A stretch of DNA of 64,000 bases from Bryoerythrophyllum caledonicum (lineage: Eukaryota; Streptophyta; Bryopsida; Pottiales; Pottiaceae). Below, in pieces: positions 1 to 64,000 of the stretch. Under the pieces are notes generated by a model. The model was not told the DNA's origin and searched no databases. It saw only the letters and a list, made by a program, of their open reading frames with translations. Position numbers and translations under genes: made by a program. The stretch covers positions 9,093,989-9,157,988 of the forward strand of contig OZ020518.1 in the NCBI GenBank assembly GCA_963971425.1, in the 5' to 3' direction. Position 1 is the first letter of the stretch. Each line of letters begins with the position of its first letter.

Positions 1-4461
<4,461 letters not shown>

Positions 4462-4470
4462 ACAGCAAGC

Positions 4471-4482
4471 CTACAGAAGCAT
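4471..4482 (-). promoter_or_regulatory. Possible 3-codon upstream ORF of the kinesin-13 leader
   Basis: On the minus strand ATG CTT CTG TAG ends 9 bases before the kinesin start codon. If the transcript includes it, ribosomes would have to reinitiate or scan past. The bases around its TAG (TTCTGTAG) also resemble a 3' splice acceptor, so this stretch may instead be the end of a 5'-UTR intron. The sequence cannot separate the two. Confidence 0.3.
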
Positions 4483-5330
4483 GCCTCCAGGGTTGTTACT
4501 GATTCACGCGCCCGCATCTACCCCGGCCTCCACAGATCGACCCGCCTAAGCGAGAATGCAGGGATTGCGCCATTCCACGATCCCCGTACTCCCACAACCC
4601 TACCAAGCCCCGAGATCTCACGTCTCCTCTCTCTCGCTCTCACAAATTCGTTCCGCACACACAACAACACAACGGCGAAGAGAGGGCCCGATCTCCAAGC
4701 AGGCCGCCAAATCCACACTTGCAATAACCTAGAAAATCCGATCCACCCGTAATGTCAACAATGGGCATCCCAAACTCGCCCTCCCTCCCTCCCTCACGGA
4801 GATTCACCGCGACGCCGGTTCAAATTCGAAAAAACAATCGAAAAAACAGGAAACAAAAAAACGGCATTCACGATTCAGATCAATCCGGAGGGAGAGGGAG
4901 AGGAGGAGAGGCGCGGAGCGAGCGGCGTGGCATGAGAGGGAGGAGAGGCACCTGGTGCGGCAGCGGGGACGAGGAGAGGGGCGCAATGAGGCGGAGCAGG
5001 AGCAGAGAGGCGATGATCATGCATTACTGCACGGGTGGCGAGAGATCGAACCGAAGAGAGAGGCGCCTGCATCGCTGCCCTTGAGGCTTCGGCTCCAGGC
5101 GCGCCTGCCCGGGCGCCTCCGGGAGCACGGGCCCGGGCCCGGGGACCTGTGCCCGTGCGAGGACGCGGGTTGGCGAGCCATTCGAACCGGAAATGGAGCC
5201 GGTTCCAGGTGAGTCCCGGGGGAATGTCCCTCCCAAGGGGATGGATGGGCTCCCCTGTCCAAAGTCCGTTCCCACAGCCCCTCAACCCTATACCCTAAAC
5301 TCCAACTCCGGACCCTTGAATCCTAATTCA
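4483..5330. promoter_or_regulatory. GC/CpG-rich 5' flank of the kinesin-13 gene
   Basis: A GC-rich block (strongest about 4880-5260) stands out from the AT-rich surroundings, with many CG dinucleotides, a CCCT-type run near 4785 and GA-rich tracts. Open frames here on both strands look like by-products of base composition; none has a recognisable domain. Position directly upstream of the kinesin suggests the promoter and 5' UTR. The transcription start is not identifiable by eye. Confidence 0.5.
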
Positions 5331-6779
5331 TAAACTGTAAGGTGAAGTGACCCACTACTGTTCTTTCAAACCTTTAAGGATGACATACCCACAGGTGGTC
5401 ATTTTTAAAGTAATTTGCAAATAGCATGTCTGCGAGTTCACCATTACATGATTCACAAACTCGGATAATTTGTGTGGATCTATGCACTTTTGACAAATGT
5501 GGTGAGTATGTGAGCCGGAGTCTCACTGGAAAATTACAATGATTTCCCTGAAGTGGGGTCACAATGAAATGTACCCTTCATGCAGATGTTCAACATGATC
5601 TATTACACTCGTGAGCTCATAGGCCTTGTAGGGTTAAGTTATATGGGGTCTATAATTGCATTGTATGTCAAAGGAAAAGTATGCCAAAAGATGAAGGAAT
5701 AAGTATGAAGTTCAATGAGCAATTTTTCAAATTTACTTCCAAAGGTGCCGAGTTGATACAAAATTTGGAAGCCCAAAATCCATTGGATCCCAAGACTGCA
5801 TTGTAGAGTATGTGGTACTTGTCATGAGTAGATTGCATTTTGTGCCCCCTTTTGCCAAATGCTAGGAACTAAGAGTTACTAAAAGAAAGAAGGCATGCCA
5901 TGCACGACCAACACATGCATGACCTAAAACCACAAACTGTAGAGCAAGGCCATCAATGACGAGCTCAAGCAAGGTGGAGGAGCCCAAAACTGCACACCTT
6001 CATTACCTAATGCCACCACAGGATATTTCCAACTACAACTTTTAGAAATTAATGTTGATTGATTCTTGTCAAACTTCACCATCTCATGCATAGTCTACAA
6101 AATCATTTGGGCTAAGGGTACAAATTTGGGTCGTTCTACTTTAACCCTAATCTAGCAACAGACACCTCTTTGAGAATATATTTTGTGAGGTGATTGAAGA
6201 GAGAGATGACCCCATCCATCCTCTTGGGAGGCATCAATGGGGTCATGCACCCCTAGCCGTTCAAGGTTCATTTGAAGGTTTTTTAACCATTGAAGTTGCA
6301 AGGATGGAGACTTGCAACTTCACCGTTTTAACACAATAAGAAATAAGTTACATAGAAGAGTTGTTCTATCCATGGATAAGATAGGCTCTAGCCTCATCTA
6401 TCATTCTTTAAGTGGCTCTTTGAAGCAATTTCCTCTTACCATCTTAAAAATGGCAAAGTGGTGAAAGTCCCCAAACTTACGACTTCTATGTGAAAAAAAA
6501 CCTTGAAAGGTGAAGCAGTGAAAAGGCTCCATTTTTGCTTGGAACACCTCTAATGGCTTCAAATAAGAGTCTCTTAAATTATGCGGAGTTTGAAAGAGAT
6601 GTTATCTCTTTTCATATTATATTGTTATTTGTTTTCTCTAAATCATTATCAAAGGTGATAGTGGAGCATTGTTAGTCATATATGAAATGTTTTTGCAGCA
6701 TAACGATCATATGGGACATGACCGTTATAGTTTGGATAGAATATTATATTCAAAGGACCATAAAATACTTCTACATTTA
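5331..6779. other. AT-rich non-coding stretch
   Basis: No open frame with recognisable protein content, no clear repeat ends and no RNA gene signature seen. Short frames are interrupted everywhere. Confidence 0.5.
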
Positions 6780-7195
6780 ATAATAATCTAGTATGATAAA
6801 TTGACATCATTTGCCTTAAGAGAAACAATATTTGTATACATAGGTAGGTTTTGAACCTTTGCTCTTTGCACAATATTTTTGAATATGCTACACCCTTCTT
6901 CTATCTTTTGAAAAATGGTGTACAAAGAACCAATAGCATGTACACTATGATGGTATAAAATTAAGACTCTTGGTACTGCAAAATATTTGCACCAATTTAA
7001 GTCAAGTTTGTTAACTTCTAAACGTAAAGAAACAAAATGACCTTGTTCTTCACTTGAAACATTGTATTCTTCCAACGTGTGCACTTAGAATTTATAAAAT
7101 TTGTAAGCATGTTCATTTATCAGTCTTAATCAAAATCATGCAATTTGAATTTGAAACTAAAGTTTTGTTTCCCTTTTCCTCCATATACACTAGAG
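6780..7195 (+). repeat. R1 dispersed repeat, copy A (partial, diverged)
   Basis: Carries the R1 landmarks in order: a GCTACACC box (about 6888), a GTGTACAA box about 30 bases later, then a block ending in AATCAAAATCATGCAATT. Same order as copies near 11.7, 12.8, 19.9 and 41.1 kb. No coding capacity seen. Confidence 0.6.
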
Positions 7196-8530
7196 AAAGC
7201 CAATTGAAGTATTCTTTTGGTATGAAACACTGAAGAAACTTTAGGGATGAACAAAAATTTCATCCACTAGCTATTGAGATCCAAATCCAAATCACTCATT
7301 GGCAATCAATGCCAAATCCAACATTATAGAATATGCTATTATAGATTTACGTCTTGAATCAAGCATTTTTCATTTTCAGTTTAACATGTGTCATCTCATG
7401 GTTTTGATTCATTCTCAACTATTATTCTCCCACAAATTACGCACCTTCTGGCTCAATTACACATCTTCACCTCACAGAAAAAGTGGTTTTAAATCTCCAA
7501 ACTCTATTTTTGAGGCCAACATGATGTGCCAGCAACAAGGTATGCCTAATGGAAGTTACATACATGCACACACAATTCCTTGCGTATGATTCAAGTTCAC
7601 CCCCTTGGCTCATTCCTAAAACTTATGACTGTTTAGAAAAGCATGATATGCTCCTATGAGTTAGTGCCTTGGAGGCCATGATTTTAGAGACTTTGTCAAA
7701 TCAGCCACTCATTCTGGTTTGAATCCTTCCTTAAAACTAGGACTGATTTAAAAAAAATACAGTCTGGTTTGGAATATCTTTTGATAAAGGCACCAACCAA
7801 GGAATGTTTAGTTATAACACTGTAGTGGTAACATTAGGTACACAATGACATGCTTGTCAGGGCTGATGCCTACTTGAGCCGTTGTTGAATAACTGTGTCA
7901 GATAGACTGACCTTGTTTGAATATATAAAGTTCTTACCGTTTGTGTGCCGCTTGTCACATATGTAGGCAAAATGTCGATCATGGCAGCTTATCATTGGAA
8001 AGGGAAAAGTATCCCCTGTATAATGACAACTGAGCAACTCCTCTCATGAGAGTGAATCCTCTTAAACCCAAAGTCCCAAGGTGGGTGAAATCTCAAGGAG
8101 CAACTATGATTGCAACATATGCTCTTTAATTTTTTATATTCATACGAGAGGTAGTAACTTTGTGGGAGTGTAATTCTTTTATCTCTCCACCTAAAAGATA
8201 TAAAGTTGTGCTACCTTCAATGACTTTTTGGTTGACTCTTGGCTATTCCAATATTCTCGTGACATTCCTTCAACTCATGTGAGATTTTCTAGGTAAGTTA
8301 TCCATTGTAATTTTCCATAGAAATTTACAATTTTCTAATTTAAATAGATAAAACTTCATAAATTTCAATCCCGGAGAGTCAGTTATTTCTCACTTCTTTG
8401 GAGAGAGGTACAAACCATTAAAAAATTTGCCTCTCTCACCACAAAATCCAGGGGACCCTTCAACATTATCCACTAGGCGTATTTCTAGGCCTTTTGAGGA
8501 CCTCAAATCCTTAGGACACTCTTTTTTTTC
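7196..8530. other. AT-rich non-coding stretch
   Basis: The longest frame (7299-7589, + strand) has no motif, and I regard it as chance. Nothing else recognised. Confidence 0.45.
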
Positions 8531-8538
8531 TTCTCGTG

Positions 8539-9531
8539 GTGTAAACCCAAGTCATCCCGGGACGAGTTGATGGAGCCAATCACAGATTTTAGAGGTGCAT
8601 GGGACGAGTTCTGGGTCCGTAGTGTAAACCGCCCCTAATTAGACCCAGTCACAAAGATTCCTTTTCAATTAATATCTCTCCCTCACTTGGTGGCAGTCTT
8701 TAACGCAAGGAGGCCCACAGCCAGAGATGACCATGCTTCTGAATATCCAAGTGATTGCTTGTAAGTCAAGCTCTTTATCGGACCCCCAACACTCACCATT
8801 CAATGCTAACATGTTGCAAGCATGGGAGGTTTTTCAAGAGTTTGGGCCAACAGTTACATCAGTTGGGGAAAAGGGTAAAAAAGGAGGCATGTAGGTGATG
8901 GCTGATGTTGTTGGCACATGAGAATTTTCAGAAATTTTGGGCCTACGATTTGAATGTTTGAATTATCAAAAAGGTGTTTGGGTGGGGGCAGATATAGTAT
9001 GCATGTGGGAGAATTGTGAAGAACGGTGGGCCTACAATAACATCAGATGGAAATGGCAATTACGCGGGATGGGAAGGCGAAAGTGGACAAGTAGCATACA
9101 TGATCATGGAGGAAGCAATCAGCCAAGTGAGAATATGGGACAATTGGATGCAGAAGGCTCAGTTCGGGTCTTTGAGTAAAAATCATTTGCTTGTCGGTTG
9201 ATGTGGTGTCCAGACACATAATTGGTACTACCGTTTTGCAACAACAGCCATATAATGTGTGTGTGTGTTTTTGCACTGTTCATGTTTCTGACCATGCCTG
9301 TGTAAAGTTTTGACCTTGAGTGATGACTCCTCATCCTCCTGCCACAAGTTTGTTTTGATTTGAATTTGAGCCCTTGATTGTAGGAGATCATGTGGTGGGA
9401 TTGAAGGCAGTTGTGTGGAGGAGCAATAAGGCCTGTTTACACCAAAGAAGTTTGGGTTGGAGCCTGAAGAGGTGGAGGGTTTTGATTGGAAGGTAGCCAT
9501 GGTACTTTGCTTTTGAGTTTACACCAAATCA
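8539..9531. repeat. Candidate short TIR element (MITE/hAT-like), uncertain
   Basis: A TGGTGTAAAC motif at about 8539 faces its reverse complement GTTTACACCA at about 9522, with similar flanking bases (about 14 of 15 matching). Further copies of the motif occur at about 8626 (+) and 9438 (reverse). The interior has no transposase. No clear target-site duplication was found, so the ends are tentative. A GT microsatellite lies at about 9257-9272. Confidence 0.25.
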
Positions 9532-9875
9532 AACTTGGGTTGTAGACTAAATTTTTTTCAGTGGATGAAAATTCTTGCTGGAATCCTACATGGGTGAAGT
9601 GGATAGTGACTTCTTAGACCTAGGGGTAGTATTTGTTTGGAAGGTCTTGGATGTACCCAATCTTAAAGTCCAGGAGGAAATTCACAGAGACTTTTTTCAG
9701 CCTATCATATATACTTATTTATTGCATGTTTTTGGATTGTTATTGGCCTGAATTTTTTAGGAATTTTTTCCTATTCACACTATTACCCATAGGTGGAAGT
9801 TACCGTTTACTACTCATCGGTGGAAAGTGTGACGTCTCATTTTATGGAGCCTAAAACATTTTAAAAAATTGGAGT

Positions 9876-10253
9876 TTGCAATTGTTGATTGAAAAGGAGA
9901 TTGCTCATTTCTGCATCTCTTTGAATTGCTTGTGTATCGTGGTTGTTGTGTTATTCTCAAATTTTATTGATTGTGTTGTGCAATGGAAGGAGGGTATTCT
10001 AAAGAAGTTGAGTGAAGTGAGCCTCAGATTTGTAGCCAGATTTGTACCTAAGAAGCAAGGTAGAGGTCCAACAAAGGCTAAAGGAGGGGAGAACGGAGTG
10101 AAGAAGAGCAAGAAATTTGAAGAGAAGGCATATTGTGAAGAAGGTGAGAAGGATGACAATGATGAGAACTTATACTGGAAAGATGACGAAGTAGAGACAT
10201 TGATTGTTGTGCTGAAATGCATGTCATTAATAGATTACAACTTCAATATCTAG
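9876..10253 (+). CDS. Hypothetical Lys/Glu-rich ORF, possibly transposon-derived
   Basis: About 125 codons are open. The C-terminal half is strongly charged (KKQGRGPTKAKGGENG, then an acidic run) and includes WKDDEVETLI, loosely like the start of a Myb/SANT-type trihelix found in PIF/Harbinger and similar elements. The N-terminal part is hydrophobic and may be intronic or chance. No upstream promoter or neighbouring exon is convincing. I do not recognise the protein. Confidence 0.25.
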   Translation: MQLLIEKEIAHFCISLNCLCIVVVVLFSNFIDCVVQWKEGILKKLSEVSLRFVARFVPKKQGRGPTKAKGGENGVKKSKKFEEKAYCEEGEKDDNDENLYWKDDEVETLIVVLKCMSLIDYNFNI

Positions 10254-10264
10254 GTGTATTGATG

Positions 10265-10500
10265 ATTTTTTTACTTAGCCCAAAATGTTTGTCCAAAAAT
10301 GAGGTGCCTTTCGGTGCCTTCTTCTGACAGGTTGAAAAGGGCCAATTGAGCGCCACTTTCTGCCCCATCAAATCTACAGACTAACCGTAGCTTGGGCAAA
10401 AACATGCCACCATTCGGGTTTGAACTAGCGACCTCGTGTTTACAAGGCACCTTAGATTCATCCACCTACATCAATGCTCTTCCCACATTCCCGTGCAAAT
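10265..10500 (-). repeat. tRNA-derived SINE (SINE-a)
   Basis: Read on the minus strand, a tRNA-like head contains an AGAGC D-arm end, an AGGTC variable region and the B-box GTTCAAACC (about 10418-10426). It is followed by a non-tRNA body and a short A-run at about 10267-10273. That order (tRNA head, body, A-tail) is the SINE pattern. The anticodon stem does not fold properly, so this is not a working tRNA gene. Frames across this region are incidental. Confidence 0.5.
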
Positions 10501-11149
10501 TCAACTCATCAATTCTATTCTAATTTGATTTTTCAGTGTGGTTGAATGTGCTGGAATGTTAATTCCATTGCCACCAAGAGGCCTTTAGAGTGTCATTTTC
10601 ATATTTTTCACCTTTCAAATGTCCATGAAGTATACATGTCCTTAAATGATTATTCTCAAAATGTAGTGAATGTAAATTTGAAAGGTCAAAATGCATGGTT
10701 AAAGGTTGAAGCTTGTATGGCAGCATCAATTTGAGGATGTTCTCGAATTCCTATAACTTGCAAGAAGAAATAGAGAGGTATTCTCAGTCAATACATGAAT
10801 AATAAGCGACATGATGAGGTTTTAGGCAATGACTGCCATGAGCACTCTAAATGGTTTGAATAAATGGATTTGTGGGAATGGAACAAGAGCAATATCACCA
10901 AAGATCATCCAATATCACTCAATATCACCAAAGCTTATTCAAAGAGGTGGAAAAAAAAACATTGCCGATTATTGGTATAATCTCTAAATATCATTATGAA
11001 TAGTAATTATGTATTAGGAAAATTTTACTATTGTATAGGAATTACTTAACAATATTTACTGCTCGATATTTCTACTAATTGCTTGCGTCCTAGTTTCGAA
11101 CTTGGAACTTAATCTTTAAGAGTCCATTCGACCGCGGGGGGCGTTATTT
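10501..11149. other. AT-rich non-coding stretch
   Basis: No supported gene. A short local duplication of the phrase AATATCAC occurs near 10,890-10,930. Confidence 0.4.
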
Positions 11150-12010
11150 ATTTTGAGCTCCCGTTATTAGGTACCTAATATTAGGAAAATATATTTTTCC
11201 TTCTAAAATTATACATTAGATTGTCCCTCACAAGAGCTTTACGGAGGGGTTATTATTCATTTTCTTGGATTTACGGTTTGAAAGTTAGTAGCGTTGAAGT
11301 TGAAAATGGGGACTTCCAGTAGCGCAAGAGGTGGTGCTAAAATTATCTATTGACATTGAGATTTCTCGTACCCATATAGAATATCTTCTCCCTTGAAGAT
11401 ATCTCAAAAAAATTCTTGTCTTTAGTGAAAATGGAATATTTAAACCAAAGTCTAACATTTTCACACATCTGAGGCAAGGAGGGAAGAAAAACTTTATCTT
11501 TTCTACATAAAACATTGAGATCTACATATTTTTCGCTTTTTATTTACTACAACAATATGTGGTGAAAACCTTCCTTTGAACCATTTGGATTTTCATTCTA
11601 AAGCACATTGATTTGAGAAGATTTTTTTTTTGGAAAATGGCAATTTCTTAACCTCTACTCCTTACAAAATTGCGTTGAATATGGTTAATCCACACCTCTT
11701 TTCTACCTCTAGAAATTGGTGTACAAGGAAATAACATTGCGATTAACACAATGGTAATAAGTTTAGACCTTGTGTGGTGGAAAAATAAAACACCAATTGA
11801 AGTCAAAGTCTACTAATCCATTAAATGCAAGGAAGAAAACCAACGCTTATGTTTACTTCCAACCCTACAATCTTTCAATCCGTGTAAACTAAGTTTAAGG
11901 AATTTTGTGAAGGCATTATTAAACAAGTCTTAATTAAGATCATACAATTAAGTTTGGAAAGTAAAAGCATTTCTTTCCCTTTTTACTCATTGTACTAGAA
12001 CAAGCAGTTC
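11150..12010 (+). repeat. R1 dispersed repeat, copy B (fullest copy)
   Basis: Longest uninterrupted R1 copy. Landmarks in order: ATTGTCCCT, CTTGGATTTACGGTT, a CTATTGACATTGAGATTT box, a CAAAGTC..ACATTTTCACAC box, a TTGGATTTTCATTCTAAAGC box, then CTAGAAATTGGTGTACAAGG and a terminal TTAATTAAGATCATA segment. All frames are short, so R1 looks non-coding or very old. Confidence 0.65.
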
Positions 12011-12359
12011 AGAAGCCTCAATGGAATAAAAATGCCTTGGGGTCTGAGAGGTCCATACAATTTTTTTTTTAATGAAAATGAAATACATGCAATTATGGAC
12101 AATATTGTTTCATGTCGGTCATTCACGATGTCCATGTTATTCATTCTATGAAAAATTATCAATTGCATTCCGTCCGATGTTGATTTCCATCAATGAAGGT
12201 TGTATATATGTTAAAGATGATGTTTTACAATTCAAAATAGGCAATAGAAATAAGGTTTGGCTACATTTCAAATTGTGCATATTTTGAAGGCTCTTTAATA
12301 GATTTTGATCAAAATAAAGTGTAATGGCTTAGTCTACTTTGACATTTTATACTTTGACA

Positions 12360-13165
12360 TTATATCTTCCACACCAATAAATCACCTCCACTTCAAACTT
12401 TATAGTATTTTGTAGTACATTATGTACTACAACTTGCATTTTAACACATTTTAAATTTGCCCATTTATGCTCATCGTATGATTTTTTGAATGAGAGTGAT
12501 TTGAAATTGTTCACAATTTTGTTGGTCACCGTATATAGAATCTTACCAATACTATAGATGTCCAAAAAAAAATTGTTGTCATTATTGAAAAATAGCACAT
12601 CAATCCAAGTCAAACATTTTTACACATTGACGGGCAAGGTACCCATAAGAACCATCTTCTTCTCCACATAAAACTTAGAGATCTTCTTATTTTTAAAATT
12701 ATATTTTTTTATACTACAATGTATGGTGTGACCCTTCTTATTGATCGATTGGATTTTCATCCTAAAACATTCTTAGCTCTCAAAACAAATTAAAGTTGAA
12801 CTGGCAATTTTGGAACCTCCACTCCTTCCAAAATTGTTTTGAATGTGCTACCCCCCCTTTTCTACATTTACAAATTGGTGTACAAGGACATAACATTATA
12901 ATTAATATGAAGGTAATAATCATAGACCTGTTGTAGTGCAAAAATTAAAGACCTAGTGAAGACAATGTCTGCTATTCTACAAAACGCATGGATGAAAATG
13001 AACCCTTTTCTCTATTTCAAAGCTTATGATCTTTCAAGTTGTGTGGTCAAAGTTTGGGATATCTTGTGAGAACATCACTAAGTAGTTCTTAATTAAAATC
13101 CTACGGCTAAGTTTGGAAAGAAAAAGTTATTGTTTTCCTCCTTACTCATGCCAAACAATGTAAAG
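12360..13165 (+). repeat. R1 dispersed repeat, copy C
   Basis: Second copy in tandem-like order with copy B, same orientation and landmarks. It keeps an uninterrupted GGGCAAGGTACC box (TA at 12,640-12,641) at the place where the Tc1-like element sits in copy F, so it serves as an empty-site control. Confidence 0.65.
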
Positions 13166-14926
13166 GGTAAGGCTATAAAATATACAATCATTGAAATATC
13201 ACTCTCCATGCTATAAAAATTAGAAAGCTAGAGAGTTGTCGTACCATTGAAGGTGGTACAGTAGTTGTTGAAACTAAATTTGTCTAAAAATATTTATAAT
13301 ATAAATTGATTACAAAAAACCCCAATATTTTCATAGATATCAACTCAAAGACCATGTTATTTTAGATTTTTGGATATATAAATAATGGTTCTCATAGTAG
13401 AGTTTAAAAAATAACAACAATTTCATCATATTCCAAGGAATGTAAGGTGATATGAAATTTATATAAATAGTAGAATGCATATCAAATTTATAAAATATTC
13501 CATACACCACACATAACATACCCTAGTGCAATGTGCTCATTGCCATGCATGTGCATTGTGTATGTCATTGCACCATTCTCTACCAACCAAAATTTCCTCT
13601 TTCCCATGCTACATAACTCTGGCCTCTTATCACAAACCAAAAAAAACACAAGGATTCACATTATTCTATATATATGGCCCATGTCCATTTGTGATATTTA
13701 GATGCACCTTTAGATCGAGGAGTTCTAAGTTCTCATCTCTCTAGAATTTATACTTTGGGAATTCAATAGTATTGTGACCTACATATTTATCATTTTGTAT
13801 TGGACATATTTGGTTCCAACCTCACATTAATAATCCCGTGATTTAATAAGTTCCATTTTTTTTATCAAGACCTATTAGAAAATACAATGGACAATAGAAA
13901 ATACATATCATTCAAAGCACGAGCCCAAAGCAAACTTATGAAATTTTATATGCGTTCTAAAATACATACATACACATATAGATATAGGTATATAGTTATA
14001 ATTATTGTTTGTATAAACGTTCAACGCTAGATGAAATTTATGAATGAGTGTTTTAAAAGGAACTTGTTGGATGATAGATGACTATGAACCAGAAAGAGAA
14101 CACGAAGATAAGATTAAAAAGTCGACAATTGTGTGTAAGAGACGGTTTTGATCCCGTGAAGTTGAAAAAGAGTATCCATGCACATGAGAATGCGGCCCTG
14201 TAGTCATGGTAGGAAAAGGTGACATTAATTAGTAACTGTGAGAAGAGAAAAATGTTCAAGATTTTTTTGAAATACCAGTCAATTCATATATGATGCAAAG
14301 ACTGTGAGTGTGTCAACACAGACATGGTATGAAGACTGTAAGCGTGTCCATACAGACACATGTGTGTGTATAAACAAAGTACAACATGGATGAATTTAAC
14401 ACATGGATGAAGGTCGAAGAGATTTAATAAATGAGACACCATCAGTAGTCATAGTTTGACTACCACATGAGAAGTGACACTTTTGCATGACTTTTTTTTT
14501 TATCAAACTTCATTGAACCATCCTTAATAATAAATTAGAATTCAAATATGCTTGAACTTTTGAAGTAATAGTAAATGGGTCAAATCCCATAACCAAAGTA
14601 AGTTTCACATCATTGGAATAAAAGATCCATTCATCTAATCAACTAAAGAATCTTGAATAAAGGATAAGGAATAATAATACATTAATGGACATTTGAAAAA
14701 AGGAAAGTGGATAAGTGTTCAATTATTTGGTAAATAGGCTATAAAAGTATTAAAAAAATAAATTAAAAATAAACAAATAAATAAATAAATAATAAGGCAC
14801 ATAGAGAAAAAGTAGTTAAAGGAAAAATTAAGAGAGAACATGATAACATAATGAGAGAATCTTATGTTAAAAATGGCGAGGATATAATAGTATAATTAGT
14901 GCAATTAGTAGTGATGTGGATATATA
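13166..14926. other. AT-rich non-coding stretch
   Basis: Contains two imperfect copies of an AGACTGTGAGYGTGTC-type unit (about 14,300-14,370), an AAATA-type microsatellite (about 14,760-14,795) and TA-rich tracts. No supported gene. Confidence 0.45.
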
Positions 14927-14932
14927 CTACTT
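14902..14932 (+). repeat. Direct repeat bracketing the LINE fragment, left copy
   Basis: Matches 16,190-16,220 over 31 bases with about six differences, nearly all transitions. Each copy contains an AGTAGTGA...TACTACT inverted pair. Confidence 0.45.
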
Positions 14933-15970
14933 AATCACAAAAGATCTAAGTAGCCATCTAAGTAGCCATCTAAGTAGTGGTTCTAAAAATATAATGAATA
15001 GGTATGGACTAAAGGTGTCTCCTTGTATGGTTCCTTTATGAATGGGGATAGGCTTAGTCTTTCCAAAGTGCTCACCTGTGTAGTAAGTAGATGATTGTGA
15101 GTAGATATTTCCAACTAGTACAGTTGCATCGTTTGGGTATCCAATATCAATCATTATTGCTAGTAGACGAGCGTGGTCTATAGAGCCAAAGGCGTTTTCG
15201 AAGTCAACATATAAAACATATATGTTTTGATTTGTGAATCTTGCGTCTTCTAGTGCCGCTATTATAGTTTGTATTTGTCTACAGGTACTTCTTTCTGCTC
15301 TAAATCCTTCTTGACTATCGTGTAAGATTTGAAACTTTTCACCATATGAGGATAATATTGAGGTAAGTGTACTGCTGTAGAGTTTATATATTGTGTTGGC
15401 TAATGCGATTGGTCTATGATTTGGTAGTATTGAAGGATCTCCTTTTTGGTATAGTAAAATTGTTGCACTTGTTTTCCATGAGGCTGGTATTTGTTTTTGT
15501 TTATAGCAGTGAGAGAAGAATAGAGATAGCAATTTATGAAATCTTGGGGGCATGTTTTTGAGTATTGAATTCGGTATACGGTCTGGCCCTTGGGCTTTGT
15601 TATTTACGAGGTTGCAGAGACATGTGTCGTATATGGCTATGTTGAAGTATGTATGTAATGGAATTTCAAGTTTTCCTCGTTTGTCTAAGGTAAGTCCATC
15701 TAGATCATGCCATGGATATTGGTGTATTGCACATGTGCATTTGACTGGGTGTTGTGCTTGGTAATTACATGTTGATACTGTGGGTCTATTATTATTTGTC
15801 TGTTGGTTGAATATTTCATTTGCAATGTCTTCGGGACTAGTTACAGTGTTATTGTATTGGTCAATGATACAGTCTAGTGGAGGAGATTCAGATTTTTTTA
15901 AGAACTTTCTATTTCTTTTTTTAGGGCTAGTTTCGAATAATTGTCCTTTTTTAAGATGGCTTTTTAAATA
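14927..15970 (-). pseudogene. LINE (non-LTR retrotransposon) reverse-transcriptase fragment
   Basis: One open frame of about 347 codons runs from just after a TAA at 15,971-15,973. It reads NKAQGPDRIPNSILK, then WKTSATILLYQKGDPS, NHRPIALANTIYKLYSS, SQEGFRAERSTCRQIQ, the first catalytic motif YVDFENAFGSIDH (one catalytic Asp) and KGTIQGDTFSPYLFI. These are RT fingers/palm blocks of the LINE type. The frame ends just before the expected (F/Y)xDD box, where a short ATCTAAGTAGCC repeat begins, so the second catalytic Asp pair, thumb and 3' part are absent. No endonuclease domain remains upstream. A weaker, frame-shifted continuation (16,006-16,257) may be the linker between endonuclease and RT. 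Loss of the 3' end is unusual, because LINE copies normally lose the 5' end. Confidence 0.85.
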
Positions 15971-16189
15971 TTATCTTAGGAGAATTTTGTAGTTACTTTC
16001 CGGGCTTATACATTGGCCTTTTTTGCGATTAGTGCAATGTATTTTATCCATGTGTCATGGAGTAGGTCCGGGGGAGGTGGGGCTGGGATTTGGGTATGGT
16101 GCAGGGTTAGTAATTCGTTACATATGGGATGATTACGCCATTGTACTTCAATAACATAATTGAAGGGAGTTAGAGATAGAATAGATACA

Positions 16190-16220
16190 CAATTGGTAGT
16201 GACGTGAACATACACTACTA
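16190..16220 (+). repeat. Direct repeat bracketing the LINE fragment, right copy
   Basis: Partner of 14,902-14,932; see that entry. Together they enclose the whole LINE-derived segment. Confidence 0.45.
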
Positions 16221-18109
16221 GTTGCTCATGGTGATAGAAAAAGAGAGAAAAGAGCAAGGAAATTAGTACATAAAATTAGTAATTAGTGGTGAGGAAAATC
16301 ACTACTAATATACTAATTTAGAGATGTAAGGACTAATGAGTGCTAATTTTCCAATTTTAAATTAAAAATAAAAATAAAAGGAAAAATAAAATGTGAAGAA
16401 CATGTATACTTGATCCATGTCAAGTAGAAAGTATAAAGACTTTGAAGAAAAAAAATAAAAAAATCTAAAGTTTTTAAAGAAGAAATGAAGTTGAAAAAGA
16501 AAATTTAAAAAAATAAAAAATGACTATGAAGGAGACTTAAAGAAAAAGAAAAAATAAAGAGTTGAAGATAAAAAGAGGAAATCAAAGTGAAAGATTTAAA
16601 AGAAATAACTTTTAAAAATGAAGTTTGAAGACATGGAAAGTCAACAATCCTTAGGAGAATAAGAAAACAAAGATTAAAATTAAATGGAGACATTGAAGAT
16701 TAAAAGTACGAGATGGAATGCGAAAAAATGAAGTTTCAAAAACAAAGGTTGTTGAATGTCGACGAGTGCGTCTCCAAGCAAAGAGGAGGGCTATATAGAG
16801 CCAAAATGTTAAAATTAGCTTTTTTCCAAGTTTTATGGCCTAAAGGATTGAAAATCACCTAAAAGTAGTTTGTAATAGTAAAAATTAAGTTGAACCTTTA
16901 AAATTAATAAAAAGGTCAAAATATCTTTTTAAAACTAGAACTAGTATGAAAGGAATATTAGAAAAGACTTGTGGAAAAGTCACACCCTTTAATTAGATGA
17001 GAGGATTTTAAGATGTAATGAACAGATAGAAGGAGACATAGAAAAATCTTTTAAAGAGTTGTGGCTCTTCATAGTTTTAGAATAAGAAAATATGAATTCA
17101 TTTAGAATTCACCACATTTTTGAGTAATAGAATGTGTGTCCTAGCTATGTTGAAAGCTAGTATTTGTAAGATTGAATGCTTATAAGTAATCTAAGCTTGA
17201 GTGAAAAGTTAGACTTACCTCTTGAAGATTTATCTTGAATTTTATTGTAATTGTTCTTACCACATTGACAAAGCAATTATGAGTTCTAGCTTGGAGCTAG
17301 AAAAGAATTTCTTGCAAATGGCTGTAAGATTATTGAATTAATAAATATTATTGTGTAAATTGTGTTATGTGCTATTGATTGAGAAACTTCAGGCATGAGA
17401 TTGTGTAAAGTTATTCTTAACATTGAAGAAAGTGGAAAATATTGAAAATTATAATTTCATAAATTGGTGAATCAATTTAAGAATTAATGTTGTACTTATT
17501 GAATAAGTGCCATTGAAGGATAATAAAGTGTACATTTATAAATTAAATATACTTTTGATTAAGAAGTTTCATAAAAATAATTGAATTGAATTTAAGAATT
17601 CATGTATTCAAAATTAATTGATTAAAATCATTGAATTAATTGCACTAAAGAAAATAGAGTTATCATAATGAGAATTAGCAATTACTTTGAGATAAGACTT
17701 TTTTTTGTCAAATCGTAAATGTGATTAAAAGCAATATTCAAAGAAGGAAACTTTGAATTAACTTCTAACAAATGGAATTGTTTAAGTTAATGTGTGTGAT
17801 TGTTGAGCCACTTGAAGCTTAAAAGTATTAGTGGACGGACGTGATAAAAGAAGGATTCTAAATTGCTTGAGGTAATTTGTGAATTAACTAACCAACAAAC
17901 AAATAATGAAGGAACAAAGCAATGAGCTATACTATTGGACAAGTTCCATTAGCCAAGCAAGGTTTAGTTAGAGGTTGGGCACACACGTAAGAAAGACAAA
18001 GAGCAAGGCTATTTGTCGCAATTACCCTTCATGTTGGGTTAACATTGAAAAAATTGAGTGGTTTAATGTGTGACTCATTAAACATCAACTTAAAGAATTA
18101 AGTAGAAAT
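16221..18109. other. AT/purine-rich non-coding stretch
   Basis: A-rich on the + strand, particularly 16,350-16,700, with no supported gene. Frames are short and low in complexity. It could be an old leader or intergenic part of the coding-like block that follows, but nothing shows this directly. Confidence 0.4.
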
Positions 18110-19080
18110 AAGTGTGGAAGTGTACATGGGAGACTTTACTAGTATAGTATGTCGTTCCCGTGGGAGAGTTTAAATGTTTCAAACTTTTATGGCATCCATC
18201 AATGTTAGAAAAGGGTAAGGGAAAAATTGACATACAAAAGCTAGAAAGAGCGGAGCGTTACATGAAAAGGATAGTAAGAAGGGAGAGACCTATATTGTTA
18301 GCAATAAATCCAACCTTTAATAATACACCTTCACCTATACATTCAGAGGTTAGGTTGCCAAAAGAAAATTTAGAATTCTTTTAGCAAGACACAAAAGTTC
18401 AATCACTTCCTAATTTACTCAAATTAAGTTTAAGAACTAAAGGGCTTGTTTCAAAAGGTTTTACAATAAGGATAAGGAAAAAAGGAAAACACTACATTTC
18501 ACAATCAGGTAACTCTAGTCCAAAGAAGTTGAGACTATAAACCTTGAGTGATCAATCTAGTTCAAAGTCTAGTTCGCTTAGAATTAAGGAGAGAAGATAT
18601 ACGTCGGATAGCAGTTTAATAATTCAACCTAATGAAGAAGAACAATCCTTCAAAACTCCATTAGCAACTATATCCACAACTCAAAGTGTTTTAGAGGCTG
18701 GTAGTTCTTTCCATCAAACTGAGTTTAAGACTCCATATCCAGAATCCTCTAACCAAAGTTAGGTTTTAGAATTTTAGAAGAACTAAGGGATATTCCCAAC
18801 TTTACTAATGAGAAAGCAATTACTTCTTTAGAAAGGTTCATTCAAGAAGTACAAACACAAAGTGTTGAAAGCTCTATTCAATTCGATGAAAAAGGAGAAG
18901 AAATTCCGTTAGAGTATAGTAGATGTTTTTAAACACTCTGTTGAACCAACAACATTAGATTTTTATGCACAAGATGTGGTAGATCAATCAAGTTTAGACG
19001 GAGAAGAAGTACAGTCCAGTAGTTTAAAAGAATCACTTTTCATCTTGGATAAACATTAAAATTTCCAATCCTTTAACAGT
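18110..19080 (+). pseudogene. Weathered coding-like stretch of unknown origin
   Basis: Frames in this kilobase have protein-like composition: charged and Ser/Thr/Pro-rich segments such as RRERPILLAINPTFN and SSSKSSSLRIKERR. They lack the chance-like Ile/Leu/Phe/Asn skew of the surroundings. The stretch is broken in several places. I do not recognise a domain. A retroelement or virus-derived polyprotein region is possible, so it is treated here as a fossil. Confidence 0.3.
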
Positions 19081-19429
19081 GTAGATTGTTTAACCCAAAA
19101 ATCTTTAAATGAATGCATTATAGCTTTAAGTTTTGTTATAAAAGACATATTTTAAGCGATAATTAGAGATTAAATACTTAAAACTAGACGCTAGACCATC
19201 CTGGGAATGTATGTAGAATTAAGAGTGAAGCTTGGGTGTTTTGCGAGTGTGGATTTTAAGGTTTATAGACACGCATACATTTCTTTCCTTGTGATTTTAC
19301 AAATATCTATTTCCTATGGTAGGAGCCTTTACTCTCTATGTGGCCATTGAACCCTAGGGGGAGTCGGAGGATGTTTTTAAATATAAGCCGGTACTTCAGA
19401 TTTTGGAATAAATCAATTTCCTTTCATAT
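19081..19429. other. Non-coding stretch
   Basis: No supported feature. Confidence 0.4.
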
Positions 19430-19935
19430 CTGTGCAGTAGAGTGTCCTTTAGAAGAGCTTGGTGGACCAGGTTTTGTTATTTATTTTGGATTCACGGTTT
19501 AAAGATTAGTACCATTCTAGTAAAGAATGGGGAGGTTTGAAGTTTCACTAGCTCAATTTTTTTTGCTATATGTTTCCATCAACATTGAGATTTTCCATAC
19601 ATATACAGTATATTGCCTTCCTTGAAGTCAAAGATCTAAACCAAAGTCAAACATTTTCACACAATCGAACACACATGGGAAAGAAACATTAACTTTGGTA
19701 CACACCACATTGAGAATATGAGATCTTCATCTCTTCCACTTTTTGTTTTTTTACAAAAATATATCGTGAAACCCCAATTGTGAACCGTTTGGATTTTCAT
19801 TATAAAGCACACTGAGTTCACAAAATATCAAAATGTATAATGGCAATTTTTCAACCTTCACATCTTCTACAATTGTTTTATTTACGCTACACCCCTTTTC
19901 TACCCCTACAAATTAGTTCATTGGCAACTATTATC
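19430..19935 (+). repeat. R1 dispersed repeat, copy D (partial)
   Basis: Contains TTGGATTCACGGTT, an AACATTGAGATTTTCCATAC box, AGTCAAACATTTTCACAC, TTGGATTTTCATTATAAAGC and CTACACCCCTTTTCTACC in the R1 order, then stops before the terminal segment. Confidence 0.6.
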
Positions 19936-21400
19936 ATGCTTAATCCCTACATGCCCAAGTGTACCTAGTGGGCGTGAACTCGTTTAGTTTGAGTCTTTGA
20001 CCGCAATTCTCTTGTATTTCCTATGGTCAAATTCTGAAAATTTTGACCTCATAACTCACATAAGTTTACAAGGAGATCCTACGGTTACATTTTCATCAAC
20101 GGTCATCTTCGCAGTCTTCAAATTTATTTTACACATATTCGTAGTTGCAAATTTGAAGTGTTTCATGAGGAAAAATACCTTGGGCGCTTAGGGCCCTCAA
20201 GGTTTAAAAAATAGGCATTTATGTTTTAAATTGCACATATTCCTTTCCACATTTGAAAAATTCAAACGTTGTATATATCCATGTGCTGTAGGTTTCTGAT
20301 TATCCTATTAAGAAAATCTCTTAATACTCACATAGGGAAAAAATAAATTCGTGACCCATGGGCCAAATATATATTGTACCCAATGGACATGTTGGCTTCC
20401 ACTCACACAATTCTATTCTATTGCATTTGTTTAAAAAAAAATCCCACATTCTATGTTATAATATATAATAAATATCAAATATATGTAAAATTAATATAGC
20501 ATGTATAAAATCCACGTATGTATGCAATGGATCTCATTATTTGATTTTATTTTCATACTTTGTTTGAAACGATTATTTAGAGATTGGAAGTGCAAAGTTT
20601 GCAAATGACTCATCCACGAATTGCGAACTTTATTCCTTCATAACATCAAACGTTATTTGTGTTCTATTTAGTTGCTGTAAGACCTCTTTATGTTTCTTCC
20701 CCTATATTATTTTTGGACACAAATGATGGCAAACTGCCAATCATGTACTATAGGAGGGAAAAGAAGGAGAGCAATCCCCGAGAGGCCGGCCCTCTGCAAT
20801 GTTCTTATTTCTAGGAGAAGCATTGAAAACTTAAAAGTAATATTCTGTTCATTATATTTTTCCGCAAATATAGGATACTCGAAATGGAATGTCCATGTGC
20901 ATGCGCAGGATCTTAAGGAGATGAGCATCAAATCGGAAAGACATTTTTCTGGGCCACAATTAATGTGCCTGAATTTCCACATTTAGACTGCATGTGTGAT
21001 GTTCTTGAACTCGGATATGAAAGTTGCAAAACATCTCTCAGCCTGCGTATCTGGGTTGGAAAGAGGTTCAAAGACATTGGCATGGAGGAGAGACTGGAGG
21101 AAAGGAGAATCGCTCATGTTTGGAGCCATGATGGCTGTTGCAAATCGTCGAGTTAGTATTCCTCCGAAAGACAGTCAATTGTCAATAAATGCTTCCAAGA
21201 TAAACCGCTCCGTTGTCGTTCCCGCAGAGACCTATTGTTTCTTTCTCATTAAACTACAAAATCTAAACTACCAAACACTACTCGAGAAGATAGTTTTCCT
21301 ACTCATTCCTTTGCTCAATATCTAGATCCTTCCGGATTCTGGAATTCTTACAATAGCTTCCAAAACTAATTTTCGGGCAGCTAGAAGGGAATTTTATTTA
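19936..21400. other. Non-coding stretch with unrecognised short ORFs
   Basis: Overlapping frames on both strands at 20,690-20,990 and one at 20,996-21,325 (+) have no domain I recognise. Nothing else supported. Confidence 0.35.
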
Positions 21401-23170
21401 TCTCTGTTCCTCCTTAGAGAGTCTTCCGAGTGGTTTAAATGAATGACCGGAAGGCCACTGATCTTGTTTGTGTAAGTGGCCGGATTTTTCGCTGTCTTGT
21501 GACTTAAAGTGGCTAGACACACACTGCCTCGTAACTTAAGGTGGCTAGACACCCACTCTCCCTACTCTTCTAACCGGTGGATGATTGTTGCTACTGGACC
21601 CACACTCTCACAACATCCGGATGGTTATCCGGACGCGGTCATGCAGAGACGAGTACGGACTACAACGACATTCCGGTCAGTACTATGGTGGTTCTATTGA
21701 GTGAGCCTTACAGTTTGCAAGAGGATTTCCTTCTAGACATACACATCAGGCTTTTTTCCTATTGTGGGGGGAGATTCCGGCCTCAACCGGAATCCGGGTT
21801 CACATGGAGCTTCCGTGCCCTATAGAGTACCAGGCACACCTTTGCAATACGTTCTTCCCCTACTAGCTACCTCCGGGCCTTGGAGAATATTAGGGCTCTC
21901 TCTAAGCTCTTTTCATGCTCTTCCGGGCGTTCTTCTAATGCAAGTTTCAACCGGTTACCTCCAAAACAAATTCTCTAACACTCCTCACAAAGAATTTAAT
22001 CACCACACTAAAACCTCAATGGATCCGTTCTTCACAAAAAAACACTCAATACCACAAGTTTGAGATAAACAACATGACGGTATGTTGAAAACGTTCTTAG
22101 TGAGAGAAACAAGATTTTGGATCTAAGATCTGGATTTATCGCTCCTAAATCTTGAAGTATTTATGAAATTTCTTAGTCTAGGATTTGGTAGTCAGGTGCA
22201 ATTCGGAGCCCCATCGTTACTTGCTCTTAAACATAAGTAATTAAGAATTTCCTAATGCTAAGCCTAAATCTAACTAGGGGGTGTCTAGGCAATTCCTCCA
22301 CCACTACCCTTTCAGTGTCCGTTCCCCTAGGCGCTGCATCCGGCCGTTGGCTCTGAGAGCTGTTGGTGGCGACTTCGTCATCGAAACTGCCTTTGTTGGT
22401 GAGTCCACCGCCATCCCAACAAGTCTTCCGAAGAAGTCGCAGAAGCTCGCAGTTGGGCTAGGAGGATCCTCCAACAAGCGTCTTCCTATTGACGGCGTAG
22501 TCTTCCGGCGGCTGGCAGTCGGTGAGGTAGGCGTAAGCCAGAAGACAGGAGGAGTCCTCAGAGAGAGTCCTTTTGGAAGCATCTTCTCCAGTTTGAGGAT
22601 TCCCGTACTAGGCAAGGTGTAGTTACTCCAACTCATCGAAGAGACAAGTTCCAGAGTTGTCATAACCTCCTTATGCTTTCTGGAGCTCTCCGGATGTACT
22701 TCTAAAGGCCTTACCATGTCTGGAGTGGTCGTGACCCGCATTGGGGTAGTCATGTCGTTCGGTGCTTGGGTACCCCGATTCTCCGGTCCTTCCGGAGACA
22801 TGTTCCCAACCAGTTCTTGCCTTCGGACCCAAGTCTTCTCCATCTTCCGGCTGTGATTGTGGAGGAACCGGATGATCAGCACCCGGTTCAACTTATCTTC
22901 CTTCTCCAATCGCTCCGTGAAGATCAGAATTCGGTTGACGGTGTCGACCGGAAAGTCAAGCGCCGTCCGGACTTGTGCCAAAGCCTAAGCCGAGGCATTT
23001 GCCCGATCCTCTGCCTCCTTACGCATTGCCTACGCTTCAGCCAATGCTGTCTCCATTTGGTCCAGCTGTTCCTGGAGCTTGACTCGACTCCGAATGATCG
23101 CAGCTTGTTGGTCTTCCATTGTCTATAGCCGGAACGTGTTGTGCTTGAGCTCCGCGATCCGGGGATAGAC
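21400..23170 (-). mobile_element. Retroelement-like fossil with a coiled-coil ORF
   Basis: A CCGG-rich block unlike its AT-rich surroundings. On the minus strand between about 22,300 and 23,170 the frames encode Gln/Glu/Leu-rich heptad-like sequence (for example LQEQLDQMETALAEA), followed by Pro/Ser/Thr-rich sequence. This layout resembles accessory ORFs of plant LTR retroelements. The block at 60.0-62.3 kb has the same composition and layout. It is broken, with a few interruptions. The left part (21.4-22.3 kb) is non-coding and could be LTR or UTR. Family not determined. Confidence 0.35.
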
Positions 23171-25736
23171 AAAAGAGGAATGCCTTGAGAAGTACAAGGA
23201 ATTCAAGGCCCTTGCAGAGAAGCAATCGGAGCACAAGATCAAGATGTTTTGGTCGGAAAATGGTAGGGAGTTCATATATAAAGGCTTTCAAAGTTTCTTG
23301 AAGAAGCATGGCATTGAGAGACACATGTCAACACCTTACATGGTGGAGCAAAATGGAGTCGCATATTCCATAGTAGAAATGGCGAGGAGCATAATCCATG
23401 CACAACGCCTAAAACTTGAATGTTGGGCGGAAGCGGTGGTCAATGTGGTCTACATCTGCAATCAATGTCCAATGAGGGTTCTTGTCATCATCACACCCCA
23501 AGAATCTTGGAGTGGCCACAAGCCATGCATTGCGCATATGCGCGTGTTTGGATGCATTTCATATGCAATGGTGCCGGATACAAAGAGGGGTAAGCTTGAT
23601 GCAAAAGGCACAAAGTGTTTGTTTCTTGGCTATTGTGAGGACACTAAGGCATATCGGCTCATGTGCATTGAGATGAAGAACATCATTAAGAGCCGTGATG
23701 TAGTATTTGTTGAAGATACTACTAGTATTGGTGATGTTTTGGAGATGAGTCCAAGTGGGAGAATCGAGACCCCTAATTTGGTGGACAAATCTTTCAAACC
23801 ACCACCTTTGAGCAATCGCGATGGCAATACCAAAAAAGATGAGAGATTAGATGCCGAAGAAGAAGGTGTAGCTTCTTCATCAAGACCTTGACCAAGCGAT
23901 GAAGACTTGGGGAACTTACAAGAGCTGCGGTATCCAAGAAGAGAGCGTCGCCTGCCCAACAAATGGTAGAAGAGCCACATTTTGCCTCAACATGAGATAG
24001 AGCGTCATTGGAGGATCCTTTAAACATATGTGAGGCTATGCAATCAAAGGATGCGAGCAAGTGGGAGTCGGCCACGCAAGAGGAGTACGACTCGCTTATG
24101 GCAAATGGCACGTGGGAGTTGGATCTTCTTCCAAAGGATCGCAAAAGCATTGGATGCAAGTCGGTGTTCCGTACAAAGAAGGATGCTTTGAGTCGAGTGG
24201 TGCGCGACAAAGCAAGATTAGTTGTCAAAGGGTATTCTTAAGTTGGGGGAGTGGACTTTCTTGAGACGTTTGCTCCCGTTGCCAAGTTCACTACCATTCG
24301 GTGCATTCTTGTACTTGGGGTGGCCTCGGACTTGGAGATGTACCAAAGGGATGTGAAGACTGTATTCTAGAACGGTGAGTTGAAGGAGGACATTTAGATA
24401 GATCAATCGCAAGGTTTTGAACAAGAAGACTTGATCATCTTGTGTGCAAGCTCAAAAAGTCATTGTATGGACTAAAGCTATCACAAAGAGCATGGTACCA
24501 ACGCATTGATGCTTTCTTCACCAAGTAAGGTTTTACAAAGAGCCAAGCCGACCATTCCTTGTATATGAAGCAAGCGGGTGAGTCCTTGTTGATAGTCCTC
24601 ATGTATGTAGATGACTTGATCATCTTGGCTAGCCTTTTGGCTAAGTTGGCGTGGCTCAAAGTTAAGATCAACCCGGAGTTTGAGATGAACGATCTTGGTG
24701 TCAAAGTTAAAGTATTGTCTTCGTGTGGAATTTGTGAGAGACTACAAGGCAAGCACCATCACCATGAGCCAAAAGAAATACGTTAAAGAGGTGCTCAAGC
24801 GCTTCAACATGGAGGAGTGCAAGCCCATTGATACTCATTTTAATGTGAATGCCTAGTTGTTGAAGCTTTCGGAAAAATAATTTGAGGCAATTCAAGGTGA
24901 GATGGAAGGCGTGCCAGATAAAAGTGGAGTTGGATCATTGATATATGCCAAGGTAGGCACATGGCCTGATGTTGCATCCGCGGTGAGCAAGGCAAACCAA
25001 TTCATGTCTAGGACTGGTCGGACACATTGGAGTGCCTTGAAGCGCATCATGCGGTACTTGCAAGGTATTATAGACTACAAATTGTGCCTTTGTGGTAAGG
25101 ACATTCCTTTGAGGGAGTTTTGTAATGCAGATTGGGCCGGAGATGCGAACAAGCATCGTTTGACAACGAGGTATGTGTTATTTGTTGGAGTTCATGCCAT
25201 CTCGTGGAATTACAAGAGGCAACCAACCATTGCCTTGTCCACAACGAAGGCGGAGTACACACCACTCATGCATAAAACACATTGATGTGCAACATCACTT
25301 CATTCGCAAGAAGTTAGAGAGTGGCAAGATAAGCTTGAAGTATTGTCTAACGGAAGACATGGTGGCGGATGTGTTGACAAAAGCACTTGCAAAATAACGG
25401 CATCAAAGGTTAGCAAAGGCGATGGAATTGCGAAAAGGTAACTACTCGCAAAGTGGGAGTGTTAGAGATTAGAATAACTTGTTGTTATTATGATATCATA
25501 AATAGTTGAGGTATATTTAGAAAGGAAAGTAAAGGGGAGAAAATAGAGAGGTGAAACAAACTTGAAGTAGTCCCATATGTATTGGCAAAGGTTGTTATCA
25601 ATTGGTACTATAAATGAAGGTCTTCAAAAGAAGGCCATATCTCACTCCAAGCATTGTTTGTAACACTTTATGAATTTCATCTGCTTGTGCAATCATTTCT
25701 CTACTTCTTTTGAACCTCAAGAACAAGTATATGACA
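23171..25736 (+). mobile_element. Ty1/copia LTR retrotransposon fossil, 5'-truncated
   Basis: Parts in order: integrase core (about 23,190-23,760, with STPYMVEQNGV and FGCISYAMVP), linker, reverse transcriptase (about 24,000-24,860, with WESATQEEYDSLMANGTWEL and VLMYVDDLIIL), RNase H (about 24,930-25,290, with NADWAGDANKHR and LSTTKAEY), then ADVLTKALAK. A purine tract precedes the 3' LTR. Gag, protease, primer site and 5' LTR are missing; the left edge abuts the CCGG-rich block at about 23,170. The copy is clearly dead, with on the order of six to ten breaks. Integrase, RT and RNase H order identifies Ty1/copia. Confidence 0.9.
25460..25736 (+). repeat. 3' LTR of the copia fossil
   Basis: Starts TGTTAGAGATT directly after the purine tract AAAGTGGGAG. 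A TATA-like box (CTATAAATGA) lies at about 25,608. The right edge is placed near ...TATATGACA (25,725-25,736) and is approximate because no 5' LTR survives for comparison. Confidence 0.65.
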
Positions 25737-26206
25737 TTTTCCAGATATACTTATTATGAGAGTTCTTGGAAGTTAAATACTTCAAAAAAATTGGAATACA
25801 TTCACGCCACAATGTATTCATATATTGAAATTCAAATTTCTAGATCGGAATCTTATTTTCACTTTTAATTCTAAAAACAAGATATTTCTTTAGGGCTCCT
25901 AAAATAGGGATTACTATTGATTCTTGCTTTGATTTCTTCTCCAATCAAACAAATCATGCATAGATCCATCTTAAAACATATATTTTTTTTAAAAGAAAAA
26001 CCCTTTTTCCATTATTTTGAACGAAATGAAGTTTTTTTTGCCTAAAAATGTATACTCTTAGGTTTATTTTTTTGGCCCAAAAGTGAGTAATCCTAGTTGA
26101 CTTCTACCGTAATGTTGGTGTAGGTTTACTATACCGCCGTTGCATTGTTTATTGAAGATCAACTTAATATTTTTTGGTCATTTTTGCCAATAGATATGTT
26201 TGTTGA
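25737..26206. other. AT-rich non-coding stretch
   Basis: Between the copia LTR and the next LTR element. It may be the left part of the Helitron remnant that the LTR element interrupts, but I cannot find Helitron coding sequence here. Confidence 0.35.
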
Positions 26207-26211
26207 TCACC

Positions 26212-26759
26212 TGTTAAGCGGAGAACCAGGATTAGCTGACTCGGGTAGTATTTTTCTTTTTTGAAGCCGGTTGAGTTTTTGGGCTCTCTAGTGGATAAAC
26301 CTGACCAGATGGATGATTTCCTTCCTGGACAGTGTTTCATCCACTGGGCTGGCCGGATGAAACTTAGCTAGGCGGATGATTTCCGTCCTGACCAGTTTCA
26401 TCTGTCAATTGGATGAACCTGGGCAACTGGATGACTTCCATCCAGCCCAGTGTTCATCCGCCGGATGACTTCCATTAGGGTTTGGTGTACATGGAGGGGG
26501 AGCTTGGAGCTCTCTCTCTTTCTCTCTCTCTCTCACTTGGAACTTAGAGTTAGAGCTTAGACACAATTAGGGTTGCAAGAGTTTAGAGGTTCTTGAGGTT
26601 ACATTGAGTGGAAAAGACTTTGCCATGTAAAAACTATGACCTAGCCAATAAAATCCGACGTGATTTGAGGTTTTATGAGGAGTTTTGAGCAAATCAGGGT
26701 TTCTTAGGGTTTCTAGGGTTTATGTGAAAGTGAGTTTGTAGGTCAATCTCCCTTTAACA
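26212..26759 (+). repeat. 5' LTR of the gene-less LTR element
   Basis: 548 bp. The left half contains about three imperfect copies of a GGATGATTTCC..TTTCATCC unit. A CT-rich microsatellite precedes the right third. Confidence 0.9.
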
Positions 26760-27040
26760 TTGGCGACCATGCACAAGTTCGAATCATGTGGCTCTTGCTA
26801 CAAGGAGGCAACTAGGGTTTGAAGCTTTGAGATCTAGATCTAGGGTTTTGGAAGCTTGTTTGTGAAAATTTTGGTTGTTTTTGGATTGCATCCTAGGTTT
26901 AGAGTGTATCTCTACTCATTGCACTACTAGGGTTTTGTGGGTTTTTGCAAAAACCCCAACATTTGTATTTTTTGAGAAAATGCAAAATTAGGGTTTCTGG
27001 AGGTCTGAGAGCCGGCAGCCAGCAGTCTTGGACTAGTCCT

Positions 27041-27200
27041 AGCCGCAGTCCAGGCCAGGTCCAGGCCCAATCTCAGCCGCAGTCCAGGCCAGGTCTCGGC
27101 AGCAACCCAAGACCAGTCCCAGCCGCAGTTCAGGCCAGGTCCAGGCAACAGCCCAGGACCAGTCCCAGCCGCAGTCCAGGCCAGGTCTAGGCAGCAGTCC
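27041..27200. repeat. Tandem array of CAGCCGCAGTCCAGGCCAGG units
   Basis: About four degenerate copies spaced roughly 45-55 bp, inside the gene-less LTR element. The open frames across it follow from the repeat. Confidence 0.75.
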
Positions 27201-27589
27201 AGCCCGCCCCGGTGCCCACGAGCAGGAGACAAAGGTAACTAGGAGCTGGAGCAGGCTGGGCAGCTGTTCCTTGGAGGCCAGTAATAGCCGGCAGCCTACA
27301 ACAAATCCCCAGGAAAGTTTTTCCCCTTCCCATTTTGAATTTTGGATTTTTAAAATTTTTGCTCCTGGTTACACCTTAGCAATTTGTGTGGATGTTTAGC
27401 GGAACTTTCTAGACGTTTAGCGGAGCTTTCTAGACGTTTAGCGGCACTTTCAGAGGTAGTTTTAGCGGCAGTTTTCCCGGCTGTTTTAAAGGTAGTTTTG
27501 GAGGCAGTTTTTGAAGCCATTTTCGAGGCACATGTAGAGACAGTTTTAGAGGTAGTTTTCGAGGTAGTTTGGCCTGCAGCGAACCTAGA

Positions 27590-28310
27590 GAGTCGAGACC
27601 CGGAGGCTTCCAGCTGCAGCCAGCCCGGAGTTCCAACCCCGCCATCTAATCACTTCTAGTGACACCCGGCGACCCGGAGGCTTCAAGCTGCAGCCAGCCC
27701 GGAGTCCCAACCCGGCCATCTGATCACTTCTAGTGACACCCGACGACCCGGAGGCTTCAAGCTGCAGCCAGCCCGGAGTCCCAATCCGGACATCCGAGCA
27801 CTTCCGGTGACACCCGGAGAGTCGAGACGTGGAGGCTTCCAGCTGCAGCCAGCCCGGAGTCCCAACCTGGCCATCTGATCACTTCTACTGACACCCGGCG
27901 ACCTGGAGGCTTCTAGCTGCAGCCAGCCCGGAGTCCCGACCCGGCCATCCGATTATTTCCAGTGACACCCGGAGACTAGGAGACCTCCCAGCTGAAATCA
28001 ACCCAGAGTTCCAACCCGGACATCCAAGCACTTCCGGTGACACCCGGAGGGCTTCCAGCTGCCGCCAACCCGGAGTCCCAACCCGGACATACAATCATTA
28101 GCAATGACACTCGGAGACCCGGAGGCCTTTCAGCTGCATTCCACCTGGAGTCCCAACTTGGACATCCGATCACTTTCGGTGACACCCGGAGACTCGACGA
28201 CACTCAAAGGTCAGAGGCCTTTAAGCTCCAACTCAACCCGGAGGTTCCAGACCGGATACCCGAACATGTTCGATGAACACTAGAGACCCGACAGTCTTCC
28301 AGCTGCAGTC
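27590..28310. repeat. Tandem array, about 74-bp unit, about 9-10 copies
   Basis: Unit landmarks are GACCCGGAGGCTTCCAGCTG, a CAGCCCGGAGTCCCAACCCG box and a TCACTTCYRGTGACACCCGG box. Starts recur at about 27,597, 27,671, 27,745, 27,823, 27,898, 27,974, 28,045, 28,117 and later. The period is not a multiple of three, so the array does not encode a repeated peptide in one frame. Confidence 0.85.
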
Positions 28311-29229
28311 AACACCGACGTACTACCCGGACCAGGGGATTGTTCCACAGTCCACTGTAGAAGGGGGATGGTGCACCCGGACCAGGTAAGTTTCTGGAAA
28401 CACATCTTTCAAGTTAAAAACTAAAAATTAAAAAAGAAATACAAAGGGGAGGGAAATAAAAGAAAAATTTAATTTTTTTAAAAAAAAAACAAGAAAAAAA
28501 AGATTAAAAGATGTTATGTTAGGAGGTAATAATTGCAAAGGAAAATTCCAGCTACAATATGCGGACAATACTCACTAGGCAATGCTTGGACTAGAGGAAT
28601 GCACTGCTAACCGGAAAGGAGGAAAGACAATGGATGGTTGGCGGGATTGCAAGACCAGGGCAGTATATCGGCACCCGGAAAGGGAGGACCACAGGAGGGA
28701 CGGAGGACAAAGGAGATCCCCGATCACTACCCGGGCACCCAGGGAAGACCGGATACTGAAGTACTGGCTAGACAACTCGACTAGGCCAACACCGGAAGTT
28801 AGTCACCGGAAGCAGAAGACAGTTCACTCAGCATGGATGGTGACCAAGGAGGAGGAGGTCTAGAAGATGTAGGGAGTCAATTCCAGCAACCGCGTACAAC
28901 CCGGCTAGTATTGCGGCCAGATAAATTGGAGGTTCACACGGTCATGGGTAGACCACATATTAGCTCCAAGGTGAAGCTTGGAAGTTGGTGTCAAGGCGGA
29001 GATTTTGGGACTTGGACAGGGTATCGGCACCCGGACGGACTGAGGAGAGACGGAGGACGAGGAGATCCACGATCTTTACCCGGCCACGGAGATGGCTTGA
29101 TAACTAGAGCAGCTGGTGAGAAAACACGTTGGGGGCATACTCGAAGGCAACACCAGAAGGAATCATAGATGCCCTTCAACCAAAAAAAAAAAAACATCGG
29201 AGAATAGATGTAGTTTAGAAGGAGGATAA

Positions 29230-29525
29230 TGTTAAGTGGAGAACTAAGATTAGCGGACCCAGGTAGTATTTTTCTTTTTTGAAGCCGGTTGAGTTTTTGG
29301 GCTCTCCAATCGATGAACCTGACCAGGCGGATGATTTCCTTCCTAGACAGTGTTTCATCCACTGGGCTGGCCGGATGAAACCTAGCTAGGCAAATGATTT
29401 CCGTCCTGTCCAGTTTCATCCGTCAGTCGGATGAACCTGGGCAACTAGATGACTTCCATCCAGCCTAGTGTTCATCCGCCGGATGACTTCCATTAGGGTT
29501 TGGTGTACATGGAGGGGGAGCTTGG

Positions 29526-29592
<67 letters not shown>

Positions 29593-29817
29593 ACTTGGAA
29601 CTTAGAGTTAGAGCTTAGACACAACTAGGGTTGTAAGAGTTTAGAGGTTTTTGAGGTTACATTGAGTGGAAAAGACTTTGCCATGTAAAAACTATGACCT
29701 AGCCAATAAAATCCGACGTGATTTGAGGTTTTATGAGGAGTTTTGAGCAAATCAGGGTTTCTTAGGGTTTCTATGGTTTATGTGAAAGTGAGTTTGTAGG
29801 TCAATCTCCCTTTAACA
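29230..29817 (+). repeat. 3' LTR of the gene-less LTR element
   Basis: 588 bp, about 40 bp longer than the 5' LTR because its CT microsatellite (about 29,529-29,592) is expanded. Otherwise collinear with the left copy. Confidence 0.9.
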
Positions 29818-29822
29818 TCACC

Positions 29823-30105
29823 ATTGTAAAGTATCTTTTCAAATACGTCTACGAAGGTCACAATCGTGCAAATGTGGTCTTGGAAAGCACCAACAAGATC
29901 TAACAATATGTCGATGGTTGTTACGTCGCTCCATTTGAGGCAATATGGAGGCTATTTGGATTTTCAATGCATAATGAATCTCCAACAATCCAGCGTCTGC
30001 AAGTTCATTTATCCAATCCTTCGTGAGTGACGTTGAATGCAAATCTAACGGACATTCTTGACACAAGTCAAATTAGAAGACATGATCAGATGGAATGTTT
30101 TTAGT
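29823..30105 (+). pseudogene. Helitron Rep-domain fragment
   Basis: The frame starting at 29,823 reads KYLFKYVYEGHNRANVVLES, then QYVDGCYVAPFEAIWRLFGF, MHNESPTIQRLQVHLSNPS and NANLTDILDTSQIRR. This is the plant Helitron-like protein around the third Rep motif (the two-tyrosine KYLFKY box) and the following domain. Two in-frame stops interrupt it (after TNKI and after SNPS), so it is dead. No helicase domain follows. It begins right at the edge of the gene-less LTR element, whose insertion probably separated it from any upstream part. Confidence 0.75.
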
Positions 30106-31389
30106 TGTAGTTCTTATCTATTTAGGATTCCAACCAAAAGGATAGGGATTGAGCACTAGGGAGGAAATTTGCTACATGCAGAAGAATAGGTTGTTTCAAC
30201 TTAAAAAATTGGCCAACACTTTGGGCAAATTTTGGAGATTTAAATCTTTCTAAGACATTCATTTTGCATTTAATCTAATCACTTATTATATTAAACCTTA
30301 AGGCTAACCTCAATTCCCTATTTAGTTTATATTTCATTAAGGCTCCTATTTGATTTCTTCAAAATAATACTTGCCCATGTGCCATTTCATTGCTACCTCC
30401 AATCCACTTGGCTCCAATATTTTTTCCAATTCACTTGTAATAGCTTTTTATAAGAAGGAACTTGCAATAAGGCAATCTAAAAGAAGAAACTTGCAACAAG
30501 GCAATCTAGATGAAGGAACCAAGAATGTCAGAATGTGAGCAGTGAGCGATGAGCAGTGAGGGGTAAGCAATTTTTTTTTTCAGTTGGGCACCTTAGAACC
30601 ACAGATTTGGGGTGATCTACAAGAAACAATTTTACATTGTCACCTATTTCCATGGTATGAAAAAAGTTCAAAATGGGAGAAAATTTGATTAAAAAATCCA
30701 AAAATTATCTGTTTGGAGGATATTTGGATGAATGTAGATAGATGGATGAATGTAGATAGATGAATGTAGATAAATGATTGCTTAGCTTATAGTTTAAAGA
30801 ATATAACAACTTATAAAATATTAATAAAAGCTTTTTAGTCTCAGCTAGAACTAAGCAATTACATAGAATGCAATAATTTCTTCAAGTGATTTCAACACTG
30901 ATATTGGCAGTCTATAGCAGCTTTCTGATCAAGACCTCCGACTTTTGGTCGGAGCTAATGGTCGGAGCTAATTGGGTACCTAGTGGTAGAAATATGCTAA
31001 AGTTGCAACACAATTTGAAAATTCATAAGTGATTTGATTTTCATTGGAAAAACATGAAATCACTTGGGTTGAGAAAAAAACCTAATGTTCTTTCACTAAA
31101 AAAATATCTTAGAAATACTTCAGTTTTTAATTTGCCATTTTCTTTAAAGTGGTGGTCATGGGCCCAAAACTCTAGTTATATGAAGAGGGTAGAAGCCAAG
31201 ACAAACAGAGCTGAAAACAAACCAGCGAGTTGACATTAATTGACACAACATCTTCAGAACAAAAATTGCTTCTAACATATCCCTGATATTGATCTCTCAC
31301 AGTTGGAAATTGAAAAATTTTAACCTCTAAGGTACCGTGACAGTTTTACACCAAAAACACTTCAAAATTGTTGGATTCTAGTGCAATGA
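30106..31389. other. AT-rich non-coding stretch
   Basis: Contains short local duplications (AAGAAGGAACTTGCAA-type near 30,450-30,500; GATGAATGTAGATA near 30,730-30,770). No supported gene. Confidence 0.45.
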
Positions 31390-32000
31390 ATGAAGAAGGA
31401 AATAAAAACTTTTATTTCTAGTTTCGACTGTAGGATCTCAGTTAAAAATTATTAAGTAATATACTCCCAAAATTTCATAAACTTTGGCCACACGGATTGA
31501 AAGATTATAGTGTTTGAAGTCAAGCAAATGGTTAATTTTCTTCCCTGCGTTCAGTGGATCAACAGACTTTGACTTTGCTTGGTGTCAATTTTTTGCACTA
31601 CATTAGGTCTTAATCCATTACCATCTTGTTAAGCATGATGTTAGTTCCATATACACCAATTTTTACAGGTAGAAGATGAGTGTAGCATATTCAAAACAAC
31701 TGTGCAAGGAGTCGAGGTTTGAAATTTGCCAATTCACTTTTATTTTTTGTGAACTTAATATGTTTTCGATTGATAATCGGAATGGTCAATTAGAAGGTTT
31801 ACACCACATATTGTTGTGGAAAAAATAAAAAGTGAAAAATATAAAGATATCTAGGTTTTATGTGGAAAAGAAGAAGTTTTTTTGGTACCTTGCCCGACAA
31901 TGAGTGACAATGTGTGAAAATGTTTGACTTGGGTTGGTATGCTATTTTTTACTAAAGACAAGAACTTTTTTTGGACAGTTTAAAGGGAAATAATATTACT
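31390..32000 (-). repeat. R1 dispersed repeat, copy E
   Basis: R1 landmarks in reverse-complement order, from the terminal segment (about 31,440) to the ACATTTTCACAC box (about 31,920). Read on the minus strand it has GGGCAAGGTACC followed by AACTTCTTCTTTTCC, an uninterrupted version of the Tc1 insertion site (TA at 31,886-31,887). Confidence 0.65.
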
Positions 32001-32280
32001 TGCGAGTATTAACAATCTCACATTCAATAGATTGTCCTAGCAAAAGTTTTTAGAGGTGCCCGAGGTGCCTGCTTTCCCCATTTGAAATTCAAACCCCTAT
32101 AACTTTTTCATCAAATGTCCAATTTAGGGGAAAATTTGTTTTTCCACTACGGTCTTGGTATTGCCTTTCTCTAGTAAATATTTCAAAGAAGAATGTTGGA
32201 AATTGACACCGTAGGAACCTGACCGAACTTTCAAAAAGCCCATTTTTGACACTTGGTCCTTTAGGGGTTAAAAAACCTAC

Positions 32281-34545
32281 CGAGGGGCACCTCTGTACCA
32301 AGGAACGCCCTGAGGGCAAATCCTTTTTTTTATAAAAACACAAAAAAAAAAAAAAATAATAATAATAATAATAATAATAATTTTTAAAATTACATTAAAA
32401 AAACTCAATAAGAAAGAAAACCAGCCGAGGGGCATCTTGGTACCGAGGAGCGCCCTAAGGGCGAAACCAAGGGAAACAAAAAAAAATACAAAAAAAATTA
32501 AATTTAAAAAAAAAAAAAATTGTCCCCCATTAAGAAATTTTCTCTTGTAGGGGTTATCCAAATTGCCCATTTGGCACTCCAAACTTCTCCATAAATTTGA
32601 ATACAAAAATTCTTGCTTCCACTACAATTTTACATAATTTTACAATTCTTGCTTCCACTACAATTTGAGTGAGGGGAAAAATGGCACCTTGGTACCAAAG
32701 TGTCCATTTTGCACTCCAAACTTTTATGTTATTTTGAACACTAAAATTCTTGCTTCCACTACAACTTTACATAATTTGAGTGAGGGGAAAGATGGCACCT
32801 TGGTACCAAAGTGCCCCTTACGTACTCTCAGTGTTTTTGTAATATTGGACATTGAAATTTCTACGTTGAAATGATGGGTTAAGTACGGTTCCTTGGACTA
32901 TATTTTAAGGACTATTACTTATTGTTCTTGGAATTTGTAATCTACATTTTTCTAATTGTTCTCCATGAGCTTTTTGGTACCAAGGAGAAGTTTCAATACG
33001 CCTTGATTTAGTCATCACATCCTTTTTTAAAATTTGAATCTACGTTTTATTGGTTGTTCTTTATGAGGCTTCTTGGTATGGAGGAGCAGTCTCCAAGGAG
33101 TTTGTTTTTGTTCTTCCTCTATGCCTTTCTTAGGTTTCCAAACTCTACACTTTGTTCGTTGTATCTTACGAGCCTCCTCGATACCGAGGAACATTATCCA
33201 TGGTCATTTTCTTTGGTTTTTTCTTCATGTCTTTCTTAGGATCCTAACATCTACACTTTGGTCGTTGTATTATTATAAGCCTCCTGAGCACCGAGGAGCA
33301 GTCTCCATAGAATTCTTTTTCTGTTCTTTCCTCATGATTTTCTCAGAACCTAATATATACACTCAGGTGGATTGCTTGTTTCTAAGTTCTGCATTCTGTT
33401 GGACGTAGGCTAATAGACTCCTGAGCACCAAGGTGCGGTTCTGTAATGTGTATTTTCAATGTTTTAGACGTAAGTGCGGTATTTTGGGCTTTTTTTCATG
33501 TTTTCTCCTTAAATCTTGTACATTTTTTAGTTCACATCTCTAGCTGCAATAGAAATATGCTCCTTGATATCGAGGAGCGATTCTCTGGGCTATTTTGATT
33601 TTTATTCTCTACTTTGCTTCTTGCCCAAATCATGGTTTTGCACTTTTCAAGTGCAACCTAAATAGGCACCTCAGTACCGAGGTGTGGTTCCTAGGGCTAT
33701 TTGTTTTTTATTCTTCACTTCACGACTAGCCAAAATCATGTTTTTGCATTCCTCATGTGCAACCTAAATAGGCTTCTTGGCATCGAGGGGTCGTTCTCAG
33801 GGCTCTTGGTTTTCTGCTCTTTACTTCAGTGTGAGCTCATATCTTCCTTTGCGCACTTATAAGCGAGGACCTAAATAGACTCATCGGCGCCAATGGAGAC
33901 AGCTGCTTGGTACCGACGAGGCTCATAAGATACAACCAATAAAGTGTAGAGTTCAGGAAACTAAGAATGGCATGGAGGAAAAACCCAAAAGAAACACAAT
34001 GGAGACTGCTCCTCAGTTCTAAGAAGGCTCATGAAAAAAAACCACTAAAATGTAGATTCAAGAATCAAAAGACATGGAGGAAAAACCAAAAAAATTGCCC
34101 ATTGGAACTGCTCTTTAGTACTAATTTCCACTTTGTTACCGAGGTGTCATTTTTTCCCCTCACTAAAATTATGTATATTTGTAGTAGAGGCAAGAATTTT
34201 AGTAGAAGTTTGGAGTGCCAAATGGATACTTTGGTATCGAGGTGCCATTTCCCCCTCATTGAATATTTGTAAAGTTCACTGATTTCTTTTGTGTGAAAAA
34301 TAGTAGGATTTTTTTTGGTGAAAAAATGCAACTACAATAATGAACAGCGCTCCATATAGGCGTTTTGGTATCAAAGTGCCTATTTTTCCTTAATCAAATA
34401 TTTGTAAAGTTCACTAATTTCTTTTGTGTGGAAAATGGTAGGATTTCTTTTTAGTTAAAAAACGCAACAAGTATGCATAGTGCTCCATATGGGCACTTTG
34501 GTACCAAGGTGCCTATTTTCCAATCATTGCATATTTGTAAAGTTG
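32281..34545. repeat. Foldback-like inverted array of about 110-bp units with a KpnI palindrome
   Basis: At least 15 copies of a motif near GGCACCTYGGTACCGAGGTGC recur every 90-140 bp. Unit type A (TGGCACTCCAAACTT...AAATTCTTGC) runs forward at about 32,550-32,890 and inverted at about 34,130-34,260. Unit type B (GAGCAGTCTCC...CTACACTTTG..GGTTGTAT) runs forward at about 33,060-33,300 and inverted at about 33,890-34,110. A third class (about 140 bp) fills 34,260-34,540. The whole is an imperfect inverted repeat centred near 33.5-33.8 kb, like the tandem-built arms of foldback transposons. No transposase seen; frames inside are incidental. An ATA microsatellite lies at about 32,356-32,382. Confidence 0.7.
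32795..32814. repeat. Near-perfect 20-nt palindrome, representative copy
   Basis: Differs at one base from the perfect palindrome GCACCTTGGTACCAAGGTGC. Similar copies lie at 32,684-32,703 and 34,493-34,512. Confidence 0.8.
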
Positions 34546-35040
34546 ACTGATTCTTTTCATATGACCAACGGTAAAATTCTCACAGTAGAAAAATACTTTA
34601 ATACATAAAAAATTGTTTCTTAACCTCTAAATGAAAAAAGTACCAAGATAGGATTCTAGTGATTTTGGGTAGCTTACATCAATGTCAATTTAGATCAGGA
34701 ATTTTGGGAATTTTTATCATAGATGCATTCAAGTAATAGCTTCGTGGGGAAAAAAAGTCTTGAAACAAATACACAAAATTAAAGTTATTGAGGTTCAAAG
34801 TTTGAAACCGGGAGTGTGGGCAGTGTGGGCGGTGTGGGCAAGGTACTGCAGAGCTAAGTAGTACTATTGTAGAGCTTGAATAGTACCACTGTAGAGTTGA
34901 ATAGTGCATTTTTTGGTGGCAGGCAACAATGAAGGAAAGTTCTTGGAAACCTTCATTGTTTTTACTTAAAAACGCATAGAAATTAAGGATTTCACCTTTT
35001 TGAAGTAATATTTTTTTCTTTCAATAGAAAAATCCATGAT
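34546..35040. other. Non-coding stretch
   Basis: Holds about three degenerate copies of a unit like TAGTACTATTGTAGAGCTTGA (34,845-34,905) next to GTGTGGGCGGTGTGGGC. No gene supported. Confidence 0.4.
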
Positions 35041-35044
35041 ACTT

Positions 35045-36076
35045 CTATCCGTCGTTCCAATCACGTCTTTGACTCGGCCCAACGCCACTTGAGTACGGCC
35101 CGCTTGAATAAACATCATACAAGTTATTGTACTGCTTGTTCATGTAGCGGGTTTCATCTTCGAGCCTGCGGATGTACTCTTCCTGGCTCTGTATTGTGGC
35201 TTCATGCATTTGTCTCTTGAACTCGGCATCATCATCCTCATGAGGTCCAAATGTTGGTGGAAGTGTATTGTCACTCTCATATGTGCTCTAGCCATATCCA
35301 TCATACGAGACGGGTGCATAGTTTGGGGTGTGGTGTTCTTCCTCCTTTCTCTGGGAATTACGACAAGACTCGTATGTATCCCTTGGATACGTTGGCGTAT
35401 AGCTCTGAGGGGTGTTGGTTCTTGTACTACATTGGCCGCCTTTGTAGTGATGGCCGCCACTTCCCCCACCAAATGATACTGGCGCGGAACGTATATCATT
35501 GCCATAGTTGTAGTCGTTGTAGTTATGGCCCTCATACTCCTGTGGAGGTGTCCGCCGTTGTTGCTGGGCATCGAGATCGTCCCCGGATCTTTGGTTAGAC
35601 CAAGGTGGCCAACAATCACTCGGTTGATTCCAGGTGGTTGGTATAAAATGTTGGCATCGATCCATGAGGCTGACATTACGACCCGCCACGGTGCGCCAAT
35701 CCACATCCTTGTGTAGGACAATTTCTGCCCAAAACATCGCCATGTTTGAGTACAACATGATCTTCGGCCTCGGGTTGCGCACACCCACTGCAATAGTGAC
35801 CTCATGATATTGATGCAGAAAATGGTGGCTCTGACAACTGCTCGCTAGACCTTCACGCCGCGGCCCCGATATCCTCGCTTGTGCCCTGGGCCACAACTTC
35901 ATGAGGTGCTTCATCTTCACGTACCTCTTGCACATGGTGCAAGTCCAGAGCCTCTCTTCCTCATGCTCCCATCCATATTCTACGACAACATCTACATTGT
36001 CCGTTGCATCCCAATCCATCTCAGAGGCTTTCTCCTTTGGAGTAACGGGCCAGTTAGACCTTGGCACCTTCCCCAA
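35045..36076 (-). pseudogene. Transposon-like ORF with zinc-finger-like N-terminus (hAT/BED-like?)
   Basis: A frame of about 343 codons is interrupted once, by TAG at 35,288-35,290. The N-terminal part has YGWEHEEERLWTCTMCKRYV, a CxxC box like the first half of a BED finger. The middle is rich in Gly/Tyr/Asn, and the end is acidic and Gln/Arg/Tyr-rich (SQEEYIRRLEDETRYMNKQY). No hAT catalytic core is visible, so the element may be internally deleted. The 5' end is uncertain because the first in-frame ATG is well inside; an acceptor-like AG occurs at about 36,067. A GC-rich leader lies directly upstream. Assignment to hAT is a guess from the N-terminal layout. Confidence 0.35.
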
Positions 36077-36123
36077 TTAGAACAAACAATTCAATGTGTT
36101 AAAGAAAATCAAATGAAATAAAA

Positions 36124-36500
36124 ATGAATGAGTGCACTCGAGGGGGCGCAAGCGATGAGGCAGAAAATGCCAAAGCGACAAGCTCGCCCAGTGAAGTGTG
36201 GGAGAATGGTGGGCCGTCCGCCTTTAATGCCGACCGCGGATGGCGGACGGTCGGGGAATCGTCCGGGCCGTCCGATGGCGGACGGCCTTGGGCACATCGC
36301 CTGATCGGACGGCGGTGCTATCGCCACCGACATTTGCGACCGTCGGATTGGTCGCGGCCGTATGATCGGACGGCCATGGCTGTCCGTAGCCGTCGGATTG
36401 GACGGCCTCTCCTCTCTGCTCCTCCACTTCTCTCCGTTCCTTCCCCTCCCCTCCCAACTCCCTTCCCTCTCCTGCACTTCCTTTTCAAGTACGGTTGACA
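36124..36500 (-). repeat. GC-rich block of GGCCGTCCGATC-type repeats
   Basis: About eight degenerate copies of GGCCGTCCGATC or its complement in both orientations, sitting 5' of the broken ORF at 35.0-36.1 kb. It resembles subterminal repeats of plant DNA transposons. A similar block appears at 45,763-45,860. Confidence 0.45.
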
Positions 36501-36859
36501 TTGCATGTGCACTCCAAATTAGGAGATGGAGTCGTGTGTATTATTGGTCAGAGAAATGTCGGGAAGATTTTATGCGCATTCACGTGGATATTCCATTGTG
36601 CGCGTGGAAGCATATGAATTATATAATTTCTTAATAATGGTTCCACTTAAAATATCCTACATAACATATAAGAGATGCTCGTATCTTTTTTATCTTTGAC
36701 AAACTAGGAGGAAATTGGAATGGCCCACGGGCACAATGTTCCAAGGGCCAAGGGTGCATTGCCCACGGCATAGTCATAACTTTGTATGGGAGGATTTTTG
36801 GCCCCTACGGAACTAAATCTCATTTGCGGAGAGTTTTCAATTTTGGGCAAGTTGCTAGA
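36501..36859. other. Non-coding stretch
   Basis: Nothing recognised. Confidence 0.4.
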
Positions 36860-37159
36860 ATTCAAAACAAAATAATTTTCTTCTGAAAATTTTATGTTTG
36901 ATTGTCCCTAGGATGAGCTATTTGAATGTATTAATTTTATTTATTTGGATTTCTGGTTCAAAATTTAGTAGCACTCAAAGTGAAAATGGTGAGCCCGACC
37001 ATCTAAAAACTTTTCCTAGAATTTTCTATTGACATTGAGGTTTTTCATACTCATGAAGAATATTACCTTCTTCAAAGATTTCCAAAAAAAATGATGTCTT
37101 TATTGTGAAATCGCATTTTAATCGAAATAAAATATTTTCACCCTTTTTTGGGCAATGTA
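36860..37159 (+). repeat. R1 dispersed repeat, copy F, left part
   Basis: R1 landmarks (GATTGTCCCTAGGATGAGCT, TTTGGATTTCTGGTT, CTATTGACATTGAGG) end at the TA where the Tc1-like element begins. The copy continues at 40,868. Confidence 0.65.
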
Positions 37160-38104
37160 CAGTAGGGTGACATTCAAATTGGCGTTTGGGCAATTCCAGG
37201 GATGGTGTCCCACACTGCTGCCAACTTTGACGCCCTCCACAGGGCTGAAAAATTGTTCTTTTACCCTGAAATTTTGGGAACAGCATCACCTCTATGTTAA
37301 AAACATGCATACCAAATTTCAAGTCCAGAGGACTTATAAAACAAAAGATATTAAAAATTAACCACCATGGGGTAGCTGTGAGAAAAGTTTCTCAACCGCC
37401 AACTTTGACACCATCCCAAGGATTGAGGAAATTTTTTTTGCCCATGGAATTTTTGGAGTGAGAACACCTTTATGTTGATTACATGTGTGGAAATTTTCAA
37501 GTCCAATAAATGCACAAAAAAAATCACATCCCAAATCTACCAACATGTGTAATTGTGAGAAAAAAAGGGAAAAACCATTTTACTACTTCCAACTTTGACA
37601 CCCTCCCTAGGATTGAGGGTTTGTTATTTCAACATGAAATTTTTGACACATGGTAACCTTTATGTTGATAACATGTGGAAAAATTTTCAAGGCCAAAAAA
37701 TGTATTCAAAAGAAGATATTCAAAATCTACTAACATGGGGGTTAGTTGTGAGAAAAGTTTCACAGCTGCCCACTTTGACACCCTCCCAAGAATTCAAAAA
37801 AAATTATTTGTCCATGAAATTTTGGGTATGAAGTCACCTTCACGTCAAATACAAGTGTGGAAAATTTCAAAATCCAAAAGATTTACACAAAAAACATATA
37901 CCAAGTCTACCAACATGTATTGTTGTGACAAACAAAGGGGAAAGTTTACCACTACTTCCAACTTCAACACCCTTCCTAGGATTGAGTTTTTGTTGATACA
38001 TAATGAAATTTTGGCCACAAGATCATCTCTATATTGGTAACATATGAGATAGATTTCAAAGCCAAAAGATGTATATACAAAAAAAAAAATTCCATATCTA
38101 CCAA
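37160..38104 (+). repeat. Left TIR, built from five degenerate units of about 185 bp
   Basis: A CAACTTTGACACCCTCCCTA box followed by a GGATTGAGG-type box recurs at about 37,227, 37,401, 37,590, 37,766 and 37,957, each with a downstream ATGAAATTTTGG segment and a CTACCAACATG segment. The same series appears inverted in the right TIR. Confidence 0.9.
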
Positions 38105-38399
38105 TGTTTGTAACAATGAGAAACTATATTGAAGGGGCATATTGAGAATGTCAAATTGTCTTTGACACCTCGTACTCTTCATTGTTTTTATTCATGTGAC
38201 TAAGCTACCAAACATAAATGCATCTTGAAAAGATCAATGAAATCTACATGTAGAATTGCAGAGTTGTTTTGTGTAGAAGAATCCACTTGTCATAAGGTTT
38301 GGTGTGCATTGTGCACGTATAACGAGTTTTCTCCTCCAAATATCTGTTGAGCACTATGTAAAGGAAATGTTGTGTGTATTTTGTCATGTGATTTGTAAT

Positions 38400-38780
38400 A
38401 GAGTGAATGTTGAGATGGTATTGAGAGTGAATGTTGAGATGGTATTGAGTGGACATATTAGATATGGGCTGAGTGTTGTTGACTGATTGAGTAGACAAAT
38501 CACATATGGGCTGATCCATTGAGTAGGCATATCACATATGGGCTGATCCATTGAGTGGGCATATCACATATGGGCTGATTTATTGAGTGGATATATTTTT
38601 TTTTTGTTGAGTGTTGTTGACTAGTTTACTGAGTGTTGACGAATCACATGTGGCATGAGTATGTCCAAGAGTATTTTTTGGTTCACTCAATTGATGCACA
38701 TGCCATGGTTATCATCTAATGCACATGCCATGGTTATCACCTAATGCACATGCCAATGTGAGTGTTATGTTGTTGATTGA
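38400..38780. repeat. Short tandem repeats inside the Tc1-like element
   Basis: Two copies of GAGTGAATGTTGAGATGGTA, three to four copies of a CATATGGGCTGATCCATTGA unit, then about three copies of AATGCACATGCCATGGTTAT. They lie between the left TIR and the transposase, in the place of a promoter or leader. Confidence 0.8.
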
Positions 38781-38921
38781 TTTATTTAGTGCACATGCCA
38801 TAAGCTGAGTCCTTTGTGTTTACTGAATTATATAATCCAATTGCCATAGGTTGAGTGTTATATTGATTACTTATTGAAGAGCATTTAGTATTGTATCAAC
38901 ATCATAAAAAATAGTCTATAA

Positions 38922-39927
38922 TGGCAATTTCAGATGAAATCCGTGCTCGCATTATAGGTTTGAGTGAGGGAGGAAATACAGGAGTTCAAATGCAGCCATT
39001 ACTGGAGTTTCTGTTAGAACAGTTCAGAGGTTAGTAAAAACGTTTAAAGAAGATGGAACTTATAAGCGCAAACCTTGCGGTGGAAGTCACGCTGAAAAAC
39101 TTAGTGAGAGAGATGTGAATAATATTGTGCGTTATGCAAAAACTCATCGTCGTTCCTCGGTCTCAGAGATTACTAATATGTGCCGTACTCAAGTGTGTAG
39201 ACGTACTATTCAAAGGGTATTATATAAAAGTAGTATTTTTAGTCGAATTGCAGTCAAAAAACCTTTCTTGACATCCCATCACATGTCTCAACGGTTAGCT
39301 TTTGCTCAGAAGTACCATGGATGGAGTCCAAAAGAGTCGGAGCATATTGTTTGGACAGATGAATCTACTTTTGAGATTGGAAAAAGTTCTCGGCAAATTC
39401 ATGTTTGGAGAAGTGCATATGAGCGTTATTCATCAAGTTGTATAGTTCCTAGTTTTAAAAGTGGACGGACATCTTTGATGATTTGGGGTGCATTTGCTGG
39501 AGGACAAAAGTCACAACTTGTCTTTATGCCAAAAACTCAACGTTCTGCTAAAGATTTTATTGAAGTGGTCTACGATGGCAAATTGATTCATTTCTTGAGT
39601 AGACTTCCAGAAGGAGTGCTAATGGAAGATGGTGCACCTGTTCATCGTAGCAAAACATGTGAAGAATGGAGACAAACCAACCAACTCGAAAAGCTCAATT
39701 GGCCTGCAAACTCTCCCGATCTCAATCCAATCGAGAATGTCTGGAGGATGCTAAAAGATGTTGTGCAACATGGCAAGGAATGCCCTAGAAACTTAGAAGT
39801 GATGAAGGTGGTTCTTGAAAAAGAGTGGAATTTGGTTAGTGGTACAAAGCTCCTTCAACTATGTCATTCTATGCCCTCAAGGTTACAAGCGGTGATTGAT
39901 GCTAATGGAGGACATACACGTTGGTAG
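38922..39927 (+). pseudogene. Tc1-like DD34E transposase, one frameshift near the N-terminus
   Basis: Cut-and-paste transposase, about 335 codons, the usual Tc1 length. It starts ATG at 38,922 (MAISDEIRARIIGLSEGGNT). A shift at about 38,988-38,991, consistent with one missing base, moves the reading into the frame with ITGVSVRTVQRLVKTF, a paired-like helix-turn-helix. The frame is then open to 39,927. Catalytic residues are visible: Asp in HIVWTDES (39,358-39,360), Asp in LMEDGAPVH (39,628-39,630) and Glu in NPIENVW (39,733-39,735), with 34 residues between the last two, hence DD34E. Plant mariner-like elements are generally DD39D, so this is the Tc1 rather than the usual plant lineage. The stop codon lies inside the right TIR. 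Confidence 0.93.
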
Positions 39928-40867
39928 ATATGGAATAATTTTTTTTTGTATATACATCTTTTGGCTTTGAAATCTATCTCATATGTTACCAATATAGAGA
40001 TGATCTTGTGGCCAAAATTTCATTATGTATCAACAAAAACTCAATCCTAGGAAGGGTGTTGAAGTTGGAAGTAGTGGTAAACTTTCCCCTTTGTTTGTCA
40101 CAACAATACATGTTGGTAGACTTGGTATATGTTTTTTGTGTACATATTTTGGATTTTGAAATTTTCCACACTTGTATTTGACGTGAAGGTGACTTCATAC
40201 CCAAAATTTCATGGACAAATAAATTTTTTTGAATTCTTGGGAGGGTGTCAAAGTGGGCAGCTGTGAAACTTTTCTCACAACTAACCCCCATGTTAGTAGA
40301 TTTTGAATATCTTCTTTTGAATTCATTTTTTGGCCTTGAAAATTTTTCCACATGTTATCAACATAAAGGTTACCATGTGTCAAAAATTTCATGTTGAAAT
40401 AACAAACCCTCAATCCTAGGGAGGGTGTCAAAGTTGGAAGTAGTAAAATGGTTTTTCCCTTTTTTTCTCACAATTACACATGTTGGTAGATTTGGGATGT
40501 GATTTTTTTTGTGCATTTATTGGACTTGAAAATTTCCACACATGTAATCAACATAAAGGTGTTCTCACTCCAAAAATTCCATGGGCAAAAAAAAATTTCC
40601 TCAATCCTTGGGATGGTGTCAAAGTTGGCGGTTGAGAAACTTTTCTCACAGCTACCCCATGGTGGTTAATTTTTAATATCTTTTGTTTTATAAGTCCTCT
40701 GGACTTGAAATTTGGTATGCATGTTTTTAACATAGAGGTGATGCTGTTCCCAAAATTTCAGGGTAAAAGAACAATTTTTCAGCCCTGTGGAGGGCGTCAA
40801 AGTTGGCAGCAGTGTGGGACACCATCCCTGGAATTGCCCAAACGCCAATTTGAATGTCACCCTACTG
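39921..40867 (-). repeat. Right TIR of the Tc1-like element
   Basis: Reverse complement of 37,160-38,104 with very few differences. Its inner edge covers the last transposase codon (Trp) and the stop codon (TAG at 39,925-39,927). Confidence 0.9.
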
Positions 40868-41390
40868 TACAATAAAACTTCTTCTTTTCCTCATAAAACT
40901 TACAAATCTTTATATTTTTCACTTTTTATTTTGTTCTACTAACAGATGTGCTCTACATCCTTTTATTGACCGATTGGATAAGCATTCTAAAAGATATTTA
41001 GTTCACAAGTAATTGTAACGTGAATTGGCCATTCTTAAACCTCCACTCGTTGCTCAAGTTTTTTGAAGATGCTACACCCCTCTTTTACCTCTAGAAATTG
41101 GTGTATAAGGAATGGACATCATGCTTAAGACAATAGTAAAAGATTTGAAATTTTTGTACTTTAAACATTTCATAGAAAGTGAAGTCAATGTCTACAAACC
41201 CGCAAAGAAAATCAACCATTGTTTTCACGTTAGATACTATAATCTATCAATCGGTGCGGTGGATTGCAACTAAAAGAGTATGGCATGTTCATATAGAAGT
41301 CTTTTCTAAGATCTTATGGCTGAAAATCCGAACTTAACTTTAAAATGTAATTGCATTGCCTCTTTTTGACAGTGATGGTTTTGGACTATT
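40868..41390 (+). repeat. R1 dispersed repeat, copy F, right part
   Basis: Resumes at AATAAAACTTCTTCTTTTCC and carries the remaining landmarks (ATTGGATAAGCATTCTAAAAG, GCTACACCCCTCTTTTACC, CTAGAAATTGGTGTATAAGG) to the terminal segment at about 41,330. Confidence 0.65.
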
Positions 41391-42429
41391 TTTTGAGCTA
41401 AAGGCTCCATGGTCCTTTATGGGTTAAACCACCATCCATGCCATTTTGTGGAATATCAAACATGGATGCACCTTCTCCAAGATTTATAGGAAGAGAATGT
41501 GGTTATGGAATGGACCGTTATACGATAAAGAGTTGGATATCGAGCACCTCCAACAACAATGACAAAAGTTTCCATGGATTTTGGGTTTTTTCATGCTGAT
41601 AACTAATACAATTTTATTGTGAAGCGCCCAAAAAACATGAAATTGACAACTCTAAAAGTTTCAATATACATGAACAGGAAAACTAAAATGTATTGTACAT
41701 CAAATCCACGAGAGAATCAGACCTTTTCACATGTGTGGGATTTCTTATTATTGATTTGTGTGTTTTGCGATGAATATTTTCGTTTTTATTTCGGCCATTC
41801 TCATGTTATGAATAATATATGATGAGTTTGATAAAAATCCTTGGAAATTCATGTGAATCTTGTCCAACGACTTTGAGAATTTGTACGTAAGCAATGGCGC
41901 ATAGCCTTCTTTCTTTGAGATTTCAGCAAACAAAACCATTTGAGAGTGTAACAATTTGACGAATAGAAGAGATTAGGTTTAGGGTCATTGTGTAATTTTC
42001 AATTTTGTTTTGAGCTTCCATGTTTATTATAAGAAAATTGATCAATTTTTCAACTATGTTCCAGTATTTTCCTTGCGTCAAAAATAAAATTAAAAAAATT
42101 AGAAATACTACATGTGAAACTCCATCAGAAAATTACGAGACCCTAGATTTTATATGAAAAATATATAATATTCATCTAAAAAGAGCCACATACAACTTGC
42201 ATCCAATGATAAGTAAAACCTAATATAAAATGTACATAAAGGATGTCGTGTACAAAAATAAAATAGAAACTCTATACAATATCTTGTATGTAGAGACAAT
42301 TTGAGAAATATATAGAAATCCTATTCACGTATGATATTTGCATAAGAATGTAACCTATGTTTATGTTATAATGTATTATTGACACGTAACCAAATTTGTA
42401 CTACTAATAACATCATTTATTTGAAGATG
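41391..42429. other. AT-rich non-coding stretch
   Basis: The short frame at 41,619-41,822 has no motif. Nothing else supported. Confidence 0.45.
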
Positions 42430-42750
42430 CCATATACATTTCGTTCCTATCGACCACATGGATTGATAGATCATGGTGTTTACAATCCAAACATCAACTC
42501 ATTCTTTTTTCTGCGTTGATCCATATTCATGAGACTTTGACAATACTTCGTATCATATTTATGTAATATGCAAGGTCTAAATCTTTTACCCTTATCTTAA
42601 ACTATAAAGGAACATGGCCAATTTAGATAAAAAATTAGTCCAAAACCGTCACATTGAAAAAGAGGCATAGCAATCATATTTTTCAAGTGATCTTTAGATT
42701 TTCAACCGTAAGATTCTAAAGGAGACTTCTATATGAACACACCATGCTCT
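42430..42750 (-). repeat. R1 dispersed repeat, copy G (terminal part)
   Basis: Reverse-complement order of the R1 terminal segment; the phrase around 42,640-42,740 matches 41,290-41,390 of copy F inverted. Confidence 0.55.
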
Positions 42751-43997
42751 TATGGTTGCAATCCACCGCTGTCATGTTGAGAGAACTTTGCTTTAGGAAA
42801 CACATGGTCTTTTTTACAATTAGGTAGTTAAGTGCAAGACTTATCTTGTATGTATGGCTTCCAACAACATAAAAATGGCTACTATGCCTTTTTTTTGCTT
42901 CTAATCTATCTCCATAACACTCTTAGTCTAGAAGTTCTCATCTTCAAACGCTGCCCATAAAAATTCCATCACTAACTTTACCATAATTTTCTATCTACAA
43001 GTCCAATGATTCTAAGATTTTGACACAACCTTTATTAGCTTGTTAAAAAACTATGTACCAATTTTCACTACTATTGGATCAATTTTCAATAAGATCCATG
43101 GCCTCAAACTCCTCTGCCTCTAATTTCAGGCCTCCCTTAATTCAACTCTTCATCACTCCTATTCTATTACGGAAAAAGATCTCAAAATTTGTATATAAGC
43201 CACTCATGTAACAAAGAACACTTCTACAAAAAAAATCCTAAGGACTCTATCAATAATCTCCCAAAGCGTAGTTTCCTTATACCAAGTTTTGCCTTTGCAT
43301 CCCTCTCAAAACCTTGGTTACAATTACCCCCTAACTTTTAGAATAAAGTCCTAATGCACCTAAAATTTTTAAAACAAGCTTTCTAAGGCAATTGCAAAAC
43401 TACCCTCAAAATCTCACTATTAAATTCACAAAGATCGCGAAACACCACTCCTTCAAAGTCTTTGTACACTACTGCCTTAATTTCTAAACCCCTCTTTATT
43501 CAAATCCGCACCACGGCTTCACTACGACTCCGATTAGAGCGAAAGATACATCACTGGAAAGCTAACAACAAGAAAAAAAAACACTCTAAAAACTAACAAT
43601 CAAATTCTAAAAACTCGCGATGCTACAACCAGAAACCCGACGCTATTTATAGTCTTGGGGATAAGAGTTCGAGCGGGGGGAGAAGGGCAAGAAAGTTAAG
43701 AATTAACATCAGCCCACGCCTTCAAGCCTCCTCTTTTGACCAAAGTTTGGTCACCTAAGTCAATTTACCTCCAATCTTTGTCCATATTTTCCCACATAAG
43801 CCTAGATTCCCTCTTATCTCTTATCTACAATGCCAACAAGTAGCTGCCCCTATTTTCTTCCCTCTAACTTGACTCCAAACACTAACATTTCTTACTTTTA
43901 CTACAAACTAAAATACCATAACACTCTGTTTAGGTTTTTTGATCTTAGAAGCGTTAAAAAAATGACTTAAATATCATTAGAGCCCACGTACTGTCAT
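42751..43997. other. Non-coding stretch with a promoter-like segment
   Basis: On the minus strand a TATA box (CTATAAATAGC, about 43,644-43,654) is followed by a C-rich and then T-rich leader and, about 150 bases on, AATAAA (about 43,497-43,502). The phrase GCTTTCCAGTGATGTATC with CTCTAATCGGAGTCGTAG recalls R/U5 regions of plant LTRs. It could be a solo-LTR fossil; ends not defined. Confidence 0.3.
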
Positions 43998-44275
43998 CGA
44001 CCGCGGCTTAGTTCGATTGGCTGAGCATTTCGTTGCACCTCGCCGGTCCCGGTTTGATTCCTTGGCTTGTCAGAGCAGTTGACGCACGCGTGATCACGGG
44101 ACTGCTAGAATCAGCAGGAAAATCAGCTGAAGGACGCTCCTAAGCTCTGAGCTAGTGACAAGATGTAGTAAAGATCCTTTAAGATAAGGATGCTGTTTGA
44201 TGAAGTATGACTACGTAATTGAGGATGAATCCGCTAGTCATGTCTTCACCTTCGGTCCTAACCATTCACTTTCCC
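43998..44275 (+). repeat. tRNA-derived SINE (SINE-b)
   Basis: tRNA-like head: A-box region TTAGTTCGATTGGCTGAGC (about 44,008-44,026) and B-box GGTTTGATTCC (44,051-44,061), about 42 bases between their starts. A non-tRNA body follows. The arms do not form a sound cloverleaf, so it is not a tRNA gene. The 3' edge is approximate. Confidence 0.5.
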
Positions 44276-44309
44276 CTCTTTTCTATCTTTTTACAACATC
44301 AATTGACTT

Positions 44310-44650
44310 TCTTCATGACACCGCATGGATTGATAGATTATAGTGTGTAAAGTAAAAACAATGGTTCATTTCTTCCATCGTTGACTGGTACTTTAGACTT
44401 TGACTTGCTTTCTATAAATTTTTAACACTCCAAACGTTCGTAATTTTATAATGTTTTGTGAAGCCTGATGTTAATTCTATATACACCAATTTGTAGAGGT
44501 AGAAAACGGGAGTAGCATATTCAGATAAATTTGTGCAAGTAATGGAGGTTCAAACAGGGCCAATTTACATTTCATTTTTTTGTGCACCAAATATCTTTTA
44601 GAATGTTTATCCAAACAATCAATGAGAAGATTTATAACACATCTTGTACA
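44310..44650 (-). repeat. R1 dispersed repeat, copy H (partial)
   Basis: Inverted R1 landmarks, including ATATACACCAATTTGTAGAGG and the GAATGTTTATCCAA box, matching copy F at about 40,970-41,120 in reverse. Confidence 0.6.
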
Positions 44651-45562
44651 AGAGGAAACTAGATGTGACAAATTTAAAAAGGTGTACATTTATAATTGTC
44701 CCTCTCTCTCTCTCTCGTTCTCTTCTCCTTCTAGTATAGTTGAGAGTTTAATTTTTATTTGGTTGTCCGTCTCTTCCTTTTGTCTTTTTAAAAAATAATT
44801 GGGATCTTCCTCTCCAAACTCACAGCTTCAAAGTTACTAAATATCTAAATCAATAATTGTCCCTAAAGCCTAAACCCTCTTCCTTTGCTTCTAATTTAAT
44901 TAAGACTTCATTTATAATCGTCCCTCTCTCCCTTTTGCCTCCCAATATTTTTTTGTTTTTTGAAGAACCTTCTTTATCATTATTTATAATTTTTTGCATT
45001 TTTCTTCACTCCTTCTAATTAAAAGAAAATGGAATTCTTTTGCCTTAGATCCTCTTCTTCTAATTTAACTAAGATATTTTTGAACGATTGTCCATCTCTC
45101 CCTTCTCCACTCACTCCATCTAAATTAAATGAGATCTATATTTATAAATGTTCCTCTCTCCCTCCCTCCCTTCTCTTTCCGTTTTAGTTCAGATCTGGAA
45201 TTTTGTAGATTGTCACTCTCTTCATTTTGTCCTCTTCATTTATTTATTTGTTTTTTTCCATGTTTGTTTTTTAATTCCTCCCGACTCCTTTAATCCCTAA
45301 TGGTCCAAGCCATTTTAGATTAATCTCTACTTCGTTGATTAAAAACTTCAAAGAAGAACTTATTGAAATTGTAACCATAGGATTTCCTTCTAAAATCATA
45401 TGAGATAATGTGGTCAAAATTTCGTGAATTTTGATTGTACGGATTAAAAGCTAATTGTTTGTTAAACTATACACTTCTGTACCTCTGAGGTACACTTGGG
45501 CTAATAGGGGTTAAGTTGACTAAAAGAAATGAAAGCCCTTGTGCCTTTCATTACTTTTATTG
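44651..45562. other. Pyrimidine-rich non-coding stretch
   Basis: Repeated CCCTCTCTC runs alternating with CTTC/TTTAATT phrases roughly every 90-130 bases (about 44,700, 44,925, 45,095, 45,160) suggest an old tandem repeat. No gene supported. Confidence 0.4.
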
Positions 45563-45762
45563 NNNNNNNNNNNNNNNNNNNNNNNNNNNNNNNNNNNNNN
45601 NNNNNNNNNNNNNNNNNNNNNNNNNNNNNNNNNNNNNNNNNNNNNNNNNNNNNNNNNNNNNNNNNNNNNNNNNNNNNNNNNNNNNNNNNNNNNNNNNNNN
45701 NNNNNNNNNNNNNNNNNNNNNNNNNNNNNNNNNNNNNNNNNNNNNNNNNNNNNNNNNNNNNN
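45563..45762. other. Assembly gap, 200 N
   Basis: Run of unknown bases; frames spanning it are meaningless. Confidence 1.
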
Positions 45763-46691
45763 GGGGGACGGTCTTCTCCCGACCGCGCAGCTGACCGTCC
45801 GGCGGTCGCCATTTCGCCGTCTGTCCCGCCAACCGCTCCCCGACCTCGTCCGCTGGTAGATTGACATCCTCCCATCTTCCAACGATCATAATCACCGTGA
45901 GTATAAAGAAATCAACACATGAAGCCTTACTTCACTTGTGAACTTTTATTTCCCAAGAGCTTTTAGCTGCACTATGTATCCATTGCTTGGTAATCATTGA
46001 GTTTGAAAATCTTCAATATAGGAGTTTATTTAGGAATTCCTGATATTTTTTTCACGTACTACCTATCACGTTCGTTCATTTCTAGATATCATACCCATCA
46101 AAATGGCCACCAAACCTTGGTCTCCTTGGTATACGAAAATTAGTGAAGTATAAGGCAGAAAGACTGACTTCCTCCAATGCAATCTTTGTCATTGCATTTT
46201 TGCAAGAAGGCTAGAACAACAACTTAGTCATCTCGGGTACAAAGAACTCCCTAGCAAGCGCAATAGCGGTGTTGGCCTCTGCACCAAATTGACAACCCGC
46301 ATACAGACTTTATTTTAAAATTATCGTGGCCACTACCCGAGGGCCGAAACATAATGGAGAACTGTTCTCTAAACATTGCCCCACCCCATCATTGAAATTT
46401 GCGCCTGCCTCAGAATATAGCACGCCCAAGTCCATTGGTGGAGACTCTTGTGTAGGGTCCACTCAAGCCCCCTCGCTGATTATACCATCAACCATGGTTG
46501 AACCGACCCCCACCTTCCACGACTTCACCGAACAAGGGAGTGTAGGTGCCACCTTCTCCAGATTGGTGAGGCAATACGTGATCGAAGAGGGCTTTCAAGA
46601 AGTGGAGCGGCGGGAGCTAGACGAAGTGGAGGTACAATGTGGTTCTAAATTTCTTCTAAGCCTAAGTTTAGAATTATTCAAAGACAAATAA
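45763..46691 (+). pseudogene. GC-rich leader plus zinc-finger-like fragment (possible transposon remnant)
   Basis: A GC-rich block with GACCGTCCG-type repeats (45,763-45,860) resembles 36.1-36.5 kb. It is followed by a fragment from about 46,102: MATKPWSPWYTKISEV, then after a stop DFLQCNLCHCIFARRL and QQLSHLGYKELPSK. The CxxC..H spacing recalls the BED finger at the start of plant hAT transposases. A further open frame (46,326-46,691) with a Ser/Thr/Pro-rich start and an acidic end is not recognised. Assignment is tentative. Confidence 0.3.
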
Positions 46692-48196
46692 AATAAAATA
46701 TAAACTAGGCCCACCTCTAGAATCTTACTTGCTTCCTCCAACTAACCAAAGTGTTAAGACCTTTATTTTTCAATATTTGATTGAATTCTCCATTTTTAGT
46801 GAATTTTAGTGAATAAAACTAAATATTAATTGGAAGTGTCATTTCATCCGAGGATACATTAGTAATGTCAATCATTACACCAAATTTATGCATGTAATTC
46901 TCTTCATTTACGTATACTTAAAATAGTTTAGTCCCTCAAGTGTGACACTATGACGTCAAAAGTCGTAGACCGTAGTGTGCTTTCACCCAAACCAAATGTT
47001 TTATTATATCTCTATGACATTATAGTTTTGTATGTTTGTGTATATCAACTTTGAAGAAATGGGTGAATTTTTATTCTTGATTTCATGTAGATAAGATTCA
47101 TCCAAAATTCTCATGACCATAGTTCAAAAAACATCTTCTTGAAACCAACATATACAATTTTTTGATAAAAATATCTCTAAACATCACAATATTTAAAGTT
47201 CTAGAATTCAACTTGTAGGAGAAAAATTCACACCTCTAGATAGCAAGGATCTTGTGTTTAGTGGAATTAAAAGTTAAATTTGATTTTATTTAAATTTATA
47301 AATGGTAATCATTATTGTAAGTTTAGCCATATGTATAAAACTAGAATAAACTAATTTGTTCTTTTTATTGATAAATACAAATATTCAAATCACTCTTTGA
47401 AATAAAGTAAAATCAGACATTATAATATATTCCATAATAGACTAAAAAAAATGGAAAATATTTTACTCTACAAAAATATATTATTTATAGGTATGAAGGA
47501 TGTGAATGATTTTTTTTGTAAAAATCATCGATTATGCAATCTTATAAATAAAGTTATTGAAAAATGTGATGTACATCAATTTGAAGATAAAAAATTCCAT
47601 AAATAAAAATATCTCAAAAAAATTATATCAAAAATGTATTTGGAACTATAATATTTTAGAAAGTTTTAATTACATTTCTTTCCAAACAGATTAGTATGGA
47701 GAAGTTTTATTTTTCAACATCATGTTCATAATACATTTAGACCTTGAAAATCATGAAAAGATATTGATGGGTCTAAGAGATATCTATGAACTTGCAATGT
47801 CAATAAAGTTACTCATATTAATATAGATTCCAAATTCAAACCTATTGTTATAATAAATTGCTAAATCTTTGCAACCATTGGAACTAAATTGAGATATTAA
47901 TAGAATAACTCAATTTGGATTGGACTCTTGATCCAAAACATGTCAATAAAGCTTAACATTTGATGAAGGAAGAACATTGACTTAAAGTTTGAAATTTTTA
48001 AGGTTGAAATATTAGTAATTTTATTTTCCAAACAAAATGTCTCATCTATAGGATAATAATTTTGATAAACGAATGAATGCTTAAGTTTCAATCAACTCCA
48101 TAATAAAAACATTCATCGGTATATTCTACTTTTTCCACTATGTTCTATGAAGAATTCCTAATCTAAAATCTTTTCATTGCTAAGATGTCTTCATGC
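46692..48196. other. AT-rich non-coding stretch
   Basis: Very AT-rich, no supported gene. It includes the presumed 3' UTR and polyadenylation region of the MYCBPAP-like gene just below 48,197. Confidence 0.45.
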
Positions 48197-51100
48197 TCAT
48201 TCATTTATTTTTGTTCCTAAACACGATTCGAAGAAGGCACAATCACTTAATTCGCGTTGGCCTTTAAGAGGAGGCTTTTTCTCATTGGCTTTCAATAAAT
48301 TTTTCTCTCCTTCTAGCAATCTTTGTTGTGCCCTTTCTAGTGCAAACCTATCCCATGCCGGTGTTTCATCATCCAGGAATGGAATAAGTTTACAAATTCG
48401 TTCTTTAATAAGTTCATTCATAAGATGTTGTTCCTTTTGAACTTGCTCTTCATAATCATGAAAGCCAACTCGCATGAACATTCGCATTTCAGTAAGGATA
48501 TGAAGCCACTTGAAGCAATACTCCAACATGTCTTGATTTCCAATTCTTGATTCAAGGCTGATCTCATTCAAAGGTGGATTTGCTGTATTGATTTGTTCTA
48601 GTAACGACTCCATCTTCTGAAAGAGACATGAATACAAAAACTCATCCATAACTACTTAAATCTACATGTTCATTTACACTAATTCAAAATTATTTTTGAA
48701 ATATAATAAAGAAGTCAAGTTGCAATTCAAAAAGGTAGGAATACCATTCCCGCGACAGACTTATAGTGATGTCTTGTAAATGCACTTATGTCTAACTCCT
48801 TAGTTTTTATTTCAATCATCTTGTACTTGATTGTGGAACAAAACATTACCCAAATGGTAGCAAGTGGTTGGTGATATGAACACAATCACAAAGTTTTATT
48901 TCATTAAAAAATTATAATAAATTATTTTTCAAACTATTAACGCTTCTCTAGTGTGAATATATATATATATATGTTTTGTAGAGATCACCATTACAAATGT
49001 GTTGTGTAGCTTAAACCAACTAGAATAGTGTAATTTTCCATATTAGCACATAACTCCCCTTCTTTCTTAAAATGATGCCATGTAAATTGAGAAAAATAGA
49101 TTATGAATTATGATATCATTTTTAGGTTAAAAAAGGTATAAAGTAATGTTGGTCTTTTTGACTAACGTGACTAATGAGTGTTAAGGATAGTGTTGTTACT
49201 TGAGTCACCAAGACCTAGATAGGGCACTACATGTCAAATAAAATTTAAATACAAGAAAATAGAATAAAGAACATAACAAAACTTACACCAGCCTCAACAG
49301 CTTGAGGATCTTCTTCTATTCTTGCGGCTGTTTCAGCTGCTTTTTCCAAACGCTCTTGCTCGTATTTTTCATAGTAATTATTCATCAACAATTCAGCCAT
49401 GGATCGACCAAACTCCACGGGCATTCCTTCCATCACTTCTTCTGTGTGGTCCGTAATTCCATGTAATAATTTGTATACCACATTATGAAGTAACATGGTT
49501 TGATGTGGTGGAATTTGGACCAATTCTTTCAAAGTAACTAGCTCAGATTGAAAATGTTGTTTGATCCTTTGGCTCATGGTGCTCCCTTTTATTCCTGTAA
49601 TTCAAGAATTTTGGAAAAGATAATAATCAAACAAAGTCGTTATTCATTAAATCTCATGAAAGGTATTGTCAATGTTGACTACATTAAGGATTTACCAAGA
49701 TACATGTTTCATAATTGAATTATTATAATTAGTTTAAGATGTTTGAAATTTTTTGTTTGTATAAAATCACTTTTGGATAAAAAGATGTTGAAGTTATTTA
49801 CAAAGGTTTGGAATGACTTGGGCTATCTACTAAATACATTTGTTATGGAATTGCAAATTATAAAGGTATTGATGTGGAGTATTCGTAAAATGAAGCAAAG
49901 ATGCCAAGAACCTTGACCTTTTTTTCTTATTCTCAACTTTCTATAACTAGCTAAAATAGGAAGATAGCTAAAATTCTTGGTACGATATGATCTATTCCTC
50001 TTCATCCTAAAAGATAGCTATAGCTTAGTTCTAATTTAAGCTTAAAAGTCTCAAAGCTCTTTAATACTCAATCTCTAAAGGGCCAAGGCATTTCAGAGGA
50101 ATCTCTACTCCATTGATTGTAAACTACATAAGTAAACTCTTATACTATAGTTACACTTGGTCCTTTAGGTGTTAATAAGGATAGACCACCAAGCTCCTTC
50201 ATTGATCTAAGAGCTATTAAGAGTAAATAAATACACTATTAAAATAAATGGACGGGGTGTCTTATTAAAATTGTGGGAAAGTTTATGGATAGGTAACCTC
50301 AATCATGTTATGCAAAAAGCATTAAAATATTTATGAGGATGTAAAGTACCAGCTATAATGCTTGAAAATGATCCATCCCATGTCCATGGAGGTTCTTCTT
50401 TGATGGGCTCTTCTCGAATGTTCAATGGTACTTTGGGTGGCGGAGCTTTTTCCTTTGCCGGGGCTTTTCCGGTTGCCAGGGCACGTTCACTTTCAATTGG
50501 AGGTAGAAATTCCCATGCTTTGACAACAGTTGCAAATGCCTCCAATTGTTGGTACAATGATGGAACATAGTATATGGGTGGTTCCATTCCCAAGTTCTTT
50601 TGAAGGAAATTAAATGCAACACTAGAAAACATGTATTCACCAACGCATTGAACCTCTTGTGTTGCTTTAGAAGCTTTTGCAGCCCGACTTAATGTATTAT
50701 TAAAGAACTCATTGATACTGCTCATTCTTTCACGGTGATACAATGTCCTTGATAATTTATCTCGTAACCTTCTGAATAACAATATAATGCATGTTAGTGT
50801 ATTTCATGAGATAAATTGAAAGCAATGCGTGTAAGTTTCTTCACTTGAGCAATTGTCACAAAACAAATAAAAGACGGAGAAAACAACAAAGCATATAAAA
50901 ATTTGATTGTTGTTAGTTCATCTATGATGAGATAACAATACTTATCTTCCTTTTGATGATGGAGTTTAGATGTACTTTTTCACACATGTCAACTTTCAAG
51001 AGTGAATAGGTGACGTACGTAAAATGGTCTTCAGAGAAGGCCACACCTTTGAGGAATATGGGATCTAAGGTCCAATTTTTTGGTAGCCGAGGTAGAATAC

Positions 51101-54100
51101 GTAATATCCAACTCTCCAAAAATACTCCGGGAACATTAGATTTGAAGTGGAAGTGAAATGTTTGTTTTCCGTGTGAATGTATGCTTCCAGAACCATTTAT
51201 CAAACTAAAAACTCGGCAATCCGTAATGTGCAGACCTACTTCAAGATAAAGATAGAAATATAATATGATTTGAAAATACTGCACAACTAATTGATGTTTA
51301 TGACAAAAAATGAAAGTAGTTTTTTTTGCACAAATCATTACATTTATCAAAAAAAATCCTATATTGATATTATAAACCATTATTTGAAGAATGATCCATG
51401 TTGGTGGCCTCAAATTCCCTCTAGAACTACAAAATGCCATGCTTGTAAATTAAAATTTGTAAAATTAATAAATAAGAACTATTAAGGATATTTTGTATCT
51501 TACCATAATTTAGAATGTAATGAAATCAAGAATGAAAAGGTCTTGATTGCTAAAATTAGTGAGAATTGAATGCAAAAATTCCATTGTTTCACAAATAAAA
51601 TGAAGATACAACACACAAAAATGGATAGAGTTCATATTGTCTTCTAAATTTTCTTCACTACTAGAAGGTAACTTAAAGAATGCACATAGCACAATAAAAT
51701 AAATTAGAGGGCGTGCATTAATTTAAATTATTGCAAAACTCTTATTTTGAATATTCACCTTATCAAAACTAAAATTAATTAAATCATTTAGTAAAAAATG
51801 AAAAATGGATTGTCTAATCCATTTTTCATTTTTTACTACAAATTACTATTTCATTTTTCCTCCAAATTATTTTTCATATTTGCCACTTTGTTTTCTTATC
51901 TTGTTGCTAATTCTCTTTGGTTTATTTGTAGAGTAAAGCACGTACCTAAATGAAGTTTTGGGGTGGTGACTAAAGTTTCTACTGGTCTTCGTTCCCATTT
52001 ATAAAATAAAACCGTCTCACCAAAATTCTCCAGCACAACTGCTTTTGTGCTTTTTTCTCCTGAAACACAATTTTGAACTCAATGTCAGATCCACCAAATT
52101 CATAAAGAAAGATGAACTCCAGCCTTGGAAGGAGTCTCCCATGAACAAAGTTTTTGTTCATTTCTCCACTGTGGCCATGTCCACAAGTTATTAGTTAGTG
52201 GAACCATCACATGCACTTAGATTTCACGGTTCTTGTAAGACACTAGGTTCAACCTTCATTCTTGCACAAGATACATGCCATTTTTGTTGGCCATTAGCAA
52301 TGTTCATAAAGTTTAGAACTTGTTGATTAGGTGATGAAATTGCAACTTTGGTTGTAAGTTGCAAATATACGGTAACTTTTACTATCAAAGGACCACTGGA
52401 GCTACATAGATGTTGATGTTGTGTGTGATCTTAATATATGGAGAACAACAAACATCATCAATGCCTATTTAGATTTACACCCAAATCTTTAGCTGGTTTG
52501 TAGAAATCTTTATGACATTAGAGTTATCTTGAAGATTAGAGGTTGTCCACAAAGAAAGGAGGAATTTGGATGTGAGTCACAAAAGTAAGGATATTTTACT
52601 ATTCAAAAAAACCATCAAAGCTACTATGATAAGTGTTGACCATATCTTGAGTATTGTGTAATCTTATCGGATGGAGACCAATAAACAGCATTAATGTCTA
52701 ATCAAACGCACAACCAAACTTCCAACAACTTTGCTAATATCTCTATTGAGTAGGACATGAAAAACATTTGTGTGCTTACAACATGAATTACATTCTTACC
52801 AACTTGATTTACAAAGAATTGGTAGGTCAAACTAATCATGGCAGCAGGTCCAGGAACTTTTGTAATCTTCTGAACCAAACAAACATTATAGAATTTCAAA
52901 AATCAGACTTCAGTAACGTGAAGTTCCAACATGTGACCGCCCACTCTTTCATGATGGATAATCTAGCAGTTTAACTTCAAGTCGACCAGACTGGACTATG
53001 GCAATACTATGGGATACAATCAGAGAATACAATCTTTTACATCATGGCCATCCTTATAATCTTTCCCACTTAAAATAACAAGATATAATCTCAATGCAAT
53101 CCACTTAGAGCCAATTCATTAGTTAAACAAAAACAAGCAAAGAAAAAGTTGAGAGTTGAGCATATATCAAGAGTTTAGTCAGTCATTCACTCTTGGTCAA
53201 GAGTTAACACTCTCCTGTATTATCAATCCTAATCTCTCTCTTCTTCTTCAATGAAGGAAAAATAATGTCGTTTCTCACTCAATTGTGCAGCTCTTCACTC
53301 CTTAAGAATGTGCAAAATATCACTTGTTGCTCTCTTGTGTCACTCTTCACTCATCTTCTTTGCAAATTAATGAAAAAATAAGTAACAAACTATATGTTTG
53401 AGCTCCTAGTGCTAAAATTATAAGACACTTAGAATTGGTTTCCATGACCTCTTCTAGACTATCATAATGCAATGCAATGGTTTGGAGGTGAATATGGAAA
53501 GTTATACCCATCAATAGACAACCACAAAAGGTGTACACATGATAGCTGACCTTGTCGTCAGACTTGGCGGTAATTGGTGGACATAGTGGAGGAGGCAGAG
53601 CCGGCAATGGTGGCTTCATACGCTTTCCAAGGATCTATAAGGCAAAAGAATTTACACAAAACAGAATCATGGTAGAAACATCTTAGAGTGAGTATCCATC
53701 GTCACGTCTTGCCTTTAACATTGAGTTGTGAAGGTGTCTAAGAAGCTATTATATAGAAGATATTCCTCTTGTTTTGAGACACATAGTTGAACATGCACTT
53801 TTTGCTTACTTTTTAGTTTCAGATCTACTTACGTTGTACATAATTATAGAATGGAAAGTAATAAAAGAAATAGTAAGTGATTGGTAGATATATGTCAACA
53901 AGAATAAATTGGTCTACTAACAAGTGTATAGGTCTACTAGGATGTACTTCAATAATTCATGAAAAGTTCTGAAGAATTAATTTGAAGACAACTTCAAGCT
54001 TCTAAATCAAAGTTTTATTTATGAAACTTTAAGCAATACGATAAACATCTAAGAATAGTTAGGACTAACTATATTGGCTATCTTATGAGAAACCTTTGCA

Positions 54101-55666
54101 CCACAACATGGCAATGTAGGAGTCTATAGAATAGTTCATGTCATCTCACTCCATAAATCACATGTAGAAGATTATTGTACAGTGCATACCAATAGTCCAG
54201 AGAACTTCGGAGGATTGACAAAATCAGGGTAATGTGGCTCAAATCTGTCAAGGTAAGCCGCTATCTTGAAGCAAAACTTCTCCCAAGCACCCCATTCATC
54301 TTTGTCTTTCTTTAAATGTGCCCACTGGTCCTTGAAATACTTGAACTTTGCATTATTTCGGTCTGCTCGCCCAATGCGATCTGGGGCTAAATCAACCATA
54401 CTATCAATAGTTGGTGCAATTCTTCTCCTCCCATCATCCCACACATGTTTCTTTGGATATCCGGGAGTTGGAAACCATGGATATTTGCGGAGACTCTTTT
54501 CCCACTGCAGACAACATGATCAACAAAATCAACATTACCTCGTGTATGCACATTTATATGCTTCTAATACCATTTCCAAAATTCCAAAAACCTAGCATGA
54601 CAAGAGCACTTACCAGAGTTTGAAGTAGTAAACAAAAGTCTTGCAACTCAAAATTGATAGCATTTTCCATATACCAAATTTTAGACTCATTTGAAAATTC
54701 ACCCAAAGATACCCCCCCTAATGATTTATTATACTACTTTCTCTTTGCTCCTAAACACTTATTAGATCGGTAGAAGAGCTTGGTGATCTCATCCTTCAAT
54801 CAAGTATGTGAGAGCTTAGTGCTGAAATCAACAAAAAAATTGTTGTCTTTCACGAGTTTGCATTGGAAATAACCCAAAATTAAAGCCACCTTTCTCACTT
54901 TGAGTTTTTATTGAGAACTATTTACAATCAATTTCAAACTTCAAATAAAAAAGAGTGATCTTATTCAAACTTCAGGCAATGTAACAAATGACTAGTATTT
55001 TAAGATGATAGTATAAACTGCAACTAGAATCAAGTGGATTTGTTTGGTACTGGTTATTGAAGGCTTATGACCATTGAAGTGCTCAAATTACATCGTCATC
55101 GTCACCAGAATTATCTTCCTCGGCTAAAGAAAGTATGCATCTTGCAAGCAACATGGCATTCTCCATCTTGATACGGTGATGGTGGATGCGTTCCATCAAA
55201 AGCTCCGGAAAAGTCTTGTAGAACTGTTTCATAATGAACTTGTTGATCCGGTCCCATTCTTCATAAAACCAATAATAGTCCCTGCACTCTACTTATCTAG
55301 TTGTGGTTAAAGATTGAAATGCAACATTTTGTAACTTTGGCTATGGACCATGTTAAACTACAATTCTAACCTTCATTAATTTCACATTATTTCATGCACA
55401 TAAACCTCTTGTGACATTGACATGCATAAAGAATTTGTTGGTCCAACCCCTCCATAATGTGTGTTTACAAGTGACAGGTGAACAACCATATATGTTACCG
55501 ATTTTCTAGACAATAGAGTTACAAATACTGTGGATGATTGCAATTTTCTAATATGAGAATATCTAACTTACTCAAGAACGTTCAATTCTTGAATGCCCTC
55601 CACCTTTTGCCAGATGTGGAGCCGCTCCTCGAGTTTGGGCTTCAGACCCAAAGATGGCTCCCGTAT
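48197..55666 (-). CDS. MYCBPAP: MYCBPAP-like protein (ciliary/flagellar family), 5' end unresolved
   Basis: Spliced gene. Exons in coding order: 55572-55666 and 55092-55281 (both tentative), 54190-54504, 53551-53634, 52800-52869, 51946-52059, 51019-51235, 50350-50771, 49287-49594, 48197-48616 (TAA-type end). Phases agree at all junctions, about 744 residues. Exons 52,869-51,019 form a beta-rich ASH/MSP-like domain: ISLTYQFF, GEKSTKAVVLENFGETVLFY, KWERRP, then GKQTFHFHFKSNVPGVFLES. This matches animal MYCBPAP (GEKTSSELTVVNNGTVAIWY... KTFTFFFKSLTAGVF). Further on, MEPPIYYVPSLYQQL corresponds to the NPPLHYEHQVVQSL region. The last exons are helical. Family members bind MYCBP and act in sperm tails and cilia; in a plant this implies male-gamete flagella (inference). 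The first three exons show little similarity to the animal N-terminus, and upstream exons are missing. Confidence 0.7.
51789..51838. repeat. Perfect 23-bp inverted repeat with 4-nt loop, in an intron
   Basis: TAGTAAAAAATGAAAAATGG plus ATT pairs completely with its complement across a GTCT loop. It sits in the intron between the exons at 51,946 and 51,235. Confidence 0.9.
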
Positions 55667-56976
55667 CTAAAACTCCTGCCACTTGAGAAACATTTTGGAG
55701 CGCCGTGGCGACACCAATTGCAACATGTCTTGTTGTGGTGGCAATATTGTGACCGAAATTCTCTTCTCCATCATCTTGACTATATTTTATGGAGTTCGCT
55801 TCAAATGGTCAAAATCAATGCACAAGTGAATGAAAACATATATTGATGGCTATATTTGTTGTATTGGCAGTTTTTAGTACCATTGGTGGTTTTGTACAAA
55901 AAAAATTAGATGCAAATATTAAATGTAATCCAAACATTTTTAGCTTTTTGATATCATCTTTGTACCCTAAACATGCTCTTGTATAGGATTGCAAGATTTG
56001 CCACACCAGAATGCATTAAAAAAAATAGGGAGATAGCAAAATCAACAATGCAAAAATAGCCAATGCAACAAATATTGAAGCCATATTGGACCAGCTTCTA
56101 GTGCCAGTCGAGTCCACAAAAATCTGCAAGGCATACCACTTCAACAAACTATCGTTTATATGATCATAATACAACAACATAGTGGTGAATAGTCTGATTT
56201 GATACCACCAAAATCATAATGCATGAGAAACAACAACAAAGAGATGGTTTTGGGTGCAGGTCCTGGGGGGATGGCAAGCGTTACTGTGTTGAAATGTTTG
56301 AAACAAAATATCTCGAGAATATCTCCATTTCCCGATGATGAGCGTCGGCAACAGTCATTTCCTTTCCCTACCGAAGCGCCTCAATTAATGCATCTCGTAC
56401 GTGACAAAGAGTGCGCACTAAGGTAACCCCCCAGAACCGACAAGTTAACCCCTAATGCACGGAGCCTATGACCGTGGAACCAACCCCAATTTCCATTCTA
56501 TTGTTTGCTCTGATTTTTCATCAAATATAAGTGGAATTTTTTATTTCATTTTTTAGAGATGAGATCACATGTTTCTCAAAGTTTCCCTTGAAAAATATTT
56601 GTGATTTATGTGACATTTTTTTATTTCATTTTTCAGGGATGTAATTACAATTTTTTAAGGAAAAGTTTGAATTTATTGTGATTTTTTGAAGAAAAAATGA
56701 AGAAAATTTGTATTGAATTCAAAGTATGCTAAAAAATTCTGAAAATTTCACCAAAGGTGTACATTGTAGGAACCAAACTTGTGGTGTAAATGAAACTTCC
56801 GTGTTCAGCTAAAATTAGAAAATTGGTTATAGGCCCAAAGTTCATATTGCAATAATTAATTCAATTTCAAGAATTTTTTTAAATTTCAAACTCGAATAGA
56901 AACTAGACCTCATAAACCTCATTTTCATTAGTTGGACTCAAAATCACAAAATATCATTTGAATGACTCAAACTCAG
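55667..56976. other. Unassigned stretch upstream of the MYCBPAP-like exons
   Basis: Should contain upstream exons and/or the promoter of the MYCBPAP-like gene, but none could be phased. On the minus strand a second, fully open frame (HNIATTTRHVAIGVATALQN) overlaps 55,570-55,810. It ends in a stop just before the GTAAGT donor, so I did not use it. Confidence 0.35.
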
Positions 56977-57364
56977 CTTTAGAGCTAGAGTAAGAGCAAG
57001 AGGTTTCTAAAATACACTACATTGCAATCCATGTCACAAACATTTTCTTTTTTAGATACAACAAGATTACGTCATTGAGGCAAATGTCATCGGTATCTAA
57101 TACTTACACATTCAATGAATTCTTCATAAAACCGTCCATAGTGAGAATCATCTTCAAAATGTCATCCGAGCTTTGAAGCTAGAGCAAGAGCAAGAGGTTT
57201 CTAAAATACACTACATTGCAATCCATGTCACAAACATTTTCTTTTTTAGATACAACAAGATTACGTCATTGAGGCAAATCTCATCAGTATCTAGTACTTA
57301 CACATTCAATGAATTCTTCATAAAACCGTCCATAGCGAGAATCATCCTCAAAATGTCATCCGAG
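56977..57364. repeat. Tandem duplication, two copies of 194 bp
   Basis: 56,977-57,170 and 57,171-57,364 are almost identical (a handful of transitions), so the duplication is recent. Both hold GCAAGAGGTTTCTAAAATAC and ACAAGATTACGTCATTGAGG. Confidence 0.9.
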
Positions 57365-57383
57365 CAACCACTTTTTGGTTGCT
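57361..57383. repeat. Small hairpin at the end of the 194-bp duplication
   Basis: GAGCAACCA and TGGTTGCTC pair perfectly around a CTTTT loop. Confidence 0.7.
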
Positions 57384-57524
57384 CCGGCGTTTAAAGGTTA
57401 AGTAATGTGCATATCTATATGTATAACAAAAAATGATTGCCGGATCATGAGCTAATTGCGTGCTGGAGAGTTTTTATCTAACAATTTCTAATCCTTTGAA
57501 TGTGCTTTTGGAATCAAATGTGCA

Positions 57525-57737
57525 CTTTGGAGGAATCCTTTATATGTGCCTTTTGGAAGAATCCTTTACATGTGCCCTTTGGAGGAATTCCTTACATGTG
57601 CCCTTTGGAGGAATTCCTTACATGTGCCCTTTGGAGGAATTCCTTACATGTGCCCTTTGGAGGAATTCCTTACATGTGCCTTTTGGAAGAATCCTTTATA
57701 TATGCCCTATGAAGGAATCCTTTACATGTGCCTTTTT
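57525..57737. repeat. 26-bp minisatellite, about 8 copies
   Basis: Unit CATGTGCCCTTTGGAGGAAT plus TCCTTA. The middle four copies are nearly identical; outer copies carry TTTTGGAAGAATCC variants. The period of 26 keeps all three frames open, which explains three overlapping ORFs; none is a gene. Confidence 0.95.
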
Positions 57738-58430
57738 AATAGAATTTGGCTTATTGAGTTTAAATTTTTTTTGTATAAAAAATATAAAAATAAGTGCTAC
57801 ACATACAAATCTAAAATCATAATATTTTACATATTGAAACTACACCATATGCTACCTCGGGTTATATAAAATAAATTACATGTATCCAAAGTAAATAACA
57901 CATATTTGAAATAAATAATGGATATTTAAAGTAAATAATAGGTGTATAAAGTACATAACGCATATATCACGGGTACATTTGATTTTTGCATTAAAAGACA
58001 ATTATTAATTCGGAATTGCCCTTAGTCTGTTGGTGACAATGGGAGATCTACTAGTATGAATAAAACAAATAACAATACATTTACTTTTCAATGATAGCCA
58101 ATAAAATTAAAAATGCAATCCAAGTGATTTCATATTTTTCGGGTAAGATATGAATTAGTTCTGAATTTTCAAATTATGTTCTTAGTGGCTGCCAATAAGT
58201 ACCTTGTATAAGTGCTAACTAAAAGTAAGGGATCTTGACTCTCCATTTGGATCAGTGAATGGATGGTAATGGGATGGAAGTGGGTTGGATATACCCCAAT
58301 TTTAGAGGTGTCGGTTACATGCTTTGGTTGGTTACCAGGGGTCACTTTAGAGCATTGCCAACAGTGTTACTATAAAGCGCCCACAACAAGTCATTTACAA
58401 GTCCTACACTAAGTAACCGGTAGGGAGTTT
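57738..58430. other. AT-rich non-coding stretch
   Basis: Includes short TAAATAACAnATATTTGAAA-like repeats at about 57,880-57,965. No gene supported. Confidence 0.4.
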
Positions 58431-58455
58431 ACACTTAGTGCCTCAGCAGCCCTCA
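58431..58455 (+). repeat. Direct repeat left of the Merlin-like relic
   Basis: TTTACACTTAGTGCCTCAGC resembles TTTACACTTAATACCTCAGC at about 59,934-59,953, same orientation. Confidence 0.4.
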
Positions 58456-58671
58456 AGGCTTTCGCTTCCGCTTTGTGCTCTCGCTTCTACTTCCTGCGCT
58501 AAACTTCCACACTGACACATAAAAAATCGCTACCATCTATGCATATCAACAAGCAAACGTGCGCTTGGTTTTCGGGCATGTAGACAAAGGGACCTGGGTT
58601 ATTGGAATGAGCCAAGGCAAGAACCAGGGCGCTGGAAATTGGCTTCTATTTGGCGTGTAGCTACTAGATTT

Positions 58672-59069
58672 CTAAGGAGCGGTGGAAATTTTTGTTATTT
58701 GAGGGCATTGGTGGGAGTCCTGAAAAAATCCCAACAATAGAGGCACGCTCAATAAATAGTCGGGTCGCCTCCTTGTAACGGGAAGAAATCCAGAGCGACC
58801 CACAAACAAAGTTTGTAAATGTTGACTGCTGCTACGAACATGCTCATCCCTGTGAAATAACGGCACAAGCCACAAAAACTATCACACCGTAAGCGACAAA
58901 GAACATCTTTCTCAAACCCTAAGAAAGGGCAATCATCTAGCAAGAAGCATTGATGCAGCCCAGCCATGTGCCCAAATGCCCTTGCATCCTTCCATTTCTG
59001 AGTTTCCAGGACGTTTACTATTTTATCCCGCCCTTCAAATTGCTTCCACAGAGTTAGAAGAGTATGCAC
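58672..59069 (-). pseudogene. Unrecognised Cys-rich ORF fragment
   Basis: A frame of 106 codons (58,749-59,069) reads WKQFEGRDKIVNVLETQKWK, then HQCFLLDDCPFLGFEKDVLC. It has protein-like composition with several Cys and ends in GGDPTIY. No family recognised. It lies just 3' of the Merlin-like transposase relic on the same strand, so it may be an exon or passenger of the same element or an unrelated gene fragment. Confidence 0.3.
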
Positions 59070-59109
59070 GAGAGTCTTCTTAAATGGTTTAAAATCACTC
59101 TTCTTCCAG

Positions 59110-59830
59110 AGGAGGAACTACATGATGATACAAGGCTACATGTCTCAAAAATGTAGCAAAAGAACATTTATTGCCCTATAAAAACCTCCTTTGCTACATA
59201 AACTCCAAAAAATAACTACCTAATAACATTTTTCGAGTGCCATTTTTGTTGAGAGGCCGCTTTACATGCAACGACGTGCCTTCAATAGAATTTGTATGGG
59301 CGCCGGTTATGGGATCCTAAAAAAACCGTGAATCATTCAAGGTGAGATGAGTGAATCCCAATTGACATAACCAAGGACTATCATATGCACTTCAACAATC
59401 ACTAATAATTGTGGTTTGAGGCTCAACGTATTGATAAATTAAATCTATCAAAGTGTCTTTTTTCCTATCTTGTACAACCGCAAAAAAAATGTTGCAGCAG
59501 ATTACCTCTTTCAACTCCACCAAAAATCCATTGACCATCACGTCGTGCACCTCTATGATATTTATGTTTACCAGATTTAGACTCATCAATCTCAACTATT
59601 TTACCTACACCTCCAATTTTTGAATTTTGTGATTTTCAAGAGCTTTTGTACAAATATCCCGACAAAAATTATACCAATCTACTATAGTATTTTTACTAGT
59701 ATTAGAATCTACCATGGCGGCTGCTTGCTTGCAATCTCAACTCCAACTATATAAAATTGTGAGCATTTGCGCAAGTGATAGCCTTGGTCCTTCAAAACAG
59801 TAACTGTGCGTGTCGTAGTTTAGTGGTTTG
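59110..59830 (-). pseudogene. Merlin / ISXO2-like (IS1016-related) transposase relic
   Basis: Minus-strand segments in the order of ISXO2-type transposases: FEGPRLSLAQMLTILYSWS, NTIVDWYNFCRDICTKALEN, GGVGKIVEIDESKSGKHKYH, RGARRDGQWIFGGVERGNL, VVQDRKKDTLIDLI, VEPQTTIISDC, GFTHLTLNDS, DPITGAHTNSIEG and VKRPLNKNGTRK, then a CSFATFLRHVALYHH tail. The DDE residues are present: Asp in EIDES (about 59,585), Asp in IISDC (about 59,398) and Glu in NSIEG (59,281-59,283). Breaks seen: a stop after YSWS, a frame change before GGVGK, another within the segment after VERGNL, TGA for the usual Trp after ISDC, and a stop before DPITG. Dead copy, order of five or more lesions. Terminal repeats not identified. 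Confidence 0.85.
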
Positions 59831-60049
59831 TAATTTCCAAAGTAAACCAAAATTAACCTTAAGCGAGCCCACCTAACCAGATTTTTTCCAAGGATTTTTA
59901 TCGTGCATCAAACTGTTCAATTCTTAAGAACACTTTACACTTAATACCTCAGCACATCCCGGAGGATGGCTTCTCCAGTACCTTAGTAATCGGTCACAAG
60001 TAACCACAAGTGTTTCAGTTAAACTCTGTTGAGCGTTAAAGTAGTTTTT

Positions 60050-62290
60050 CGGTAAGTTTTACAGTGCCCGGAAAGACATTGCCATCCATTCTTGCAGTCT
60101 AGAGGCCACAATATCCACAATCTAATCCTACACCTTGAAAGAACAAAAAAGATTGCACTCGGTTTACCGATCTTCACAATCTACCGGAAACTTGTCCCGG
60201 TGAACCGATCACGTAAGCTCAGGTTTCAACTACAACCACACCCAATAAATCAAACAAAGAATATACAAGGTTCACAACAAGTTACTGCTAAGCAAATCAT
60301 TTGCGCGAGACAACCTTCCGCGAGGTTCGTCAGAACTCGTTCACTGCAAGGATACAAACTTCGGAATTCTCCGGACTTAAGCTTAGCCGGGATCTCTCCC
60401 GATGTACCAAGAGGGGGATATCACCCCTCCTCCCCCACCAATCCAAACACTTTTCACTTAAGGAACATTATCATAAAAAGCCGTAGGCTTCCCGGATCCC
60501 ATCCGATATGGCAACTCTTCCCGGTCCCACCGGTGAAAGGTCTGGAGCATAGATCCCGGATCTTACTCTACCTATCTAACCTCGATATCCTAAATCCTCA
60601 AGAAGTCTCTACTCACACTCTATCACATAACACACAACAAGTCACAACCTTGCACACCTATCAAAGACACACTAGGCAAACTTAACTCTCTCCACCTCTA
60701 CTTGCACAAGCTCAACAAAAGATTCTAGACACAAGCCATGGAGGCAAGACACAAGCAAAGAAACAAAGAGTAGAGTACTTAACATAAGAGCCCAAGGCTC
60801 CTTAAGTACACAAAGGCTACTAGCTACCCTCAAAACTAGATCCTCAAAAGGTGGAAATGACATCTAGAGAGTATACTAAAGTCAATAGCTATTCTCCAAA
60901 AGTGGATCCACGAAAGGACAAAATGGCATCTAGATTCGAAAATCAAGGGTAGCCTAGTAATTGGCGGATTATCGGTACAGCGGTAAATTGGAAGACTTCC
61001 AATCCCGAGACCAGTGAACCTTTCCCTAACAAAAGTAAGTTGCCGGAGAAACCACTCAAGTAGTAGAGACCGGGTGCTCAATGGGGCCCCATCAACATCA
61101 CTACTCTCACCATAGTGTTTATATCTAGCAACTTTAAGAACATCCCATCAATCGGTGAGATAACAATAACACATAACATATAACAAAGGCTCAACCGGAA
61201 GACTCATCCGGTTGATGCATGTAGGGATTATCAAGAAGGTTGGAAGTACCCACATGGTCAAGAGAATCCACCGGAAGGTTGGATTTCTCAAATGGGAGGT
61301 CCACCAGTAGATTGGGAGTATCCACCAGTAGGTGAGATGTATCTATAGATACACGGGGAGCTTCCTTGAAATCAAAGAGTATGGCCACTGAAGATTCCAC
61401 CAACGAATCCGGTGGAGAGGAAGGGAGGTCGACCGGTTCTTTCTCGATAGAGCTTATCGGGAGGCCTCGTTTCCTCTTATAAATCTTCACATCCCATTCC
61501 TTGTAGGATGGCGAATCCATCCGACTCACTGGTGTTTGAGTGGGTGGGTCATCCTCCTCCCAAGAGGGAGATTTGTCATAGACAAATTTTCTCTTCTTCC
61601 GGGGCGGACTCCGATCTTCCAACAGTGTGATGGTATTCGGTCACTTGGCAAGGATCTTTGTCAACGTCATGATAGTCTCTTGGAACGTAATCTTCAAGCG
61701 ATGGAACTTCTTCTGGATGGCCCAGAGATCTCTCTTCACCTTCGCCACTAGCTCTAGTTTCTCCTGGGTTGCGAATAAGATGTCGCGGTTGTCCACCACT
61801 TCAAAAATCTTCTGGAGAACCCTTTGGAGACTCCTTGCTACCATTAGCTCCATCTCCATCTCTTGGATCTCCCGGGTCACCTCCCAGAAGAACTTGGATA
61901 TGTTCCCCACGAAAGTGAGTTTCTTGGATGCCCCGAGCGGTTGTGGTGGTTTCTCCCGGTGAAATCGGGAGGTCCTTCCCTGAATCGAGATTGCTTGAGA
62001 TGAAAAGGCTTCCCATGGAGTTGTCGGTAATAGCCACACCTTAATGAGGTCACCACATCCAATTCATCCTATCTTACTACGCACGGTCCTAAAAGAAGGT
62101 GTAGGGTACATACCGTATACATCGCTCCTTCCAATCAGCACCACTACGTCTTGGATACGTCCCCACCTTCGGAATGCTCCACGAGGTAAGTACAATTAAC
62201 TCACTGCGTTTGTCAACTAATCCAATAGTTAGGGAACCAAACCTCCAAGCAACATACACGTCTCACTCCCGGTAGACGCACCAAAATGTG
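60050..62290 (-). mobile_element. Retroelement-like fossil with coiled-coil ORFs
   Basis: CCGG-rich block resembling 21.4-23.2 kb. On the minus strand a long frame (about 62,060-61,190) encodes a Glu/Lys/Leu-rich helical part (FATQEKLELVAKVKRDLW) followed by a Pro/Ser-rich charged part (RSPPRKKRKFVYDKSPSWEE). Upstream on that strand TTTTGGTGCGTCTACCGGG (about 62,270-62,290) looks like a primer-binding site just inside an LTR. Downstream, 60.0-61.2 kb is non-coding and contains a local duplication of about 64 bp (60,830-60,960). No pol genes. It is broken in a few places. Likely a non-autonomous LTR-type element or an accessory ORF region; family not determined. Confidence 0.35.
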
Positions 62291-63159
62291 AGCCAAATAA
62301 ATCCCCCCTAGCGGATGGCTTATCTTGAACACAAGACCCTAACCCAGGGATGCAACCCCTTGTATAACCACCATTGACACCAACTATACATACCACACAC
62401 AAAGCATATTGACTTATGTTGTGGCTACTTGGGATTCTGGTGAGCAATTGGTGTTGTTGTGACTGAATTCAGCCTTAAATCATGTTCCAACTTTAAACAT
62501 GCATAAGTTTTGCCTTATGGCTTCGTTTTCAACGTTATCTGGCTTCAATGGGTTCAGCTCGGCCTTGTGAACTAGGCTAGATCCTATAGGACCAGGGTTA
62601 GACCCAAGCACGACCCTGATAGCAGTGGACAACAGACAGACTCTTCCTTGGTTCCAGAACTTATGTTCCCCTTATCTCCTTAGTTACAACTTCGTTTTTC
62701 TATGTTTTCTTCTACCATCTTTGCTAGTTTTTTGTGCTTAACACCATGGCATTGTTCAATTAACCAACTGAGTTAAACCTGGGACTCACAGCCATACGAT
62801 CAATAGTGCAATACTCAACACATACATTCACTTAAGTCATGCACCATACGGTTTCATGCATACATCATGCACATTCACATCCAAGAGTCCTACTCATGCA
62901 TATTGGCATACATACTTTCCCAGTTGAATTTAACTCCTTGTATTTACTTAAACCGGTTAAAGTTTGAAACCCTAATCTTAATTCAATTTTGACAGCGCTT
63001 CCGCGCTATCGTTGTAAGTAGTAAAATTAAGGTTCCTTCCTACCGCATGTACGAGTATAATTTAATCATACAACAAGGTAGTAACAAGAAAGTTCGAGAG
63101 GAAGGGAAGGCTCCTTGCTTCAACGCTAATTCACCCTCTGCCCTTCTTGCTCTAGATGT
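62291..63159. other. Non-coding stretch, possibly LTR of the preceding element
   Basis: Lies on the 5' (minus-strand) side of the candidate primer-binding site. A second LTR copy was not found, so this is only a suggestion. No gene supported. Confidence 0.3.
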
Positions 63160-63512
63160 TGGGTTCGCCCTAGTCCTCCCCAGCTCGTGCTCGTGATCGC
63201 GGTATTTTTCTCCCTGATCCTCCTTGCCTCGTGCTCGTACTCGTGATCTACGTGTTGATATTGGTGTTCGCCCAAGTCCTCCACAGCTCGTGCTCATGAT
63301 CGCGGTGTTCTTCTCCCTGATCCTCCTCAGCTCGTACTCCTGCTCGTGATCTTCATGGTGATGTTGGTGTTCGCCCTGGTCCTCCTCAGCTCGTGATCGC
63401 AGTGTTCTTCTCCCTGATCCTCCTCAGTTCGTGCTCATGCTTGTGATCTTCGTGGTGATGTTGTTGTTCTCCCTGATCCTCTTCAACTCGTGCTCGTGTG
63501 ACCTAATCTCTC
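63160..63512. repeat. Minisatellite, about 103-bp unit, about 3.5 copies
   Basis: Units carry GTTCGCCCTAGTCCTCC, CAGCTCGTGCTCGTGATCGC and TTCTCCCTGATCCTCC boxes, and GTGATGTTGG. Each unit is itself two related halves. The frame on either strand is a consequence of the repeat. Confidence 0.85.
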
Positions 63513-64000
63513 TCCTTTTAACTGGGGGGTTCCGGCTTTCCCTGTCTCTGTCTCGCTTGGTTCCCTCTCTCCCTTCTCAATTCTCTCTTCAACACTCATT
63601 CAATCGTCCAGACGGGGCTTCCGGCACATGAGCTTTGTCCTCTCACGCTCTCACATTCCCTACCCGCACCTTCAAATGAGCTCGTGCCGGGGGGTAACCC
63701 TCCAGAGCTCTTGCTTGCCTTGTCCCCTCACGTTCCCTTCGTCGTTCCCTTGTTGTTCACAGCCACCACTTTTGGGTTGCCATATTAATGGTCACACTAA
63801 ACTGTAGTAACTAGAAAGCTAATTAATCCCTAGCCACCCTTGCAACAACAAAGGAGGCGCCTCTACTAACATAAGAATGCCTTTACTAATAATTTAACAT
63901 CATGCCACATGATGTGCGCATGATCAACAATAAGTGAACCCTTTAACTAATTCACGGGTGCTGAATCCACCTACATCTACCTAGCTTGCCTTTCCCTCGT
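63513..64000. other. Non-coding stretch to window end
   Basis: C/T-rich then AT-rich; no supported gene. Confidence 0.4.

Follow-up and report, generated by a model that had tools for sequence, protein, structure and literature searches.

The locus considered here raises the question whether a segment with long inverted arms, situated at positions 37160–40867 of the window (that is, of the whole 64,000-nucleotide stretch of DNA that was analysed), is a Tc1-like transposon residing in a plant genome, and how arms built of repeated units could have arisen and may be used. The segment is confirmed as a genuine Tc1-like element, slightly broken, in a likely plant chromosome.

The boundaries of the element are exact and enclose 3708 bp. 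The left junction reads ...GGCAATG-TA-CAGTAGGG and the right junction CCCTACTG-TA-CAATAAAA. The termini are CAGT...ACTG, and CAGTAGGGTGACATTCAAATTGG is read inward from either end. The TA dinucleotides flanking both sides, at 37158–37159 on the left and at 40868–40869 on the right, form the target duplication. The TA flanks and CAGT termini proposed in the sequence-only reading are thus borne out at these exact boundaries.

The flanks of the element (36869–37157 on the left and 40870–41261 on the right, both on the plus strand) belong to a dispersed host repeat that is present at several further places in the window. In the empty-site test, the flanks were joined without the element and with one TA, and matched against the rest of the window. 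Eight places matched, three of which span the junction (32054–31488 on the minus strand, 11188–11819 and 12537–12983 on the plus strand), and all three continue across it; the other five match only to the right of the junction. The spanning sites have small alignment gaps near the junction (10 nt in the one on the minus strand). A single TA stands at the junction in two of them, and the third has no TA there. The spanning copies share approximately 67–73% identity with the flanks (the value varies with the scoring) and are therefore diverged paralogues, not alleles. Three diverged copies of the host repeat preserve the site without the element, which establishes the insertion. The repeat itself was seen at 6851–7228, 11186–13149, 19417–19943, 31313–32054, 36869–37141, 40870–41261 and 44319–44691, with about 66–75% identity between the places and in both orientations, and the Tc1-like element lies inside one of them. 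No copy or fragment of the element was found elsewhere in the window at E ≤ 1e-3, and it is known from one copy only; the tRNA and Rfam scans were both empty.

The transposase gene lies on the plus strand between the arms. It is preceded by a leader (38136–38920) with short tandem repeats at 38400–38449, 38486–38588 and 38694–38755. The frame of the likely start codon, the ATG at 38921, stops after 37 codons (38921–39034); by resemblance, this piece would be the start of the N-terminal helix-turn-helix. The remaining 319 codons are open in another frame (38968–39927), which contains HTH_Tnp_Tc3_2 at about 39121–39315 (Pfam, 5.3e-14) and DDE_3 at about 39346–39777 (1.6e-15). The catalytic codons start at 39358 (D), 39628 (D) and 39733 (E); 34 residues separate the second D from the E, thus the DD34E triad is present, as is an SPDLNPIE motif. 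The best match in the PDB is Sleeping Beauty (E 1.1e-27), followed by Tc3 (4.6e-4), and a two-row profile already containing Sleeping Beauty matched Mos1 at 1e-4 and SETMAR at 0.07. The Tc1-type DD34E transposase suggested from the letters alone is therefore upheld by DDE_3, the Sleeping Beauty match and the 34-residue spacing.

A tree was built from 11 rows and 102 columns covering the C-terminal ~100 residues, with Tc1, Minos, impala and plant rows outside the set. There, the transposase and Sleeping Beauty form a pair (86/84); Mos1 and Hsmar1 lie next to this pair, and the seven bacterial rows, which we call IS630-like, stand apart. The support is moderate, the fork is not strong, and the branch of the window sequence is long. 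The scan of genome contigs confirmed at least 95 places, of which at least 80 loci were kept; among the matches listed all were prokaryotic, with 25–43% identity over the best segment. Plasmids yielded two Rhodococcus matches at 32.8%, one annotated as IS630 and one carrying no annotation, and the scan of viral contigs gave no relative. The AlphaFold single-sequence model had a mean pLDDT of 37.4, and no fold search was based on it.

Given the triad, the homology to HTH_Tnp_Tc3_2 and DDE_3, the TA duplication and the CAGT...ACTG ends, the element is Tc1-like (DD34E). Foldback-like elements and some MULEs typically have long arms built of repeats, which might suggest that an element of that kind, or a plant DD39D mariner-like element, has been misread as Tc1. 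We consider the chance of this practically negligible in view of the 34 residues from D to E, SPDLNPIE, DDE_3, Sleeping Beauty as the best match, the TA target and the CAGT ends. Two specific identities were tried and rejected. PlantMar is described in the available text of PMC7325037 by DD39D and short TIRs, against DD34E and arms of about 945 bp here, and for Galileo and the P superfamily the THAP domain is absent among the six Pfam families found for the transposase at E ≤ 0.01.

The break in the start frame had been overlooked in the earlier reading. The copy as assembled cannot encode a complete transposase, and hence is not autonomous by that measure; this bears on autonomy, not on membership in the family. 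The scan for a programmed frameshift at 38941–39060 gave one slippery heptamer, at 39043, past the stop of the first frame at 39034, and none in the overlap of the frames. Because 319 open codons are far beyond the maximum of 131 observed in 2000 mononucleotide shuffles, the gene probably lost its continuity only recently, or else the break is a sequence error.

The arms are about 945 bp long. The left arm occupies 37160–38104 on the plus strand, and the right arm, its inverted copy, 39920–40867 on the minus strand, with an approximate inner edge that coincides with the stop codon of the transposase. Their alignment, the ragged inner edge included, contains 946 identities, six mismatches and four gap columns; the last few columns are the ragged edge, and in the outer ~540 columns there is no substitution and a single 1-nt indel in a poly-T run. 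Each arm carries five units, every one with the box CCAACTTTGACACCCTCC or a near copy of it. In the left arm the boxes start at 37221, 37399, 37589, 37769 and 37958, and the units, all on the plus strand, were delimited as U1 (37211–37388), U2 (37389–37578), U3 (37579–37758), U4 (37759–37947) and U5 (37948–38135). The first four are 178, 190, 180 and 189 bp long; the end of U5 is not fixed by a following unit and was set by the script, its last ~30 nt lying outside the stretch shared with the right arm. The ten pairs of units are 71–80% identical over aligned positions. The lengths alternate between about 180 and 190 bp, and the TRF period is 369 bp; growth of the array thus seems to have proceeded two units at a time, and its appearance is that of a two-unit higher-order repeat, not of a simple 185-bp one. 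Of the earlier description, the near-identical ~945-bp TIRs of five units stand, and the 185-bp unit would give way to this alternation. The predicted RNA structure of one unit, U1, is unremarkable (z −1.4).

While units within an arm differ by 20–29%, the two arms differ by approximately 1%. This near-identity had been taken to imply recent movement. However, cut-and-paste transposition moves both arms together without resetting them, and by this established logic the identity of the arms dates their last homogenisation, not the insertion; the element shows why arm identity must not be taken as insertion age. The near-identical arms together with units only 71–80% alike point to copying from arm to arm. 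As to its direction, U5 of the left arm seems to continue in register for about 20 nt past the arm edge, with a score of 43 against 30.7 ± 5.2 (76 of 5000 random stretches score as high), and at the same position of the right arm the score is 34, reached by 1477 of 5000; when gaps were allowed in the alignment, the U5 tail did not stand out significantly (355 of 2000). The shared stretch ends at the transposase stop in the right arm while U5 in the left arm appears to run on, which suggests that the left arm was copied onto the right one.

The alikeness of the arms could also have been produced in assembly, if a single arm had been read and then used for both ends. Such an artefact is conceivable, since short reads cope badly with long inverted repeats and the 200 N at 45563–45762, a scaffold gap, make the contig a scaffold. 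Further, all six mismatches between the arms are transversions, albeit six are few, and decay of methylated plant DNA favours transitions. On the other hand, the arms differ at several places, indels among them, and join different inner sequences, and the TA flanks at both outer ends fit one host repeat. We regard the artefact as unlikely.

The outermost 55 bp of the element contain two copies of the most conserved box of the unit, both facing opposite to the units. Terminal box 1 (37164–37185, minus strand) is a gapped copy of the unit box, and terminal box 2 (37191–37209, minus strand) is CAATTCCAGGGATGGTGTC; their mirror images, box 2 and then box 1, occupy 40818–40863 on the plus strand at the right end, with coordinates given by symmetry, as the arms are identical here. 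The match was scored as the sum of local scores against the five inverted unit boxes, which, the units being interrelated, makes it one line of evidence and not five, and the test was designed after the match had been noticed. The 55-bp terminus scores 115. Dinucleotide shuffles average 75.5 ± 9.6, with 2 of 2000 reaching that score, and 55-mers taken elsewhere in the window average 63.2 ± 9.4, with 0 of 2000 reaching it; against unit boxes in the same orientation it scores 65. Taken separately, positions 1–28 of the element, with box 1, score 92 against a shuffle mean of 62.8 (reached by 6 of 1000), and positions 26–55, with box 2, score 110 against 63.8 (0 of 1000).

Is the box, then, a site for the transposase? 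It has the highest mean conservation in the unit (0.90, in 20-column windows taken every 10), and its inverted copies sit at the very terminus, which lends some weight to the binding-site reading. That reading is weakened by the fact that invariant columns are not significantly more frequent in the box than elsewhere in the unit (16 of 32 versus 49 of 145, p = 0.11). Hence the unit box is a possible candidate for a transposase-binding site. The same spread of conservation over the whole unit is what would be expected if the arrays were passive, formed by satellite-like duplication and by recruitment of neighbouring sequence, with no role in binding and only the outermost ~55 bp being of importance. 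In Galileo the arms vary by tandem repeats and by uptake of the end of the ORF (available text of PMC4168063), and the arm edge here likewise meets an ORF end. Passive arrays do not predict two copies of the most conserved stretch of the unit at the terminus, unless the array arose from the end sequence. We hold passive arrays to be somewhat less probable than not, and this account overlaps our preferred explanation in all but the binding step.

The explanation that we prefer, and hold to be fairly probable, is that of a DD34E cut-and-paste element inserted at a TA in an old dispersed host repeat, its continuous frame being lost since then, or in the assembly. Transposition would be of the standard Tc1 kind, the transposase binding the arms, cutting both ends and joining them at a TA. 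The arms would have grown as a ~185-bp unit was duplicated, two units at a time, and would have been equalised later, one being copied onto the other by gene conversion or by template switching during gap repair. Finally, and this is the most speculative step, the box common to the terminus and to all units might be the transposase-binding site, so that each arm would carry several accessory sites, as with the direct repeats of Bari; those of Sleeping Beauty are likewise accessory sites. If the unit box is indeed bound, the family would test the number of accessory sites that a Tc1 transposase uses. A bolder version, which we put forward as doubtful, is a plant Tc1-like lineage in which every arm has a pair of terminal boxes and, facing the other way, five unit boxes, hence up to seven putative binding sites of mixed orientation at each end. 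Its arms would be kept identical by repeated arm-to-arm copying and, being long, would form a strong hairpin if read through, which would tie transposition to silencing.

The residence of the element in a plant depends on the neighbouring sequence. Outside the element there are 182 ORFs with 68 or more residues, and the Pfam scan covered 116 chosen from these. Kinesin matches were obtained in three of the 116, two of them at 1035–1418 and 1715–2008 on the minus strand; the former is nearest in the PDB to the kinesin-13 proteins Klp10A and KIF2, and we take this kinesin-13 sequence to resemble that of land plants. On the other side of the element, the ORF at 50925–51449 (minus strand) matches MYCBPAP at 1.5e-6, with 27.9 bits against the Pfam cut-off of 24.5. 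MYCBPAP is a complex partner of MYCBP-1, and the counterpart of MYCBP-1 in Chlamydomonas, FAP174, is found in the central pair of the flagellum (available text of PMC4901443). In the region 48200–51449 this ORF is followed on the same strand (minus) by two long ORFs, which lack any Pfam match and any convincing counterpart in the PDB. The cilia-related gene is a helpful hint as to the host, since motile-cilia genes, if the host is a plant, would point to swimming sperm, as in a moss, a lycophyte, a fern, a cycad or Ginkgo.

From this content the host is likely a plant. The identity of the host rests on domain content, which leaves room for the view that the contig is not plant DNA or that the element is a contaminant. 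The element, however, is embedded in a host repeat that recurs to its left and to its right, and the kinesin-13-like and MYCBPAP-like ORFs bracket it on the same scaffold; we hold this view to be very unlikely. Hence residence in the host chromosome, as the sequence-only reading had it, is sustained both by the empty sites and by these ORFs on either side.

The window contains other repeats and mobile sequences. A second, older fold-back structure is situated at 32558–34263; its inverted arms pair 32974–33201 with 33893–34124 (74%) and 32665–32813 with 34129–34263 (78%), and overlap arrays of ~106-bp units. It does not convincingly resemble the Tc1-like element (best E 0.026), and the ORFs scanned there gave no Pfam match. 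Two direct repeats of about 550–590 bp, at 26212–26760 and 29230–29818, share 89% identity and may represent the LTRs of a degenerate retroelement; the 3 kb that separate them include tandem repeats of a GC-rich 74-bp unit at 27597–28193. A fragment of a Copia-type polyprotein occupies 23169–25282, with SH3_retrovirus and rve at 23169–23888; RVT_2, also Copia-type, was matched in two scanned ORFs of the window, and RVT_1 at 14930–15970 on the minus strand is a match to a LINE-type reverse transcriptase.

In plants, Tc1-like elements are rarely described in the literature compared, and the well-described ones have short ends. The contrast drawn at first, that plant elements are DD39D and a plant Tc1 would be new, does not hold: DD34E Tc1-like elements with CAGT ends and TA duplications were published from moss in 2014, together with Tc1-like sequences, mostly fragments, from nine angiosperms (Liu and Yang 2014, available text of PMC4054914), and archaeplastid sequences are mentioned within the Tc1 family in a 2020 phylogeny (available text of PMC7325037). 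Among the papers listed on ferns, gymnosperms and moss, judged by title, there was no report of plant Tc1-like elements besides PMC4054914. Among the closest known systems are PpTc1 and PpTc2 of Physcomitrella, which share with our element the plant host, DD34E, CAGT...ACTG ends, TA duplications and a single transposase gene. They are 1,584 and 1,709 bp long with 33-bp TIRs, against 3,708 bp and five-unit arms of ~945 bp here, a comparison made by description only (available text of PMC4054914).

Sleeping Beauty has the IR/DR organisation of arms, and resembles our element, along with Bari and Minos, as a Tc1-like element with long arms. Tc1 TIRs are about 30 bp, reaching several hundred bp in Minos and ~700 bp in the ciliate Tec elements (PMC7325037), and the LIR type of Bari2 and Bari3 has arms of ~250 nt with three 18-nt direct repeats that mediate transposase binding (PMC4877112; available text of both). 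Compared with Bari, the arms here are about four times longer, the units are of ~185 bp instead of 18 nt, and the unit boxes face opposite to the terminal boxes. The Tec elements share DD34E and very long TIRs; they differ in the ciliate host and in having three ORFs, one for a recombinase, and the available text of PMC7325037 makes no mention of arms built of units.

Judged by title and the start of the abstract, the literature search yielded no Tc1-like element with arms of tandem units. The novelty, within the literature searched, is thus the architecture of the arms, ~945 bp made of five diverged units, plant Tc1-like elements being already known. Galileo of the P superfamily likewise has long arms, which gained length through tandem repeats and through incorporation of the transposase ORF end (available text of PMC4168063). 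Its THAP transposase is unrelated, and it resembles our element in the growth of the arms at most, being no relative. Our element shows that array arms are not confined to the superfamily of Galileo but exist among Tc1-like elements as well.
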